From Flavobacterium sp. (GTDB lineage: Bacteria > Bacteroidota > Bacteroidia > Flavobacteriales > Flavobacteriaceae), in NCBI RefSeq assembly GCF_029945805.1, contig NZ_JAQSDH010000035.1, forward strand, positions 62,001 through 126,000: a stretch of DNA of 64,000 nucleotides, written 5' to 3'. Shown here one piece after another: positions 1 through 64,000 of the stretch. The notes under the pieces are model-generated. The model ran no database searches. It saw only the letters and a program-made list of their open reading frames with translations, and was not told the origin of the DNA. Positions within the stretch are counted from its first letter, which is position 1. Every line of letters begins with the position of its first letter. The translations under genes and the position numbers were made by a program.

Positions 1-214
1 CTTGTTGTAAAAGATAATCAGCTTCATGAGAATTCCCGCAACCCGGAATGAGTATTGCGATGCTTTTATCTTGTAATGTGTCTATGTACGATTTAATAGG
101 TGGCGCCACTTGTCCCAAATCCCAACCTGTGGTATTAGCTTGGTATTGATTGTCCCAATAGGTTTTGTCTAAGGGCAAATCACAAGTGACAATGCAACAT
201 TTTTCTTCGCTCAT
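1..214 (-). CDS. TPMT-like SAM-dependent methyltransferase, N-terminal part (gene runs off the left edge)
   Basis: Only the first 71 codons are inside the window. The translation starts MSEEKCCIVTCDLPLDKTYW and continues with a Trp-Asp-Leu-Gly segment, then PPIKSYID and the glycine-rich strand ILIPGCGNSHEADYLL, which is motif I of class I methyltransferases. The layout fits the thiopurine methyltransferase (TPMT) family, cytosolic enzymes that methylate thiols and related soft nucleophiles. It is the last visible gene of a leftward group (persulfide dioxygenase, rhodanese, DUF2892 protein), 11 bp after the DUF2892 gene. A role in methylating sulfide or small thiols is inferred from this context only. 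The start ATG at 212-214 is the only one that keeps the conserved N-terminus. Confidence 0.75.
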   Translation of the reverse strand, partial: MSEEKCCIVTCDLPLDKTYWDNQYQANTTGWDLGQVAPPIKSYIDTLQDKSIAILIPGCGNSHEADYLLQQ

Positions 215-225
215 TTTTTAGAGTG

Positions 226-438
226 TTATTTAGTATTTGGGTTTTTGCAGGTATTGATGCCTAAAAGCACATACAAAGGACAAAAACTAATAAAGCTTGT
301 AAGCACAAAAATCACTGCAAATGCACCAAGAACTATCGCCAGTGTTCCAGAAATTACGTTGGTAAAATATAATGCACCCACAATAATGGCTAAAAGAATA
401 CGAATGATTTTATCTGTTGAACCCATATTTTTTTTCAT
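226..438 (-). CDS. YgaP-like DUF2892 inner-membrane protein
   Basis: Small 70-residue protein with two predicted membrane helices (about residues 13-31 and 34-52) and the start MKKNMGSTDKIIR typical of the DUF2892 family. In E. coli YgaP this transmembrane module is fused to a rhodanese domain; here the rhodanese is the separate gene just upstream (46 bp away), so the pair is effectively a split YgaP. It belongs to the leftward sulfur operon. No catalytic residues are expected; a role in holding or exporting sulfur species at the membrane is inference. Confidence 0.85.
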   Translation of the reverse strand: MKKNMGSTDKIIRILLAIIVGALYFTNVISGTLAIVLGAFAVIFVLTSFISFCPLYVLLGINTCKNPNTK

Positions 439-484
439 ACGATACTGTTTTAATGGTTATGATTAAGGTTGTTTTTTTAAGTGT

Positions 485-802
485 TTATTTTTGCACTATA
501 GCATTTATATTTTGCCAAGTTCCGCCATTACTCACATTTTTAAAACCATTTTGTTCCAATATGCTTTTTGCCTGACTACTGCGCATACCACTTCTACAAA
601 AAACGATGATGTGCTCTTTTCCTTTAAATTTGGAAAGTTGACTTGGTATTTGATCTAACGGAATGTTGACTGAGCCTTTTACATGTCCTCCAGAAAACTC
701 AACTCCCGAGCGCACATCTACTAAAAATGCACCTTCTTTTACTAGGTTTGTAATAGTTTCTTTGTTGGTACCAATACCAAATATAGCGTTTAAAAATCCC
801 AT
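485..802 (-). CDS. single-domain rhodanese sulfurtransferase
   Basis: A 105-residue rhodanese. It has the substrate-side segment VDVRSGVEFSGGHVKGSVNI and the active-site loop FCRSGMRS, whose Cys would carry the persulfide. No signal peptide is seen, so it should be cytosolic. It lies 24 bp downstream of the CstB-like gene and is probably cotranscribed with it. The likely job is to move sulfane sulfur between low-molecular-weight persulfides and acceptors during sulfide detoxification. Length and loop are ordinary for the family. Confidence 0.93.
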   Translation of the reverse strand: MGFLNAIFGIGTNKETITNLVKEGAFLVDVRSGVEFSGGHVKGSVNIPLDQIPSQLSKFKGKEHIIVFCRSGMRSSQAKSILEQNGFKNVSNGGTWQNINAIVQK

Positions 803-826
803 ATACTATGTATTAAAAGTTAATTG

Positions 827-2245
827 TTATGCGTTTAAGAGTTTACTTTGACAAACAAAGTCAGTTTTAGGAAGCGATGTGTTTAGCAGTGCATTGAAAC
901 CGCCATCTACTTCACTAAAGTTTCGATATCCTCGAGCCTGCAATATCGATGCTGCCATCATAGAACGATATCCTCCAGCGCAATGCATATAAAAATGCTC
1001 TTCTGGGTTGATGTCTTTCACCCATTCATTTATATAGGCTAACGGACGACTATAAGCCTCTTCGACATGTTCGGCTTGGTACTCACTTTCTCTGCGAATA
1101 TCAATGACCTTACTTTCGCCCAGTTTAAATTCAGTGGCGAATTGCTCAGCTGAAATTCGGTTAACAGTATCTATTTCAAAACCAGCTTCTTTCCACGCAT
1201 TAAAACCATATTTTAAATGCCCAATTAGATTATCAAAACCAACACGAGATAAACGCGTTACCGTTTCTTCTTCCATTCCTATTTCGGTAACCAAAATTAT
1301 AGGTTGGTTTACGTCAGCTATTAATGCGCCTACCCACGGAGCAAAATCACCCGCAATTCCGATATTTATTGATTGTGGAATAAATCCTTTAGCAAAATCA
1401 CTTTGGTTTCGAGTGTCTAAAATTAGGGCTCCAGTTTCTTCGGCAACAACTTCAAATTCGGAAGCAAGAATGGGTTTCATCCCGTTATTAAATACGGTAT
1501 CAAAACTTTCAATACCACTTTTGTTCATCGCTACATTCATCCCAAAATAAGCGGGTGGTGGCAACAAACCATCGGTAACTTCTTTAACAAATTCTGATTC
1601 GGTCATGTTCGCACGCAAAGCATAGTTGGTGGCTTTTTGTTCTCCAATAGTGGAAACGGTTTCTTTACTCATGTTTTTTCCGCAAGCAGAACCTGCTCCG
1701 TGTGCTGGATACACAATTACATCATCGGCCAAAGTCATTATTTTAGTTCGCAACGAGTGGAATAAAATTGCCGCTAATTCGTCTTGTGTCATCGATGCGG
1801 CTTTTTGGGCCAAATCAGGGCGACCTACATCGCCAATAAATAAAGTATCCCCAGAGAATAGGGCATAGTCTTTTCCGTTTTCATCTATCAATAAATAACT
1901 GGCGCTTTCCATCGTATGTCCCGGAGTATGTACTACTTTTATCTTGATTTTTCCAATAGAAAACTCTTGATTGTCACTGGCAGTTATAACCTCAAATTCA
2001 GGCTTAGCCGTTGGTCCATAAACAATTTTGGCTCCAGTTTTTTTACTTAGATCTAAATGACCCGAAACAAAATCGGCATGGAAGTGCGTTTCGAAAATGT
2101 ATTTTAATTGCACTCCATCTCTTTCTAATCGGTCCATGTAGGGTTGCGTTTCACGCAGCGGATCTATGATGGCAGCCTCGCCTTCTGAAGTAATATAGTA
2201 GGCACCTTGCGCTAGACATCCGGTGTAGATTTGTTCTATTTTCAT
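827..2245 (-). CDS. CstB-like persulfide dioxygenase fused to two rhodanese-like domains
   Basis: 472 residues. The N-terminal metallo-beta-lactamase domain has THFHADFVSGH (residues 53-63), VVHTPGHT (about 109-116) and LFSGDTLFIGDVGRPDL, as in ETHE1-type non-heme iron persulfide dioxygenases. A first rhodanese-like domain (about 255-355) has ILVTEIGMEEE where the catalytic loop should be, so it lacks the Cys and is a pseudo-rhodanese. The C-terminal rhodanese (about 365-460) has an intact HCAGGYRS loop. This three-part order is that of staphylococcal CstB, which oxidises persulfides to thiosulfate and sulfite. It is the first gene of a leftward four-gene group. A Crp/Fnr-type palindrome lies 65-78 bp upstream of the start. 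Confidence 0.9.
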   Translation of the reverse strand: MKIEQIYTGCLAQGAYYITSEGEAAIIDPLRETQPYMDRLERDGVQLKYIFETHFHADFVSGHLDLSKKTGAKIVYGPTAKPEFEVITASDNQEFSIGKIKIKVVHTPGHTMESASYLLIDENGKDYALFSGDTLFIGDVGRPDLAQKAASMTQDELAAILFHSLRTKIMTLADDVIVYPAHGAGSACGKNMSKETVSTIGEQKATNYALRANMTESEFVKEVTDGLLPPPAYFGMNVAMNKSGIESFDTVFNNGMKPILASEFEVVAEETGALILDTRNQSDFAKGFIPQSINIGIAGDFAPWVGALIADVNQPIILVTEIGMEEETVTRLSRVGFDNLIGHLKYGFNAWKEAGFEIDTVNRISAEQFATEFKLGESKVIDIRRESEYQAEHVEEAYSRPLAYINEWVKDINPEEHFYMHCAGGYRSMMAASILQARGYRNFSEVDGGFNALLNTSLPKTDFVCQSKLLNA

Positions 2246-2278
2246 TTCACTTAAATTTTAAAATATTGAATTACTATG

Positions 2279-2323
2279 CAAAAGTAGTGCAAGAGCGATG
2301 TTTGTATAGTGACAAAAGTTACA
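2279..2323 (-). promoter_or_regulatory. cstB promoter with Crp/Fnr-type operator
   Basis: On the minus strand the palindrome GTAACTTTTGTCAC (2310-2323) is followed by a -7-like element TACTTTTTG (2279-2287; one base longer than the consensus TAnnTTTG). The palindrome centre is 29.5 bp from the first T, which puts it near -42. The same motif at the same distance precedes tauE, whose promoter adjoins a Crp/Fnr gene. No -33 TTG is seen, as expected for an activator-dependent promoter. The regulator assignment is inference. Confidence 0.6.
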
Positions 2324-2483
2324 TAGCTATTTTTTATGCAAAATCAGAATCACTGCGATGTCTATCAACAGTCAAATGTAAATTTATTTATCTTATCTTT
2401 TAATTGTGTTTAATATAAAAACTTTAAAGTTGCCTTTTCGGAACTATAATTTTTCGAAAAAGTAATCTTCAAGCTTTATTTAG

Positions 2484-2491
2484 TATTTTTG
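2484..2491 (+). promoter_or_regulatory. -7 element for the M28 peptidase gene
   Basis: TATTTTTG matches the Bacteroidota -7 consensus TAnnTTTG and lies 20 bp before the ATG at 2512. No clear -33 TTG is visible, so the call rests on one box. Confidence 0.45.
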
Positions 2492-2511
2492 GGGAAATAT
2501 AATAGTGAAAG

Positions 2512-3819
2512 ATGCGCCTGTACCATTTATTTATCACATTTTTTATAGTTTCTTCGCTATCCGTATATGCTCAGGAAAGTAATCTGCAAAAGAAAAAAGC
2601 TCATGAAAGTGATGTATTCATTGCAGATTGCGTAAATTCAAACGGTGATGAACACTGTAATCCTGCCAATCTTAAAAAGCATATTTCTTTTTTAGCTTCC
2701 GATGATTTGAAAGGAAGGTTAACGGGATCAAAACAAGAAAAAGTGGCAGCAAAATACTTAATTTCTGAGTTTAAAAAAAGGGGCATAAAACCGTATGATA
2801 AAAATTATATTCAAAGTTTTAGTTACACGATCCGCTTAAATCCTCACGATACCATTTCGCAGAGTAAATCAAATACAGGGAACAATGTAATCGGATATTT
2901 AGATAATGGAGCCGATAGAACGATAATTATTGGTGCTCATTATGACCATTTGGGATTAAACGAACACCATCATTCCACCAAAATGAATTCTGATGGAGAA
3001 ATTCATAATGGTGCTGATGATAATGCTTCTGGTGTTTCGGGAGTTTTAGAATTAGCTAGAATGTTTTCTCAAAACAGAACTAAAGAAAAAGCAAATTTTA
3101 TTTTTGCACTATTTTCGGGTGAAGAAGATGGTTTACTAGGTTCAAAACATATGGCATCAAATCTTAAAACGATATATCCAAATGTGGAAACAATGATTAA
3201 TATGGATATGATAGGAAGATTGGATGATAAAAAGTCGATTATAGTCGGCGGAGCGGGAACATGTCCTTCTTTTCCTGAAATTATAGAAAATAACAAACCT
3301 GCCGGATATAAGATTACGCAAGAACTATCAGGAATTGGACCATCGGATCACACTTCATTTTACTTAAAAGATATTCCAGTTTTATTCTTTTTTACAGGCA
3401 CTCATGTAGATTATCATAAACCGAGTGATGATGAAGATAAAATTAATTATCACGGATTAGAAAATATTGTAAATTATGTATACAAATCTGCCAATGCGGT
3501 TGCTCAATTAGATAAGATTGAGTTCACCAAAACCAAAATTATTGCTGAAAAAAATATTCCAAAATACAAAGTAACTTTAGGGATAATGCCTGATTATGCG
3601 GAATATGGTGATGGACTTCATGTTGATGGAGTAACCGAAAATAGACCTGCGCAACTAGCCGGAATTCAAACGGGTGATATAATTACTAAAATTGGTGATT
3701 GTATAATCAAAGAAGTCTATAGTTATATGGAATGTTTAGCGAAAATCAATTCGGGAGATGAAAAAGACGTAAGCCTAATTAGGAATGGGCAAATCATGAT
3801 CTTTAAAGTAAAGTTCTAA
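2512..3819 (+). CDS. secreted M28 zinc aminopeptidase with C-terminal PDZ domain
   Basis: 435 residues with a signal peptide (hydrophobic stretch to about residue 20, then AQES). The M28 core (about 50-320) shows the metal ligands in order: GAHYDHLG, NGADDNASG, FSGEEDGLLG, NMDMIGRL and a final His in TGTHVDYHKPSDD. Residues about 350-435 form a PDZ-like domain (DGLHVDGVTENRPAQLAGI followed by TGDIITKIGD). It should act in the periplasm or outside the cell, removing N-terminal residues from peptides. It is a lone rightward gene between two leftward sulfur genes and is probably unrelated to them. Start chosen for the signal peptide. Confidence 0.92.
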   Translation: MRLYHLFITFFIVSSLSVYAQESNLQKKKAHESDVFIADCVNSNGDEHCNPANLKKHISFLASDDLKGRLTGSKQEKVAAKYLISEFKKRGIKPYDKNYIQSFSYTIRLNPHDTISQSKSNTGNNVIGYLDNGADRTIIIGAHYDHLGLNEHHHSTKMNSDGEIHNGADDNASGVSGVLELARMFSQNRTKEKANFIFALFSGEEDGLLGSKHMASNLKTIYPNVETMINMDMIGRLDDKKSIIVGGAGTCPSFPEIIENNKPAGYKITQELSGIGPSDHTSFYLKDIPVLFFFTGTHVDYHKPSDDEDKINYHGLENIVNYVYKSANAVAQLDKIEFTKTKIIAEKNIPKYKVTLGIMPDYAEYGDGLHVDGVTENRPAQLAGIQTGDIITKIGDCIIKEVYSYMECLAKINSGDEKDVSLIRNGQIMIFKVKF

Positions 3820-4015
3820 AAGATCAGATTGGATCCTTTTAGTATAGTATTTTTAACTATAAAAACAGGCCAAATCATAATTTAAAAACGAACGTTATGA
3901 TTTGGAATAAGCTGCAATAACCTAACCATCTGCTTAATCCAAAAAGGACTTCTTATTTTTTGCGGTAGATAAAAGAAATTTCAGGAATAGATAAACGCTT
4001 TATTATTTACTGTAG

Positions 4016-4804
4016 TTATTTTAAGAATAGTTCTTTGATTATAATATAGATTCCCATAACCAGAACGAACCAACCAAAAGCCGGTTTTAATTTGGTGCCG
4101 TCAATTTTTTTAGAAAGCATAGTTCCAATAAAAATCCCAACTGAAGCAAATAGGGAAATCGTAAAAAGAAAAGTATAATCGATACTTACGCCGTTGATCA
4201 CATCGCCTAAAAAACCAAATAAGGAGTTAATGGCTATAATCAATAATGAAGTGCCTACGGCTTCTTTCATGTTGATACCCGTAAAAAAAAGTAAGGCTGG
4301 TATTATTAAAAAACCACCTCCAGCTCCTAAAAATCCGGTTATAATACCCACCAAAGCTCCAATTAGCATTACTTTCGAGGAATTAATAGCAACCGGAACC
4401 GATGCTTGGTTGTTTTTTTTAATCATGGAGTACGAAGCCGCAATCATGAGCACGGCAAAAAAGGCCATAATAAAAATATCCTTGGTAAGGATAAAACCAT
4501 TGATGGTAAAAAATGTTTCGGGCAATTGTGGCAACACCATTTTTCGTACCAAGATGATGGTTACTAAAGAGGGTACTGCAAATAAAGCTGCTGATTTGAG
4601 CTTAATGTTCCCCATTCGATAATGACGGATCGCTCCTATACCCGCCGTGAAACCTACAATAAATAAGGAATAGGTGGTTGCTAATTTGGGATTAACGTGA
4701 AATAAATAGACGACTATTGGGACAGTTAATATGCTACCGCCGCCCCCAATTAGTCCCAAACTGATTCCGATGAGTATCGATGCTAAATAACCAATATACT
4801 CCAT
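4016..4804 (-). CDS. TauE/SafE family sulfite/sulfonate exporter
   Basis: 262-residue polytopic inner-membrane protein with about eight hydrophobic helices. Two related glycine-rich halves are visible: SLGLIGGGGSILTVPIVVYL near residue 15 and ITGFLGAGGGFLIIPALLFF near residue 160. This duplicated GGGG/GAGGG pattern is the TauE/SafE signature. Its likely job is export of sulfite, a toxic product of persulfide oxidation, and staphylococcal cst loci carry the same partner. It is 74 bp downstream of a Crp/Fnr gene and has its own predicted promoter in that gap. Substrate is inferred from context. Confidence 0.88.
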   Translation of the reverse strand: MEYIGYLASILIGISLGLIGGGGSILTVPIVVYLFHVNPKLATTYSLFIVGFTAGIGAIRHYRMGNIKLKSAALFAVPSLVTIILVRKMVLPQLPETFFTINGFILTKDIFIMAFFAVLMIAASYSMIKKNNQASVPVAINSSKVMLIGALVGIITGFLGAGGGFLIIPALLFFTGINMKEAVGTSLLIIAINSLFGFLGDVINGVSIDYTFLFTISLFASVGIFIGTMLSKKIDGTKLKPAFGWFVLVMGIYIIIKELFLK

Positions 4805-4824
4805 AAGTGCATAAATTTATGGTA

Positions 4825-4868
4825 CAAATATGAACCCTTCAACTTTTGAAATGGGTAACTTTTATCAC
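4825..4868 (-). promoter_or_regulatory. tauE promoter with Crp/Fnr-type operator
   Basis: Minus-strand palindrome GTGATAAAAGTTAC (plus strand GTAACTTTTATCAC, 4855-4868), then a -7-like element CATATTTG (4825-4832, 7 of 8 to TAnnTTTG) whose first base is 29.5 bp from the palindrome centre. This copies the cstB promoter geometry. The predicted transcript starts near 4818, about 14 nt before the tauE ATG. Confidence 0.6.
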
Positions 4869-4878
4869 ACAGCGTGAT

Positions 4879-5505
4879 TTACTTTAAAAATTCGATATGA
4901 TTGCGGTGTAATTTTAAATCGCCACGCTGTTCGAGTTTTTTTAATAAGCGGGAAATTACTTCTCGTGAGGTATTTAATTCTCCAGCAATTTCCTGATGCG
5001 AAAGTTTTAAATCGTTGCAACCGCAAGCCTCTTTGTGTCGTTTTAAGTTAAACTCCAGTCGTTCGTCCATCGCTCTAAACGCAATATTATCTATTACTTC
5101 GAGTACTTCTTCAAAACGACTTCGGTAGGTACTAATCACAAATTCATACCACGAGCGGTGCTGCATCATCCATTTGTCCATTAGTGCTAACGGTATCATA
5201 ACTAGTTCTACATCTTCATCGACTTTTGCCATAATCTGGCTTTTTTCACTTTTGGTAGCACAAATCATGGAAATGGCACAGGCTTGTCCGGGCTGAAGGT
5301 AATACATAAAAAATTCGCCTCCATCTTCTCCTTCCCGGTACACTTTTATACTCCCGCTCAGGACCAAAATAGTATTGCGTATGTATTGCCCTGTTCTCAT
5401 GATGATATCACCTGAGGCATAAGACTGTTCAACGGCGTTGGCTTTGATATCTTCTAACAAGGCATTGGAAAAGGACGGATATAATGTTTTTAGATTTTGG
5501 ACCAT
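4879..5505 (-). CDS. Crp/Fnr family transcriptional regulator (sulfur-block regulator candidate)
   Basis: 208 residues. The N-terminal cyclic-nucleotide-binding-like domain (about 20-130) includes SGSIKVYREGEDGGEFFMYY. A long dimer helix follows (VLEVIDNIAFRAMDERLEF), then a C-terminal winged HTH (about 150-208). The recognition helix NTSREVISRLLKKL carries the E-x-x-S-R pattern of E. coli FNR. Cysteines at CGC (about residue 161) lie just before the HTH, and there is no FNR-like N-terminal Cys cluster. Because it adjoins tauE, and a palindrome of this family's type precedes both tauE and cstB, it is the best candidate regulator of persulfide detoxification. Its effector is unknown. Confidence 0.85.
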   Translation of the reverse strand: MVQNLKTLYPSFSNALLEDIKANAVEQSYASGDIIMRTGQYIRNTILVLSGSIKVYREGEDGGEFFMYYLQPGQACAISMICATKSEKSQIMAKVDEDVELVMIPLALMDKWMMQHRSWYEFVISTYRSRFEEVLEVIDNIAFRAMDERLEFNLKRHKEACGCNDLKLSHQEIAGELNTSREVISRLLKKLEQRGDLKLHRNHIEFLK

Positions 5506-5709
5506 AGTAGTACTGTTTTGGCTAAAAATGAATTGATAGCGTAAAGTTACACTTTTAAAATTAGGGAAGTATTTTCAAAGGGTTTTGTAAATGTAAAAAG
5601 TTATTTCTAATGATGGAAGAAGAGAGATGAAAGGTATATTACTACTTAAAAGGAAACCATGCCGTCTCCCCAAAAAAAAGGCGAGCCATACCAAATTTTT
5701 AAGGCCGTT

Positions 5710-5720
5710 GCCCGAAGGGC
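5710..5720 (-). terminator. possible terminator hairpin after the YjdF-like gene
   Basis: On the minus strand GCCCTTCGGGC forms a 4-bp GC stem with a 3-base loop 9 bp after the stop codon of the DUF2238 gene. There is no clear T tract, so this is weak. Confidence 0.3.
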
Positions 5721-5729
5721 GGGGTTGGT

Positions 5730-6335
5730 TTACTCCCCTAAACCTTTAAGTGCTTTATCCTGCCACTTGCTAAAAAGTACCACCATACAAACCGCACCAA
5801 TGGTGGCAAACAGCATGTCCGATTGAGTGTCCCACACATCGCCTTGTGTACCTAAAAACGCATCGCCGCCGTCACCAGTAGCTAAAGAAACTCCCCACTC
5901 AAGCCATTCGTAAGCGGCACTTATTGCGAGGCAAGTTGCCACAATAATAAAATTGAAATAACTTCGATTTGCAACAACATTTTTACGAATAAATAGCTCT
6001 CGTACAATCATTGCAGGTACAAAGCCTTGCATAAAATGCCCTACTTTATCATAATTATTTCGGGATTGGTGCAGCACTTCTTTAATCCAGTCAAACAAGG
6101 GTACTTCGGCATAGGTGTAATGACCACCGATAAAGAGGATATAGCAGTGCACTAAAATAAAGCCATACGTAAAGGTGGTAAATGCAAAGCGCTTGTAGGT
6201 AAATGCTAATACGATTAAGCCCAACACAGCGGGGATGACCTCAAGAAACCAAGTGAAAATTTCTTTTGGATATACTGCAGAAAAGAGAAGTCCTAGGAAG
6301 AATAGCGCGAGGTAGAGGCGGAGTGTTTTGGACAT
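5730..6335 (-). CDS. YjdF-like DUF2238 inner-membrane protein
   Basis: 201 residues with about six hydrophobic helices. It has the family features HYTYAEVPLFDWIKE, then NNYDKVGHFMQGFVPAM, SAAYEWLEWG and GDVWDTQSDMLFATIGA. The conserved acidic and His residues face the membrane edge as in E. coli YjdF. Function in the family is not established. It is transcribed alone, with 151 bp to the next gene upstream. Confidence 0.85.
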   Translation of the reverse strand: MSKTLRLYLALFFLGLLFSAVYPKEIFTWFLEVIPAVLGLIVLAFTYKRFAFTTFTYGFILVHCYILFIGGHYTYAEVPLFDWIKEVLHQSRNNYDKVGHFMQGFVPAMIVRELFIRKNVVANRSYFNFIIVATCLAISAAYEWLEWGVSLATGDGGDAFLGTQGDVWDTQSDMLFATIGAVCMVVLFSKWQDKALKGLGE

Positions 6336-6412
6336 ATTGCTTTTTATTTTTTTTCCTTGCAGAGTTGTAAAATCTTCAAAGGGTACTACTCTAAATTTAT
6401 CTATTTTAAATT

Positions 6413-6442
6413 AAAAAAACCTCGCAGAAGTGAGGTTTTTTT
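6413..6442 (-). terminator. terminator after the HPF-like gene
   Basis: An A tract, CCTC, an 8-base loop, GAGG and a T tract (plus strand). In either orientation this is a short stem flanked by A and T runs. It is 45 bp past the stop codon of the leftward HPF-like gene. Confidence 0.6.
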
Positions 6443-6486
6443 GATATATAATACTATAGCAAAGATACATTTTTGACAAACGAATA

Positions 6487-6825
6487 TTACTGCATTCTAG
6501 TATTTTCTTTTTCTTGATCTTGTATGCGTCCTAATATTGTAGTTAACGAAGCTTTCAATTTAGTAGTAGCGCCCGTTAGTGCCACTATTTCAGAATCTGC
6601 CTTGCATGAAACCGCTATTGGCTTTCTCCCTTCTAAACGTGCTTCTAGTAAACAAACGGTATCGTTTATTCCGTCTTTTTTTCCATTTTCGTCAGACAAG
6701 TGAACCTCTATTCGAGTGATGTGGTTTTCAAAGCGTTTTAGGCTTTCTTCTATTACGCTCGTAAAGTGGTTTTGATTTCGTTCCTCGCCGCTAATTGTTT
6801 TGTCGGTGTTAAATTGAATTTTCAT
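6487..6825 (-). CDS. HPF/RaiA-like ribosome-associated protein
   Basis: 112 residues matching the sigma-54 modulation/HPF fold: MKIQFNTDKTISGEE at the start, then two helices around EESLKRFENHITRIEVHLSD and LTGATTKLKASLTTILGRI. It is short-form, without the C-terminal dimer domain of long HPF. The likely role is binding the 30S decoding region in stationary phase or stress. The sequence is divergent from housekeeping HPF, so it may be a stress-specific paralogue. Confidence 0.75.
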   Translation of the reverse strand: MKIQFNTDKTISGEERNQNHFTSVIEESLKRFENHITRIEVHLSDENGKKDGINDTVCLLEARLEGRKPIAVSCKADSEIVALTGATTKLKASLTTILGRIQDQEKENTRMQ

Positions 6826-6971
6826 AAAAGGGTGTTTTGTTTTTTATTGTAGTTCCATACCTCGCTAGGTACTTAACAAATCTAATCTGCTTTATTTTTT
6901 TTTAAAAATTGTTGCAGTAAATACGAAGATAGAAGAAACCATTGCGTAGTTCTGCACTGTTTAACAAATTT

Positions 6972-7277
6972 TTATACTGCACTTCCCGGACCGCTTGGAT
7001 CGGTGCTGTCGGGAAAAGGACTGTTGCCTTCCGCCGGATCTACATGACCCCAGTCGCCCGATTCTACGGTATTAGCATCTTGTGAGTCGTCATCATCATC
7101 ATCTTTTTCAACTGGATCAGGATCGTCACTGCTTGCCATAGCATAGATGCTTAGTTCTTCTGCATCATCACCAATATAGTGGCTGTGATCAGTAGTATAG
7201 GATTCGTTAGTTTCTGGATGTTGCCAATTGTGTTGTGGGGCAGCTACTGCAGCTGTATCCCTATTCGTATTTTCCAT
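6972..7277 (-). CDS. small acidic protein of unknown function
   Basis: 101 residues and strongly acidic, with a run KDDDDDD near residue 58 and a proline/glycine-rich C-terminus (DSTDPSGPGSAV). No signal peptide or membrane helix is seen and I do not recognise the family. It follows the same style as the hydrophilic protein at 14565-14936 (Asp/Asn/His-rich, low complexity), typical of disordered stress-related proteins. An ATG with an A-rich leader supports it as a real gene. Confidence 0.55.
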   Translation of the reverse strand: MENTNRDTAAVAAPQHNWQHPETNESYTTDHSHYIGDDAEELSIYAMASSDDPDPVEKDDDDDDSQDANTVESGDWGHVDPAEGNSPFPDSTDPSGPGSAV

Positions 7278-7582
7278 AATTATAAGTTTTAAATTATAAA
7301 GTTAGGTTGATCACAGCTGGTTAGTGTTATGGAATTTTGCAAAATTGTTATTGTATTCTGCTCAGGAAGGGCTAAGCTAAAAGTTACTACGGAATAATGA
7401 ATTGTATTTTTCTTAAAAGAAGGCTTATCTCATGTAAATAAAACCAATTAAACCGACGATGTCCTCCTGAGCCTGTCGAAGGACTTTCTCAATTGCCATT
7501 TAGTACTTGCAGCTGGCACTTTAAAAGATTCAGTGTGACGAATGAATTATTACCTAAAAGCGAACGTAAAAGCTTTTAGCTA
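7278..7582. other. 305-bp intergenic stretch with a dispersed 19-mer
   Basis: No coding potential seen. It holds the repeat at 7465-7483, which sits inside a small hairpin GTCCT/AGGAC (7461-7465 with 7480-7484). Nothing else recognisable. Confidence 0.6.
7465..7483 (-). repeat. dispersed extragenic 19-mer, copy 1
   Basis: Plus strand TCCTGAGCCTGTCGAAGGA. A copy with two mismatches in the opposite orientation is at 45013-45031. This is a widely scattered extragenic sequence in bacterial genomes; its role is unknown. Confidence 0.6.
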
Positions 7583-8038
7583 TTACCGTGTTTTTAACTG
7601 AATCGTATTCGACCATACGGTTATAACCTTAGCTGCTGTGGTATCGAATTCAGTCAATTGTATGGTTTCTGGAATTTCTATAAATCGAAAGCCTACTTTA
7701 AAGTGCTCCTGTTTAGAATTTTTTGCTAATTCGAGTTGAAGGGTTCCCGTGCGGAATTTGTTTCGTAGGATGGTGACCTTAGTTGGAAAATTTTTGTCAC
7801 ACGGTTTTGGAACTACCGTAACATTTTCGTTGGTGGTTGAATAAAAGCCACTATCAGAGCAATACATACTTAAAAAACTAATTTTTTGTTTGGAATCGTT
7901 ATGGAGTTCTACTCCGATATCGTATTTGCCTTCTCCGACCCATTGTATTTTTACAATTTTAAGCGTAAGCTCGGGTGCTGTTTTGGTACTGAAGCCAAAG
8001 AAAATATAGACTACCAGAAGGATTAGTACATTTTTCAT
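7583..8038 (-). CDS. secreted protein of unknown function
   Basis: 151 residues with an N-terminal hydrophobic stretch (MKNVLILLVVYIFFGFS) that acts as a signal peptide or anchor. The rest is mainly beta and includes two Cys (about 61 and 79) that could form a disulfide. I do not recognise the domain; an Ig-like beta sandwich is possible given the pattern of alternating hydrophobic strands (KIVKIQWVGEGKYDIGVELH). It is the gene downstream of the M1 peptidase on the same strand, but 112 bp away. Confidence 0.6.
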   Translation of the reverse strand: MKNVLILLVVYIFFGFSTKTAPELTLKIVKIQWVGEGKYDIGVELHNDSKQKISFLSMYCSDSGFYSTTNENVTVVPKPCDKNFPTKVTILRNKFRTGTLQLELAKNSKQEHFKVGFRFIEIPETIQLTEFDTTAAKVITVWSNTIQLKTR

Positions 8039-8114
8039 AGTGTTTTGTTTTTAAAAAATTCACACTTAGTATGATACTGGTATAAAGATACTTAAAAATC
8101 TAACTATCTAACAT

Positions 8115-8146
8115 TCTAAGAAGTCTAACTAGTCTAAGAAGTCTAA
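8115..8146. repeat. short direct repeat
   Basis: TCTAAGAAGTCTAA occurs at 8115-8128 and again at 8133-8146, between two leftward genes. No function can be assigned. Confidence 0.5.
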
Positions 8147-8150
8147 AAAA

Positions 8151-10394
8151 TCACTCTTTCGTCAGTACAAAACTCTTTCCGTTTTGTAAAAAGGTAAACG
8201 ATGTTTTAGGTTCATTGAATTGAAACTCGATACCGCGTCGGTTTGACTTAAAGTTGTTTGCTCCCGAAGGCTCTAAACTAAATCTAGTATTATCCGTTAA
8301 GGTCGCGCGTAACAAGTCGTTTACTTCAGTCAACACGACTTTAAAACCCAATTGTTTGTTAGAAAAAGTTCCGATATACTCTGCAATAATAACATCTTTT
8401 TCCAACACGCCATTGGCTGCGGTCCAACTATTATTAGCTTCATTATAATCGGGGAAAACATGATCGGGATCGAGTGTAATGCTTTCAATTTCTTCATTGG
8501 TATCCGATTTGAAAGTCCAGCTTTTTTCCCGCATCCATATTTCTACTGGAAGTTGTATTCGTTTTACGTTGCCACTTTTGGTTTTGATTTCCACAATCAC
8601 GGGCAGTACCATTTTATCTAAATTGTCGATGGTTATTTCTGCGCCCAAAGAAGGATTGTTTTTTTTGTACAGTACCGAACGAATGCCTTGGTCTAGTCGC
8701 CAATTGTTAGTAAACCAGCCTCTCCAAAACCAGTTGAGGTCTTCACCGGCGGCATTTTCCATTGTTCTGAAGAAGTCATCGGGTTGAGGATGTTTGTATG
8801 CCCAACGGTCAATGTAGGTTTTAAAAGCATAATCAAAGCGCTCTTTCCCTATCACCTGTTCCCGTAAAATTTCAAGTGCAACACTCGGTTTAGAATAGCC
8901 TAACGTTCCGCTGTTAATTTCCTTACTATTCGCAGCCGAACTCATTACGATTTCTAAGTCGGGTGAGGTCAATCTATTCGCAGATCGGTGTCTGTCCCTT
9001 TCAGTCTGTTTGTATTCGCCATTATTAAATTCGGCAGTGCTAATAGCGTTGATAAAGGTATTAAAGCCTTCATCCATCCAAGCAAACAAGCGTTCGTTAG
9101 AGCCTACAATCATAGGGAACCAGTTGTGGCCAAACTCATGATCAGTAACGCCCCATAAACTTTCGTTTTTGTCTCCATAATCACAAAATACAATGCCGGG
9201 ATATTCCATACCACCAACATTAGAAGCCACATTTATAGCGGCAGGATAAGGGTATTCAAACCATCGTTTAGAGTAATTTTCGATACTCGCTTTAGTATAT
9301 TCTGTAGCACGTCCCCAAGCATTATTTCCATTACTTTCGATAGGATAAGCAGCTACGGCTAGTGATTTTTTACCACTTGGCAAATTGATTTTTGCCGCAT
9401 CAATGATAAAGGCAGCAGAAGAAGCCCAAGCCACATCGCGACTGTTTTTCATTTTAAAATGCCAGTTCAGAGTGGATTTGCCCACAGGTCTTGACGCAGG
9501 ATTTGTTACTTCATCTGCAGCACGGATGGTTACGGTTTTATCACTTGTGACAGCGGCTGCCCAACGTTGTTGTTGCTCGGTAGTGTACACTTCGGCAGGA
9601 TTGACCAATTCACCTGAACATACTACAATGTGGTTAACGGGTGCCGTAATGGTTACATCAAAATCGCCATATTCTAAATAAAACTCTCCAGGACCCGTGT
9701 AAGGTGTGGTGTTCCATCCGCTAATATCATCATAAACACACATTCTTGGGTACCATTGTGCGATGCTGAATATTTTACCATTTTTGGTTTCCTGCACACC
9801 CATTCGGTCAGAACCGTATAGTGGCGCAGTAAACGAAAAGTCTATTTTAAATTTGATACTACTTCCGTTGGCATTCAGAGCTTCAGGGAGAAGGATTTGC
9901 ATTCTAGTATCTGTAATAACATATTTGGCAGCCAGTTCAGTGGTTTTTCCATTTTTAGATGTAATCAGGCTTACCGATTTGATTTTAAATCCACCATCAA
10001 AGACTTGACCTCTCGCGGCATTTCGGCTACCTGATAGTGGAACTATAGCATTCCCTCTCGAATCTAATTGGAATAGGTTTTGGTCCAAGCCCAACCATAA
10101 AAATTCCATTTTATCTGGACTGTTGTTAGTGTAGGTTAGGATTTCTGTTCCTGTAATCTCGCTACTGTTTTCATTGAGGCTAGCTTTTAATTCATAATTG
10201 GCTTTGTTTTGCCAATATTTTGGGCCTGGTTGTCCGCTTGCCGATCGAGTTTCTGTGCCGTTATTGGTATAAAAATTGTTAGCGAATGCGGCTTGGTAAT
10301 CGTAAGTAGAACTAACTGGAGTTTGTGCCGAGAGATTAGCGATCGAAAGCAGTGCTAGTGCTATCAGTGCAATTTGGGAGTAGGATTTGCTCAT
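8151..10394 (-). CDS. secreted M1 family zinc metallopeptidase
   Basis: 747 residues. The signal peptide ends near [10 protein letters not shown]. The N-terminal beta domain (about 60-330) precedes the gluzincin core, where HEFGH (about residue 416) and the downstream WMDEGFNTF give the HExxH-x18-E zinc site. A C-terminal extension (about 580-747) has beta repeats. Activity would be removal of N-terminal residues from peptides in the periplasm or outside the cell. The spacing and all three zinc ligands are intact, unlike the degenerate relative at 40011-41414. Confidence 0.92.
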
Positions 10395-10577
10395 AGTTTG
10401 TATTCCATCTTTTATGGAATTTAAAAGTAGGCGATTTTACAATTCTTTTGTTGCTTTTTTAACAAAGATTTAAAAATCGTTTAAAGGGATAGCGTTGCAA
10501 AGTTATGTATCGATTTAGTTGTAATCAGAGAATTCAAGAACCTAACGCAACATTGATAAAATTTATCTTTGTTGAAT

Positions 10578-10783
10578 ATGGAAAGAAAATAGAAGAGATT
10601 AGCTTACAATGAACGTGTTGTTATTGAGACTTTACTCAAGGAAAACAAATCACTGAATTACATAGCAATACAGCTTAATAGAAACAGATCCACAATTACA
10701 AAAGAAGTCAAACTTTGGGTAATCAAGTCAACTGATATTTATAATGCAGAATTAGCACATTGGTGCGCATTGGTTATCAATAG
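10578..10783 (+). pseudogene. N-terminal remnant of an IS30-family transposase
   Basis: Starting at the ATG 10578 the frame reads MERK, a TAG stop at 10590-10592, then KRLAYNERVVIETLL, SLNYIAIQLNRNRSTITKEV and YNAELAHWCAL, the N-terminal HTH region of IS30-family transposases. No DDE core follows. At about 10783 the sequence passes directly into iron permease coding sequence. Both the stop codon and the truncation show that it is dead. Confidence 0.8.
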
Positions 10784-11131
10784 GGTACAACCATCATTAC
10801 ATTCCTGATGGTGTTCTTAATTCAGAAAGCACAAAACAAGGATTCTTTGGCCATTCAATTAAAACTTAATGAATTGGTGGCGTCGAGTGAATATGCTAGC
10901 AATCGGTTGGTGGATATTGAGGATATGACTGAATCTGAAATGGAAGTGGTTAAGAAATATTACCAAAAATTAAGTGATTTGTCTGAAAAAGAAAATTCGC
11001 TACATATTACCCATTCCGTTGATGAAGCGGAGACTAATCAAAAAATGAAGAATACCAAAACAGGAGTGAAGACCACTAAAAAAGAATCGGTTAGCGACAA
11101 AAAATCTACTGCTAAGCATGTAAAAAAATAA
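10784..11131 (+). pseudogene. 3' end of a low-affinity iron permease gene, truncated by an IS30-like insertion/deletion
   Basis: In frame from 10784 the codons read GTTIITFLMVFLIQ, then QNKDSLAIQLKLNELVA and ASNRLVDIEDMTESEME, the last transmembrane helix and cytoplasmic tail of the low-affinity iron permease family. The first two thirds are missing and an in-frame stop lies at 10781-10783. An internal ATG at 10808 leaves a 107-codon frame, but the product would be one partial helix and a Lys-rich tail. I call it a pseudogene; whether it is translated is unknown. Confidence 0.85.
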
Positions 11132-11311
11132 AAGCCATCTAGCGATTTGAGTTTAGTTATTGGAGCTTCGTTTCAAATGCTTCGAAGGTTTTGTCTTTAT
11201 TACAAAAACTACTTAATTCAGCGATAGGATTTTATAATTAAATTCAATAATCGTGTAATTCAAATTCGCATATATTATTAGAAATTTGTGTTGATTTAAA
11301 CACTAACCAAC

Positions 11312-13966
11312 ATGAAAATTTTAAAGACCCAAGTGCTTCGCGGACCTAATGTTTGGAGCAACTACAGAAACCGACTTATTCAGGTGAGATTGGACCTAGA
11401 GGAAATGGAAAAGTTCCCCACGGATAAAATAGAGGGCTTTTTGGAACGTTTTACAACGGCCTTCCCTGAAATGATAGCGCACGAATGTTCTGAAGGCAGA
11501 GAAGGCGGTTTTTTTGAAAGATTACGACGTGGCACTTGGTTGGGGCACGTGATGGAACATGTGGCTTTAGAAATTCAGTCGATGGCAGGAATGGAATGTG
11601 GATACGGACGCACAAGAGAAACTATTAAAAGAGGCGTTTACAATATGGTATTCACCTACACTAATGAAGAAGCCGGGCTCTATGCAGCACAAGCTGCTTT
11701 TAGAATAGTGGATGCGATTGCCAAAAATGAACCTTACGCTATCGAAAATGATATTTTACAACTTAAAGAATTAGCACTAAAGCACGGATTGGGGCCAAGT
11801 ACCAAAAGTATAGTTGACGAAGCGCAACGTCGCGGAATTCCGTGGATGCGAATGGGTACAAATTCTAGAATTCAATTGGGTTATGGCTCGGCACAAAAAC
11901 AGTTTCAAGCCACAATTACCGCAAAAACCTCTGAACTAGCGGTTAGAACTGCCGGAAATAAAGATGCTACAAAGAAACTTTTGGCGCAGCATTATATTCC
12001 AGTTGCTGCTGGAGATTGCTGTGCTACTGAAGAAGGGTTAAAAGAAATCATTGATGCCATAGGTTTTCCGATTGTCATAAAACCATTAAACGGAAATCAA
12101 GGAAAAGGAGCCACTATTAATATACCCGATTTGGATTCGGCATTATATGCCTTCGAATTAGCCAAAACATTTAGCAACTATTGTATTGTGGAACGCTTTA
12201 TTACTGGTTCCGATTATCGTTTGTTGGTGATTGACGGTAAATTTGTCGCTGCTGCAAAACGCATTCCGGCATTGATTAAAGGGAATGGAGTAGATTCCAT
12301 TGATACATTAATTCACATGGTGAACGATGAACCGCGACGTGGAAACGGACACGAATCGTCTTTAACAAAAATTATTTTCAACCAAGATACCTTTACCCAA
12401 CTCGACAAATATGGTTATACCAGTGCAACCGTACCATCGGAAGGAGAAATTATCTATCTTAAATCAACTGCAAATTTAAGCACAGGTGGAACGGCAATAG
12501 ATACCAGTGAAGAAATCCATTCAGAAAATAAGTTTCTTGCAGAACGTATTGCAAAAATAATTGGTCTCGATGTCTGTGGAATTGATATTATGGCACCGTC
12601 AATCAGTGAACCATTGTCTAAAAATGGTGGCGTAGTATTGGAAGTCAATGCAGCGCCGGGTTTCAGAATGCATTTGGATCCTTCCTTTGGTAAACCAAGA
12701 AATGTTGCTTCAGCGGTGATTGATATGTTATTTCCAAAAGGAAGTAAACCAACTATTCCGCTGTTTGCAGTAACAGGAACTAACGGAAAAACTACAACTA
12801 CGCGTTTGCTAGCTCATATTGCTAAAACGGCAGGATATACGGCAGGATATACGACTACAGATGGTATTTATATCAACGGGTATAAGGTTAAAGGCGGCGA
12901 TTGTTCTGGTCCGGCAAGTGGAACCACAGTCTTAAAAGATCCGACAGTTGATTTTGCAATTCTTGAGACGGCTCGTGGTGGACTGATACGAAGTGGCTTG
13001 TGCTTTGATTCTTGTGATGTAGGTATTATTACCAATATTGAAGAAGATCATTTGGGACTTGATGATGTACATACGTTGGAGGATTTAACCAATGTTAAAG
13101 CCGTGGTGGCCAGAAGCGTTACCAAAAATGGTTGGGCTGTGCTAAATGCAGAAGATGATAATTGTTTGAAAATTGCTCAGGAACTTCAGTGCAATATAGC
13201 CTATTTCTCTCTAGATTCCGAAAACGATATGATACGCGAATGTATCAATAACGATGCGCTTGTAGCTGTTTTAGAAGGCGATACGATTGTACTTATTTAC
13301 GAAGGAGAGAAATACCGAATTGAAAATGTTTCCAAAATTCCGCTAACGGATGGTGGCAATGCCAAATTTATGATTGCTAACATTCTCGCAGCCTCAGTTG
13401 CGGCTTTCGCCTGGGGATTTACTATGGATCAGATTAAAAATGCGTTGCTGACGTTTATTCCAGGATACGAAATGACGCCGGGCAGAATGAATCTATTCGA
13501 ATTTAAAAACTATAAAGTACTCGTAGATTACGCTCATAATCCACACGGATTCATCGCATTGAAAGACTATTTAAAAAGTATTAAAGCAAAAAGAAGAATC
13601 GGAATTATAGCAGGAATCGGAGATCGACGGGATGAGGATACTATCTCATTAGCGAAAATAGCTGCGTCTATGTTTGACCATATTATAGTAAGGCAAGAGC
13701 ACAGTTTAAGAGGTAAAACGGTAGATCAAATAAACGCTTTGGTTGTAAAAGGAATTAAAGCGTCCAAAAGAAATGTTACTTACGAACTTATTGCTGAAGA
13801 GTCAGAAGCAATAGTTCGCGCATTTGAGATTGTAAAAAAAGGAGATTTGATTGTGGCATTAAGCGATAATTATGATAAGGTAATAAAAGTGATAAACGAA
13901 CATTTAACTAAGGAATCTGAAATGCTAGTTTCTATTCCTGATACTGCAGAAACACTGGCAATTTAA
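11312..13966 (+). CDS. cphA: cyanophycin synthetase
   Basis: 884 residues, normal length. An N-terminal alpha/beta domain (1-160) is followed by an ATP-grasp domain (about 205-485; GNQGKGATINIPD, VLEVNAAPGFRMH) and a C-terminal Mur-ligase-like domain with the P-loop GTNGKTTTTRLL (about 490-501), DYAHNPHG and GDRRDEDT. The two ATP sites add Asp to the backbone and Arg to the side chain of cyanophycin, an N-storage polymer in the cytosol. No cyanophycinase gene lies next to it in this window, which is less usual. It stands alone on the plus strand and ends in a clear terminator. Confidence 0.92.
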   Translation: MKILKTQVLRGPNVWSNYRNRLIQVRLDLEEMEKFPTDKIEGFLERFTTAFPEMIAHECSEGREGGFFERLRRGTWLGHVMEHVALEIQSMAGMECGYGRTRETIKRGVYNMVFTYTNEEAGLYAAQAAFRIVDAIAKNEPYAIENDILQLKELALKHGLGPSTKSIVDEAQRRGIPWMRMGTNSRIQLGYGSAQKQFQATITAKTSELAVRTAGNKDATKKLLAQHYIPVAAGDCCATEEGLKEIIDAIGFPIVIKPLNGNQGKGATINIPDLDSALYAFELAKTFSNYCIVERFITGSDYRLLVIDGKFVAAAKRIPALIKGNGVDSIDTLIHMVNDEPRRGNGHESSLTKIIFNQDTFTQLDKYGYTSATVPSEGEIIYLKSTANLSTGGTAIDTSEEIHSENKFLAERIAKIIGLDVCGIDIMAPSISEPLSKNGGVVLEVNAAPGFRMHLDPSFGKPRNVASAVIDMLFPKGSKPTIPLFAVTGTNGKTTTTRLLAHIAKTAGYTAGYTTTDGIYINGYKVKGGDCSGPASGTTVLKDPTVDFAILETARGGLIRSGLCFDSCDVGIITNIEEDHLGLDDVHTLEDLTNVKAVVARSVTKNGWAVLNAEDDNCLKIAQELQCNIAYFSLDSENDMIRECINNDALVAVLEGDTIVLIYEGEKYRIENVSKIPLTDGGNAKFMIANILAASVAAFAWGFTMDQIKNALLTFIPGYEMTPGRMNLFEFKNYKVLVDYAHNPHGFIALKDYLKSIKAKRRIGIIAGIGDRRDEDTISLAKIAASMFDHIIVRQEHSLRGKTVDQINALVVKGIKASKRNVTYELIAEESEAIVRAFEIVKKGDLIVALSDNYDKVIKVINEHLTKESEMLVSIPDTAETLAI

Positions 13967-13991
13967 AATTAGAATGCAACTATAAAACTAG

Positions 13992-14016
13992 AGCAGGCTT
14001 TTTTAGGCCTGCTTTG
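13992..14016 (+). terminator. terminator after cphA
   Basis: AGCAGGC (13992-13998), an 8-base T-rich loop, GCCTGCT (14007-14013) and a short T run. The 7-bp perfect stem begins 25 bp after the cphA stop codon. Confidence 0.75.
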
Positions 14017-14111
14017 TAAATTAAATTTTAATATTAACGAATCAGAATTTTTAAAACGACAACGGTACTAATTTAATATTTAAAAATAGAAATCATGAAA
14101 AAAAGTAGAGC

Positions 14112-14531
14112 TTATACTTTAGTGTTATTATCATAATGAAGGTGATCCAATATTATCCCTGGCAAATCATTAATTTCTTTTAAGGAAACTGGTTTTTTGA
14201 TAAATTTGACTTTATTGTTTTCGATGTATTTGCTTTCTGCGGCACTATTTATCGTAGAGGAAACCACAAATTTATACATATTCACTCCAATTTTGCTTTC
14301 TTCTAATTTCTTTATAATTTCTGCTCCGGTAAGCATTGGCATATACATATCAATAAGAAGTATATCCGGAAGATTATTTTCAACCATGATCTCTTTTATA
14401 ACATCAATTCCTGATTCAAAACAATTTATAAGTTCAAATCTATCGTTTTTAGTAAATAAAAATCGAAGTACTTCGCGATCATCGGCATCGTCGTCAGCAA
14501 TCATAATGGTTAAGGGTTTGTTAGGTGTCAT
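14112..14531 (-). CDS. stand-alone response regulator receiver protein
   Basis: 139 residues consisting of one receiver domain. The acidic pair is in IMIADDDADDREVL, the phospho-acceptor Asp in ILLIDMYMPMLTGAE, the switch Ser/Thr in KFVVSSTIN and the Lys in KFIKKPVSL. There is no output domain, so it should act by protein contact. No histidine kinase is adjacent. The next gene upstream (33 bp away) encodes a hydrophilic unknown, possibly cotranscribed. Confidence 0.9.
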   Translation of the reverse strand: MTPNKPLTIMIADDDADDREVLRFLFTKNDRFELINCFESGIDVIKEIMVENNLPDILLIDMYMPMLTGAEIIKKLEESKIGVNMYKFVVSSTINSAAESKYIENNKVKFIKKPVSLKEINDLPGIILDHLHYDNNTKV

Positions 14532-14564
14532 TAGAATTAGATTTTATTGTTTGATTAATTGTTA

Positions 14565-14936
14565 TTAGCGGCCAGGAGTTTTATTTTCATTGTTCGCTGC
14601 TTTATTGATATCCCTTTTAGGTTCTATTTTGTTAAAATCTTCTAGGGTTTTCCCGTCAGTTCCTGTTTTATGATGGTGCGTGTCTTTTCTGTATCGGTTG
14701 GCGGAACTACTTGTTATGTTATTGTCGTCATTTACATCGTGATAATTAGGATTGCGAACGGGTCCAAAATCGGCCAAACGTGCATCTTTTTCTTCATCAC
14801 TAAGTTCCGTATACGGTGTTACTTCGTCGCTATGATTTCCTTTTTGTTGCTCTGAAGTATGTCCAGGATAGGCTTTGTTGTTTTGCTGGAAATCAGTGTG
14901 TTTGGGGTCGTGATTCGTTTTGCTATTTTCTTCCAT
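14565..14936 (-). CDS. hydrophilic low-complexity protein of unknown function
   Basis: 123 residues rich in Asn, Asp, Lys, His and Glu and predicted disordered throughout. The segment ELSDEEKDARLADFGPVRNP is the only one with conserved character. No membrane or signal segment. I do not recognise a function; similar short proteins accompany stress genes in flavobacteria. It lies just upstream of the response regulator on the same strand. Confidence 0.6.
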   Translation of the reverse strand: MEENSKTNHDPKHTDFQQNNKAYPGHTSEQQKGNHSDEVTPYTELSDEEKDARLADFGPVRNPNYHDVNDDNNITSSSANRYRKDTHHHKTGTDGKTLEDFNKIEPKRDINKAANNENKTPGR

Positions 14937-15039
14937 GGCGATAGTATTTAGTTTGTATAAATTTACAACATACTATCTAAATTTCCATTATATAATTACT
15001 AATTGCTATTATATAATTAGGCTAGAAATCGCGTTACTT

Positions 15040-15654
15040 TTAAACTTGTCTGAAGGTGAGGTTGATTCGAGGTAATACATTCCGTGACGTTTTTGGAACT
15101 TGATGTTCCCAATAGCTATTCGTTGCTCCCGACATTAATAGGAACGTACCGTGGTTTAATGGAATTTCAAGTGGAGGAATGTGTTTCATAAATTTATGTC
15201 GTAATCGAAACATTCGGGTTTCCCCAAAAGTAACAGAGGCAATATTCATATCTTTATTAGAACTAGTTGTTTTGTCACAATGCCATCCGACACCATCGTT
15301 TCCATTTCGATAAAGATTAAGAAGAACCGAATTGAATTTTATCTTGGTTTCATGCTCTACATGCTTTCGAATAGTAAGTAACTCGTTTGGCCACTTTTGT
15401 TTCGGATTTAATTCCGTGCGTTCGGAATCTCCGTACCATGAAACCATTCGTGGTGCAGTAACCATCTTGTCATACATCGGCATTTCATATTCGTGCCATA
15501 GTGTTTGATGGTGCAAAATGTTATAGTAGAAATCGGATTCGTCTTTTGGGATGAAATTGTCAATTAACAGAAGGTCACAATCGGGCAAATCAAAAACTTT
15601 TCTACCCCGAAGCCCCAATGTAAATAATTCTGTATCCTCAAATAGTGTCATCAT
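15040..15654 (-). CDS. AlkB-like 2-oxoglutarate/Fe(II) dioxygenase
   Basis: 204 residues. The double-stranded beta-helix core has the iron triad H-x-D in VGWHCDKT and a distal His in YWEHQVPKT, and the 2-oxoglutarate-binding Arg in RINLTFRQ at the C-terminus. It also has PRMVSWYGD near residue 75, the nucleotide-lid region. It should repair alkylated bases by oxidative demethylation. It is the last gene of a leftward damage-response group (dinB, dnaE-like, exonuclease), 57 bp after the exonuclease gene. Confidence 0.88.
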   Translation of the reverse strand: MMTLFEDTELFTLGLRGRKVFDLPDCDLLLIDNFIPKDESDFYYNILHHQTLWHEYEMPMYDKMVTAPRMVSWYGDSERTELNPKQKWPNELLTIRKHVEHETKIKFNSVLLNLYRNGNDGVGWHCDKTTSSNKDMNIASVTFGETRMFRLRHKFMKHIPPLEIPLNHGTFLLMSGATNSYWEHQVPKTSRNVLPRINLTFRQV

Positions 15655-15711
15655 TTCTCTGTCGTCTATTTTCTAAATTCTAAATTCTAAATTCTAATTT
15701 CTATCTTCCGC

Positions 15712-17073
15712 TCACTTCCTCACTTTTCCTGGAAACTTCTCGGCATACCCATAAATCAATTGCATGATATAGTGATTGCTTTTATACGGCGTAACATAGT
15801 CTTTTATCTCTGAAACTTCCACAAGAGCAATATCGGAAGTAAGGTAACCCATACCATAAAAATGTCCGTTCTCTACCCAGATGCAACTGCGTTCTTCGGC
15901 ATCTCTGCCTTTATCCATAATGGCAAAGCTTGGTCGGTTCTTTAGAAAGAAATCAAGAGCATTGTCTACCTGTTCGTTGTGTTCTGTAACTTCAGGTAAA
16001 GTGCTGTCATCAGGTTGACGAAACAGTTCTCCTTCATTAGTGCTTCCATAATTACAAAAGCGGTAATCTATTTTAAATTGTTCGGACAAACTGCGTAACA
16101 ATTGGATGCCGTCATAGGAACTGCTGAACGCTTCAATATACGATTGGTTTTTACCTAGCTTTCCTATCGATAGGTATTTATAGCCATTACGTGCCTCATA
16201 TTCAAATAGTCCATATTTGGGTTCAAAGCGCTTCAAAGCTTTATTATACATTGGCCATAATTTTTTAATTTCGTTGTATTCCAACAGTAATGCCATCAGT
16301 TCGGTAGCGCAAATTTCAAAGGAAATACTGTAGATGTCTCGTAGAAAATTTTGACGTTGCGAATTGATATTGTGCCCGGTAAAGTGCGAAGCAATACGTT
16401 TTTTTATGTTAATTGCTTTCCCAACATAAATCACTTTTTTTTCCTGATTATAGAAATAATAGACGCCTGGTTTTTCGGGTAGTTGCTCAAAATCTTTCGG
16501 AGGTAGGTTAGGCGGTAAGCGTTGGTCAGGTGAAGTTTTCTTTATCATTTTCAATAGTTCACCGTCGCTATCCCATTCTAGTAACATGGAAAACAATACA
16601 ACAGTAGCATCTGCATCGCCTCCGGCACGGTGGCGGTTTTCGATATTGATATCTAATGAGTGACACAGATTGCCCAAACTATACGAACCCAATCCGGGTT
16701 TGATTTTTCTGGTGGCGCGCACGGTACAGAGTTTTTTTGCGGTCCATTTGAAACCCGATTTTTCGAGTTCGTGACGCACAAAGGAATAATCAAAGTTCAC
16801 ATTATGCGCTACAAATATTCGGTCTGTAAGCATCTCCAATACTTTTTCAGAAATGGCATCAAATATAGGCGCATCTTTTACCGTATCGTTATTGATGCCA
16901 GTCAAGGCAAAAATGGCAAGGGGAATATCCTTTTGCGGATTGACAAGCGATTCCCAACGGTCAATAATTTTGGTTCCATCATGAATGATAATCGCAATTT
17001 CAGTGATACGACTGCCGTTGGCATTACCACCGGTCGTCTCAATATCTACTATGGCGTATTCCTGGTTCTTCAT
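15712..17073 (-). CDS. DEDDh exonuclease fused to a GIY-YIG nuclease domain
   Basis: 453 residues. The N-terminal exonuclease (about 5-170) shows AIVDIETTGG, VAHNVNFDYSF and HRAGGDADAT, the DEDDh set of DNA polymerase III epsilon-type enzymes. Residues about 195-275 form a GIY-YIG domain (PGVYYFYNQEKKVIYVGKA), as in UvrC and Cho. The C-terminal part (about 280-453) is unassigned. This Exo-GIY-YIG fusion is known in bacteria and suggests proofreading or nucleotide-excision work alongside the translesion polymerases encoded upstream (93 bp gap). It is cytosolic. Confidence 0.88.
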   Translation of the reverse strand: MKNQEYAIVDIETTGGNANGSRITEIAIIIHDGTKIIDRWESLVNPQKDIPLAIFALTGINNDTVKDAPIFDAISEKVLEMLTDRIFVAHNVNFDYSFVRHELEKSGFKWTAKKLCTVRATRKIKPGLGSYSLGNLCHSLDINIENRHRAGGDADATVVLFSMLLEWDSDGELLKMIKKTSPDQRLPPNLPPKDFEQLPEKPGVYYFYNQEKKVIYVGKAINIKKRIASHFTGHNINSQRQNFLRDIYSISFEICATELMALLLEYNEIKKLWPMYNKALKRFEPKYGLFEYEARNGYKYLSIGKLGKNQSYIEAFSSSYDGIQLLRSLSEQFKIDYRFCNYGSTNEGELFRQPDDSTLPEVTEHNEQVDNALDFFLKNRPSFAIMDKGRDAEERSCIWVENGHFYGMGYLTSDIALVEVSEIKDYVTPYKSNHYIMQLIYGYAEKFPGKVRK

Positions 17074-17166
17074 TGGGTATTGGACTTAATTTTATATAGG
17101 TAATGTAATTATTTTAAATTATAATATGTACACCACTTTTGTTAAAAGTAGTATCGGATTCTTTGT

Positions 17167-20100
17167 TTACGATTGGCCCATCTTAAATCGAGGTAAATTT
17201 ATTTCGTGTTCCTGCGGATAGGGCGCCCGTTGCGTCATGCTTATATCTTCCCGTATTTGTTGTTGGGTTTGGAATCTTTTTTCATCCGTATCTGCATACC
17301 GCGGATCTGCAATAAACGGCATTTTGGCCATTTTAGTAATCGTAATAGTAGGGAAGTGGTAATCGACTTCAACTTGTCCCTGCAGTAAATAACAACCGCC
17401 ACCTTTAAAAGGATATTTTTGAAGGCAGTCTGCAAAGTGCGCTGTGTCAAAAAATTCTCCTTCGACATCAATCCACGTGCCAAAATACATATCCCCTTTT
17501 TTTGTTGGAACGTGTTTTCTTGAAATAAGATACGCGAGCATTTTGACCGTTTTCTTAGGGTGTTTTACCAAGTCTTTTGCCATAACATCGCCGCGATAGG
17601 AAGTCTGCAACAAATTAAAGGGCGTAACCGAAACTGGAAAAGTTAACAGCTCAATTTCATCAAAAGCATCTTCAAAAGCGGAACGGTTCAATACAGGCAA
17701 TTGGTATTCTTTCAACGGTTCTTCAAGCAACAGCCATCCTCTATTTTCGGGTTTGAAATTGAGCATCAACATTCGGGCAATGACTAGAAGTTCACTTTTG
17801 CTCTTTCCTGTAAACCGGAACGCGCCAATGAAAATTAATATTTGTATGCCTTCGATGCCAATAGCGATGCGGTTAATAAAATCTTCGATAGAGGTATAGT
17901 TACCATAAAGCTCTCGGTTCTCCTGTATTAATAGTGCAATTTTTGATTCCAGACTTTTTAAATGCTGAAATCCTAAATAAATATTCCGACCATATAAAGT
18001 AGTTTCCCAATCACTTTTGTTGACACATGGATTATGAATTTTAGCTCCCGACATTTTTGCTTCATGTATGTAAACTTCGGTTCGGTAAAAACCACCAAAA
18101 TTATTGATTACTGCAGTCATAAATTCTATCGGATAATGTACTTTCAAATACAGACTCTGATAGCTTTCCACAGCATATGAAGCCGAGTGTGCTTTACAAA
18201 AGGAATATCCGGCAAATGATTCGATTTGTCGGTATATTTCTTGACTAAGTGGTAACGGATGGCCTTTTTCGGCGCAGCACGTAAAAAAATTATCTTTTAC
18301 TTTCTGCAATGCTTCTTTAGATCTGCCTTTACCACTCATCGCACGACGTAAGATATCACCATCCGAAGCGGGAACTCCTGCATAATGCAATGCAATTTTG
18401 ATGACATCTTCCTGATATACCATGATTCCATAGGTTTCTCCCAATTGTTCTTTGAAAACATCATGAAAGTAGTCAAATTTATCAGGATGATTGTGCCGGA
18501 AAATGTATTCTTTCATCATACCACTTTGCGCCACTCCGGGACGAATAATAGACGAAGCTGCCACGAGTACTTTGTAATTTTCACATTTAAGTCGGCGTAA
18601 CAAACCTCTCATTGCTGGACTTTCAATATAAAAGCATCCAATTGTTTTTCCACGTCCTAAATAAGCATTGCATTGTGCTTCATCTTTTGAAATGCGCGTG
18701 TCTCGAATAGTAACTTCTATATTCTGGTTCTTTTTGACCAATTTTACGGTGTCGTCAATGTGACCGATGCCGCGTTGGCTTAAAATATCAAACTTTTCAA
18801 AGCCAATATTTTCAGCCACATGCATATCGAATTGAACAATAGGATAGCCTTTTGGAGGCATTTCCAAGGCCGTAAAATTGGTTATTGGTTCTTCTGAAAT
18901 AATGATGCCACACGAATGCATACTGCGTTGGTTTGGATATTTTTCGAGCATCATTCCGTATTCTTGTACTTGTTGCACTACCTTATTTTGATGGTGCTTG
19001 ATCATTGGGTTTTTGGCGAGTAAGTCTAATTCTTCTTTTGGTAAGCCAAATACTTTTCCGACTTCCCGAAAGATGGAACGGTATTTAAATTCGACATTCG
19101 TTCCGCAAAAAGCTACATGATCCGCGCCGTATTTACTGAAGATATAATCCAGAATGGTATTGCGTTCTTTCCACGACCAGTCAATATCAAAATCGGGTGG
19201 CGTTTTGCGGTTGAGGTTTAGAAAACGCTCAAAATATAAATCCAGTTCAATAGGACAAATATCGGTTATGCCTAAGCAATATGCTATAATACTATTGGCT
19301 CCGCTGCCGCGTCCGATGTGTAAAAATCCTTGAGAAATACTGTACCTAACAATGTCCCAAGTAATTAGAAAGTAACCGCTAAATCCTAGTTGATGTATGA
19401 CTTTCAGTTCTTTTTCAATCCGTGCTTTTGCGTCGTTATTATCTTTAGTATACCGCCAAGTTAATCCCTCATAAGCTAGTTTTGTTAGCAATTCAATATC
19501 GGTAGTGCTATTTTGGGTAAAGTGTTTTTTATTGCGAGGTGTTCCAAATTCATATTCAAAATTACATTGTTCGATTATCTTTTTCGTATTTTCAAGTATC
19601 TGTGGATAATCAACAAACTTTGAAATCAATTCCTCTAACGGAATCATTATTTCCGATACTTTACAATAATCCGTTTCGGTAAGTTTGGAACCTAGAATAT
19701 TCAAATCTATCGCACGAAGAATTTTGTGAAGGCTGTATTCTTTTTTGGTCCGATAAGTGACGGGTTGTAAGACCACCATTTTATCCAAAAAGCAGTTCCA
19801 TTTTGGATTGTATAGCTTTGGAAGTTGCTCTGGACGAATACCCACAAATTCATTTTCCTTCAAAACGTGCGGTTTATTTTCAAACGGATAAATAACCACT
19901 ACATTTTTGAAATTTGGCGCTTGGATGGGCAAAGGCGTGTTTTCAAAATTATGCTTTGTGATTAGCCTATTCATTTCGCTAATTCCTTCGCGATTTTTTG
20001 CCAGACCTATAAAATGCAAGGTATTAGTGTGTCTGAATTCAATTCCAACAATGGGTTTAATAGTTGCTGCTTCGCATAATTTTATAAAATCGTAGATTCC

Positions 20101-20226
20101 GGTAATGGTATTATTATCCGTCAAGGCCATTTCTTTTACACCGTGCAAAGCAGCTTCCTGCACTAAATCCGTTAATGGAATTGTACCGTAGCGCAACGAA
20201 TGATAGGAATGACAATTAAGATACAT
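17167..20226 (-). CDS. DnaE-type DNA polymerase, probably error-prone accessory alpha subunit
   Basis: 1019 residues, shorter than replicative DnaE (about 1150-1450). An N-terminal PHP domain (1-200; MYLNCHSYHSLRYGT, EMALTDNNTITGI) has lost several usual metal ligands (the second His of HxH is SYHS). The polymerase core has GRGSGANSIIAYCLGITD and the catalytic aspartates in PPDFDIDWSW (about residue 350). Later come SMHSCGIIIS and FCKAHSASYA. An OB-fold region is near 900. Placement 24 bp after dinB with a LexA-like repressor nearby points to a damage-inducible DnaE2-like translesion polymerase. No imuA/imuB pair is present. Confidence 0.88.
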   Translation of the reverse strand: MYLNCHSYHSLRYGTIPLTDLVQEAALHGVKEMALTDNNTITGIYDFIKLCEAATIKPIVGIEFRHTNTLHFIGLAKNREGISEMNRLITKHNFENTPLPIQAPNFKNVVVIYPFENKPHVLKENEFVGIRPEQLPKLYNPKWNCFLDKMVVLQPVTYRTKKEYSLHKILRAIDLNILGSKLTETDYCKVSEIMIPLEELISKFVDYPQILENTKKIIEQCNFEYEFGTPRNKKHFTQNSTTDIELLTKLAYEGLTWRYTKDNNDAKARIEKELKVIHQLGFSGYFLITWDIVRYSISQGFLHIGRGSGANSIIAYCLGITDICPIELDLYFERFLNLNRKTPPDFDIDWSWKERNTILDYIFSKYGADHVAFCGTNVEFKYRSIFREVGKVFGLPKEELDLLAKNPMIKHHQNKVVQQVQEYGMMLEKYPNQRSMHSCGIIISEEPITNFTALEMPPKGYPIVQFDMHVAENIGFEKFDILSQRGIGHIDDTVKLVKKNQNIEVTIRDTRISKDEAQCNAYLGRGKTIGCFYIESPAMRGLLRRLKCENYKVLVAASSIIRPGVAQSGMMKEYIFRHNHPDKFDYFHDVFKEQLGETYGIMVYQEDVIKIALHYAGVPASDGDILRRAMSGKGRSKEALQKVKDNFFTCCAEKGHPLPLSQEIYRQIESFAGYSFCKAHSASYAVESYQSLYLKVHYPIEFMTAVINNFGGFYRTEVYIHEAKMSGAKIHNPCVNKSDWETTLYGRNIYLGFQHLKSLESKIALLIQENRELYGNYTSIEDFINRIAIGIEGIQILIFIGAFRFTGKSKSELLVIARMLMLNFKPENRGWLLLEEPLKEYQLPVLNRSAFEDAFDEIELLTFPVSVTPFNLLQTSYRGDVMAKDLVKHPKKTVKMLAYLISRKHVPTKKGDMYFGTWIDVEGEFFDTAHFADCLQKYPFKGGGCYLLQGQVEVDYHFPTITITKMAKMPFIADPRYADTDEKRFQTQQQIREDISMTQRAPYPQEHEINLPRFKMGQS

Positions 20227-20250
20227 TTGTTTTATTATTTAAATCAATTA

Positions 20251-21405
20251 CTATAAATCGTTAATTAATTTGGCTCCAGCACATCGGCTAACGGCATCGG
20301 CTCCAAAGCGATTTCTGATTTTATCCATGGTCTGATATAAGGACATCATTTCTACCGTGTCTTCAAACATATTAATCTGATAAGTTCCGCGGGCAAGACC
20401 ACTGAAACGCACTCCGATTAATCGTATTCGCATCCGACGGTTATAGAGCGCATCAAATAATTCCAACACATATTTAATCAAGATATGATCGCAAGAAGTA
20501 TAGGCTATTTTTAATTGTTTGGTTTCTGTATCAAAATTGGCATAGCGTAATTTTACTACTAGTATGGAAGGCAGCCATTGTTCCTGACGGGACTGATAAG
20601 CAAGCTTTTCGACCATACTAATTAGATGTGATTTTACTTTTTTAATGTCAATAGTATCCTGCGTATAAGTATGCTCGGTGGAGATTGATTTTCTTTCTAC
20701 ATAAGGTTGAACGGGAGTATTATCTATTCCGTTTGCTTTTCGCCACAATTCGAGTCCCATTTTTCCGAACATTCCTTGCATATAGCGTTGTGGCATTTCA
20801 GAAAGTTTCTCAATGTTACGTATTCCCAATTGCGATAACGATTTGAAATTTTGTTCACCAATGCCAGGAATTTTTCTAATAGAAAGTGGATTTAGGAAAG
20901 ATTGCACCATCGTTTCTGAAATCTCTAAATTTCCTTTTGGTTTTCCTTCACCTGTGGCTATTTTGGAAACGGTTTTATTTATGGATAGTGCAAAACTTAT
21001 TGGTAAACCTGTTTCTTTTGTGATAGTGTTTGAAAGTTCATTTGTCCATTTGTAACAGCCGTAAAATTTATCCATGCCGGTAATGTCGAGATAAAATTCG
21101 TCAATGCTAGACTTCTCCACTATGGGTGCTCGCTCTTCAATAATCTGTGTTACTTCTTGTGATTTATTGGTAAACAATTCCATATCGCCTTTAATGACTT
21201 TTGCTTCTGGACAAAGTTGTAAAGCCATACGGATAGGCATAGCGGAACGCACTCCAAAACGGCGGGCTTCATACGAGCAGGAAGCCACAACGCCTCGTTC
21301 TCCACCGCCAACAATTATCGGGATACCATTTAATTGCGAGTTTTGGAGCCTTACACAAGACACGAAAAAAGTGTCCAAATCCATGTGTACGATTGAGCGT
21401 TGCAT
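20251..21405 (-). CDS. dinB: DNA polymerase IV-like Y-family polymerase
   Basis: 384 residues. Catalytic residues are present in HMDLDTFFVSC and SSIDEFYLDITGM, so it is active-type rather than an ImuB. It also has SYEARRFGVRSAMP, the HhH segment IRKIPGIGEQNFKSLSQLGI, and a little-finger domain (about 240-350). Translesion synthesis in the cytosol is the expected role. It is the first gene of the leftward cassette. Its predicted -7 element TATTTTTG (minus strand, 21436-21443) lies next to the palindromic operator shared with the divergent repressor gene. Confidence 0.9.
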   Translation of the reverse strand: MQRSIVHMDLDTFFVSCVRLQNSQLNGIPIIVGGGERGVVASCSYEARRFGVRSAMPIRMALQLCPEAKVIKGDMELFTNKSQEVTQIIEERAPIVEKSSIDEFYLDITGMDKFYGCYKWTNELSNTITKETGLPISFALSINKTVSKIATGEGKPKGNLEISETMVQSFLNPLSIRKIPGIGEQNFKSLSQLGIRNIEKLSEMPQRYMQGMFGKMGLELWRKANGIDNTPVQPYVERKSISTEHTYTQDTIDIKKVKSHLISMVEKLAYQSRQEQWLPSILVVKLRYANFDTETKQLKIAYTSCDHILIKYVLELFDALYNRRMRIRLIGVRFSGLARGTYQINMFEDTVEMMSLYQTMDKIRNRFGADAVSRCAGAKLINDL

Positions 21406-21435
21406 ATTCTAAAATTGTGGGGTTAAATTATTATA

Positions 21436-21491
21436 CAAAAATATGCGGAATACGCACTTTAATTTATATATTTGAAGTGATAAATCCTCAC
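21436..21491. promoter_or_regulatory. divergent promoters and shared palindrome of the damage-response cassette
   Basis: Leftward -7 TATTTTTG (21436-21443, for dinB) and rightward -7 TATATTTG (21467-21474, for the repressor) both match TAnnTTTG. Between them lies TGCGGAATACGCA (21444-21456), an inverted repeat TGCG-N5-CGCA that covers both upstream promoter regions. A second candidate, GTGA-N7-TCAC (21477-21491), covers the predicted repressor transcription start. These are the natural operators for the S24/XRE repressor; binding is inferred. Confidence 0.6.
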
Positions 21492-21502
21492 ATTAACATA
21501 TC

Positions 21503-22267
21503 ATGTCGTTATTTTCCGATAATATAAAGATTCTTAGAAACAAGAAAAGTGTCACTCAGCAAGTAGTTGCGGAAGGTTGTAGGGTGCCGAGAGACCGTTA
21601 CGTAAAATATGAAGGCGGCATTAATCTTCCGCCACCGGATTTTTTGTTGGCGGTATCGCGGTATTTTCACATCAGTATCGATATCTTATTGTCGGTGGAT
21701 TTAAGAAAAATTCCGGTGGATGATTTACTCCAATTAGGAGACAATAGAATTTTATTACCTATAGTAGTAGATCAAAACGGTAATAATTTTATAGAAATAA
21801 TTCCGCATAAAGCGCGAGCAGGATATTTGACGGGTTATTCAGATCCGGAGTTTATAGAAAATCTTCAACAAGTTGCCTTGCCTTTTTTAGGTGCTGGAAA
21901 AATGAGAGCTTTCCCAATAGGAGGAGACTCTATGCCGCCCCATACCGATAAAAGTTTTGTGGTTGGACGCTATGTTGAAAATCTTGGAGAAATTAAGAAA
22001 GATAAAACTTATATCATAATTACCCTTAGTGAAGGCATCACATACAAAAGATTGAACAGCAAAAATGTGGATTCTATAACGGTCGAACCCGATAATATTA
22101 TTTACAGTCCGTATGATATTAGGCTATCCGATATATTGGAAATTTGGGAATATGTGGCGCACATTGGACAAGACGACACTAAAATATCAGCAGAAAATGC
22201 GTCAATGGATACTTTGATTTTGGAAATGAGTAGAGACATTAAGCAGTTGAAAAACCGACTTGTCTAG
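21503..22267 (+). CDS. LexA-like self-cleaving repressor (XRE HTH plus S24 peptidase)
   Basis: 254 residues. An N-terminal XRE helix-turn-helix (about 5-62; VTQQVVAEGCRVPRDRYVKY) is followed by an S24 domain. The cleavage pair is Ala106-Gly107 (HKARAGYLTGY), the nucleophile Ser143 (GGDSMPPH) and the general base Lys182 (GITYKRLN). The spacing Gly to Ser to Lys is close to that of LexA. It should repress the divergent dinB-dnaE-exo-alkB genes and itself, and be cleaved on DNA damage with RecA. A short coiled-coil tail ends the protein. Start chosen from the predicted promoter and the HTH. Confidence 0.88.
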   Translation: MSLFSDNIKILRNKKSVTQQVVAEGCRVPRDRYVKYEGGINLPPPDFLLAVSRYFHISIDILLSVDLRKIPVDDLLQLGDNRILLPIVVDQNGNNFIEIIPHKARAGYLTGYSDPEFIENLQQVALPFLGAGKMRAFPIGGDSMPPHTDKSFVVGRYVENLGEIKKDKTYIIITLSEGITYKRLNSKNVDSITVEPDNIIYSPYDIRLSDILEIWEYVAHIGQDDTKISAENASMDTLILEMSRDIKQLKNRLV

Positions 22268-22282
22268 CCTATAATGGAAGTT

Positions 22283-22396
22283 CTATTTACTCTTGACGAT
22301 TGTCATTAAAAAACTAATGGCAATCAATATAATTCCGATAATAGCCATGGCAAAAAACACTCCTATACCGGGTCCGCAGTTTACTATTTCAGTCAT
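22283..22396 (-). CDS. 37-residue single-helix membrane protein
   Basis: The frame reads MTEIVNCGPGIGVFFAMAII and continues with a hydrophobic helix to the tail TIVKSK. That makes one transmembrane segment with a short Gly/Pro-containing N-terminus. It is preceded by a perfect -7 element on the same strand. It fills an otherwise empty gap between the repressor and hemN. I do not know a family; small proteins of this kind often tune membrane enzymes. Confidence 0.55.
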   Translation of the reverse strand: MTEIVNCGPGIGVFFAMAIIGIILIAISFLMTIVKSK

Positions 22397-22420
22397 TACA
22401 TTTATATTTTATAATTACCT

Positions 22421-22428
22421 CAAAATTA
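22421..22428 (-). promoter_or_regulatory. -7 element for the 37-residue membrane protein
   Basis: Minus-strand TAATTTTG matches TAnnTTTG and ends 25 bp before the ATG (22394-22396). No clear -33 TTG. Confidence 0.45.
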
Positions 22429-22589
22429 GATAGAAACAGCGCTTCGGAATTTATACGATTTGATATATAAATTCAATAATTTCCACTAGACCAATATGCA
22501 TTTAGTATAGCCGTTCTCTCTAAAAAAAAGGCATTCAGTAAATAAATTATATTCAATGACTTGAGCTTTTTATGTTAAGAATGTAGTAT

Positions 22590-22633
22590 ATGATAATTAT
22601 CATTTTTCTTTTTTGGATAGAGCTTTACTTTTG
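22590..22633 (+). promoter_or_regulatory. hemN promoter with Fnr-type operator
   Basis: A perfect 14-bp palindrome ATGATAATTATCAT (22590-22603) and the -7 element TACTTTTG (22626-22633). The centre-to-first-T distance is 29.5 bp, so the operator is near -42. The same arrangement precedes ccoS and ccoI. Confidence 0.75.
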
Positions 22634-22650
22634 GGACATAATTATATCTC

Positions 22651-24015
22651 ATGAAAACCTCATTAGTTCAGAAATACAATGTTCCCGGTCCGCGCTATAC
22701 CAGTTATCCGACGGTACCGTATTGGAATGAAGCTGATTTTACTTACGAGGGTTGGATAACAACACTTAAAAAATCGTTCGCCGAGAGTAATGATTCAGAA
22801 GGAATTAGCCTTTATATTCATTTACCTTTTTGTGAAAGTTTGTGTACGTTTTGTGGTTGCCATAAAAGAATTACCAAGAATCATGGCTTGGAAGACCCTT
22901 ATATTACTGGTGTGCTGAAAGAATGGAGTTTGTACTGTAAATTATTGGGTGAAAAACCTAGAATAAAGGAAATTCATCTTGGTGGCGGAACCCCAACATT
23001 TTTCTCGGTAAACAATTTGGAAGATTTGATTAATGGAATTTTTTCGTATGCTCAAAAGGCGGAAAATTGCGAAATGAGTTTTGAAGGTCATCCCAATAAT
23101 ACAACCCGCGAGCATTTGCAAAAACTGTATGATTTAGGATTTAGAAGAGTCAGTTTTGGTGTTCAGGATTATTCTGAGAAAGTACAGAAAGCCATTCATA
23201 GAGAACAGCCTTTTCACAATGTGGCAAAAGTTACGTTTTGGGCACGTGAAATTGGCTATACTTCTATTGGACACGATATTATCTTCGGACTTCCTTTTCA
23301 AACACGAGAAGATGTAATCGATACTATTGAGAAGACGAAATCACTGCATCCGGACCGACTCGCTTTTTACAGCTATGCTCATGTGCCTTGGATTAAAGGA
23401 AACGGACAACGCGGATTTAAAGATGAAGATATCCCGAAAGATGATGAGAAACGAATGTTGTATGAAGTAGGGAAAAATTTATTGGAGAAAAATGGGTATC
23501 ACGAAATAGGAATGGATCATTTTGCTCTTGATACGGATGCTATGTATGAGGCGTTCCAAAATAAAAAACTGCACCGTAATTTTATGGGCTACAGTGCTTC
23601 CAAAACGCAATTGATGATTGGACTTGGCGTTTCTTCCATCAGCGATAGTTGGTATAGTTTTGCACAAAATGTCAAAAATCTTGAAGATTATTATCAAATA
23701 TTGGAATGGGATAAATTACCCGTTGTTAAAGGACATTTGCTAACTGATGAAGATTTGATTATCCGCAAACATATCTTGAATTTAATTTGTGGATTTGAAA
23801 CTTCTTGGGAAAAGAAAGTGAATTACTTTACTGAAATTCCCGAAATTTTGAAGCAGTTGAAAGAAATGGTGAATGATAAATTAGTGGTAATCAAAAATGA
23901 CTCCATCACTATAACCGAAGAAGGGAAAGCTTTCGTACGGAATATTTGCATGGCTTTTGATTTGCGAATGCGAAGAAAAGCGCCTGAAAATCAATTATTT
24001 TCGTCAACGATATAA
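22651..24015 (+). CDS. hemN: oxygen-independent coproporphyrinogen III oxidase
   Basis: 454 residues, normal length. The radical-SAM cluster is in YIHLPFCESLCTFCGCHK (about residues 54-71), preceded by the HemN start NVPGPRYTSYPTVPYW. LGGGTPTFFS and DRLAFYSYAHVPW, the SAM and substrate regions, are intact. It converts coproporphyrinogen III to protoporphyrinogen IX without oxygen, supplying heme for the cbb3 oxidase encoded nearby. The Fnr-type palindrome in its promoter fits low-oxygen induction. A strong hairpin follows the gene. Confidence 0.95.
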   Translation: MKTSLVQKYNVPGPRYTSYPTVPYWNEADFTYEGWITTLKKSFAESNDSEGISLYIHLPFCESLCTFCGCHKRITKNHGLEDPYITGVLKEWSLYCKLLGEKPRIKEIHLGGGTPTFFSVNNLEDLINGIFSYAQKAENCEMSFEGHPNNTTREHLQKLYDLGFRRVSFGVQDYSEKVQKAIHREQPFHNVAKVTFWAREIGYTSIGHDIIFGLPFQTREDVIDTIEKTKSLHPDRLAFYSYAHVPWIKGNGQRGFKDEDIPKDDEKRMLYEVGKNLLEKNGYHEIGMDHFALDTDAMYEAFQNKKLHRNFMGYSASKTQLMIGLGVSSISDSWYSFAQNVKNLEDYYQILEWDKLPVVKGHLLTDEDLIIRKHILNLICGFETSWEKKVNYFTEIPEILKQLKEMVNDKLVVIKNDSITITEEGKAFVRNICMAFDLRMRRKAPENQLFSSTI

Positions 24016-24024
24016 AACAAAAAT

Positions 24025-24052
24025 AAACGCCATCCTTTTAGAGATGGCGTTT
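24025..24052. terminator. bidirectional terminator between hemN and the cco operon
   Basis: AAACGCCATC (24025-24034), an 8-base loop and GATGGCGTTT (24043-24052) form a perfect 10-bp stem with A and T ends. It lies between the convergent ends of hemN and the YdcH-like gene and can serve both. Confidence 0.85.
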
Positions 24053-24055
24053 GCT

Positions 24056-24289
24056 TTAATTACTATTTAAAAGTGCGAAAATTTCATCTTTGATATGTAG
24101 CAATTTTGTCTTCAGAGCATGGGCATATTCATCAGTAACCGTTTCGCTATCAGTATTGATTCTATGAATTTCATGTTCGAGTTCATGGTATTCATCAAAT
24201 AGTTTTCTGAAGTGGTTATTGCTGATTTTCAGTTCGTGAATCTTCTCTTGAAAATCGGGGAATTCGTGCAGTAAATCGTGTCTTTCCAT
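24056..24289 (-). CDS. YdcH-like DUF465 small helical protein
   Basis: 77 residues, all helical, with the DUF465 pattern HELKISNNHFRKLFDEYHEL and LKTKLLHIKDEIFALL. Family function is not established. It is 18 bp downstream of the SafE-like gene at the end of the cco operon and probably shares its transcript. Confidence 0.85.
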   Translation of the reverse strand: MERHDLLHEFPDFQEKIHELKISNNHFRKLFDEYHELEHEIHRINTDSETVTDEYAHALKTKLLHIKDEIFALLNSN

Positions 24290-24307
24290 GGTATAAATTT
24301 TTAGTTA

Positions 24308-25012
24308 TTAATTATGACAATTAGGCGTAGCCTGAACAAAAAGCGCAAGTGATGAAGGCGATATATAGGGGATACCTAAACCTAATCCTCTCAGAATAAA
24401 TAAGGTTCCAATGAGTACAACCATATACGGAATTGCCTTTTGTACTTTGTTTCGGATGGGTAGTGTCATAAGCTCTTTAAAATAGATAAGGATGCTCATT
24501 AGCGGCACAGTTCCGAGTCCGAATAAAACCATATAAAGCATTCCAAGCGTTACATCTTGCATGGCAATAGCACCGAATAATGCGGCGTATACTAATCCGC
24601 AAGGCAGAAAACCATTTAATACTCCAATGGTGAATAATGATTTATAACTTTTAGTTCTAAACTGTTTTCCCAAAGCGGTTTTAACTGAGGAAATAATTCT
24701 GAAAATGGGTTTAGAAAAATTGTATTGGGCAAAAATACGTTCTGGAATCAGGATAATTGCAATCATTACTACTCCGGCAAAAATGGACAACTGCTGCTGT
24801 ATTCCAGCGAGAAAAAATCCTTTACCAATAAAACCAAAAAGTAAACCGATGCTCGCGTAAGCACTGATTCTACCGAGGTGATAGGTCAAAAGTTGCGTCA
24901 CTTTCTTAGCCGGATTGTTACGATCAACAGGCAACATAATGGCTATTGGACCACACATTCCTACGCAGTGAAGACTGCTTATTAAACCTAATAAAAGTGC
25001 AGAATAAATCAT
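24308..25012 (-). CDS. SafE/DsbD-like membrane protein of the cco operon
   Basis: 234 residues with about six helices. The N-terminus SSLHCVGMCGPIAIMLP carries the paired Cys of the DsbD-transmembrane-like family found in cbb3 oxidase operons. It also has GVLNGFLPCGLVYAALFGAI. Relatives are linked with copper or cytochrome c delivery to the oxidase. It differs from the TauE/SafE exporter at 4016-4804 in having CxxC-type cysteines. Stop and start are 2 bp from ccoH. Confidence 0.85.
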   Translation of the reverse strand: MIYSALLLGLISSLHCVGMCGPIAIMLPVDRNNPAKKVTQLLTYHLGRISAYASIGLLFGFIGKGFFLAGIQQQLSIFAGVVMIAIILIPERIFAQYNFSKPIFRIISSVKTALGKQFRTKSYKSLFTIGVLNGFLPCGLVYAALFGAIAMQDVTLGMLYMVLFGLGTVPLMSILIYFKELMTLPIRNKVQKAIPYMVVLIGTLFILRGLGLGIPYISPSSLALFVQATPNCHN

Positions 25013-25014
25013 TT

Positions 25015-25464
25015 CTAATTGATATAAACTATTTTTTTGCTAATATAATCAATGTTGTTATAATTCCATGACATGGTAATGTCCCAACGACCGCCTGCGA
25101 AATCACGTTTAGGTATGAGCAGTGAAGTTTGATTCAACTGGAGCGGTATTTCAAAGTCCAGTTTTTTAGCAGACGGTCTGTAGAAGGACACTTTTCCTTT
25201 TATTTGTTGTGGAATGAAGCGTTCAGGGAAAACAATTTTAATGCCTTCTGTATCTACTTCTATTGTGGGTTTTTCAGGTAAATTAGCTGCGTTTTGTATT
25301 TTCTGCATTTCGTCACCAAACTTAGCATCGTGCTTGTAGTATTCCTCTACAACCAATTCGTTATCGTATTTAGAATTGCTCTGTACCCTAAATACAAAAA
25401 ACAATATGAAGCTGATGAATAATGCGAAAGCTATTACTATTCCCGTTCCCCAATTTATTTTCAT
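25015..25464 (-). CDS. ccoH: FixH/CcoH-like cbb3 oxidase assembly protein
   Basis: 149 residues with one N-terminal membrane helix (about 6-25) and a periplasmic beta domain. It has the family features YYKHDAKFGDEMQKIQNAANL and KGKVSFYRPS. It helps assembly or stability of the cbb3 complex. It lies 18 bp after ccoG and 2 bp before the SafE-like gene. Confidence 0.85.
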   Translation of the reverse strand: MKINWGTGIVIAFALFISFILFFVFRVQSNSKYDNELVVEEYYKHDAKFGDEMQKIQNAANLPEKPTIEVDTEGIKIVFPERFIPQQIKGKVSFYRPSAKKLDFEIPLQLNQTSLLIPKRDFAGGRWDITMSWNYNNIDYISKKIVYIN

Positions 25465-25482
25465 TAGTACTAATTTTTTAAG

Positions 25483-26904
25483 TTAATCGAAATTTCTCGG
25501 TCCGAGAAAATTGGTGTCTGTGGTTCCTAATAATTTGGTACCCTTATAAACGCCTATTTTCAGTTTAGTTTTATCGCTTTCGAGCAAATACTGACTGATT
25601 TCAATGAAAAGTGTTCCTTGAGCGATTTTTTGTTTAGGAACATTAAAATTTGCGTTTCCTACTTTAGTTATAGTGCCTTTATGTGAAACAATTTCAAAAT
25701 GAATATCTTTAAAATCTTCTGATGTTTTATTGATAATTTTATAGGTATAGACATTACTAATGTTTTCACCTTTATGTTGAAAAAGCTGTCCAGGTAATCT
25801 TAAAACAGAGACTTCAACATCATTTCTTAATAAAAGCAATCCCATTAAAACGCCAATCAGAATAATAAGAACAGCGCTATATCCCTTCATTCTTGCTGTA
25901 AAACGGAACGGTGCTTTCTTTTCAATTTCATCTTCCGAAGCGTAGCGAATAAGCCCTTTTGGCAAGTTAACGCTTTCCATTATCGAGTCACATTCGTCTA
26001 TACAAGCCGTACAATTTATACATTCTAATTGTGTTCCGTTTCGGATATCAATTCCTGTTGGACAAACATGCACACATTGTTTACAATCGATACAATCTCC
26101 TTTTCCGGATGCCGCTCGATCTTCTTGTTTATTGAACTTGGCACGTCCGACTTCTTTTTCGCCACGAACAAAATCATAGGCCACGTTAATCGATTTATTA
26201 TCTAAAAGAACGCCTTGCAATCTTCCGTAAGGACACGCAATAATACATACTTGCTCTCTGAACCAGACAAAAATAAAATAGAAAACTCCGGTAAAAATGA
26301 GCAGTGCAATAAAATTACTGGATTGTGCAATTGGACCTTCTTCAATCATTAAATACAGTGCATCACTACCAATTACATACGCCAGAAATATATTGGCAAT
26401 TAGAAAGGAAATAATAAAAAAGATCGTCCATTTTAAAACTCGCTTTCGTATTTTCTCGGCATCCCATTTTTGTTTTTGCAGACGTATTTGTCCGCCACGG
26501 TCGCCATCAATCCAGTATTCAATTCTTCTGAAAACCATTTCTAGAAATATAGTCTGTGGACAAATCCATCCACAAAATATCCGTCCAAAAACGACAGTAA
26601 ACAAAATTACAAATACCACTCCGATTATCATCGAAAGCACAAAAAGATAGAAATCCTGAGGCCAAAATGGAAAACTAAAGATATTGAAGCGACGTTCTAG
26701 CACATTGAACATCATGAACTGGTTGCCGTTTATTTTTATAAATGGATTGGCAATTAAAACCAGTAGTAAAAAATAGCTGACCCATTTGCGGTATTCGTAA
26801 AACTTTCCTTTAGGCTTTTTAGGGAAAACAAACTTGCGTTTACCTTCTTCATCTATAGTCCCAATGGAGTCTCTAAAAGCTTCGTCTTCAATTAAATCAG
26901 ACAT
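25483..26904 (-). CDS. ccoG: CcoG/FixG cbb3 oxidase assembly iron-sulfur protein
   Basis: 473 residues. Four to five membrane helices surround CGWICPQTIFLEM, the copper-related motif. Two 4Fe-4S ferredoxin clusters follow: CIDCKQCVHVCPTG and CINCTACIDECD (about residues 265-310). The C-terminal part is an Ig-like periplasmic domain. CcoG reduces copper during cbb3 biogenesis. The gene is 7 bp after ccoP. Confidence 0.93.
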   Translation of the reverse strand: MSDLIEDEAFRDSIGTIDEEGKRKFVFPKKPKGKFYEYRKWVSYFLLLVLIANPFIKINGNQFMMFNVLERRFNIFSFPFWPQDFYLFVLSMIIGVVFVILFTVVFGRIFCGWICPQTIFLEMVFRRIEYWIDGDRGGQIRLQKQKWDAEKIRKRVLKWTIFFIISFLIANIFLAYVIGSDALYLMIEEGPIAQSSNFIALLIFTGVFYFIFVWFREQVCIIACPYGRLQGVLLDNKSINVAYDFVRGEKEVGRAKFNKQEDRAASGKGDCIDCKQCVHVCPTGIDIRNGTQLECINCTACIDECDSIMESVNLPKGLIRYASEDEIEKKAPFRFTARMKGYSAVLIILIGVLMGLLLLRNDVEVSVLRLPGQLFQHKGENISNVYTYKIINKTSEDFKDIHFEIVSHKGTITKVGNANFNVPKQKIAQGTLFIEISQYLLESDKTKLKIGVYKGTKLLGTTDTNFLGPRNFD

Positions 26905-26911
26905 AATTTTT

Positions 26912-27835
26912 TTATTTGACTTTAGTACTGTCTATTTTTGTAACAGCAGCTGTTGCATTTTCATCGATCCATATTTCACCATCTGCCGCTTTTGGGTCTT
27001 TTGGATTACTTCCTTTTAAAGAAAGAACATAACTTGCTACGAGTTGCATTTCTTTAGGTTTTAAGGTTCCTTTCCAGGATACCATTCCTTTTCCGTCACG
27101 TCCGCCGTTCACTAAAGTATGGAAAACATTTTTTATTCCGCCACCTAAAATCCAGTGGTCGTCCGTTAGGTTAGGGCCAATTTGACCACCACCATCCGCA
27201 CGGTGACAAGCTGCGCAATTGGTTTCAAAAATAGTTTTACCTTTTGCAAGTTCAGCGGGCTCTGTTAAGAGTGTAACTGTTTTCTCATCCATTAAATCGG
27301 GAGCCGTTTTTTTGTATTCGGCAATATCAATTTCAGCTTGTGCCATTTCTTTCTTGAATTCCGTTTCCTGATTATCGCCATCCAAAATTTCAAATCGGAC
27401 AAGGTATACAACAGCAAATACGATACATCCGTAGAAAAGATAGACCCACCAAGGTGGAAGATTATTGTCTAATTCTTTGATGCCATCATAATCGTGATCA
27501 AGTAAAAGTGTACCTTCATTTTCAAGTGGTTTTGATTTGGTCAATTTCTTCACCAAATTTTTATACCATTCTTTTTCTGTAAAGCTAATAGACGAAGCTT
27601 CTTCCTGCTGTTTTTTTTGTTCATCAGTCATCATGTGATACATGACATTGTCCACTGCTGCCATGGTAATTTCTATTGCAATTAATAAAAAAAGAAAGGC
27701 AAGAAGAAATATACCTACCATTGGATATTTTATGAAAGCAGGTTGATCGCCTGAATCAATAAAGAATTCCATAGCTCCAAAAATGATAAAGAAAATAAGT
27801 GGAAGCCTAACGTATACTGGGATTAATTTTTTCAT
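26912..27835 (-). CDS. ccoP: cbb3 oxidase subunit CcoP with a single cytochrome c domain
   Basis: 307 residues. Two N-terminal membrane helices (about 8-28 and 32-60) and a third near 127-147 precede one cytochrome c domain: heme site CAACHRADGGGQIGPNL and axial Met in GMVSWKG. Proteobacterial CcoP has two c hemes; this one has only one, as is usual in Bacteroidota. It passes electrons to CcoN-O. The gene is 10 bp after ccoQ. Confidence 0.93.
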   Translation of the reverse strand: MKKLIPVYVRLPLIFFIIFGAMEFFIDSGDQPAFIKYPMVGIFLLAFLFLLIAIEITMAAVDNVMYHMMTDEQKKQQEEASSISFTEKEWYKNLVKKLTKSKPLENEGTLLLDHDYDGIKELDNNLPPWWVYLFYGCIVFAVVYLVRFEILDGDNQETEFKKEMAQAEIDIAEYKKTAPDLMDEKTVTLLTEPAELAKGKTIFETNCAACHRADGGGQIGPNLTDDHWILGGGIKNVFHTLVNGGRDGKGMVSWKGTLKPKEMQLVASYVLSLKGSNPKDPKAADGEIWIDENATAAVTKIDSTKVK

Positions 27836-27845
27836 GGTAAAGAAT

Positions 27846-28028
27846 TTAAACTTTATTATTATCGTCTTGAAGAGGCATGTTGCTCAATTCAGTAATTTTT
27901 TCTTTCGTATAGGAGAATACCCAGAAACCGAGTCCAACAAAGAATAGAAAGAATATCAACAACGAAATTATTGGGTAGATTTGTACACCCGAAATCGTTT
28001 CCATATTGTGTTTAATTTGCTCAAACAT
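27846..28028 (-). CDS. ccoQ: CcoQ-like small subunit of cbb3 oxidase
   Basis: 60 residues with one membrane helix (IISLLIFFLFFVGLGFWVF) and a short charged tail. Position between ccoNO and ccoP, with gaps of 4 and 10 bp, identifies it; the sequence itself is weakly conserved. Confidence 0.8.
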   Translation of the reverse strand: MFEQIKHNMETISGVQIYPIISLLIFFLFFVGLGFWVFSYTKEKITELSNMPLQDDNNKV

Positions 28029-28032
28029 CGTT

Positions 28033-30222
28033 TTATTTTTTAGAATTATCTTTTACTTTAATATCAGCTCCCAATCTTTGGATATACGCAATTAGGGATA
28101 CAATTTCTCTTTCATTCATTGGAACAAATTGTTCTCCTTTCGCTATCGCTTTCTTTTTACTGTTTTCGTAACTTTTTACAAAATCAGGATCAGAATGTAA
28201 GCTAAGTTCAATGGCAAGTGCTTGTTTACGCAGCGTTTCTTTTCCGTTGGCAATTTCAGCATCCGTGTAAGGAACGCCTAAGGTCTGCATCACTTTCATT
28301 TTCGTTTCCAGATCAGATATGTCCATCGCTTTGTTGTCAAATAGCCATTTATAACCTGGCATTATTGAACCAGCAGAAATACTTTGTGGATCCCAAAAGT
28401 GATTGAAATGCCAGTTGTCATTGTATTTTTGCCCAACGCGTAACAAATCAGGACCGGTTCGTTTTGAACCCCATAAGAACGGGTGATCGTAAACAAATTC
28501 TCCAGCTTTTGATTGTGGACCGTAGCGTTCAACTTCACTTCGGAAAGGGCGAACCATTTGCGAGTGGCATCCGACACAACCTTCACGGATGTATAAATCT
28601 CGTCCTTCCAATTCTAATGGCGTATATGGTTTTACCGCTGCAATAGTTGGAATGTTGGATTTTACCATAATGGTTGGTACAATCTGAATTACACCTCCAA
28701 TTAAAATCGCAACTGTTGCCAAAATGGTAAGTTGTATCGGTTTTCTTTCTAACCATGGGTGGAATTTTTCACCTTTGATTCTTCCTTTGCTGATTTGTTG
28801 TAATTCTGGTGCTTCCGCTAATTCATCTTCAACTGGCGCATTGGCTCTGACCGTTTGAATGATATTATATACTAGAATAAACATTCCAATGATATACATA
28901 GTTCCACCAATCATACGCATCCAATACATTGGCATAATTTGCTGAACGGTTTCTAGGAAGTTACCATACGTTAAAGTTCCGTCTGGATTAAATTGTTTCC
29001 ACATAGAAGCTTGTAAGAAGCCTGCAACGTACATCGGTAGCGTATACATGATGATTCCCAAAGTACCAATCCAGAAATGGAGATTTGCTAATTTTATAGA
29101 GTATAATTTTCCTTTGGTCATTCTAGGAACTAACCAGTAAATCATACCAAATGCTAAGAATCCATTCCAACCTAAAGCACCAACGTGAACGTGGGCAATA
29201 ATCCAGTCCGTAAAGTGGGCTATAGCATTTACATTTTTTAGGGATAACATCGGACCTTCAAAAGTAGCCATACCGTAAGCGGTAATTGCTACAACATAGA
29301 ATTTAAGAACCGGGTCAACTCGTACTTTATCCCAAACCCCTCTTAAAGTTAATAATCCGTTGATCATTCCACCCCAAGACGGAGCGATAAGCATAATGGA
29401 GAATACAACACCTAAATTTTGTGCCCATGTTGGTAAAGCAGAATACAATAAATGGTGTGGTCCAGCCCAGATGTAGATGAAAATTAGAGACCAAAAGTGA
29501 ACAATAGATAATCGATAGGAATATACTGGTCGATTAGCCGCTTTTGGAACATAATAATACATCAATCCTAAGAACGGCGTTGTTAAGAAAAATGCAACTG
29601 CATTATGTCCGTACCACCATTGTACCAAGGCATCTTGAACTCCGGCATACACCGAATAACTTTTGAATGCAGAAACTGGAATTTCAATACTATTGAAGAT
29701 ATGCAATACTGCTACAGTAACAAAAGTGGCTAGATAAAACCATATTGCCACATATAAATGACGTTCTCTACGACGTAAAATGGTTCCAATCATGTTGATT
29801 CCGAATACGACCCAAATTAGTGCTATGGCAATATCTATTGGCCATTCTAGTTCGGCGTATTCTTTAGAAGAAGAATGACCCAAAGGCAATGTAACTGCTG
29901 CGGCAACAATGATTAATTGCCAGCCCCAAAAGTGTAGACCGCTTAAAAAATCACTGAACATTCTGGCTTTAAGCAAACGCTGTAAAGAATAGTAAATTCC
30001 GGCAAACATCGCATTTCCCACAAATGCAAAAATCACAGCATTGGTGTGCAGCGGACGAAGCCTTCCGAAACTCAACCACGAAATACCGTCGGTGATGTTT
30101 GGGAATAAAAACATGATTGCCAGCAATAAGCCGACTGTCATCCCCACAACTCCAAAGACAATGGTTGCGTAAATGAATTTCTTTACAATTTTGTTGTCAT
30201 AATAAAACTGTTGCATTTCCAT
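28033..30222 (-). CDS. ccoNO: fused cbb3 oxidase subunits CcoN-CcoO
   Basis: 729 residues. The N-terminal part (about 1-490) is the 12-helix heme-copper oxidase CcoN, with His ligands in RPLHTNAVIFAFVGNA, WYGHNAVAFFLTTPFLG, GPHHLLYSALPTW and HVHVGALGWNG. The C-terminal part (about 500-729) is CcoO, a membrane-anchored cytochrome c with CVGCHSQMVRPFRSEVERYG and axial Met in GSIMPGY. Fusion of N and O is typical of Bacteroidota. It reduces oxygen at low concentrations and pumps protons. It is 2 bp after ccoS. Confidence 0.95.
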   Translation of the reverse strand: MEMQQFYYDNKIVKKFIYATIVFGVVGMTVGLLLAIMFLFPNITDGISWLSFGRLRPLHTNAVIFAFVGNAMFAGIYYSLQRLLKARMFSDFLSGLHFWGWQLIIVAAAVTLPLGHSSSKEYAELEWPIDIAIALIWVVFGINMIGTILRRRERHLYVAIWFYLATFVTVAVLHIFNSIEIPVSAFKSYSVYAGVQDALVQWWYGHNAVAFFLTTPFLGLMYYYVPKAANRPVYSYRLSIVHFWSLIFIYIWAGPHHLLYSALPTWAQNLGVVFSIMLIAPSWGGMINGLLTLRGVWDKVRVDPVLKFYVVAITAYGMATFEGPMLSLKNVNAIAHFTDWIIAHVHVGALGWNGFLAFGMIYWLVPRMTKGKLYSIKLANLHFWIGTLGIIMYTLPMYVAGFLQASMWKQFNPDGTLTYGNFLETVQQIMPMYWMRMIGGTMYIIGMFILVYNIIQTVRANAPVEDELAEAPELQQISKGRIKGEKFHPWLERKPIQLTILATVAILIGGVIQIVPTIMVKSNIPTIAAVKPYTPLELEGRDLYIREGCVGCHSQMVRPFRSEVERYGPQSKAGEFVYDHPFLWGSKRTGPDLLRVGQKYNDNWHFNHFWDPQSISAGSIMPGYKWLFDNKAMDISDLETKMKVMQTLGVPYTDAEIANGKETLRKQALAIELSLHSDPDFVKSYENSKKKAIAKGEQFVPMNEREIVSLIAYIQRLGADIKVKDNSKK

Positions 30223-30224
30223 TT

Positions 30225-30446
30225 TTAAATTATTTTGGTTTTTATTTTAGTTTCGATAGTCTCTGGTGTTTTTTTATCTGCTCCATTTTTTTTAGAATCT
30301 TTGACCAATTCGTCATCAAAAAGCATTCTGACGGATGGTGTATAATCGTCGTCATACTGACCACTTTTAACCGCTTTGATAAAAGCTGAAAAGAAGACAA
30401 TCGCAACAATGATGCTGATGGAGATTAATAAATAAATGACACTCAT
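30225..30446 (-). CDS. ccoS: CcoS cbb3 oxidase assembly protein
   Basis: 73 residues from the ATG at 30444-30446: MSVIYLLISISIIVAIVFFS is the single membrane helix, followed by SGQYDDDYTPSVRMLFDDE, the CcoS signature. An upstream in-frame ATG (30477-30479) would add 11 residues but lies upstream of the predicted -7 element, so the later start, with AGAGG ahead of it, is chosen. CcoS is needed for cofactor insertion. It is the first gene of the cco operon. Confidence 0.88.
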   Translation of the reverse strand: MSVIYLLISISIIVAIVFFSAFIKAVKSGQYDDDYTPSVRMLFDDELVKDSKKNGADKKTPETIETKIKTKII

Positions 30447-30464
30447 ACCTCTATTTTGTGTACG

Positions 30465-30509
30465 CAAAGTTAATTTCAACGTTTTGTTTAAAATATGATA
30501 TATATCATA
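30465..30509 (-). promoter_or_regulatory. cco operon promoter with Fnr-type operator
   Basis: A perfect 16-bp palindrome TATGATATATATCATA (30494-30509) and the minus-strand -7 element TAACTTTG (30465-30472), with 29.5 bp from the palindrome centre to the first T. The TGA stop codon of ccoI (30505-30507) is inside the palindrome. The predicted start of transcription is near 30459. Confidence 0.8.
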
Positions 30510-32907
30510 CTTGCTCTTTTTTATCGTCTAGTTTAAGTTTTCTAGCGAATAAATTGCTCATAATCGTGACAAAACTTATAATGGTTATCGTACTTAACGG
30601 CATTATAATAGCAGCGACCAACGGCAACAAATTTCCGGTTACGGCAAAAGATAATCCGACGACATTGTAGAGTAAGGATAATACAAAACTCAATTTGATA
30701 GTCAGCATTGCTTTTTTTGACATTTTTAAAAAACGACTGATTTTGTAAAATTCGCCAGCATCCAGAATCGCATCGCAAGCAGGGGAAAAAACATTTACAT
30801 TCTCAGAAACGGATATCCCAACATTACTTTGTGCCAAAGCTCCTGCATCATTGAGTCCGTCACCAACCATCATCACATTTTTGCCTTGAAGTTGTAATTG
30901 TTTTATGAAGTCTAATTTCTGTTCCGGTTTTTGATTGAATACCAATTCGGTTCCTTTAGGCAATAATGCTTCTAATATTGCACTTTCGCCTTCGTTATCG
31001 CCTGATAAAACTTTGATTTCGTAGTCTTTACTTAACTCAGAAAACAGTTCGGAAAGGCCTTCACGGTATTCATTATTAAAGATAAATTTACCGATATAGC
31101 TTTCGTCGATTTCGATATGAACGGAAGTCTGCAAAGCAGTATCCTCTTTGTCGTTTTGTACAAAAGCTGACGATCCAATTTTGATTCGGTGTCCTTTAAT
31201 TTTAGCAACAATACCCTTATTTGGAATTTCTTCAAACGAATCGGTTTCTATTCGCTGATTTTCTTCTAACGTATCGTAAAGTATTCTGCTCAATGGATGA
31301 TTGGAAGCGCGCAAAGTATTTTTGATCCAAAGTTTCTGATCGGAATCCATGGCTTTCCCTTCATAAGATATCTTCGCCTTTTTACTGGTTGTAATAGTTC
31401 CAGTTTTGTCAAAAACAATTGTATTTACTTTGGCTAATTGTTCGATAACGATAGCATTTTTGAGATAGAATTTCTTCTTGCCCAAAATCCGCAAAACATT
31501 CCCCAAAGTGAAAGGCGCAGTCAACGCCAAGGCGCACGGACAAGCAACAATTAAAACTGCGGTGAATACGTTAAAAGCAATAGTGGTACTTATAAAAATC
31601 CAATACCCAAATCCCAGAAAGGAAATTAGTAAAAGGGCAGGAGTGAAGTAGTGACTGATCGTATTGGTAATGGTTTTATGCTTTTGGTCTACTTTTTTCT
31701 GAAAAACAGCATTGCTCCACAATTGCGTTAAATAACTTTGGGAAACCGAATTCAAGACTTCCATCTCAATTACACTTCCCGATTGTCGTCCGCCTGCAAA
31801 TAATTTATCCCCTGATTTTTTCGTTACCGGAATCGATTCGCCCGTTACAAAACTATAATCAATCGAACCGTTTTCAGAAATTAGAATTCCGTCTGTAGGA
31901 ATAAGTTCTTGATTGCGTATTAATAACCGGTCGCCTTTGTTGATTTCATGTATCGGAACAGCATCTTCCCCACCATCATTTGTAAGTCGGGTAACCGCAA
32001 CGGGGAAATAGGATTTATAATCGCGTTCAAAACTCAGGAAACTGTAGGTTTTGATTTGGAACATTTTACCAAGAAGCATAAAAAATATCAATCCGGTAAG
32101 GCTGTCAAAAAAACCTTGTCCGTGACCGGATACAATATCAAACGTACTTCTAACAAACATGACTACGATTCCCAACGCAATAGGAATCTCAATATTCATC
32201 GTTTTCGACTTAATACTTTTATAGGCAATCACATAATAATCGGTGGCCGAATAAAAAAAACTGGGTAGCGATAAGGCAAAAATCAACCATCTGAAAAAGT
32301 TTTTATAATGGTCAAGCCAAAACTCATTCACATCAAAATATTCTGGAAAAGAAAGTAACATGATGTTTCCGAAACAAAAGAATGCAACGCCTAATTTATA
32401 GGTCAGACTTCGATCCGTAGTGATTTTTTTAGTTTCATAATTGTCGAGACTGATGTACGGTTCGTAACCAATAGACTGCAGTAAAGTGACAATTGCTTTC
32501 AATGAAATCGCTTCCGAATTGTAAGTAATCCGAACTTTCTTTTCATGGAAATTAACCTGTGAAGCGGTAATGTTTTTTTGGAGACGATGCAAGTTTTCCA
32601 ATATCCAAATACACGAACTGCAATGGATATGGGGGATCTGAAGGGAAACTATTTGCGTTGTTCCTTCCTTAAAATCCAATAATTTTTCCACGATTTTTTC
32701 ATTGTCAAGAAAACCATATTTTTGGTTTCCTTCCAATGGTCTTGCTCCCGGTGATTTCTCAAAATCATAATACGACATCATATTATTAGTGCTGAAAATC
32801 TCGTAAACCGTTTTACAACCGTTACAACAAAAAAGCTTTTCATCAAAAATAATCTCGTCTTGTTTTACAACATCCAAACCACAGTGGAAACATTTTTCAG
32901 TATCCAT
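30505..32907 (-). CDS. ccoI: CcoI-type heavy-metal P1B ATPase for cbb3 oxidase maturation
   Basis: 800 residues from the ATG at 32905-32907 (MDTEKCFHCGLDV). The N-terminal Cys-rich region (CFHCG, FCCNGCKTVYEIF) and an HMA domain with HCSSCIWILENL bind copper. Eight helices surround the membrane CPC in VACPCALALTAPFTL; the phosphorylation site is VFDKTGTITTSKK and the hinge is MVGDGLNDAGALAQ. It supplies copper for CcoN. A longer reading from 32952 would start upstream of the predicted transcription start (near 32923), so the shorter start is preferred. It lies directly ahead of ccoS. Confidence 0.92.
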   Translation of the reverse strand: MDTEKCFHCGLDVVKQDEIIFDEKLFCCNGCKTVYEIFSTNNMMSYYDFEKSPGARPLEGNQKYGFLDNEKIVEKLLDFKEGTTQIVSLQIPHIHCSSCIWILENLHRLQKNITASQVNFHEKKVRITYNSEAISLKAIVTLLQSIGYEPYISLDNYETKKITTDRSLTYKLGVAFFCFGNIMLLSFPEYFDVNEFWLDHYKNFFRWLIFALSLPSFFYSATDYYVIAYKSIKSKTMNIEIPIALGIVVMFVRSTFDIVSGHGQGFFDSLTGLIFFMLLGKMFQIKTYSFLSFERDYKSYFPVAVTRLTNDGGEDAVPIHEINKGDRLLIRNQELIPTDGILISENGSIDYSFVTGESIPVTKKSGDKLFAGGRQSGSVIEMEVLNSVSQSYLTQLWSNAVFQKKVDQKHKTITNTISHYFTPALLLISFLGFGYWIFISTTIAFNVFTAVLIVACPCALALTAPFTLGNVLRILGKKKFYLKNAIVIEQLAKVNTIVFDKTGTITTSKKAKISYEGKAMDSDQKLWIKNTLRASNHPLSRILYDTLEENQRIETDSFEEIPNKGIVAKIKGHRIKIGSSAFVQNDKEDTALQTSVHIEIDESYIGKFIFNNEYREGLSELFSELSKDYEIKVLSGDNEGESAILEALLPKGTELVFNQKPEQKLDFIKQLQLQGKNVMMVGDGLNDAGALAQSNVGISVSENVNVFSPACDAILDAGEFYKISRFLKMSKKAMLTIKLSFVLSLLYNVVGLSFAVTGNLLPLVAAIIMPLSTITIISFVTIMSNLFARKLKLDDKKEQV

Positions 32908-32928
32908 AATCTGCTCATTTACCTGCAG

Positions 32929-32989
32929 CAAAGGTTCAAAACTTTTACCCATTAAAAAATGATAAATGTCATATAAACGGTTAACTTTG
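32929..32989. promoter_or_regulatory. divergent ccoI/fnr promoters sharing one Fnr-type operator
   Basis: Palindrome ATGATAAATGTCAT (32959-32972). For ccoI the minus-strand -7-like AACCTTTG (32929-32936) is 29.5 bp from its centre, the activation geometry. For the rightward regulator gene the -7 TAACTTTG (32982-32989) is only 16.5 bp from the centre, so the operator overlaps the -33 zone, as for a repression site. Confidence 0.65.
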
Positions 32990-33011
32990 TCTTAATTAAT
33001 AATCTTTCAAT

Positions 33012-33689
33012 ATGAGTAAATGCGAACAATGTATTGTCAGGGAATTCAGTTCCCTTAAGGCACTCAATAAAGAAGAGTTGGTAAAAATGGCCAATTGTAA
33101 GGTTTCTAAAATTGTTAAAAAAGGAGAACTTATTTTTGAGGAAGGTGAAAAAGTAAATGGAGTTTTTTGTGTAAAGGAAGGGGTTTGTAAAATGACCAAA
33201 CTTAGCGCCAACGGGAAAGATCAAATTGTGAAACTGGCTAAAAGAGGCGATTTGTTAGGTCAGCGCTCGATGATTAGTGATGAAGTTGCAAATCTTAGCG
33301 CTGTTGCCCTTGAAGACATGCATATTTGCTTTATCCCAAAAGCGGAAATTCTTAGTTTTTTTGATCAAAACAATGCTTTTTCAATGAATGTTATGAAAAC
33401 CATTTGCGGCGACTTAAAGGAAGCGGATGAATTTATGGTTAGCATGGCTCAGAAAACGGTTAAAGAAAGGTTGGCCTACGCATTAGTATATTTGGCAGAA
33501 AATTTTGGAATTAATGAAGATAAAAGTTTGAAATTGCAATTATCACGTGAAGAAATTGCTAGTATGATTGGTACAGCGACAGAAAGTTGCATTCGGTTGT
33601 TATCCGAATTTAATAAGCTTGGTATCATAACCATCCTCGGAAAGAAAATTATCATTCCAGAATTAAATGAGTTGAAGAAACTGAAATAG
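33012..33689 (+). CDS. Crp/Fnr family regulator, candidate oxygen-responsive Fnr
   Basis: 225 residues. The N-terminus has Cys4, Cys7 and Cys29 (MSKCEQCIVREFS...NC), then more Cys at 53 and 59. This could bind an Fe-S cluster, though the spacing differs from E. coli FNR. A cyclic-nucleotide-like domain is followed by a winged HTH with LSREEIASMIGTATESCIRL. The recognition helix keeps Glu and Arg of FNR but has Ile where FNR has Ser212, the residue reading the first T of TTGAT. That agrees with the ATGAT half-sites found nearby. Divergent from ccoI, it is the likely regulator of hemN and cco. Confidence 0.88.
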   Translation: MSKCEQCIVREFSSLKALNKEELVKMANCKVSKIVKKGELIFEEGEKVNGVFCVKEGVCKMTKLSANGKDQIVKLAKRGDLLGQRSMISDEVANLSAVALEDMHICFIPKAEILSFFDQNNAFSMNVMKTICGDLKEADEFMVSMAQKTVKERLAYALVYLAENFGINEDKSLKLQLSREEIASMIGTATESCIRLLSEFNKLGIITILGKKIIIPELNELKKLK

Positions 33690-33814
33690 TTTATTGTTGA
33701 TGTATTTTTTTTGTTACTTCCGATTTACTTTCTCACACTTTTTTCAAATAGAAATCTACAGTATAATTAGCACCTTGAAAATTTTATCAGTACAAAATGT
33801 AATCCACGCTATGC

Positions 33815-34537
33815 ATGTTCACACATCAGGGGAATAAAAGAACTTCAAGCCATAATTTACAGATTGCTTCTTTACTATCATTTGTAGCAGGAATTGTGAA
33901 TGTTGCTGGTTTTTTAGCCATACAAAGACTTACCACAAACGTAACGGGTCACTTTGCTTTTTTTGTAGATGAAGTGTTTAAACTTAATTTTTGGGAGGCT
34001 TTTGTCTATTTTCTGTATATCTTTTTCTTCTTTCTCGGGTCCTTTTCTTCGAGTTTATTAGTAGAATACATCACGCGAAAAAATAGTAATTATACGTATA
34101 GTGTGCCAACCGCCATAGAAGCTTTTATTTTATTAAGTATCGCCATTTTTGGAAAACAATTGATTACAGATAACCCTAATATAATTGCTTTTGTACTTCT
34201 TTATGCTATGGGCCTTCAGAATTCTCTAGTAACCCGGATTTCAAATGCTGTTGTTCGAACGACACATCTTACAGGTTTATTTACCGACCTCGGAATTGAA
34301 CTTTCACAATTGTTTTTTTATCACGAAATTTCGTCTAGAGCGAAACTTTTTATTTCTATCAAATTAAGGCTGACCATTATTAGCTTCTTCTTTTTAGGCG
34401 GCATAGTTGGAGGTGTTTTTTATATGGAAATGGGACTTCACGTATTGTTATTTGCCGTACTGACCTTATTTGGGGGACTAATTTTCGATAGCATGAAGTT
34501 AAGAGTATTGCGGTTAAAAAGAAAGTTTAGACATTGA
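33815..34537 (+). CDS. YoaK-like DUF1275 membrane protein
   Basis: 240 residues with about six helices. It has the family signature SLLSFVAGIVNVAGFLAIQR followed by TTNVTGHFAFFVDEV, and later YAMGLQNSLVTRISNAVVRT then THLTGLFTDLGIEL. Transport or enzymatic function is unknown in the family. A second ATG at 33811 is out of frame; the start at 33815 gives the first in-frame Met. It stands alone. Confidence 0.85.
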   Translation: MFTHQGNKRTSSHNLQIASLLSFVAGIVNVAGFLAIQRLTTNVTGHFAFFVDEVFKLNFWEAFVYFLYIFFFFLGSFSSSLLVEYITRKNSNYTYSVPTAIEAFILLSIAIFGKQLITDNPNIIAFVLLYAMGLQNSLVTRISNAVVRTTHLTGLFTDLGIELSQLFFYHEISSRAKLFISIKLRLTIISFFFLGGIVGGVFYMEMGLHVLLFAVLTLFGGLIFDSMKLRVLRLKRKFRH

Positions 34538-34720
34538 GTAGTACTAAATAATGTAACATTTAGGTCTTTCAGAAAGCATCATAAATTACATATCCGTTCC
34601 ATAAGGTTTCAAGCCATCAATCAACTACCTATTTTTTTAACACAGTACAGCTACACATTTAACATTAGGTTGCTTTCGCATGGCCTATATTTACAATCCC
34701 AAACTGTAATAAAATAACCT

Positions 34721-34963
34721 ATGGCTGTAGCTGCTGTTTTTGAGTATTGTCAAAGTATTAATTCTTCTTTATTGCTAGAATATTATTTTAATGGAGAACT
34801 ACTAGATGATCCTGCATTATTTTGTGATCTGAATCCAGGACTTTTTAAACAGGCATTTCCCTCACATGAAGCAACACTAGATATGATTAACAAAAACCTA
34901 CTCTATAGTACTACCCACAAACTTGTTATTTCGGAGTACGGATTTAACTTGGTGTTCTTATAG
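34721..34963 (+). CDS. hypothetical 80-residue protein
   Basis: A short frame, MAVAAVFEYCQSINSSLLLE with tail EYGFNLVFL. It is soluble and of mixed alpha character, with no recognisable domain. The spacing from neighbours (184 bp before, 258 bp after) leaves room for its own promoter; TATATTTA at 34686-34693 is one mismatch from a -7 element. It may be real, but there is little to prove it. Confidence 0.4.
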   Translation: MAVAAVFEYCQSINSSLLLEYYFNGELLDDPALFCDLNPGLFKQAFPSHEATLDMINKNLLYSTTHKLVISEYGFNLVFL

Positions 34964-35221
34964 TTAGGTAGGATTTTTTGAAGACTAAAGGGTCAATTAC
35001 GCTGATTTGATAATGGTTTTCTTTATGAGGTCATAATGACTATCTTGTAATTAAGCTTATTTGTTTTGCCCGCGAAGTGCAGCCATCAAAATTACTATTG
35101 GCACTGATTATACCCCTGCGAAGCGAACTAAAAAAATAAATCGGTGGCATTGGGTTAGTTACTTTGAATTTAATACTCTTTCGCTAAATCTCACAATACT
35201 AGGGTTCTTTCAGAAAATCAA

Positions 35222-37723
35222 CTAGTGCTTGGTATTTAATCTTGTTTTTATTTTAACTAATTCGTACCAAATAACAGAGGCAAATCCGATTACAATTGCA
35301 GTACCTAACTCCGAAAATTTTAGAGTTTCAAATTCAAAGAATCTTGTCAATGGTGGCACAAACAGCAATAATCCTGTGATTGAAATAGTGAGGGCAATAA
35401 TGAATATCACCATATTATTTTTATACTTCAATGTGGTAAAAATGGAATAATAAAAGGAACGATTCACGAGTGTTAGAAAGATATTGGCCGTTATTAAAAC
35501 CGTGAAAACCATCGTTCTGGTATGTGCCTCATCAAATGCGTAGTAAACGCAATATTGATAAGCAAATAAAGTTCCAGCTGTAATGGCTAGTCCTTGAATT
35601 ATACTTGTGGTGAGTTCTTTCCAATTGAAAAAAGTAGTGGTGAAAGGCCTTGGTTTTTGCAGCATGGTATTTTTTTCCATCGGTTCATTTTCAAAAATGA
35701 TGGAGCAGGTTGGTCCCATAATCAATTCTAGAAAAATAATGTGTACGGGTGAAAATATGTTGGGATAAATCCAACCCAAAGCCAACGGAATAAAAACGGT
35801 AAGTATAATTGGAATGTGAATGGATATGATGTATTGAATTGCTTTTTTAAGATTAGTATATATTCTTCTTCCCATCGCCACAGCATCCACCATTTTTGAT
35901 AAATCATCTTCTAGTAAAATCAGTGAGGCTGCTTGTTTCGCTATTTCTGTTCCCTTGATTCCCATTGCGATACCAATATGAGCAGCTTTTAATGCTGGAC
36001 CATCATTTACACCATCACCTGTCATCGCTACAATTTGTCTGTTTGCTTTTAAGGCTGTAATAATTCTCAGCTTTGCCTCTGGGAACATTCTGGTGAAAAT
36101 ATTGGTTCGCGTTACGTTCTCCTGCAACTCAGCATCGGATAAGAGCATCAAATCATCTCCGGTCAAACTATGCTCAATCCCTCTAAAACCTACTTGCTTC
36201 GCTATAGCGGTGGTAGTTTCAGCATTATCACCCGTAATTATTTTAACCGCTATGCCTGCGTTATAAAAGTGGTTTAAAACCGTTTCGATATTCTTTTTTG
36301 GAGGGTCGTAAAAAGCAACAATTCCCTTAAACTTGAATTGAAACTCTTGTTGTGTTTCTGGAAAAGTCGTTCCTGAAAAATCACTTTCAGCAACACCAAG
36401 AACCCGGTATCCTTCACTAGTTATCGTTTTTATTGCAGCTTCAATTTGGAGGATTTCGTCTTTTGATAAATTGGAAATTTTCATTAATGCTTCTGGCGCC
36501 CCTTTTGCGGCAATAATTCGGTTCCCTGATGTATTGGAAAAAACATGCGTCATCATGGGTGGTTTCCCGCCTAATGGATATTCGTGAATTAACTTAAAAT
36601 CAGGCCGGTCATCTTTAGTATGTAAGTCGCTATATGCATTATGTAATGCTAGTTCCATTGGGTCAAACGGAATTGGTTCACTGGCCCACATGGCACTTTT
36701 TATCAACGATTTCTCGGCATCAGTAGCTTGTTCAGGAGTAGTTATTTTTTGTGAATTCAATAAAAATAGCTTTGCCAAACTCATTTTATTTTCGGTGATT
36801 GTTCCTGTCTTATCGGTACAAATTACCGTTGCAGAACCTAGGGTTTCTACTGTTTTCATTTGTTTCACTATAATTCCCATTTTCATTAACCTCCAAGCGC
36901 CAATTGCCATAAAGGTGGCAAATGCCATCGGAATTTCTTCGGGTAAAATACTCATCGCTAAGGTCAGCGCCTTGAGTAAACTGTCTAATATGTTGAACGA
37001 CTTGAAATAATTGATAGCCCATACTATAACAAAAACCAAGGCGCCAGCTATAACTAGTTTTTTTACGAAATTCTGTATTTGAAGCTCTAGCGGAGTTTTC
37101 TCCTCTTTAATACTTTCGAGGCTTTTGCCAATCTTACCCAATTTAGTTTCATTCCCAATGTGTGTAATGGTAACAATAGCTAAGCCGCTCGCTACGGTAG
37201 TTCCTTTGAAAATTAAATTGTCCTCTTTTGATTTATCTTTAAAAATAGCGAAGGATTCTCCGGTGAGTATGGATTTGTTTACCGAAAAATCATTAGAATG
37301 AACAATAACACCATCCGCAGTAATGGAAGTCCCTTCTTCGACAATCAAACTATCTCCAACAACTAAGTCGTCACTTTTTATTTCTTGAGTTGTACCATTT
37401 CGAATTACTTTACAATTGGGTTGCGTAAGATTTTTTAATTTTTGCAACGCATTTCGACTCCTTGAATCCTGAAACAATGAAATGGAAGAGACGATTAATA
37501 TTGAAGAAGAAAGAAATAGAGCATCACCCATTTTCCCACTCAGGAAATAAATTACCGCTGCAATTAACAATAAAATAATCATGGGTTCTTTTGCCAGACT
37601 TTTTATCGCATCAAGAATGGTATTTTCTTTTTTGTAATGTAAGGTGTTTTGTCCAAATTTTTTCCTTGCAATAACCACTTGTTCGTCGGTTAAACCTTTT
37701 ATGTCGAAATTGTTGGGAGCCAT
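35222..37723 (-). CDS. P2-type cation-transporting ATPase
   Basis: 833 residues with ten predicted helices. It has the N-terminal cation ATPase domain (GLTDEQVVIARKKFGQNTL), membrane helix 4 motif SILPEEIPMAF, phosphorylation site CTDKTGTITENKM (about residue 305) and hinge MTGDGVNDGPALKAA. Helix 4 PEEIP, in place of PEGLP of Ca pumps, makes the ion uncertain; Ca or Mn are usual candidates for this branch. It lacks metal-binding domains of P1B type. It has no operon partners. Confidence 0.88.
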   Translation of the reverse strand: MAPNNFDIKGLTDEQVVIARKKFGQNTLHYKKENTILDAIKSLAKEPMIILLLIAAVIYFLSGKMGDALFLSSSILIVSSISLFQDSRSRNALQKLKNLTQPNCKVIRNGTTQEIKSDDLVVGDSLIVEEGTSITADGVIVHSNDFSVNKSILTGESFAIFKDKSKEDNLIFKGTTVASGLAIVTITHIGNETKLGKIGKSLESIKEEKTPLELQIQNFVKKLVIAGALVFVIVWAINYFKSFNILDSLLKALTLAMSILPEEIPMAFATFMAIGAWRLMKMGIIVKQMKTVETLGSATVICTDKTGTITENKMSLAKLFLLNSQKITTPEQATDAEKSLIKSAMWASEPIPFDPMELALHNAYSDLHTKDDRPDFKLIHEYPLGGKPPMMTHVFSNTSGNRIIAAKGAPEALMKISNLSKDEILQIEAAIKTITSEGYRVLGVAESDFSGTTFPETQQEFQFKFKGIVAFYDPPKKNIETVLNHFYNAGIAVKIITGDNAETTTAIAKQVGFRGIEHSLTGDDLMLLSDAELQENVTRTNIFTRMFPEAKLRIITALKANRQIVAMTGDGVNDGPALKAAHIGIAMGIKGTEIAKQAASLILLEDDLSKMVDAVAMGRRIYTNLKKAIQYIISIHIPIILTVFIPLALGWIYPNIFSPVHIIFLELIMGPTCSIIFENEPMEKNTMLQKPRPFTTTFFNWKELTTSIIQGLAITAGTLFAYQYCVYYAFDEAHTRTMVFTVLITANIFLTLVNRSFYYSIFTTLKYKNNMVIFIIALTISITGLLLFVPPLTRFFEFETLKFSELGTAIVIGFASVIWYELVKIKTRLNTKH

Positions 37724-38278
37724 TTTTTATAGTATTCGATTGTTGTCTAGTTATCTTTTTTCGGAATTCAACTACTTTTAAAAGCTTTAAATTAATTAAA
37801 ATTAGATAAACAGTTTTTGAAATAATGAAGCGAAATGAAGTTGTCATAAAATTAATGGTTTAAAATTAGATTTTACTTTTCTTTTTTAAATTTTTAAAAA
37901 TAGAGTTGTACTAGTTATTTTAATAAGTGAATTACCCCAAAAAGCAGAAAACCATTAAACCGAAATTTGAAATACCCTTTTGATGTATTCCGAAATGGAA
38001 ATTCGGGATACTAAAATGGTATCCTGCATAATTTTTGAGTCCTTGTTTTATACTGCAGCCTACTTTCAACATCGGATAAATCCGAATTAGTTTTGCCCAG
38101 CTTTTCATTTAGCTTAAATTTGTGCAACGAACTAAGTATAAAAGTGTACTAAAGTGTACCATAATGGTTTGAATCAGAACTCTTACCAATTAGAAATCAC
38201 TGCTTTTTATGCTGAATGTAGTTCTTATAATTCCATTTTCTTTATAAAGAAAAGCAGTAGCATGATAAATAAAGAGCA
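37724..38278. other. 555-bp intergenic region with a hairpin and a tandem decamer
   Basis: No gene is seen. It holds a perfect hairpin GGATAC/GTATCC (38006-38024) and two adjacent copies of AAAGTGTAC (38141-38149 and 38151-38159), about 120 bp before the monooxygenase start. The decamers could be a regulator site, but nothing shows which. Confidence 0.5.
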
Positions 38279-39736
38279 GTGAAAAAGGATGAAAATGAAG
38301 CAACAAACTGGACGATATGTTTAGAATGTAAAGGTCGGGGCAAAAAAAGTAGAGCCGTCAGTAAGAAGGTAAAATTGCGCTATAAAACGGCACTAGATCA
38401 ATTTGAAAAAACAAACAATCAAGGTACGGCTCCAGTGCCTCCTAAAGGACATTTATTTAGCTGCTTAAACTGTTTGGGGTCGGGTTTAATACCTTCCATT
38501 AACCCTCCTGTTGCTGATAAAGAAAACTACCCACACCTTGCCATAATTGGTGCAGGTATTGGAGGTGTGGCTCTTGCTGTAGCTTGTTTGCACCGCGGCA
38601 TTCCTTTTACACTTTATGAACGCGATAACGACTACGAGGCGCGCTCTCAAGGCTACGGACTCACGTTGCAACAAGCAAGTAAAGTCATTGAAGGATTTGG
38701 TATTTCTTCCTTAAAAGCTGGAGTTATTTCTACAAAACATATAGTTCATACTACTGAAGGAAAAGTACTTGGTGAATGGGGAATCAGAAAATGGGTATCT
38801 TCAGTGGCAACAGCATCTCAAAAACGTTCTAATATACATATCTCACGGCAATCTTTGCGTTTAGCACTATTAGAGCAACTCGGAGGGCATAATTCTGTTC
38901 AGTGGGGACACCAATTAGTAGACTTTAACGACACTGAGGACGAAAGTGTAGCAGTAAGCTTTCAAGTTAACGGAAAAATAAAACAGGCTAAAGCAGACCT
39001 TGTTGTGGGGGCAGATGGCATTCGTAGTTCAGTGCGAAGATTGCTAATTGGTGAAGAGATTACCCCTTTACGGTATTTAGGTTGCATTGTACTATTGGGC
39101 ATTTGTCCTTTAAGTGCGCTGGAAGATCTAGTAAGTCCTTTATTGGATTCCGCCACTGTATTTCAAAGTGCAAATGGGAAGGAGCGAATTTATATAATGC
39201 CTTACGATTTAGAATCCGTAATGTGGCAATTGAGTTTCCCTATGTTAGAAGAAGAGGCAATGGCACTAAGCGCAAAAGGGTCTCATGCCCTGAAAGAAGA
39301 AGCGTGCCGAAGAACACACTGGCACAAACCAATTCCTCAAATTCTAGCGTCCACTTTGGAAGCGCAAATATCGGGTTACCCTGTATATGATCGAGCCGTA
39401 CTCCAATCCGAACTATTAGACAAGGGGAAGCGAGTGACGCTAATCGGAGATGCTGCCCATCCCATGAGTCCATTTAAAGGACAAGGAGCAAATCAAGCTT
39501 TGATTGATGCACTCGCGCTAGCACGTGGATTATTCAACGGATGTAACCCCGTATCCCAATGGAGAAAAGCGGGTTTGCAAGAACGTGTTTTAAAGCCATT
39601 TGAGTCAGAGATGTTACATCGAAGTGCTATCAAAGTAACGGATTCCGCTACTGCCGCCGAGTTCTTACATTCCGATAGGATACTCTATGAGGGTAATGAA
39701 CCAAGAGGACGAGCTTTAAAAAAGAGAAATCTATAA
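38279..39736 (+). CDS. FAD-dependent monooxygenase with N-terminal DnaJ-like zinc motif
   Basis: 485 residues starting at GTG 38279; an in-frame stop at 38270-38272 rules out a longer form. Residues 14-21 (CLECKGRG) and 62-69 (CLNCLGSG) are two CxxCxGxG motifs as in the DnaJ zinc-binding domain. The flavin domain follows: GAGIGGVALAVACLHRG (91-), the DG region VVGADGIRSSVRR, and GDAAHPMSPFKGQGANQAL. It should hydroxylate an aromatic or antibiotic-like substrate; the substrate is not predictable. Two CxxC pairs suggest one zinc site. No operon partners. Confidence 0.85.
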   Translation: MKKDENEATNWTICLECKGRGKKSRAVSKKVKLRYKTALDQFEKTNNQGTAPVPPKGHLFSCLNCLGSGLIPSINPPVADKENYPHLAIIGAGIGGVALAVACLHRGIPFTLYERDNDYEARSQGYGLTLQQASKVIEGFGISSLKAGVISTKHIVHTTEGKVLGEWGIRKWVSSVATASQKRSNIHISRQSLRLALLEQLGGHNSVQWGHQLVDFNDTEDESVAVSFQVNGKIKQAKADLVVGADGIRSSVRRLLIGEEITPLRYLGCIVLLGICPLSALEDLVSPLLDSATVFQSANGKERIYIMPYDLESVMWQLSFPMLEEEAMALSAKGSHALKEEACRRTHWHKPIPQILASTLEAQISGYPVYDRAVLQSELLDKGKRVTLIGDAAHPMSPFKGQGANQALIDALALARGLFNGCNPVSQWRKAGLQERVLKPFESEMLHRSAIKVTDSATAAEFLHSDRILYEGNEPRGRALKKRNL

Positions 39737-39871
39737 ATTTAGAGACTCGTAGCCATACAAAATTGGACTAAAAAAAATAAATCCATTGATTTTAGCAAAA
39801 TAATCAATACTAGATTAAACGATTAATGATGCTCTACTTATTTTAGTACGACGCATTTCGTAGTATTGTTT

Positions 39872-39982
39872 CCAACGTTTCTCGGATGCTACAGCTGCTC
39901 CAATATTCGGAACCAATTAGTTGCTGTTAAAGATAAAACTTCTTGCGAAAGGAACACGTCCGGAGTGCACAAAATTCGCAAT
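39872..39982 (-). repeat. 110-bp dispersed repeat, copy A
   Basis: Begins CCAACGTT and ends AAAATTCGCAAT on the plus strand. It contains CTGTTAAAGATAAAA and an inverted pair TTGCGAA/TTCGCAA. A same-orientation copy (B) lies at 41464-41573, on the other side of the gene at 40011-41414. Confidence 0.7.
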
Positions 39983-40010
39983 AGCGCAAAACGTGTGCTG
40001 GTGGCAGTTT

Positions 40011-41414
40011 TTATTTTTCGGCTATTCTTTTAATTGCATTTTCTGTTGAAGCGTCATTACTAAAATACTTGCTAATGATTACGTCTGTTTTTTTATCATT
40101 TTTCAAAGTGTTTTTTAGAGTTGATACCAAAAAATCATAGTTAGTAAATTCTGTTTTTGTTTCTAAAATATTTTTTAACCATTCCCACATTTTCTTTTTA
40201 CCAATTTCTTTTTCGATTGCTATAAATAGTATTGGAGCGTAATCATAAACATAAGTTTGTCTGTCGCTAATATCTGTAATTGATTTTACCATTGAAAATG
40301 ATTTTGGCTTAAAATCTTTTAAGTTTTCAACCTTTTTTGCTAGTACTTCATCATAGTTTTTTTCAGTTTGATTTTCTTCAGTTAATTTCAGTGCCATATA
40401 TTCTGTAAAACCTTCAGACATCATATCGCCTAATTCAGAATTAAAAACCTTGATTGTTCCAAAGTAATAATCACCTAATTCGTGTGCAATTAGAGGTTTG
40501 TAAAATTTTTGAGATTTTTCCTCAAATATTCCAGCTAATCCATATTTTCCCCAACCAATACCCATAATCGTTGGATAAGAAACAAAAAGCCATCCATTTT
40601 TCTTTGAAGTAGGAGTGGTGTTTATGAAAGTTGGTGTTTGATTAAATTTGATGTTTAATTTTTGTTCGTAGTATTTTTTATAACTCGAAACTAGATTTGA
40701 AAATTGTTTGATTTTTTCTTCTGGAAATTTCGGATTTAAAAGAGTAATATTTCCGTCATCAATGACATCGTAATTTCCGCAAAATAAAGCTATTTCTTGT
40801 GGTTCGTTACTTATTAGATGTGCTGAATTTGAGCTTATTGGTTTATTACCATTAGCATAAATTGTATTACAATCTTTGCAAATTATTTCGATGTCATAAA
40901 CTACTCTATCATAAGCAATATCTTTTTTCACGTCATAAATAATAGGATACCAAGCACTTTGACTTCCATCACTTCTAACAGACATTCCGTTAAACGCAAT
41001 ATTTCCTTTCCAATCTTGTCTTGAAAAATTTTCTATTGTATCATTTGCGACTGGAAACTTAGCAACATATCTAAATTGCAATTCTTCAGGTAAAAATTTA
41101 CCTTTTCTATTATTATCAGGAAAATAATATGCTGATGATTCACCTGTAGAAGTTGAATCTTTGTCCGATTTGTCATAAACAATTACAAAATCTTTTGGTT
41201 TTTTACTTCTGATATGCAATAAATTCATTCCAGAATTTAAACGAATTACGTAATCTTGAATTCTTGGAATATTACTTAGTGTTAAGTCACAATCAAATGT
41301 TCCTTCTTTGATAGAAATTTTGACTTTACCTTTTAAATGTGGTGCATTTTCTTGAGAAAATATATTTAAAGAAATTGTCAATAATATGAAACACGTTACT
41401 ATTCTAACATTCAT
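40011..41414 (-). CDS. M1-peptidase-like secreted protein with degenerate zinc site
   Basis: 467 residues with a signal peptide (ending near ISLNIFSQE). The fold follows M1 aminopeptidases: beta domain, then ELGDMMSEGFTEYMALK downstream of the usual zinc helix. In the helix the motif is HELGDYYFG instead of HExxH, so the second His ligand is Asp (about residue 311). The distal Glu in SEGFTE remains. It may be inactive, use an Asp ligand, or act as a binding protein. It is flanked by two direct copies of a 110-bp repeat, suggesting it is a mobile cassette. Confidence 0.7.
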   Translation of the reverse strand: MNVRIVTCFILLTISLNIFSQENAPHLKGKVKISIKEGTFDCDLTLSNIPRIQDYVIRLNSGMNLLHIRSKKPKDFVIVYDKSDKDSTSTGESSAYYFPDNNRKGKFLPEELQFRYVAKFPVANDTIENFSRQDWKGNIAFNGMSVRSDGSQSAWYPIIYDVKKDIAYDRVVYDIEIICKDCNTIYANGNKPISSNSAHLISNEPQEIALFCGNYDVIDDGNITLLNPKFPEEKIKQFSNLVSSYKKYYEQKLNIKFNQTPTFINTTPTSKKNGWLFVSYPTIMGIGWGKYGLAGIFEEKSQKFYKPLIAHELGDYYFGTIKVFNSELGDMMSEGFTEYMALKLTEENQTEKNYDEVLAKKVENLKDFKPKSFSMVKSITDISDRQTYVYDYAPILFIAIEKEIGKKKMWEWLKNILETKTEFTNYDFLVSTLKNTLKNDKKTDVIISKYFSNDASTENAIKRIAEK

Positions 41415-41463
41415 TTTTTATTTTTTTAAGTTCAATATTCCAGTTTCAGCGGCAAAATTGCCA

Positions 41464-41573
41464 CCAACGTTCTGGCGCTTCGTCTCGGTTGCAAAATTCA
41501 GAAGGAATTATTTTCTGTTAAAGATAAAAATTCTTGCGAAACGTAAACGTGAACTTATAACAAAATTCGCAAT
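41464..41573 (-). repeat. 110-bp dispersed repeat, copy B
   Basis: Same start (CCAACGTT) and end (CAAAATTCGCAAT) as copy A at 39872-39982, with the shared core CTGTTAAAGATAAAA and TTCTTGCGAAA. It lies upstream of the degenerate M1-like gene. Confidence 0.7.
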
Positions 41574-41643
41574 TAGCTTCCCTCTGTTCGGCTTTCAGCC
41601 GCGGGTGCGAGAAACGGCTTTTGGTGGTAGAGCTGGAAAAAAC

Positions 41644-41756
41644 GGTCAAATTGACCACCTAATTCCGGAGCAAATTGGCCACCAGTTTCGGTTCAAACTG
41701 ACCACCACCTTCCGGAGCAAACTGACCACCGGATTCCGATTGAAATTGACCACCTA
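41644..41756. repeat. left end of the IS21 element: five subterminal repeats
   Basis: Five imperfect copies of a 23-24-bp unit built on TTGACCACC with TTCCGG or TTCCGA between. This is the multiple transposase-binding-site structure of IS21-family ends. The right end carries four copies in inverted orientation. Confidence 0.85.
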
Positions 41757-41814
41757 AAAAGCGACTACTTTTTTCATGTTGTTAGACCATAAATTCGTTT
41801 AAAAAAAACGGATT

Positions 41815-43362
41815 ATGGCAAACAAATTAACAGACATGAGTAAAATTAGAAAAGCAATTAAATTTCACTGTAAAGGCAAGAGTAAGCTGTTCATTAGCGA
41901 TTATCTGTCTCTTTCCAGAAATACCGTAAAGAAATATATTTCCTTGTACCAAACTTTTGGTTTAAGCCTTGAGGATATTGAACAAAAAACTGATGCTGAA
42001 TTAGAGAATCTGTTTTCACAGCCTACCGTAGAGTCTACAAATCCAAAATTGGAAAAACTCCATGCTTACTTTCCTCAAATGGAGAGAGAACTCAAAAAAG
42101 TTGGAGTGACCGTTCAGCATCTTTGGGAACAATACATTGTGGCAAACCCAGACGGAATAAAGAGTTCCCAATTTAGAGTTCACTTTAAAAAATGGAGCAA
42201 TCGTGTGAATCCAGTGATGCACATGAACCACAAATCAGGAGATAAAATGTATGTGGATTATGCTGGAAAAACACTCTCTATAGTAGATGCAGCTACGGGA
42301 GAAATCAAAGAAGTACAGTTCTTTGTGGCTATTTTAGGAGCAAGCCAATACACTTTCGCAGAAGCTTCAATGAGCCAACAAAAAGAAGACTTTGTAGTAT
42401 CTGTAGAAAATGCTATCTATTTTTTTGGAGGTACTCCAGCAGCAATTGTTCCAGACAATTTAAAATCTGCTGTTATAAAAAGTAGTCGTTTTGAACCTAC
42501 AATCAATGAGACCTTAGCGGATTTTGCAGAGTATTATGAAACTACCATATTGCCTGCAAGAGCATACAAGCCAAGAGACAAATCATTAGTAGAAGGAGCT
42601 GTAAAGATATTGTACAGAAGGATTTATGTGCATTTAAAAGAACAGAAATTCTTTAGTATTGAAGAACTCAACCAGCAGATATGGGACCTGCTTGACCTAC
42701 ATAACAACAGAAAACTCACCGCTCGTCCATACTCGCGTTTTGAATTGTTTATGGAAGACGAGAAAGACAAGTTACGCCCATTACCACAAGAACGCTTCCA
42801 AATTAAATACCAATCCTTTGCCACAGTTATGCAAAATGGACACGTTTTATTGAGCCAAGACAAGAGTTATTACAGCGTTCCGTATCAGTATCTGCGAAAA
42901 AAAGTGAAACTGCTCTATACCCAATCTACTGTTGAAGTGTATTACAAATACAATCGAATTGCCACTCATCTCAGGAATTACAAGCCTTACGTTTATACAA
43001 CTAGTCCAGAGCATATGGCAAGTACCCATCAGTTTGTATCAGATTGGAGTGCTTCCAGGTTTATTGATTGGGCAAATAGTATTGATAGTTGCGTAGGTGA
43101 ATATATTATAAAAATCATTGATAGCAGAAACCATCCAGAACAAGCTTATAAAAGTTGTTTAGGAATACTGACTTATGAGAAAAAGGTTGGCAAACAACGA
43201 TTAATTAACGCCTGCAAGAGAGCATTGGACTATAAAATTTACAGTTTTAAAGCCATACAAAACATTTTGGAAAACAACTTAGACAAGATAGAATATGGAC
43301 AGGAATCAGAGCAAGAATTACCCATCCATGATAATATTCGTGGAAAAAATTACTTTAAATAA
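41815..43362 (+). CDS. istA: IS21-family transposase IstA
   Basis: 515 residues. An N-terminal HTH (about 10-50; SDYLSLSRNTVKKYISLY) is followed by a DDE integrase core: first Asp in KMYVDYAGKTLS, second Asp in AAIVPDNLKSAV and Glu in YKPRDKSLVEGAVK. A C-terminal beta domain follows. All three catalytic residues are present, so it should be active. It is 17 bp ahead of istB. Confidence 0.95.
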   Translation: MANKLTDMSKIRKAIKFHCKGKSKLFISDYLSLSRNTVKKYISLYQTFGLSLEDIEQKTDAELENLFSQPTVESTNPKLEKLHAYFPQMERELKKVGVTVQHLWEQYIVANPDGIKSSQFRVHFKKWSNRVNPVMHMNHKSGDKMYVDYAGKTLSIVDAATGEIKEVQFFVAILGASQYTFAEASMSQQKEDFVVSVENAIYFFGGTPAAIVPDNLKSAVIKSSRFEPTINETLADFAEYYETTILPARAYKPRDKSLVEGAVKILYRRIYVHLKEQKFFSIEELNQQIWDLLDLHNNRKLTARPYSRFELFMEDEKDKLRPLPQERFQIKYQSFATVMQNGHVLLSQDKSYYSVPYQYLRKKVKLLYTQSTVEVYYKYNRIATHLRNYKPYVYTTSPEHMASTHQFVSDWSASRFIDWANSIDSCVGEYIIKIIDSRNHPEQAYKSCLGILTYEKKVGKQRLINACKRALDYKIYSFKAIQNILENNLDKIEYGQESEQELPIHDNIRGKNYFK

Positions 43363-43379
43363 ATTAAAATCAAATAACT

Positions 43380-44117
43380 ATGAATGAATCAACAGTAACA
43401 AAAATGAAGCAAATGAAGCTCAATGGAATGTGTAATGCTTTTAAGACAGCCGTTGAAAGCGGTAAAACAGATCATTACACAATCGACCAATTTGTATCGA
43501 TTATAATCGATGCAGAATGGGATGAACGGCATAACAGACGAATCGAAAGAAGTATTAAAAATGCCCGATTCCATTACAAATCAAATATTGAAACCCTCAA
43601 TTTTGATGTCTCCAGAAATCTCGATAGAACTTTAATTCTACGATTGGCAGAATGTGAATTTGTAAAGAACAACCAAAATGTTTTAATCACAGGAAGCACC
43701 GGTGTTGGTAAGAGTTTTTTAGGTACAGCATTGGGTTATCAGGCCTGTATTGAGGGGTATAAAGTGAGTTATTTTAATACCTCAAAGCTGTTCGCCAAAT
43801 TAAAAATAGCTAAAGCCGACGGTTCTTATTTGAGAGAACTCGCTAAATTGGAAAGACAGGATGTTATCATTTTGGATGATTTTGGACTCCAAGCATTAGA
43901 CAGTCATAACCGAATTACGCTTCTGGAAATAATAGAAGATAGGCATAATAACGGCTCTATAATTGTCACATCACAAATCCCAGTTCAAGGATGGTATGAC
44001 ATCATTGGAGAAAAAGCTATTGCTGATGCTATTTTGGATAGACTCATACATCAATCTCATAGAATTGAGTTATTAGGTGAATCTATGAGAAAGAAAAGAA
44101 GCAATAACAACGTATAA
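43380..44117 (+). CDS. istB: IS21-family helper ATPase IstB
   Basis: 245 residues, AAA+ of the DnaC type. Walker A is ITGSTGVGKSFLGTA and Walker B is VIILDDFGLQAL; the sensor I segment IIVTSQIPVQGW also follows. It assembles IstA on target DNA. Full length, with no frameshift. Confidence 0.95.
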   Translation: MNESTVTKMKQMKLNGMCNAFKTAVESGKTDHYTIDQFVSIIIDAEWDERHNRRIERSIKNARFHYKSNIETLNFDVSRNLDRTLILRLAECEFVKNNQNVLITGSTGVGKSFLGTALGYQACIEGYKVSYFNTSKLFAKLKIAKADGSYLRELAKLERQDVIILDDFGLQALDSHNRITLLEIIEDRHNNGSIIVTSQIPVQGWYDIIGEKAIADAILDRLIHQSHRIELLGESMRKKRSNNNV

Positions 44118-44180
44118 ATTTTTAACTATATTTGAGTAAATTATAACAGCAGAAAAAAGTAGTTTTTTAATGAAAATCGG

Positions 44181-44270
44181 GGTGGTCAATTTAAACTGGA
44201 ATTGGGTGGTCACTTTCAATCGGAATTAGGTGCTCACTTTAAATCGGAATTGGGTGGTCAATATCATCGG
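44181..44270. repeat. right end of the IS21 element: four subterminal repeats
   Basis: Four copies of GGTGGTCA-type units alternating with GGAATT, the inverted form of the left-end repeats. Confidence 0.85.
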
Positions 44271-44516
44271 AATTTGCACCCTATACGTGAATGATGCAAT
44301 CTGCGTCAAATCGAAATTGAATATTGTTTTGAAACGGTGTGGGTGGAGATTTTTTTAAAAACCCGCAGGGCTTGAACTTGTTTTACTGAATACCTGCAAC
44401 TTATATTTGCTTCTTTTTTTTTATTTTTTTTATTTTGATTTCAATTAAAAATCTTCATTATAAAATCTGGTGTTGTTTGATGGATAGGGTTTTGATTTGG
44501 AATGTGGTCGTCTTCG

Positions 44517-44607
44517 GAAAGGGTGTATAATTTTGAGTGACGGATGAAAAAACGAAAAAAAACAATAAAAATGCTTTTCATCCGGCACTGAAATTTTACA
44601 CTCTTTC
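44517..44607. repeat. imperfect hairpin 1 of 6
   Basis: Arms 44517-44550 and 44575-44607 pair over about 33 bases with few mismatches (for example CGGATGAAAA with TTTTCATCCG). The loop is A-rich. No T tract suggests it is not a simple terminator. Confidence 0.8.
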
Positions 44608-44748
44608 ATCTACTATTTGATTTTTGAGGATGCTTAGTCGTCCAATGTATCCGCGAGTATCATTTTAATCGGAATGTTGTTGTGGAAATGGGGCGCCTCT
44701 TCAAAAAACAATGCATTAACATACCAAGTGCGATGGGGCAGTAGCGCA

Positions 44749-44920
44749 AGTAAGGGTATCATTTTTTTATTTGCTTCTTGGGATGTTTCTGATTGCTTTT
44801 ATGGATAGCTGATGCCATTTCTAATATTCAATCAATTAACAACAGAAGCGCTATGGCATCGGCTATCGTGAAAGCAATAACTTCTTTGCGTGGTGGCAAA
44901 TAAAAAATGATACTCTTACT
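44749..44920. repeat. imperfect hairpin 2 of 6
   Basis: Outer arms AGTAAGGGTATCATTTTTT (from 44749) and the matching AAAAAATGATACTCTTACT (ends 44919) pair well. Inner arms GATAGCTGATGCCAT (44804-44818) and ATGGCATCGGCTATC (44853-44867) pair too. The middle is poorly matched. Confidence 0.75.
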
Positions 44921-44931
44921 GGGAATTTTGG

Positions 44932-45006
44932 TTTTGTGGGTTCTAAAAATGGCTTTAACCCTAGGCAAGCAACTGAAATTCTAAGCCATTTTTAGAACTT
45001 ACAAAA
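44932..45006. repeat. imperfect hairpin 3 of 6
   Basis: Arms 44932-44955 and 44983-45006 pair over 24 bases with two mismatches around TTCTAAAAATGGCTT. Confidence 0.8.
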
Positions 45007-45012
45007 GCAATG

Positions 45013-45031
45013 TCCTTCGGCAAGCTCAGGA
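45013..45031 (+). repeat. dispersed extragenic 19-mer, copy 2
   Basis: TCCTTCGGCAAGCTCAGGA, the reverse complement of copy 1 (7465-7483) with two differences. It is between hairpins 3 and 4. Confidence 0.55.
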
Positions 45032-45143
45032 TAAATTCCATTACCGATTTAAACAGTTAGTTGCTAAAAACAGTGACCGTGAAAGTTTATGAATGTAATT
45101 ACAACCGTAAATTTTCTTATGGAATAGTAAACGTTGTTAAAGA

Positions 45144-45219
45144 CAGTGGCGAAGGACGGTGTTTTTTGTAGCTGGCAGGTGCGAAGGAAGCTGCAAAAAA
45201 TGTTGTCCTGGAGCCACTG
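45144..45219. repeat. imperfect hairpin 4 of 6, followed by GAGCGTTGGGT
   Basis: Arms 45144-45173 and 45189-45219 pair over about 30 bases (CAGTGGC with GCCACTG at the base). Just after, GAGCGTTGGGT contains GTTGGGT (45228-45234), which fits the integron attC R' box GTTRRRY. A matching R'' box was not found. Confidence 0.7.
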
Positions 45220-45239
45220 GCACGAGCGTTGGGTGCGCG

Positions 45240-45334
45240 GCTTTTTTACATAATGTTATTATAGTGCATCCGTATACTTGAATTGGAATATTGAGTTTCT
45301 TTATGCACTATAATGCAACATTATGTAAAGAAGC
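45240..45334. repeat. imperfect hairpin 5 of 6
   Basis: Arms 45240-45269 and 45303-45334 pair over about 30 bases (TTTACATAATGTT with AACATTATGTAAA; TATAGTGCAT with ATGCACTATA), with one small bulge. Confidence 0.8.
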
Positions 45335-45341
45335 TTGGGAG

Positions 45342-45410
45342 AAAAAATTACTGGCACAAGTCACGAAGTGAACGTGTTATTGCACCAATAACTGTGACAG
45401 TAATTTTTTT
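45342..45410. repeat. imperfect hairpin 6 of 6, followed by GAGCGTTGGGC
   Basis: Arms AAAAAATTACTG (45342-45353) and CAGTAATTTTTTT (45398-45410). Followed by GAGCGTTGGGC with GTTGGGC at 45417-45423, the same tail as hairpin 4. Confidence 0.65.
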
Positions 45411-45531
45411 AGGAGCGTTGGGCAGGAGTGGCAATTGAAAAATTAGAAATTAAACTAAAAAAATAACTTAAGAAATACTAACGTATTATAATTCTGATTC
45501 ACAGTAGATTACATAATTCTCCCATTGACAA

Positions 45532-46701
45532 TTAATCAGTACTTTGAATACTTATAGGTACAGAGTATAATACTCGAATTTTTTTACCATTCATTTCACC
45601 AGGACTCCATTTTGGAGAAATACTTAATACGCGTATAGCTTCCTTGCCAGTGCCATAACCAATATCTCTAAATACTTTGATATCTGAAAGTGACCCATCT
45701 TTTTCAATAATAAAAGTAACAAAAACTTTTCCTTTTAATCCTTCTTCTTTTGGAACTTTAAAATTTTGTCCAATAAATTTATAAAATTTTTCCATTCCCC
45801 CCGGAAATTCAGGCTTTACATCTATCCCTGCAGTATTATAAATATTACTGTCATTTTCAACTACTTCTATACCTGCTCCTTTTACTAAATCCTCGGTTTT
45901 TTGAACACGTGTGTAAATTAATTCAGGATCTTTTACAACTATGTTTATATCAAGAAAATTAAAGATTCTATTATATGTATCTAGGTTTTCATAAATTAAA
46001 TTAAAAAAAAGTCCTATTGAATTTATACTACCGTCATTTATATTGAATAATGTGGCTAAATCTTTGGTTGCACCACTTTTCAAACTATAAGATGCTTTGA
46101 TAAATTTCTTGGGGTTTAATCTAATCGAATCTAGGAGAAGTGTGTATTTAGATATTATTTTACCATCATCGATTTGACGATTTATTAATTTAGTCAAAAT
46201 ATTGTTAGAAAACTCTGCGATGAATTCCGAATTTCCATCTGTAACATTCCAATTTCCAGTAAATTTTCCGCTTTTATCAAATTGACCTTTTAATTTAGGA
46301 AATTCTATCTTTCCAGTAATGGTGTCATTTTCGTTAAAAACTAGAGTTGATAAATAGGTTTGATTATTATTATCGGATGCTTGAACAACTTTCCATGTAC
46401 CAACTTTGGCATTTTTAGAATATGAACCATTAATTTTAATACTTTCTCCTCTTGAATTATAATAATATACCCATTCACCAACTTTTTGATTTTTATTATA
46501 ATGCCCTAAGATTGTACTAAGTCCTAGTGAACTAGTGTACTTAAAATCGAAATCTCCGTTAAATATTCTTTCTAACTCATCATTTTCATAATATGTATAT
46601 TTAGCATGACCATTTTTGTAATTGCCGTCATAAGTTTTCAACGTTTGGGAAAATATATTAATTGAATTTAATACAATTAATATTGCAATAGTTTTTTTCA
46701 T
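45532..46701 (-). CDS. MORN-repeat protein with C-terminal TonB domain
   Basis: 389 residues with a signal peptide (ends near SINIFSQTL). Residues about 20-160 carry MORN-like beta hairpins (HYNKNQKVGEWVYYYN, SYSKNAKVGTWKVVQ). The C-terminus (about 290-385) is a TonB C-terminal domain: FPGGMEKFYKFIG, GKVFVTFIIEKDGSLSD and GTGKEAIRVLSISPKWSPG. There is no membrane anchor beyond the signal peptide, so it is probably a periplasmic or outer-surface relative rather than a standard TonB. It diverges from the gene at 46741 with a 39-bp gap. Confidence 0.75.
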   Translation of the reverse strand: MKKTIAILIVLNSINIFSQTLKTYDGNYKNGHAKYTYYENDELERIFNGDFDFKYTSSLGLSTILGHYNKNQKVGEWVYYYNSRGESIKINGSYSKNAKVGTWKVVQASDNNNQTYLSTLVFNENDTITGKIEFPKLKGQFDKSGKFTGNWNVTDGNSEFIAEFSNNILTKLINRQIDDGKIISKYTLLLDSIRLNPKKFIKASYSLKSGATKDLATLFNINDGSINSIGLFFNLIYENLDTYNRIFNFLDINIVVKDPELIYTRVQKTEDLVKGAGIEVVENDSNIYNTAGIDVKPEFPGGMEKFYKFIGQNFKVPKEEGLKGKVFVTFIIEKDGSLSDIKVFRDIGYGTGKEAIRVLSISPKWSPGEMNGKKIRVLYSVPISIQSTD

Positions 46702-46709
46702 AATATTGA

Positions 46710-46717
46710 TATCTTTG
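46710..46717 (+). promoter_or_regulatory. -7 element for the YENQ-repeat gene
   Basis: TATCTTTG matches TAnnTTTG and is 23 bp before the ATG at 46741. It lies in a 39-bp divergent spacer. Confidence 0.55.
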
Positions 46718-46740
46718 ATTCGACAATGTAATTATTTTAA

Positions 46741-47079
46741 ATGAAAAATTATTATTATTTATTTTTACTTAGTTTGCTTTTTTCATTTTCCAGTAATGCC
46801 CAAAAGGTTTTTTCTGCTGACTATGAGAATCAAGCAGATGTAAAGGTTTATGTGGTTAAATATGAAAATCAAGCAGATCTTTTAGTTTATAAAGTTGAGT
46901 ATGAAAATCAGGTAAGTGAAAATCAAGGTAAATGGTTTTTTACTAAATATGTCAATCAATCGAAAAAGAAAATATATTTTGTTAGTTATGAAAACCAAGC
47001 TGATTTGAAAATATATTTTGTAAAGTATGAAAATCAAGCTGGATGGAAAAATAAATCAAAAATGCAGTTGCTGTTTTGA
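46741..47079 (+). CDS. secreted YENQ-repeat protein (DUF6150)
   Basis: 112 residues with a signal peptide (LFSFSSNAQ). The mature part is made of about six copies of a 13-14-residue unit with the pattern YENQADxKVYxVK, one of which is degenerate (YVNQSKKKIYFVS). This is the DUF6150 family, common in Bacteroidota and of unknown function. The repeating alternation predicts a small all-beta stack. It is the only rightward gene between 45 kb and the right end. Confidence 0.85.
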   Translation: MKNYYYLFLLSLLFSFSSNAQKVFSADYENQADVKVYVVKYENQADLLVYKVEYENQVSENQGKWFFTKYVNQSKKKIYFVSYENQADLKIYFVKYENQAGWKNKSKMQLLF

Positions 47080-47087
47080 ATTTATAA

Positions 47088-47891
47088 TCAATTTATATTA
47101 AATTCCATTTCGATTGGAATGTGGTCTGAAATTTTTCTTGCTTCTTGCAATGATGACCAAAATTTATAAAATGGAATGACTTGTGAATTTACAACTTTGA
47201 TTTTATTCTTATTATACCAAATGTTGTCGAACTCAGAAGCTAAACAATCATCATTATAGCAGTCTTTTTTTAAAGATGTTTTCTGATTGAAAAATACTGA
47301 TTCATACTCCATTTTTCTTAAAGGTATAAAAACAGTATGTGACTGTGGGCAGTTGAAATCGCCTAAAAAAATTAAATTTAGATCAGGATATTCAGTAGGT
47401 AAAAATTTGAAATATTTTATTTCAGTCTCAGGCTGTTTACTTTTAGTGATTGCATGGAAATTTGAAATAGTAAATTGTTTTTTATTGTATTCAAAAGTGG
47501 CAAAAAAAGGTTCTCTGTCTATTTCTAGGTTGTATTTTTGCTCTAACCATGCATCTCCAATTTTCTTAACTTTTGCAGTTTTCCATAGAAAGGCATAACG
47601 TTCCGTTTTGTATGCGCTGCTTGTTGTTGGGTCACTAATGGTGTAATCCCATTTCGAACCTTTTCGATTAAGTTCATCAGCAAGTCTCGCAACAGCTTGA
47701 GCACCACCATAACCTGCTACTACTTCTTGTATGGCAACTATATCGCCATCTTTAACCGTATTAGCAATAAAAACAATTGTAGAATCTGATTTGGATTTGC
47801 CAAAATTTTCAAGATTCCAGGAAATGACTTTTACTTGTGCATTCAAGATTAATGTAAAGAATAAAAAATAAAAGTATATTGCTTTTTTCAT
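47088..47891 (-). CDS. secreted endonuclease/exonuclease/phosphatase family protein
   Basis: 267 residues with a signal peptide (LILNAQ). The EEP (DNase I-like) motifs are present: SWNLENFG, AIQEVV, TERYAFLW, ISNFHAITKS, FLGDFNCPQ and KISDHIPIE. The catalytic His, Asp and Asn are all there, so a nuclease acting outside the cytosol is expected. Its start abuts the stop of the upstream gene, so the two are cotranscribed. Confidence 0.88.
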   Translation of the reverse strand: MKKAIYFYFLFFTLILNAQVKVISWNLENFGKSKSDSTIVFIANTVKDGDIVAIQEVVAGYGGAQAVARLADELNRKGSKWDYTISDPTTSSAYKTERYAFLWKTAKVKKIGDAWLEQKYNLEIDREPFFATFEYNKKQFTISNFHAITKSKQPETEIKYFKFLPTEYPDLNLIFLGDFNCPQSHTVFIPLRKMEYESVFFNQKTSLKKDCYNDDCLASEFDNIWYNKNKIKVVNSQVIPFYKFWSSLQEARKISDHIPIEMEFNIN

Positions 47892-48518
47892 TTACATATT
47901 TGTTTTATCATCATCTTTTCGTCTTAAAAGTTCTGAAATCACAAAAACAGGGTCTTCACCAGTTTCGATTAAATTTGAAAAAGCCCAACAACAATCTCTA
48001 GTTACATTATAATGTACTCTTTGATCTGATTGAATTTCTCCTGGAAATAACATATAGGTTACTAAATCACCGGAATGTATAAGTTCAACACAATTGTATT
48101 TAGTACTTACGCTTACTTTACCAAAGTTTAATAATCCATTGAAATGAGATGCTAAAACTAAAATATCTGTCGTTCTGTCTTCATCGAAACTATTTAGAAT
48201 TAGGGATTGGAATTCAAGTTTATCTCTACCCACTTGATATGTAAACTTAATTCGTAAATTATCTTCAATATTAAATATCGTTTGAATATATTTTTCTTTA
48301 TCAAATTGACCATAATTCCATCCTTCTTCTTTGTGAAATTTTATGAGTTCATTCCATACTATCTCGGTACGTTTTTTAACATTTAATAAGCGATATATTT
48401 TACGTAAAGTTTCTGAAAAAACATAGTAATAATGTTTAATCCATATTCCAATTGCATTAAAAAAAACAAAAATAAAAGAAAGGATAATGATGGGTGCTAA
48501 AAATTTGAGAATATCCAT
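47892..48518 (-). CDS. membrane-anchored protein of unknown function
   Basis: 208 residues with one N-terminal membrane helix (ILKFLAPIIILSFIFVFFNA) and a soluble domain after residue 50. The domain has LASHFNGLLNFGKVSVSTKY, then DLVTYMLFPGE and TRDCCWAFSNLIETGED, a pattern that recalls YbjN/secretion-chaperone folds, but I am not sure. It is directly followed by the nuclease gene and 103 bp after the WG-repeat gene, so it may belong to the large operon or form its own pair. Confidence 0.6.
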   Translation of the reverse strand: MDILKFLAPIIILSFIFVFFNAIGIWIKHYYYVFSETLRKIYRLLNVKKRTEIVWNELIKFHKEEGWNYGQFDKEKYIQTIFNIEDNLRIKFTYQVGRDKLEFQSLILNSFDEDRTTDILVLASHFNGLLNFGKVSVSTKYNCVELIHSGDLVTYMLFPGEIQSDQRVHYNVTRDCCWAFSNLIETGEDPVFVISELLRRKDDDKTNM

Positions 48519-48621
48519 ATTTAATTTTTGAATGATAATTTTTATCTTGATGCATAGATGATACTAAAAATTATTTTTAATAAATATTGAGATTAAAAAC
48601 GAAAGCGGTTATTCCCTTTCT

Positions 48622-50310
48622 TTAGTTACCATAATAAGCTGTAGTATCAACTGCTGCGGCTGCGGCAGTATCAACTGCTTCAACAGCTGTAGTATCAACA
48701 GCTGAATTGTCATAATTACTGGATGACTCCTCTGCTTTCTCTTGTATTTTATTTAAGTAACCCGATATATCAAAATCTTTATTAAGAATATGAATAAACA
48801 CAGTACTTGAATCGTTACTTGATGTAACTACAATATTTTTGTTACTCTTGTATACACTTGTGTAATTATTATTTACATAACCTTTCTTCATTAGATTATA
48901 CCCATTTAATTTTTTCTCAAACGCTTTTTGAACTGATTCTGCCTTTCCATTCGCTTTACCTGCTAACGATATAAAATAATAAAAACCTTGTGGTTTTATA
49001 TTGGTTGTTATTTTATTATAATTATAATCATAATCTACAAATTTCCCCAAAATGGCAAAGCCATAACTAGCTTCGTTATTAATAGTTTTATTTTCAAAAA
49101 TTGTAGTTGTATCTCTGAAAGCATTAAAATCAGAAACTGATTTTCCGGTTTTGTTTAAGATTGTTTGGAAATTATCTTCGAAACTTAAATTTTCAGGTTT
49201 ATCAACATTTATCACTTTTAATATTTTGTCAGTATCTAGATAGTCTGAAGTTATTGCTCCTTTACTACTAGAATCATACATGTAATAGATTAAATCTTCA
49301 CCAATTACATCAAACTGCGGATTTACTTTATATTTACCTTCTTTATCAATTAGTCCATATTTATCTCCAGATTTTACTATTGCCATTTTATTCATAAACG
49401 GAAATGCTTCATCAAATTGAGGGTTTATCATAATTTTACCTTCACCATCTACATAACCCCATTTATCCGAGCTCTTTATACAAGCTAATTTACTTTCACC
49501 AAAAAATAAAGCATCATCAAACTGTGGATTAATAATAAATTTTCCCTTTTCATCACACCATCCCCATTTGTCATCTTGATTTATTAAATATTTATCACTA
49601 TCAGCATAAGCATCTTTAAATTGAGGGTTAACTATATATTTCCCGTCCTCATCTATAACCCCTGCTTTGTCATCCAATTTAACAATAGCTTTATCGTCTT
49701 TAAAACGAAATGCACTATCAAATTGATGGTTTATGATAATTTTACCTGATTTGTCAATATATCCCCATTTACCATCTTTATTTTTTACTGCACATTTCCC
49801 ATCGTGAAATTCGCCAACTGCATCAAATTGAGGATTTATTACTTGTTTTCCTGATTTGTCAACAAAACCCCAAATTGTATTTGTAGAATCTACTTTTGAA
49901 AATGCTGCTAAGTCCTCAGAAAATAATCTAACTACTTCTGCATCTTTTAAAGTGAATTTTATTTCTCCTTTTTTATCAATAGCTGTAGGGGCTGAATTTT
50001 CAGAAACTACCCAAGCAATTCCTTCTTGAAAAACAGTGGCGTCTTTATAAGTAGCATTTATCGCAAATTTCCCATCTTTATCTATGTAACCCCATTTACC
50101 ATTTTCTCCGGTTGTTTTTACAAGAGCTAAATCTTCTCTAAAAGCTGTTGCTATTGCGAACTGAGGATTTATAACAATTTTGCCTTCTAAATCGAAGTAA
50201 CCATATTTGTCCTTTTGAGCATACGGAATTAATTCAATGTCTTTTGATGATTTAAAAAAACTGCATCCTACCAATAATAATGGCGCTATAATCATTAAAA
50301 TTTTTCTCAT
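48622..50310 (-). CDS. WG-repeat lipoprotein
   Basis: 562 residues. The lipobox IAPLLLVGC puts the lipid-bearing Cys at residue 16. Residues about 25-350 are eight to nine WG repeats of the form KWGYIDKDGKFAINPQFDxA, which form a beta-propeller-like or solenoid surface for binding. The C-terminal part (about 370-540) is unassigned, with an Ala/Thr-rich tail (VEAVDTAAAAAVDTTAYYG). It is the last gene of the tight leftward operon, 23 bp after the FN3-Lcl lipoprotein. Confidence 0.85.
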   Translation of the reverse strand: MRKILMIIAPLLLVGCSFFKSSKDIELIPYAQKDKYGYFDLEGKIVINPQFAIATAFREDLALVKTTGENGKWGYIDKDGKFAINATYKDATVFQEGIAWVVSENSAPTAIDKKGEIKFTLKDAEVVRLFSEDLAAFSKVDSTNTIWGFVDKSGKQVINPQFDAVGEFHDGKCAVKNKDGKWGYIDKSGKIIINHQFDSAFRFKDDKAIVKLDDKAGVIDEDGKYIVNPQFKDAYADSDKYLINQDDKWGWCDEKGKFIINPQFDDALFFGESKLACIKSSDKWGYVDGEGKIMINPQFDEAFPFMNKMAIVKSGDKYGLIDKEGKYKVNPQFDVIGEDLIYYMYDSSSKGAITSDYLDTDKILKVINVDKPENLSFEDNFQTILNKTGKSVSDFNAFRDTTTIFENKTINNEASYGFAILGKFVDYDYNYNKITTNIKPQGFYYFISLAGKANGKAESVQKAFEKKLNGYNLMKKGYVNNNYTSVYKSNKNIVVTSSNDSSTVFIHILNKDFDISGYLNKIQEKAEESSSNYDNSAVDTTAVEAVDTAAAAAVDTTAYYGN

Positions 50311-50333
50311 AAGTTTGATTTGTTTGTTAGTTT

Positions 50334-52412
50334 TTAAAAGTTTCTAATAGCTCTTACATACATTGAAGTAGATTTAGTACTTGTACTGCTTAACGTTCCT
50401 GTGCTAAAATTTATACTCCAAGCTGTTGTTGTACCAACTTGAGAGGAGCACCAATATGGAACATTACCAAAACCACCTATTGTTGTTTTATTTAAATAAA
50501 GTTTATTTAATTCATCTCTGCTTGGTAAATACCAATCCGTGTAACCGCCTGATGATAAATTATTACACAAAGCTGCTGCAATTGTTGTTGTAGTACATCC
50601 ATTTACTATTGCGCTTGTATTTGCTAATCCGGTTCCTAATGTTGTATTTGTTCCAGCTATTGAAGTTCCGGAACAACCCCATTGTACTCCCGTACTTTGA
50701 TTTGAGGTTGTTGCAATTAAGCCATGTGTTTGTCCAGTAACATAACCTGTATCGCCTGACGTGAATATATAAGCTATTATACCTCCTTGATAAGCTTGTC
50801 CAACTGCTAAGTTTGGAAGTGTTGTAAAAGTTAGTGTATTACCGTAGGCGGTACCCAAACTATTTGTTGCATACGCTCTAACATAATAAGTTGTATTAGC
50901 AATTAAACCTGTCAAAGAACTAGAATATGAAGTACTACCAGTGCCGTTATTTGTTATGCTATTTGAGGTTGTAGGAGTTGATGTAGTGCTACTCCAACAT
51001 ACTCCTTTTGCGGTAATAGTTGCTCCTCCGTTACTTGTGATAGTTCCACCACTACTAGCTGTAGTTTGTGAAATTGAAGAGAGACTAGTTGTGGTAATTC
51101 CTGTTGGAATTGTACCAGAAGAAGTTACAAAGGTTCTAGAGGAACCATAAGCGGTACCTACGCTGTTTGTTGCATAAGCTCTAACGTAATAAGTAGTTCC
51201 TGGTAATAAACCTGTTATTGCGCTAGAAAATGTTCCAATTCCAGAACCATCGATAGTTTTGGTATTTGCTATTGTTGGACTTGATGAAGTGCTCCAACAC
51301 ACACCGCGAGATGTAACTGTAGCACCACCATCTGTTGCTATATTTCCTCCACTTGATGCGGTTGTTTGTGTAATTAATGATAAAGTAGTAGTTGTTATAC
51401 CTGTGGGAATCGTAGCTGAAACAGTTGTAAAAGTAATAACATTACCATAAGCTGTTCCAACGCTATTAGTTGCATACGCTCTAACATAATAGGTTGTGCC
51501 CGGTGATAATGTTGTTAATGAGCTTAGAAATGCTCCAACACCTGAACCATTTATAGTTTTAGTATTTGCTATTGTTGGATTGGAGGATGTATTGCTCCAG
51601 CATACTCCACGAGATGTAATAGTAGCACCCCCATCATTATTAATGTTACCCCCACTTGAAGCCGTTGTTTGTGTCACAGCTGAAACTGAAGTAGTTGTAA
51701 TACCGACTGGAATTGTTGCGGTAGTAGTTGAAAATGATTTTACATCACCATAGGCTGTTCCTATACCATTTGTTGCATATGCTCTTATATAATATGTGGT
51801 GTTAGCCGTTAAACCGGTTAATGAACTTATAAAAGTGCCTATTCCTGTACCGTCATTTGTTTTTGTATTTGCAATTGTTGGAATTGTAGCAGTACTGCTG
51901 TAGCAAACCCCACGACTTGTAACATTTGAAGCACCACTATTAGTTATAATACCTCCTGTTGATGCTGTTGTAGCAGTGACTAAGTTTGCAGCTGTAGTTG
52001 ACGAAATAATAGGTACTGTTGCTTGTAATGTTGTAAATGTGACGGATAATCCATAAGCAGTGCCATAACTATTAGTTGCATAAGCTCTTGCGTAGTAAGT
52101 AGTACTTGGATCTAAATTATCTAAGGTACATGTGTAATTCCCTAGAGTTGCCGTGTTGAATACTTTTTTCAATCCAGAAATGGTAGGATTGTTACTGGTG
52201 CCATAACAAACACCTCTAGCAGACAAGCTAGCTCCATTGTCGGTTAATACATTTCCAGAAACATCGGCTGTTGTTTGCGTTACATTGTTAAACTCAACTG
52301 TCTTAACTGCATTTTGTAATTTCCCATAATCGAATTCATTGGTACAACTGATTATTAAGGTAAAAACACCTATTACAATTAATACTATTTTTGATTGGAA
52401 TACATTTTTCAT
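50334..52412 (-). CDS. lipoprotein with five FN3-like repeats and a C-terminal Lcl/DUF1566 domain
   Basis: 692 residues. Lipobox IISCTNEFDYG (Cys about 23). Five repeats of about 95 residues follow, each with RGVCY/W, then TTYYVRAYATNSVGTAYG, FN3-like modules common in Bacteroidota adhesins. The C-terminus (about 545-692) has YTDWYLPSRDELNKLY and YVRAIRNF, the Lcl/DUF1566 domain. The DNA repeats are highly similar, so copy number may vary. It is probably exposed on the outer membrane. It is 17 bp after the outer-membrane protein gene. Confidence 0.88.
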   Translation of the reverse strand: MKNVFQSKIVLIVIGVFTLIISCTNEFDYGKLQNAVKTVEFNNVTQTTADVSGNVLTDNGASLSARGVCYGTSNNPTISGLKKVFNTATLGNYTCTLDNLDPSTTYYARAYATNSYGTAYGLSVTFTTLQATVPIISSTTAANLVTATTASTGGIITNSGASNVTSRGVCYSSTATIPTIANTKTNDGTGIGTFISSLTGLTANTTYYIRAYATNGIGTAYGDVKSFSTTTATIPVGITTTSVSAVTQTTASSGGNINNDGGATITSRGVCWSNTSSNPTIANTKTINGSGVGAFLSSLTTLSPGTTYYVRAYATNSVGTAYGNVITFTTVSATIPTGITTTTLSLITQTTASSGGNIATDGGATVTSRGVCWSTSSSPTIANTKTIDGSGIGTFSSAITGLLPGTTYYVRAYATNSVGTAYGSSRTFVTSSGTIPTGITTTSLSSISQTTASSGGTITSNGGATITAKGVCWSSTTSTPTTSNSITNNGTGSTSYSSSLTGLIANTTYYVRAYATNSLGTAYGNTLTFTTLPNLAVGQAYQGGIIAYIFTSGDTGYVTGQTHGLIATTSNQSTGVQWGCSGTSIAGTNTTLGTGLANTSAIVNGCTTTTIAAALCNNLSSGGYTDWYLPSRDELNKLYLNKTTIGGFGNVPYWCSSQVGTTTAWSINFSTGTLSSTSTKSTSMYVRAIRNF

Positions 52413-52429
52413 TTTATCCTATTGTTTTT

Positions 52430-53554
52430 TTAATATTTATATTTTCCCTTAAGATTAAAGGATATACCAAATGTTATTTCAGGTTTATATAAATCTTTAT
52501 CAATATCCATTAATGCTGCTCCACCATTAATGTTTATCACTCTGGATACGCGAATCATTAACCCTGCGGTAGCGACTGAATATCCTGTTTTTTCTAAATT
52601 TACTTCACCCGAATAATCATTATTCATAATTCTATTATAATAACCATAACCGACTCCTATATTTAGATATATTCTTTTAAAAATTTTAAAGTTTGGACCT
52701 AATTCTATTTCGGTTTTATTTTCTGTTGCTTTACCGTTTAAAATATCTTCTTCAGATGTCAAACTTGTTCTTGCTGAAAAACGAAATCCAATTGTTTTTC
52801 TGCCACCACGTTCATAAATAAAACCATATTTTGCAATTTCTCCACTTTGAATACCTAAACTTGAGAATGAATTTAAGTGGCTCTTATTTTCACGATCTAC
52901 TTTTTTACTATATGCTTCTGCTTCTTTTGCTCTTTTCTCTTCAGCTTTTTCTTCAGCTGCTCTATTTAATTCTCTTTCTTTAGCAGCAGCTTCATTTCTC
53001 ACCCGTTCTTGTTCTAACCGTTCTTGTCTTTGTATTGCTTCTCTTTCCATCCTTGCTTTTGCCTCTACTTCCTCTTTTTCCTTTCGTAATTTGGCTTCAG
53101 CAGCTTCTTTTTCTTCCCTTTCTTTTTGCAATGCTTCTTCTCTAAGCTTTGCTTCTTTTTGAGCGTTGAAAGTTGCTAAGTCTTTTGGGTAGGTGTTTAG
53201 AATATTGTTCTCTTGTACTACTGCACTATAATTAAGATCTTTTTTTGAATTTGGATTTTTCAGATATTTATTAGTCAAATTTCTCGTACTAGTAATTAAA
53301 GCATAGTTATCTAAAGGATTGGTTTTAATTATTTCAGATTTTGCTAATATTTCCATCGATAAAACAAAAGGAGGAGGAGAATTTTTTTTAAACTCAATTT
53401 TTATTTCTTCAATTTTTTGGATTGTAGTTTCATAATCTTGCACATTAAATGCTTCAGAAGCCTCTTTAATGATGATTTTAACATCTTTTTTTTGAGCTAA
53501 AGAAATTTGAAATAACAAAAGAACTAATAGGGTAAGTGATGCTCTTTTTTTCAT
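52430..53554 (-). CDS. predicted outer-membrane protein with charged coiled coil
   Basis: 374 residues with a signal peptide (QISLAQ). A Glu/Lys/Arg-rich coiled coil spans about 130-225 (EKEAAEAKLRKEKEEVEAKA). The C-terminal part (about 230-374) alternates hydrophobic residues, as in a small beta barrel, and ends in an aromatic-rich strand (SFNLKGKYKY). It looks like a barrel with a periplasmic coil, which could link the outer membrane to the inner-membrane proteins of this operon. Confidence 0.7.
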   Translation of the reverse strand: MKKRASLTLLVLLLFQISLAQKKDVKIIIKEASEAFNVQDYETTIQKIEEIKIEFKKNSPPPFVLSMEILAKSEIIKTNPLDNYALITSTRNLTNKYLKNPNSKKDLNYSAVVQENNILNTYPKDLATFNAQKEAKLREEALQKEREEKEAAEAKLRKEKEEVEAKARMEREAIQRQERLEQERVRNEAAAKERELNRAAEEKAEEKRAKEAEAYSKKVDRENKSHLNSFSSLGIQSGEIAKYGFIYERGGRKTIGFRFSARTSLTSEEDILNGKATENKTEIELGPNFKIFKRIYLNIGVGYGYYNRIMNNDYSGEVNLEKTGYSVATAGLMIRVSRVININGGAALMDIDKDLYKPEITFGISFNLKGKYKY

Positions 53555-53569
53555 TTTTTTTTGAATATC

Positions 53570-54454
53570 TTATTTTTTATTCTCTAATTCTTTTGTTTTT
53601 ATTGGAGAATTTTCTTTTGAAGATTTATCATCTTCATTATTTTTTGTTACTTTTTCTTTAACTTCATCACATGGTTGCAAATCATCATCGGTATATCCAA
53701 CTACACTATTTTTAATTTTTTTTATAGTTTGAACTAGATATGGATAATCTTTATAATGTTCATCTTTTTCGAGAGCTGTATATTTTTGTTTCAAAATAGC
53801 GCTTTGGTCAGCTTTTTTATATGCATCTAAAGTTTTTTTCAACAAGCACGTGTTTTCTAAATAATTTTTTAAAACACTACTCATTCTCTTTTTTGTACTA
53901 TCTAATTTTGAATTTTCATCTAAAGCTGGTAGCATTTGAATTTCTTTTATTGCTTCATTTACTTTAACGGAATCATACTTTTCAAATATTACATCATTTC
54001 TAATTTGAAATAACTTTAAATAATTTTTGTTAAAATCTAATGCTTTATTACAAATTTCAAAGACCTCTTTATTTGTGTCATCTAATAGAATACTTCTTAT
54101 TAAAATGTTAGAGTTTTCAATTCGCGTTGATATATCATCAATAGCTAAATCTGTTTCCATTAAATATGGTTTGCTAACATATTTGTTATCAAAAATCTCT
54201 CTAAGAAAAACAGCATTTGTTTCTTTTATGCTTTTTTTGAGTTGTGCAATTTCTGCATTAGTTGATTTGGTTTGATTAGTTTCTAATTTCTCTTTTGCAG
54301 TTTTTTCACTTTCTAGTTTTTCTTTCAAACTTTTTAATTCTTTATCTTTAGAATTAATAGTATTTATTAATTCCTCTTTGCTTGATTTGGAATAATCTTT
54401 TTGAGCAAAAGAAAATGTTGATATCAAAATAATTAGCAGAAAATATTTTTTCAT
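53570..54454 (-). CDS. periplasmic coiled-coil protein of unknown function
   Basis: 294 residues with a signal peptide (STFSFAQKDY). A coiled coil covers about 25-85 (LKSLKEKLESEKTAKEKLE), then a helical domain (about 90-250) and a charged disordered tail (DDKSSKENSPIKTKELENK). No family recognised. Context suggests a periplasmic connector between the membrane proteins upstream and the outer-membrane protein downstream. Confidence 0.7.
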   Translation of the reverse strand: MKKYFLLIILISTFSFAQKDYSKSSKEELINTINSKDKELKSLKEKLESEKTAKEKLETNQTKSTNAEIAQLKKSIKETNAVFLREIFDNKYVSKPYLMETDLAIDDISTRIENSNILIRSILLDDTNKEVFEICNKALDFNKNYLKLFQIRNDVIFEKYDSVKVNEAIKEIQMLPALDENSKLDSTKKRMSSVLKNYLENTCLLKKTLDAYKKADQSAILKQKYTALEKDEHYKDYPYLVQTIKKIKNSVVGYTDDDLQPCDEVKEKVTKNNEDDKSSKENSPIKTKELENKK

Positions 54455-54473
54455 GGTTTTTTAGTTTATAAAA

Positions 54474-55160
54474 TTATTCAGTTGGCACACCAGCAGTAGC
54501 CCAATCAGTATTAAATTGAGCTAATTCATTGATTAATCTTGTTTTAATATTATTGAATAAGGGCTTAGCTCTATATTTTGGTTGTAATTTTGGCATGTTG
54601 TCAATTTCATTTTTAAAGCTATAATAAAGAGTATCATTATAGTTTGTAATGCCCGGTGATATAAAACTGTCTACTTTATTGGGCAAGGTTTCAGAATAAT
54701 ATATGTAAGCATTTATTTGTCCTCGATAATAATCTATAGAACTATTTCTGGATGTGATACTTTCTAATTGACTAAGCCAATTTAAAACATCTGTACTTGT
54801 ATTCATAGTATTCCCAGTCAGATAAAATTCACACCTGTTGTACACTAAATTTGAGTATACAGTAGTCAAATTTGATATTAGATTAGCTTTTGCTGAACTG
54901 TTGATTAATCCTTGTTCATACGAAGCATCAATCGCAGTTGCCAATGTATTGTAACTATTTGGATCAAAATTCTGATTTTTTAAAATGTCAATTTTATTTT
55001 CTAAGTCTTTGAAATTTGTATTGGCCTGCTCATCTATTATTTCTACGCCCTGAACATCGTTATTCTCTACTAGTATGAGAACTCCAACTATTAAAACCCC
55101 AATAATCATTGTTGCTGCTAAAAAAACAAGACTTCTATTTTTTTCTGTTATTTTTATCAT
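54474..55160 (-). CDS. single-pass membrane protein with periplasmic helical domain
   Basis: 228 residues. The N-terminal helix (about 12-31; VFLAATMIIGVLIVGVLILV) is an uncleaved anchor, and the rest is helical and extracytoplasmic. No domain recognised. Stop and start of the upstream gene are 4 bp apart, so translation is probably coupled. Confidence 0.7.
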   Translation of the reverse strand: MIKITEKNRSLVFLAATMIIGVLIVGVLILVENNDVQGVEIIDEQANTNFKDLENKIDILKNQNFDPNSYNTLATAIDASYEQGLINSSAKANLISNLTTVYSNLVYNRCEFYLTGNTMNTSTDVLNWLSQLESITSRNSSIDYYRGQINAYIYYSETLPNKVDSFISPGITNYNDTLYYSFKNEIDNMPKLQPKYRAKPLFNNIKTRLINELAQFNTDWATAGVPTE

Positions 55161-55164
55161 ACTA

Positions 55165-56601
55165 TTATATTTTGTTAGGATCTACTTTTTCACCATTATT
55201 ATTTTGATTATTTTGTTTTGGTGCATTTTTCGGTTTGCCAGTCTTTGGTTTAGTTACAATTGGAGCCACATTTTTAGGTTTGCTTTCTTGTTTCCTATCC
55301 TCAGTCGAATGAATAATTATTATCTCTTTATCAGGTATCCTTTGTCCTGATATTTTCTCTAGATTTTGTAAAAACTCATTTTTTTTGTTGCTATCAAAAA
55401 CTAAAGATTCGTTTTTTAATATTTCGTCTAGATTAGTACTGTAAAAATCAGCATATTTACTTTTATCTTTATTATAAGTCCATTTTTCATTATCTAATTT
55501 GAAATGGTATTTCTCTAGTTTAGGGTAAGAGGTTATATAAACAGTAGTGTCTCTAATAGACCTATCTATTTCAAATGTTATTTCTGAAGCTGTTGGATTT
55601 GCATTTTGATTAGCCTCATTGTTAGAAATTGGTGTTGGTTCTGGTTCCGGTACAGCATTATCTTTTATAAAAATAAACCAACTTCCAACTCCCAGAGCCA
55701 CAATCATTATTACCATTATAAAATACAGACCATACGTTTCAAAAAAACTAGCTTTTTTTGGTCCTTTTGGTCGGGATGGCGAAGGTGGAGCTGTGTATTT
55801 TCTCTCCACATAAATCATTGAACCTACAGCTTGTTTGAATTTTGGATTGTCAGTAGTATTATATTCTATTTCATCTTCCTTTTTTAGTATTAATACTAAT
55901 TCATTATCATTTTGATTAAATTCTACAGGAACATTATTTACTTTTAGTTCCTTTAGAATTCTATAATTGTTATTTATTAAAACTTCTTTAAAATTGGTTC
56001 TTACTTCTTCGAAAGATTTCAATCCTAGTGATTTAATAATGTCGGTTGAAACCGCATTTTCTTTATTGAAAGCATACATTTTATTAAATAAACCAACAGC
56101 TTTATGATTAAATAAACCGCTTAATTGCGGATTATTACCATCATAAAGGCAAAATGCTACTTCATTAGTGTTAGTGGTTATAAAGTTTGCTTGATTTACT
56201 TCTAGCGGTAAATCATATTTTAGTAAATTATTGTACTCTTGATTGTTTTTTAAAGTACCTGTACTTTCAAACTCGAGATACTTTTTATTAATTTGTTGAA
56301 GTATTACTTCAAAGTTGGCTAATGGATATTTTTTTGGCGTATATAGTCTAATGGCGTAAAAACCTGCTCTACCAAATGAATCAGTAGCATCAGTAATAAC
56401 CAATGAATATACTCTATAATTTGGAGTTATTTGAAATGTATATACATCAGATTGGTTTGCCAATTTTGTAGCATATTTATTTTCATCGTCTGTAGTTTTT
56501 TCAATTTCAGGAGTTCTTCTAATTTCTTTTAAATTATCTGAAACAAACATATCGTTCAAACCCGAAGTAGTTCTTTGTATTATTAGTCCGAATAAATTCA
56601 T
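55165..56601 (-). CDS. single-pass membrane protein with large cytoplasmic domain
   Basis: 478 residues. The N-terminal 270 residues are soluble and cytosolic (FYAIRLYTPKKYPLANFEVI, EVAFCLYDGNNP), with mixed alpha/beta character. A Pro-rich linker (PPSPSRPKGPKK) precedes one helix (about 290-312), then a periplasmic domain (about 330-440) and a Lys/Pro/Asn-rich tail. It follows the GTPase gene by 11 bp, so the cytosolic half could be the GTPase's partner. No known family seen. Confidence 0.7.
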   Translation of the reverse strand: MNLFGLIIQRTTSGLNDMFVSDNLKEIRRTPEIEKTTDDENKYATKLANQSDVYTFQITPNYRVYSLVITDATDSFGRAGFYAIRLYTPKKYPLANFEVILQQINKKYLEFESTGTLKNNQEYNNLLKYDLPLEVNQANFITTNTNEVAFCLYDGNNPQLSGLFNHKAVGLFNKMYAFNKENAVSTDIIKSLGLKSFEEVRTNFKEVLINNNYRILKELKVNNVPVEFNQNDNELVLILKKEDEIEYNTTDNPKFKQAVGSMIYVERKYTAPPSPSRPKGPKKASFFETYGLYFIMVIMIVALGVGSWFIFIKDNAVPEPEPTPISNNEANQNANPTASEITFEIDRSIRDTTVYITSYPKLEKYHFKLDNEKWTYNKDKSKYADFYSTNLDEILKNESLVFDSNKKNEFLQNLEKISGQRIPDKEIIIIHSTEDRKQESKPKNVAPIVTKPKTGKPKNAPKQNNQNNNGEKVDPNKI

Positions 56602-56612
56602 TTTATATTAGA

Positions 56613-57815
56613 TTAATTAAAAATTTTATTAGCTCCACCACTTATAATAAAAGAATCGTTTGTGATTTGATTGAGTATTGTTTTTGCAAAATCTCTATCT
56701 AATGTATTCAGTATGGAACCATAAGATAAACTTCCGATTGAGAATGGTATTACTTTGATTTTAATACTGTTTTTTGTATCCTTTCTAGCAGCAATACAAT
56801 TATTTTTTAAGCTTAAAAATTCATCGTTTAAAAATTCAAGTGCAATGTCACCATTCGGTCTATCGTCGAATGGGTACTTTGATTCCTTTATTGCATCGAA
56901 TTTATTTACTACTAAATAAATTGCATCTGTTTGTTCTAAAACACCATTTGTATTAAATATTTGGAGGATGTTTGGAAATACAACTGACTGATCAAATTTA
57001 CTTATTGACTCCGTATTTTCATGTTCTAATGAATCTATGACGAATATTAAAATCTTTTTATTTTTGTTATTGATGTATTTTAAAAATTTATCTACTTCAG
57101 CATTACCTTGTATCTTTTCATATAATTCGCCGGGAACATCAACAATATTTAGAGGATGTCTTTTATTATTGGGATCATTAATAGAGGCCGCTATATAATT
57201 GTATGAACCCACATCTGTTCGTTCTGGCAAAACACCTCTATTTAAATCTTGTATTAAATCTGTTTGAAAATTCACCCCTGCTGCGTGATATGGATCTGGT
57301 AGCAATACCCCAGTTTTGTGAGCTACATTTAACAAACCTGCAATCATTGTTGATTTACCAGAACCAGGAAGTCCTATAAAGTAAACATCTGTACGACCTT
57401 CTTCCATTGGAGGAAGTTGCTCTATCGTGTAACTTTTAGTTATTTTATCGGCACTACAATAATATTTTAGAGCGTTAGCCGTTTTTAAGGGCAAACCAGC
57501 TTCGGTAATATCTTCAAACGTAATTACTCTTTTGTTTATCAATCCTTTTATTTCATCAGCTATGATTTTTCCTTTTAAGATTCTATCTAAATGAACTGTT
57601 TTTTGATTTTTTAAATCTTCATTCTCTAATTCTATTTTCTCCTTTTGAATAGCTGCTTTTAATTCATTTTTGACACTTTCAACTTTTGTAGCATCTAATC
57701 CCGCATTTATGAATTCATCTATGGTAATGTCTCCTTTTTTTATGATGTTTACTATGCTATCTATATCAATATTATTACAATTAAGTAAAATATTATTTTT
57801 TTGAACTTCAGTCAT
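56613..57815 (-). CDS. P-loop GTPase of the TRAFAC type with duplicated N-terminal helical motif
   Basis: 400 residues. Residues 18-60 and 86-120 are two copies of a helical unit (IIKKGDITIDEFINAGL; LINKRVITFEDITEAGL). The GTPase core follows: G1 FIGLPGSGKSTMIAGLL (147-), G3 IVDVPGE (224-230) and G4 VVNKFDA (303-309). NKxD indicates guanine specificity. It has no membrane segment. It resembles the regulatory GTPases of NTP-dependent conflict systems described by Aravind and colleagues more than translation or Ras-like GTPases. The gene lies between two membrane-protein genes. Confidence 0.8.
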   Translation of the reverse strand: MTEVQKNNILLNCNNIDIDSIVNIIKKGDITIDEFINAGLDATKVESVKNELKAAIQKEKIELENEDLKNQKTVHLDRILKGKIIADEIKGLINKRVITFEDITEAGLPLKTANALKYYCSADKITKSYTIEQLPPMEEGRTDVYFIGLPGSGKSTMIAGLLNVAHKTGVLLPDPYHAAGVNFQTDLIQDLNRGVLPERTDVGSYNYIAASINDPNNKRHPLNIVDVPGELYEKIQGNAEVDKFLKYINNKNKKILIFVIDSLEHENTESISKFDQSVVFPNILQIFNTNGVLEQTDAIYLVVNKFDAIKESKYPFDDRPNGDIALEFLNDEFLSLKNNCIAARKDTKNSIKIKVIPFSIGSLSYGSILNTLDRDFAKTILNQITNDSFIISGGANKIFN

Positions 57816-57833
57816 GATTTCTTTTTTAACTAA

Positions 57834-58802
57834 TTAAATTTCTCTAACATTTTCTATTGCTAATGGATCCATATCATTAGATTTAACATAGTCCACAATT
57901 CTCCATGTAAAAAATGGAATCAAAATGAATAAATGCGTAAGAATAATGAAAACTGTTGGAATCATATAATTTGGTTTGTATTCAATATTTAGCTTAGTTG
58001 GGCTATTTAGAGGAAGTTGCTTTTTATCAAATACAAGTTTAATCTCAGTTTTATTTAAAGGTAGTTCTCCTATCTTTGAATTAATTGATTTTACATTGGC
58101 TTCTACATATTGATTTAATTTAGCATAAGTGGCCACTAAGCTTAAGCGTTTCCAATTATCAAAAACACTTTGGTAATTCTTATTATTAATACTGATGGTT
58201 TTATCAATATTCTCAATATTCTTATTAATCTTAATATCATATGGATTTACTTTAGCACTTGCTACTTCATTCACATTTATATAGTCAGGATTACTTAAAA
58301 TGCTAACTTCTACTTTGTAAGAACCGTTTACTAATTCTTCCCTTAGTTTAATGCTTTTGGTGGTTTTATAATCTCTTAGTTTATTTTTTAGTTGTGAATC
58401 AAAACTCTGAAGGTCATCATGGGCTCTTTTTTTATAAATAGAGGCAATACTATCGACTAATTTTATTTTGTAAGTAGCCTCTTTTTTAATCTGGTCTTTG
58501 CAATTGTATTCCACATTGATAAAATGTGACATCAAATTAAAACTCACAAATCCTAGTAGCAAGAAGAAAATCCAAAAAAGTGATGATGGATGTAAAAAGT
58601 TTTTTTTAATCATTAATTCCTTGTTTTTCTTTAAAAATTGTACAACAAAGAAGTAGCATATTACAAGGAACATACTGCCCAACATGCTTATAACTAAATT
58701 ACCATCTGTGATGTATAATAGCCCCATAAAATTACCTATTAGGATTACTAATAAAAAGATTGAGGATATAATGTCTACGAATAAAAAGTTTTGTTGTTTC
58801 AT
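57834..58802 (-). CDS. four-helix inner-membrane protein with large periplasmic loop
   Basis: 322 residues. Three N-terminal helices (about 9-30, 35-54, 74-94) and one near the C-terminus (about 276-296) enclose a periplasmic domain of 180 residues. No motif of a known transporter. It is encoded 18 bp before the GTPase gene, and is a plausible membrane docking platform. Confidence 0.72.
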   Translation of the reverse strand: MKQQNFLFVDIISSIFLLVILIGNFMGLLYITDGNLVISMLGSMFLVICYFFVVQFLKKNKELMIKKNFLHPSSLFWIFFLLLGFVSFNLMSHFINVEYNCKDQIKKEATYKIKLVDSIASIYKKRAHDDLQSFDSQLKNKLRDYKTTKSIKLREELVNGSYKVEVSILSNPDYINVNEVASAKVNPYDIKINKNIENIDKTISINNKNYQSVFDNWKRLSLVATYAKLNQYVEANVKSINSKIGELPLNKTEIKLVFDKKQLPLNSPTKLNIEYKPNYMIPTVFIILTHLFILIPFFTWRIVDYVKSNDMDPLAIENVREI

Positions 58803-58837
58803 TAATTTAATTGATTTGTTTGTATTTACTTTTATTG

Positions 58838-60256
58838 TTAATTAATACTGCTCACAATATCTATAATTTTAATATTGTTTTTTGTTATTGTGTTAGCATC
58901 CAGTATTTTTAGTATTTCCTGATTTGAAATATTTTTATTTTTTGATTTTATTAAACCTATCAAACCTGAAATAATTGGAGCAGCCATACTAGTGCCTTGA
59001 AGTACTTCGTAACTGTTACCAGGTTTTGCGCCATAAATATTTGTTCCGGGAGCATAAATGGTTGTATAATTACCAAAATTTGAAAATCCCGCTTTTATAC
59101 CATTTTGATTTACAGCCCCGACTTTTATTGTTGATTTTGCTCTTTGGAATGGGTCAAACCCTGTTAAAATATTGCTATTACCTGCCGCTAAAACACAGGT
59201 TACCTTTTTCTCACTAGCATAGTTAAATAAATCATCCCAAAATTCTGTTTCATCTTTAGCACTCGAATTTATGTATTCTTTTTGCCTTTCGAGTGGGATA
59301 TTTAAACCCATTGGAATCTGCATCCCAAGCGATAAATTCACTACATCTGCTTTATTTTTGATGGCGTAAAGTATGGCATCTATAATATAAGTATTGGACA
59401 CCATGCCGTTTTGATCTTCCACTTTGATTGGCATGAATGAACATTCTGGACAAATGCCAACTAGTCCTTGATTGTTATTTCCATTAGCAACAATAGTTGA
59501 GGTAACATGCGTTCCGTGATTTTCTTTACTTGGACTTACATTTTCCGATTTATCAATCACATTATATGGTTTAACTGCTTTTCCAACTAATTCCGGATGA
59601 TTTAAGTCGAAACCATTATCAATTACTGCAATTACAATTTTTTTATCTCCAGTAGTTTGATCCCAAGCTTTATTAATATTTATTGCTTTTAAATACCAAC
59701 TAGCGCTATTGTCTTTTAATTTAGGATCGTTAAAAGTTTTGACATAATCAAATAATGTTTCGTCCCAAACTAATAGTTTGTATTGGTTTAATTTTGCTTT
59801 TACTTCAGTTTTAAAATTGACTCTGTCTTTATCAGGAAGTTGTACTTGTAAACGATTCACAACGCTATCGATGTAGACAATTTTATATTCGTCTGAAGGA
59901 TATTTTTGTTTTAGTTCATTAGCAAACTTTGCAATAGAATTTGATGTGTTTTTAATTGCAATATTTACTAGATTAGAAACAATTCTTCTTTGATTTAGTG
60001 TGTCGTTAATGATTTTAGTAGTATCAATAGGATTGATTTGAGCAGCTTGTTCTGGTAAGTATTCTTGATGCCAGTATTCTTCTTCAGTGTTTGGTCTGTC
60101 AATAAAAACACGGTCTACAATTCTTTGAATATTTGTTTGTTCGTTGCCATTTGAATTTTTGTTAAATCCAAAAACTATTACCCAAAAGAGTATCGCCAAT
60201 AGTAACATTAGAAACAGAATAAGAAAATACCGAAATGGAAATTTATTAGTTTGCAT
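58838..60256 (-). CDS. membrane-anchored subtilisin-family (S8) serine protease
   Basis: 472 residues. One N-terminal helix (about 9-30) anchors the protein, and a helical region (35-180) may be a propeptide or linker. The S8 domain has Asp213 (IAVIDNGFD), His247 (NHGTHVTS), the oxyanion Asn360 (LAAGNSN) and Ser423 (LQGTSMAAP), so it should be active. The domain is predicted to be outside the cytosol. Its start overlaps the end of the upstream gene by 11 bp, showing coupling. It is the obvious effector or processing enzyme of the operon. Confidence 0.9.
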   Translation of the reverse strand: MQTNKFPFRYFLILFLMLLLAILFWVIVFGFNKNSNGNEQTNIQRIVDRVFIDRPNTEEEYWHQEYLPEQAAQINPIDTTKIINDTLNQRRIVSNLVNIAIKNTSNSIAKFANELKQKYPSDEYKIVYIDSVVNRLQVQLPDKDRVNFKTEVKAKLNQYKLLVWDETLFDYVKTFNDPKLKDNSASWYLKAININKAWDQTTGDKKIVIAVIDNGFDLNHPELVGKAVKPYNVIDKSENVSPSKENHGTHVTSTIVANGNNNQGLVGICPECSFMPIKVEDQNGMVSNTYIIDAILYAIKNKADVVNLSLGMQIPMGLNIPLERQKEYINSSAKDETEFWDDLFNYASEKKVTCVLAAGNSNILTGFDPFQRAKSTIKVGAVNQNGIKAGFSNFGNYTTIYAPGTNIYGAKPGNSYEVLQGTSMAAPIISGLIGLIKSKNKNISNQEILKILDANTITKNNIKIIDIVSSIN

Positions 60257-60866
60257 TATAGTTGTATTTTATTAATTCTATCATTTCATCTTGTTGACTA
60301 ATGGTTTTTGAAATCTCTTTAACGATTTTCCCTTTTTTTCTGACTATTAATTTAACGTTTACAGGACTTGTTTCTCTTTTTTCAAAAGCTTTTACACGGG
60401 CACTGTAAATCCCATTTGGAGGCGTACATTTAAAATAAATATTTTCTACAGGCTGGTCAGTATCTATACCTTCTGCGTTTAAATCAATATCTAATTGTCC
60501 GCCAGCACTTGAAAATTGGTTGTCTTGGCTTTTGCAATATTTTTTATACCATATATGATTGCTTTTTGCATCAATAACATCCAAATCTAGATCATCTGTT
60601 GAGTTCCAAATTAGTGTAAAACTAAGACACCCAAATTCTCCTTTATTATCAATTACTCTAATGGAATCACTAACAATTGCATTTCTTGCATTACAACAAT
60701 CGTCAAGTCGTTTATTAATTGTATTAATTCTATCGTTTGTATTACTCCAGTTATTTCGACATAATACTGCATAAATGAGTAATCCCAATAAGAAAAAGAA
60801 TACCAGATAGTATAACCACCAATACTTATAAAAAAAAGATTTTATATTTTGTGTGTTCAAATTCAT
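60246..60866 (-). CDS. single-pass protein with YfaP/DUF2135-like domain
   Basis: 206 residues. One helix near the N-terminus (about 14-36; WWLYYLVFFFLLGLLIYAVL), then a coil ending in RLDDCCN, then a beta domain with TLIWNSTDDLDLDVIDAKS and PNGIYSARVKAFEK. The DLDLDV and NGxYxARV pattern is that of YfaP (DUF2135). The WWL helix followed by a Cys-ending coil is also seen in the upstream 271-residue protein. Together the two recall the layout of SrfA (anchor plus this domain); that link is inference. Confidence 0.7.
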   Translation of the reverse strand: MNLNTQNIKSFFYKYWWLYYLVFFFLLGLLIYAVLCRNNWSNTNDRINTINKRLDDCCNARNAIVSDSIRVIDNKGEFGCLSFTLIWNSTDDLDLDVIDAKSNHIWYKKYCKSQDNQFSSAGGQLDIDLNAEGIDTDQPVENIYFKCTPPNGIYSARVKAFEKRETSPVNVKLIVRKKGKIVKEISKTISQQDEMIELIKYNYNAN

Positions 60867-60876
60867 TTATGCTTTG

Positions 60877-61692
60877 CTAGTTACCACAGTCATTTGCTTT
60901 TTGTTCTAACTGATTTAGTTTCGTATTGATGTCGTTATAATTATCACTACAATCACATGATTTTAATAATAGAAAGAAAATTATCAGTAATAATAACAAC
61001 CAAAGCAACCACCAAAAATTAGAAGCGAACCATTTTAAGAATTTCAAAAAACTTGATTCTTCAACGGGAATAACTCCTTGAACTTCTTCAGTTGGAATCT
61101 CTTCACTATTTTCGTCTTCTAAAGGGATGTCATCAACTATTGGTTCTGTATAATCATCTACCTGCTCAATTTCATTTTCTTTATTTATTATTGGAACATT
61201 CTCAATTGCTGCATTCCTGTCAGGATACAAAAAAGTATTAGGTGTTTTTGAAATATTTGGTTTATAATTTTCGTTGTTATTAAACTTCCAACCCCATACA
61301 ATACATATGTCTTTTCCGTTAGAGAAAATAAAATTATCGTTAGAATTGAATACTTTAGCTAGAAGATTAGCCCAATTCTTATTATTTTCATCGCTAGAAC
61401 ATGAAAGTTGGCTTATTTTAGCATTGATTACCTCAATAAATTGCCAATATTTCGCCAATTCATTTTCTGATTCTTCTTTGCTTTTCCCATTGATATTTAC
61501 TAAATTTTCATGAACCGAGAACCAATCAAAGACATAACCATTTTGAACTGGTTTAGCTAAAATATTTTTATAATTCTTTTCAAGATTAAATGCCAAAAAA
61601 TTAGCCACCTTATCATAATGATTGAACAAATAACTGTTATCATGTGATATTGGAATAAACGTATCAGTTGGTATTTGGTGGAATTTATTCAT
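60877..61692 (-). CDS. C-terminally anchored protein, possible SrfA-like N-terminal half
   Basis: 271 residues. An N-terminal cytosolic domain (1-150) has ICIVWGWKFNNNENY, then an acidic linker (VDDIPLEDENSEEIPTEEVQ) and a WWLLWLLLLLIIFFLLL helix (about 229-246). A short coil NTKLNQLEQKANDC ends the protein, matching the coil after the helix of the next gene's product. The gene is 4 bp after the SrfC-like gene. Confidence 0.65.
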   Translation of the reverse strand: MNKFHQIPTDTFIPISHDNSYLFNHYDKVANFLAFNLEKNYKNILAKPVQNGYVFDWFSVHENLVNINGKSKEESENELAKYWQFIEVINAKISQLSCSSDENNKNWANLLAKVFNSNDNFIFSNGKDICIVWGWKFNNNENYKPNISKTPNTFLYPDRNAAIENVPIINKENEIEQVDDYTEPIVDDIPLEDENSEEIPTEEVQGVIPVEESSFLKFLKWFASNFWWLLWLLLLLIIFFLLLKSCDCSDNYNDINTKLNQLEQKANDCGN

Positions 61693-61696
61693 AAAA

Positions 61697-64000
61697 TTAA
61701 TTTAATTTGAATTCGTTAAAATCATTAATTAATTCTTTTAACTGATTGTTAGCTTGCTCATCATAACTTACAAAGCCACAATTAACTAGCAACGAAATTC
61801 TAAAAAATTCAATCCATTTATTGTATTTGTCTAAAACAATTCTATTTGAATTGGATACTTCGTCAGAATTATTTTCAAATAAGCCCTGAATGGTTTTTTG
61901 ATCTGTTGGTATCGTTTTATTATAAAATTTAAAGTTGCTATTTGACTTTAAATTATCAATTTCGATTAATTCTTCAGTTGTAAAGTAGTTGATGTCAAAG
62001 TTGATTACAATTTCATTGATTAATAAAGAGAAGGTCTCTGCCAGAAATTCTTCGACACCACGATTTGTATTTGTTTCTGAAACTACATCATTTAATATTC
62101 GTTCCAATTTATCTTTTAAACCTCTGTTTTCAATTATTTTAGATAGATGGTTAGCAAGAAAAGAAGTGCTGTTTTGACTCAATCCGTTATTAATAAAATA
62201 TTCTAAATTAGATTGATTGGTAATTTTTGACTCCCAATAATTTAACAATAATTCTGTATAAAATTGTGCTTTGGATTTGGTTTCCTTATTTGTGAAAAGA
62301 TTTTCTTTTTTAATACCTTTTTCTGAAAGAAAAGATTCCACTTCCTGATTAGAAGATAGCCATAAGTTTTGTTTTAAAATTTCTATAACTTCTTCATAAG
62401 AATTGACATTTCTCAATTCGGGATATTGTGACATTAATATATTTCCTTGATTAAAATTATCTAAACTCTTTTCATTTATGTTTACTACAATATTTTCATT
62501 TAGTAAATTATAAATTTCAACAGGCTCTACAGATACTCGTTTAATTAATTGATTGAAACCATTTATATCTTTTGTCAAAATTGCGTTGAATGAAAATTGA
62601 ATTTCATTCACACTTTTCATACTATTGGCTCTTAAAATAGTTAAATCATCAGTATGGATGTGTTTGTTTAACTCTCTTTTTAAATCAATAACCAGGTTGT
62701 TTAATTTATTGATATAATGATTTGTTTTGGTCAAGTTATTTGAAACTTGCGTTAAATTATCAATAATTAACTCCGAACCATCATTGTTTAAATTCGCTGC
62801 TATATTCCAGCTGTTTGCGGGAGAATCAAAATGATTCTGAACAAATTTGAAGTTTAAGAAAGATTCTTTTAATTTATCTAAAAAAGGACTTCTTTCTTCT
62901 CTTACTTTAATTTCATATCCTTTTTCTTCAAATCCATCGAAAGAATCTGTTGAATATTTGAAATCTCTTAACAAATAAAAGTTTTTGAAATTTTGTTGGT
63001 CTTTTGTCCAATCAATGTGCCAGTCTTTTGTTTGTGTTACAATTTCATTTTCAAAAAAGCGGTTGAATCGCGTGTCCCATTTATAGTCTAATTTCTGAAC
63101 ATCATTTGCATATTCAAAATCATTTGTTGTGTCAAATTTTAACTGATTATTAAAAAATGTAAAAATGATAAATAAAGGAGGCACATTAGCATCTTTAAGA
63201 GCATTGTTTCTATCATAAGCATTACCACCAATATTTTTTGATATCCAATTGAATAATAATGATGGAATTTCGTTGACATCTAATTGCTTGTCATTTGTAC
63301 AAAACAAAAGATTGTTGATATTGAAATCATCAGAATATTTGTTGAATAAATACGAAACCTTTCCACGCAATAACATATCCGGAATAATTTCATCGTCTAC
63401 ATCTTCAATTTCTATTGCTAATCTGCTTCTTGCTCCGGGGAAATCTAATAAATCAGAATTTTTTAAAAATTCTTTGCTATCTGTAAGTTCGTTTGGAATA
63501 GAGAAAACAAGTTCGGCAGTAAGAGCAGTTATTAAAGATAAATTGATTTTTATTTCCTCGCCATTCTCTTTTTTTATTGTTGTAAATTTATTGCAAGTGT
63601 ATAATTCTTTTAGTCGCTTTACATCTAATACTTCTCCTTCGCCTCTAAGTACTTCTTTAAATGATAAATAGGCCACTGCATCAAAATTAACAGTTTTTAA
63701 GTCGGATATTAACTTTGAAAAAAGGGCTGAAAAATGGTCGTTTTTATTCCATAATACCTCAAAAATTGCTTTCCATTCCTGATACTCAAAACCATCAATA
63801 ATTTTCCCAATACGTTCAAAGAAACGCGATTCATTTAATCCTTCAAATAGAATTGTGTGTTTGCTTAAATGATTTTCAAAATATTCTTTAATTTCTAAAA
63901 TATCATATTCTGAAAGAATGGTTTGTTTTGAATTGGAATAATTAGATTCGAAATTCTTAATGTGAATATCTAGCTCCTTATTTTTATCAAAATTTGTTAT
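61697..64000 (-). CDS. SrfC-like large protein, GTPase-type motif (5' end beyond the window)
   Basis: The frame stays open to the right edge: 108 codons lie upstream of the GTG at 63674-63676, so at least 767 residues are visible and the start is outside. It has LLDFPGARSRL, a DxPG G3-like motif, followed by LLRGKVSYLFNKYSDDF, a segment found in the SrfC family of putative virulence proteins. The strand LFIIFTFFNNQLKF lies where a TKxD/NKxD G4 would be, but is degenerate. G1, if any, is outside the window. The rest is helical. It heads the visible part of the operon. Confidence 0.6.
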   Translation of the reverse strand: MTNFDKNKELDIHIKNFESNYSNSKQTILSEYDILEIKEYFENHLSKHTILFEGLNESRFFERIGKIIDGFEYQEWKAIFEVLWNKNDHFSALFSKLISDLKTVNFDAVAYLSFKEVLRGEGEVLDVKRLKELYTCNKFTTIKKENGEEIKINLSLITALTAELVFSIPNELTDSKEFLKNSDLLDFPGARSRLAIEIEDVDDEIIPDMLLRGKVSYLFNKYSDDFNINNLLFCTNDKQLDVNEIPSLLFNWISKNIGGNAYDRNNALKDANVPPLFIIFTFFNNQLKFDTTNDFEYANDVQKLDYKWDTRFNRFFENEIVTQTKDWHIDWTKDQQNFKNFYLLRDFKYSTDSFDGFEEKGYEIKVREERSPFLDKLKESFLNFKFVQNHFDSPANSWNIAANLNNDGSELIIDNLTQVSNNLTKTNHYINKLNNLVIDLKRELNKHIHTDDLTILRANSMKSVNEIQFSFNAILTKDINGFNQLIKRVSVEPVEIYNLLNENIVVNINEKSLDNFNQGNILMSQYPELRNVNSYEEVIEILKQNLWLSSNQEVESFLSEKGIKKENLFTNKETKSKAQFYTELLLNYWESKITNQSNLEYFINNGLSQNSTSFLANHLSKIIENRGLKDKLERILNDVVSETNTNRGVEEFLAETFSLLINEIVINFDINYFTTEELIEIDNLKSNSNFKFYNKTIPTDQKTIQGLFENNSDEVSNSNRIVLDKYNKWIEFFRISLLVNCGFVSYDEQANNQLKELINDFNEFKLN

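Follow-up and report, generated by a model that had tools for sequence, protein, structure and literature searches.

Analysis of the window, a 64,000-nucleotide stretch of Flavobacterium sp. DNA, revealed an expanded SrfABC gene array in which SrfB, SrfC and an SrfA-family protein, assigned by profile, stand together with a membrane-anchored S8 serine protease, a Double-GTPase 1 type GTPase and further membrane proteins. We tentatively read this array as a membrane-surveillance and remodelling machine that would reach across the envelope and may defend the cell against phages or other attackers. New here are the placement of protein P3 in the SrfA family together with subtilisin-SrfA fusions, a dynamin-like structure model of SrfC and a predicted longin domain in P8.

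The leftward gene run at 48622-64000 is tightly packed, with all named genes present on the minus strand, to which all coordinates below refer. From P13 up to SrfB the gaps measure 23, 17, 15, 19, 4, 11, 18, 35, -11, 10, 4 and 2 bp, so that the tight array described in the original prediction holds, with spacings of 2-35 bp and one 11-bp overlap; because these gaps are small, the run is likely one transcript. Scans for promoters and terminators gave a signal no better than that of shuffles. The operon extends beyond the window edge at 64000 on the same contig, SrfC running to 64477 and being followed by SrfB at 64480-67497 (window numbering), where a SrfB gene had been predicted. Nine genes form the core, namely SrfB, SrfC, SrfA, P4, the S8 protease, P6, the GTPase, P8 and P9. 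A Kyte-Doolittle scan found an inner-membrane-type hydrophobic segment in six proteins (P3, P4, S8, P6, P8 and P9), one more than the five originally claimed, and the predicted topologies agree with the proposed trans-envelope layout of GTPase and protease.

SrfB matched PF07520 with an E-value of 9.3e-159 (530.8 bits, cut-off 27.1), and its 1006-residue reading contains VIDIGNSATC at 258, SIDIGAGTTD at 571 and VLSGKP at 769, candidates for the phosphate-1, phosphate-2 and adenosine motifs of the actin/Hsp70 fold. Alignment with a DnaK in hhalign gave an E-value of 0.011, but at a probability of 3.7% and covering the adenosine motif alone, and no PDB profile of the actin/Hsp70 fold was matched. 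The SrfC homology on which the original prediction depended was clearly recovered (61697..64477, in the window 61697..64000; PF10139, E 3.8e-74, 250.9 bits, cut-off 28.1). The motifs GxSQVGKSYL, V[TS]RF (with T in 55 rows and S in 2) and DLLDFPGAR, presumably G1, a G2-like element and G3, are kept in all 57 of 57 rows. A structure model of SrfC (pLDDT 85.1) found its best matches among dynamin-like GTPases and displays a predicted dynamin-like G domain with a helical stalk fold; TM-scores against full-length dynamins are low (0.19/0.24 for BDLP, 0.24/0.51 for the mitofusin 1 core), the structurally aligned chains share no more than some 8-16% identity, and sequence profiles alone found no dynamins. 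SrfC is thus predicted, from this model, to be a dynamin-like GTPase. A search of one open-access library yielded no link of SrfC to dynamins or to DO-GTPases, and none of SrfB or SrfC to phage defence.

P3 (60877..61692) comprises a SrfA domain, predicted to be cytosolic, and a transmembrane segment at 225-243. Its profile matched the SrfA of Ewingella (E 9e-8), the P3 of the related locus L012 matched the NCBIfam SrfA model (E 1.6e-12), and a SrfA-S8 protein from Runella matched SrfA at 2.5e-24, while the Bacteroidota SrfA-domain profile scored 32.2 bits against 3.8 for the best shuffled target (1000 made, 331 listed). No SrfA model match at E<=1 was listed in NCBIfam for the P3 of the window alone, and the best Bacteroidota row reached 86.5 bits, under the curated NCBIfam cut-off of 150 bits. 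These profile comparisons place P3 in the SrfA family. A hydrophobic segment is present in SrfA-type proteins, with marginal values in the Ewingella (1.54) and Runella (1.57) proteins alone. In divergent copies, profiles show the subtilisin fused to SrfA or set inside it. The protease itself (P5, 58838..60256) matched PF00082 with an E-value of 5.4e-47, its residues D213, H247, S423 and N360 are invariant in 12/12 aligned copies, and the stretch between its membrane segment and catalytic domain appears prodomain-like by eye. Its best NCBIfam match is mycosin, a secretion-linked protease, under that model's cut-off, and a match to the generic PADLOC subtilase model (5.9e-21) is unspecific. The protease had been regarded as an addition to SrfABC; it is indeed present, but the SrfA-S8 fusion seen by profile ties it to SrfA rather than making it an unrelated extra. 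Similarly, SrfC, the GTPase and the S8 protease are all there as described, but the block also holds SrfA, and SrfC is itself a predicted GTPase.

The predicted GTPase, P7 (56613..57815), was confirmed as a DO-GTPase1 member (PF19975, E 6.9e-9, 35.8 bits, cut-off 27); GxxGSGKST, [DE][VI]PGE and NK[FY]D are kept in 20/20 aligned rows, and residue 226, the Walker B position, varies between D (11 rows) and E (9 rows). Next to it lies P8 (55165..56601), with a predicted cytosolic longin domain at about 1-135, a transmembrane segment at 294-312 and a predicted periplasmic C-terminus. The longin match is moderate (best Foldseek E 5e-3), and the fold also resembles TagF, a type VI secretion protein. 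Since longin domains have the fold of GTPase regulators and P8 adjoins the Double-GTPase, P8 is a candidate regulator of P7. A GAP1 partner was not matched at E<=1 in ten window proteins and 15 P8 members, in a Pfam copy that may lack GAP1 models (25/27 families listed for P8). The remaining core proteins are P4 (60246..60866; transmembrane segment 18-36, then a predicted periplasmic domain), the multi-pass P6 (57834..58802; hydrophobic segments 11-29, 31-49, 70-88 and 280-298, with a large, predicted periplasmic loop at 89-279) and P9 (54474..55160; a single transmembrane segment at 13-31 and a predicted periplasmic domain).

The 3' end of the array is a variable tail beside this fixed core. 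P10 (53570..54454) and P11 (52430..53554) are coiled-coil proteins with signal peptides by eye, P12 (50334..52412) combines FN3 repeats (PF00041, 1.1e-12) with an Lcl_C domain (PF07603, 1.6e-11), and P13 (48622..50310) carries WG repeats (PF14903, 2e-68). For the postulated outer-membrane barrel, P11 gave some signal, but a weak one (OMP_b-brl, E 0.0047, under cut-off); P12 and P13 do show the lipobox pattern of lipoproteins, but as parts of the tail they lie outside the conserved core. Clear P10 homologues occur in 7/14 loci, with a weak one in G215, P11 in 7/14, P12 in 5/14 and P13 in this locus only (1/14). The tail of locus L006 encodes an L,D-transpeptidase (YkuD).

Neighbourhood comparison across Bacteroidota supported a conserved block: with small losses, the core order recurs in Flavobacterium, Sphingobacterium and other members of the phylum, the F. 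gelidilacus type strain being one carrier of the block, and a Runella plasmid from a freshwater source carries the core in fused form. This recurrence in other genomes argues that the arrangement is more than chance. The block is nevertheless rare, with SrfB found in 2/392 genomes of the phylum, and the GTPase genome scan returned at least 12 loci among at least 590 stretches; among the matches listed, SrfB was present in 12/12 genomes found via the GTPase, which speaks against a merely occasional co-occurrence. P6 and P9 are found in 14/14 loci and P4 in 13/14 (all except G215), with one to three copies in relatives. The two Sphingobacterium copies L010 and L011 lack the S8 protease, which is therefore not essential to the core. 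A relative of the GTPase also occurs in Empedobacter falsenii and one of SrfC in an uncultured Capnocytophaga.

HsdM-type methylases lay within 20 kb in 5/14 genomes against 0.53 expected, and within 10 kb in 4/14 against 0.35 expected (p 2e-4), with the E cut-off of 1e-20, the ranges and the rounded genome sizes chosen after the table had been seen; this test is our sole statistical claim on defence neighbours. A defence neighbour was noted at 8/11 loci (a partial scan gave none for L007, L012 and G215), and the Runella copy sits after BREX. As the flank scan was partial and proteins were chosen by eye, 8/11 is descriptive: in eight flank stretches that had initially come out negative, 51 of 87 ORFs were scanned (150-1099 aa, M start), the G215 upstream flank was covered except for its part in L018, and ten flank proteins were picked by eye, nine from 231 flank ORFs and one from L009, of which one of 1589 aa gave no match. 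SrfC and SrfB matched none of the PADLOC 2.0.0 families. Vicinity to defence genes can also come from shared mobile elements, and three of the loci are from Flavobacterium and possibly not independent.

In the machine that we tentatively propose, sensing at the outer envelope would fall to the variable tail of exported proteins and lipoproteins, P10-P13, and P3/SrfA, P4, P6, P8 and P9, an observed shared block of predicted topology, may relay the signal through the inner membrane. The longin domain of P8 could then set the nucleotide state of P7, as its fold and adjacency suggest, and P7 would license SrfB and the predicted dynamin-like SrfC to assemble on the membrane. The predicted periplasmic S8 protease might cleave a target in the envelope or switch the complex on. 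Once a phage or other attacker breaches the envelope, the machine would act on the inner membrane by remodelling or sealing it. The defence part of this reading, proposed with the same reserve, draws on genomic context and on what is known of the families. No phenotype was found for any Bacteroidota copy, and two reports count against the proposal: PMC6950479 describes the SrfABC of Xenorhabdus as a cytotoxin, and PMC3608642 connects SrfBC of Deltaproteobacteria with host association.

General envelope-stress repair, in which the operon would sense antibiotic, osmotic-shock or toxin damage and mend the membrane without being geared to phages in particular, we regard as somewhat unlikely. The predicted dynamin-like SrfC and longin P8 would suit it, as would a published passage tying a DO-GTPase to membrane stress and the Gluconobacter SrfBC, behind which lie genes for a vWA protein, an ABC ATPase, a hypothetical protein (membrane-like by eye) and a SUMF1 protein, TagRST-like by our own reading; however, so patchy a distribution and a neighbourhood of defence genes would be odd for a housekeeping stress system. 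Unlikely, too, and slightly more so, is contact-dependent export or surface remodelling, with SrfB and SrfC powering assembly and the S8 protease maturing the tail proteins for display or release. While the junction of fixed core and variable exported tail, the mycosin match, the TagF resemblance and the YkuD protein of L006 are consistent with it, no channel, pilus or needle family was listed among the operon proteins scanned (Pfam, NCBIfam), and L010 and L011 do without the protease. That the operon serves as a toxin or in virulence, which the SrfABC names, the Xenorhabdus cytotoxicity and relatives in genera able to live with animals (Empedobacter falsenii, Capnocytophaga) might suggest, is highly improbable, given that the SrfA hydrophobic segment and a predicted GTPase SrfC with no signal peptide by eye are atypical of exported toxins and that the Runella copy is from freshwater.

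Databases label SrfABC as a virulence factor, and an oral-bacteria paper of 2013 (PMC3608642) calls its function still unclear. The joining of SrfA and protease, the predicted dynamin-like SrfC and the coupling of Double-GTPase with longin protein turn this into a concrete hypothesis of a membrane machine acting within the producing cell, and a role in defence or against membrane attack would, if true, give unexplained proteins a job. Going further, SrfABC might be an ancient envelope-spanning immune machine that remodels membranes, with SrfB as its actin-type ATPase, SrfC as its dynamin, a transmembrane SrfA with an optional subtilisin of its own and exchangeable switch modules, which would be Double-GTPase and longin regulator in Bacteroidota and TagRST/PpkA in Proteobacteria; we consider this doubtful. 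If true, a set of dynamin, longin, GTPase and actin-like components that is otherwise familiar from membrane traffic in eukaryotes would for the first time be seen to make up a defence organelle of bacteria.

Compared with the SrfABC of Enterobacteria (NF040486, PF07520, PF10139), all three families are likewise side by side, but in the order B-C-A instead of A-B-C and with the S8 protease, Double-GTPase, longin P8, P4, P6 and P9 added; the Ewingella plasmid carries the three Srf genes only, and the DxPG motif, conserved across the Bacteroidota rows, is missing from the SrfC encoded there. The name SrfA-G in PMC11258249 refers to unrelated rickettsial factors. With the DO-GTPase/GAP1 systems for which Kaur et al. 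(2020, PMC7159879) predicted a role in conflict, our operon shares the Double-GTPase, membrane proteins and variable parts; that paper names a glutamate at the Walker B position, where D or E occurs here, and describes Hsp70 and FNIII companions, and its main text does not contain 'srf'. Those systems have a GAP1 partner; none was recognised among the proteins scanned here. In host-associated Deltaproteobacteria, according to PMC3608642, SrfB and SrfC lie beside the trans-envelope signalling set TagQRST/PpkA, in a neighbourhood that includes a Hap-like surface protein. That set signals through a kinase and an ABC transporter; neither family (Pfam), nor PpkA or TagS/T features, was listed for the operon proteins of the window, in which the Double-GTPase and longin protein stand in their stead. 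Finally, SrfC resembles bacterial dynamin-like proteins (BDLP, IniA, SynDLP, LeoA and, from print, DynA) in predicted fold and GTPase motifs, but is paired with SrfB and SrfA instead of a second dynamin.

At 48622-64000 we confirmed the run of leftward genes that the original prediction had described; neighbouring genes are 4-35 bp apart, except for one pair that overlaps by 11 bp. The contig that contains the window (at bases 62001-126000) is 202,644 bases long and belongs to a genome of 3.33 Mb. Beyond the window edge at 64000 the run continues: SrfC occupies 61697-64477 (-) and SrfB lies 2 bp from it at 64480-67497 (-), so that the SrfB-like gene guessed to lie right of 64000 was indeed found (PF07520, E 9.3e-159). 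About 4.5 kb from the 3' end of the block, an IstB gene of an IS21-type element is located at 43380-44117 (+).

Scanning the GTPase alignment against 84,980 species, each represented by one genome, matched at least 12 loci, which among the matches listed belong to Flavobacterium, Sphingobacterium, Algoriella, Profundicola, Frigoriflavimonas and MAGs, and SrfB was also present in 12 of 12 GTPase-found genomes. In the reverse direction, three Bacteroidota loci were found through SrfB alone; two of them (G215 and a Runella plasmid) have the GTPase in place, and the third, G840, does not. The block is real, as its gene set recurs across the 14 loci compared (window, G215 and 12 GTPase-found loci). 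SrfB adjoins it in 13, the exception being L013, whose contig starts within P3, with SrfB, SrfC and the P3 start terminating another contig of the same genome. P6 and P9 are present in all 14 loci, as is the GTPase (in 13 by construction of the search), and P4 in 13; the S8 protease is found in 12, missing from two Sphingobacterium loci (L010, L011). P8 was recognized by profile in nine, the remaining five having a 607-681-aa ORF at its position. G215 has SrfA fused to S8, and in the other 13 loci SrfA has a gene of its own. Conservation fades along the tail: P10 and P11 are clear in seven loci each, P12 in five (possibly including look-alikes, as FN3 repeats are common) and P13 in one. Flavobacterium gillisiae (L006 13439-16105) carries three extra genes between P9 and P10, encoding a weak zinc-ribbon/SH3 protein, an L,D-transpeptidase YkuD and an RDD membrane protein.

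Profile comparison places P3 in the SrfA family and ties the protease to SrfA as well. Ewingella SrfA was matched by the P3 profile (E 9e-8) and the S8 profile (2e-11), and scored 32.2 bits with a profile of Bacteroidota SrfA domains alone, for which the best shuffled target reached 3.8; two of four Gluconobacter upstream proteins scored 18.4 and 14.0 bits, the other two being unlisted. The NCBIfam SrfA model, with every match under its 150-bit cut-off, matched L012 P3 (1.6e-12), the S8 proteins of Runella (2.5e-24), G215 (4.1e-22) and L012 (1.6e-6), and all four Gluconobacter proteins (3e-9 to 4e-4); it did not match L016 S8, and the window P3 was unlisted at E<=1. The best SrfA stretch precedes the S8 domain in Runella (20-231) and follows it in G215 (674-820), each protein has a second such stretch and the pair aligns end to end; the subtilisin in these two is therefore flanked by SrfA N- and C-regions. 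L012-type copies have only the SrfA N-part fused to S8, and Flavobacterium encodes P3 and P5 separately. Residues D213, H247, S423 and N360 are invariant in all 12 aligned S8 copies, an alignment that leaves out L014 and G840.

Of 60 genomes searched as relatives, one contains SrfB, and that is the source of the window itself; the phylum sample yielded SrfB in 2 of 392 genomes and the sample from the family of G215 in 2 of 298. The GTPase was present in 2 of 395 genomes of the order. These samples overlap. That the block is rare, syntenic and once found on a plasmid (Runella) suggests horizontal spread.

Divergent to SrfB, the source genome of the window carries a defence island with type I restriction-modification, two ThsB-type TIR proteins, a SLOG protein and AbiEi/AbiEii. 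At L002 7682-10125, a SLOG-cluster-3 protein has a ThsB-type TIR protein on either side, and the trio is bordered by a type I specificity gene and a PADLOC HEC-05-matching gene; this is a Thoeris-like set inside a type I restriction locus. In 5 of 14 genomes an HsdM-type methylase (PF02384, E<=1e-20) is encoded no more than 20 kb from the block, versus 0.53 expected (p 8e-5, weakened by a possible common history of the three Flavobacterium copies), and in four it lies within 10 kb, versus 0.35 expected. Defence neighbours were seen in 8 of 11 loci, a count leaving out L013-L016 (flank too short), with the PADLOC scan run without G840: BREX just upstream of the block in Runella, a type II methylase in L008 with DarG about 20 kb away, type I genes in L005, L006 and L009, an AbiL/AriA-like ATPase in L011, Mokosh MkoC in L010, and ThsB and AbiE in the window. 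A partial flank scan gave no defence neighbour for L007, L012 and G215. Just outside the block, the window (47088-47891, -, downstream) and G215 (L018 ~4049-4891, upstream of SrfB) each encode a protein that has an endonuclease/exonuclease/phosphatase fold and, judged by eye, a signal peptide (43% identity over 261 residues, E 1.7e-59); it would be an exported nuclease next to a possible membrane-attack system. A small protein of VKYENQAD-type repeats, also with a signal peptide by eye, is encoded at 46741-47079 (+) of the window.

The simplest working whole would be a surveillance and membrane-remodelling machine. Its cytosolic side would comprise SrfB with putative actin/Hsp70-type motifs, SrfC as a predicted dynamin, and a switch GTPase whose partner is a predicted longin protein; six membrane proteins are predicted to span the inner membrane, with the protease and coiled coils on its outer side and changing surface proteins further out. 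Which attack is answered, and whether the machine would repair, block or kill, is a matter of inference. The Bacillus dynamin DynA is reported to postpone phage lysis and to form clusters at the membrane (PMC8844932).

In G840 (L049-L051), SrfB-SrfC-SrfA/S8 is convergent to a set with an AAA ATPase, a weak CHAT match and, beside the AAA ATPase, a 969-aa protein that matches DO-GTPase2 weakly (E 0.0026, below cut-off); the gene immediately upstream of SrfB encodes a caspase domain. On a Gluconobacter plasmid (L022 6038-21793), four SrfA-type paralogues stand ahead of SrfB-SrfC, followed by a sel1-annotated gene and vWA, ABC ATPase, hypothetical and SUMF1 genes. Elsewhere, SrfBC is reported to adjoin trans-envelope signalling genes (PMC3608642); in our reading, the genes after Gluconobacter SrfB-SrfC recall TagRST, placing SrfBC there likewise beside trans-envelope signalling genes.
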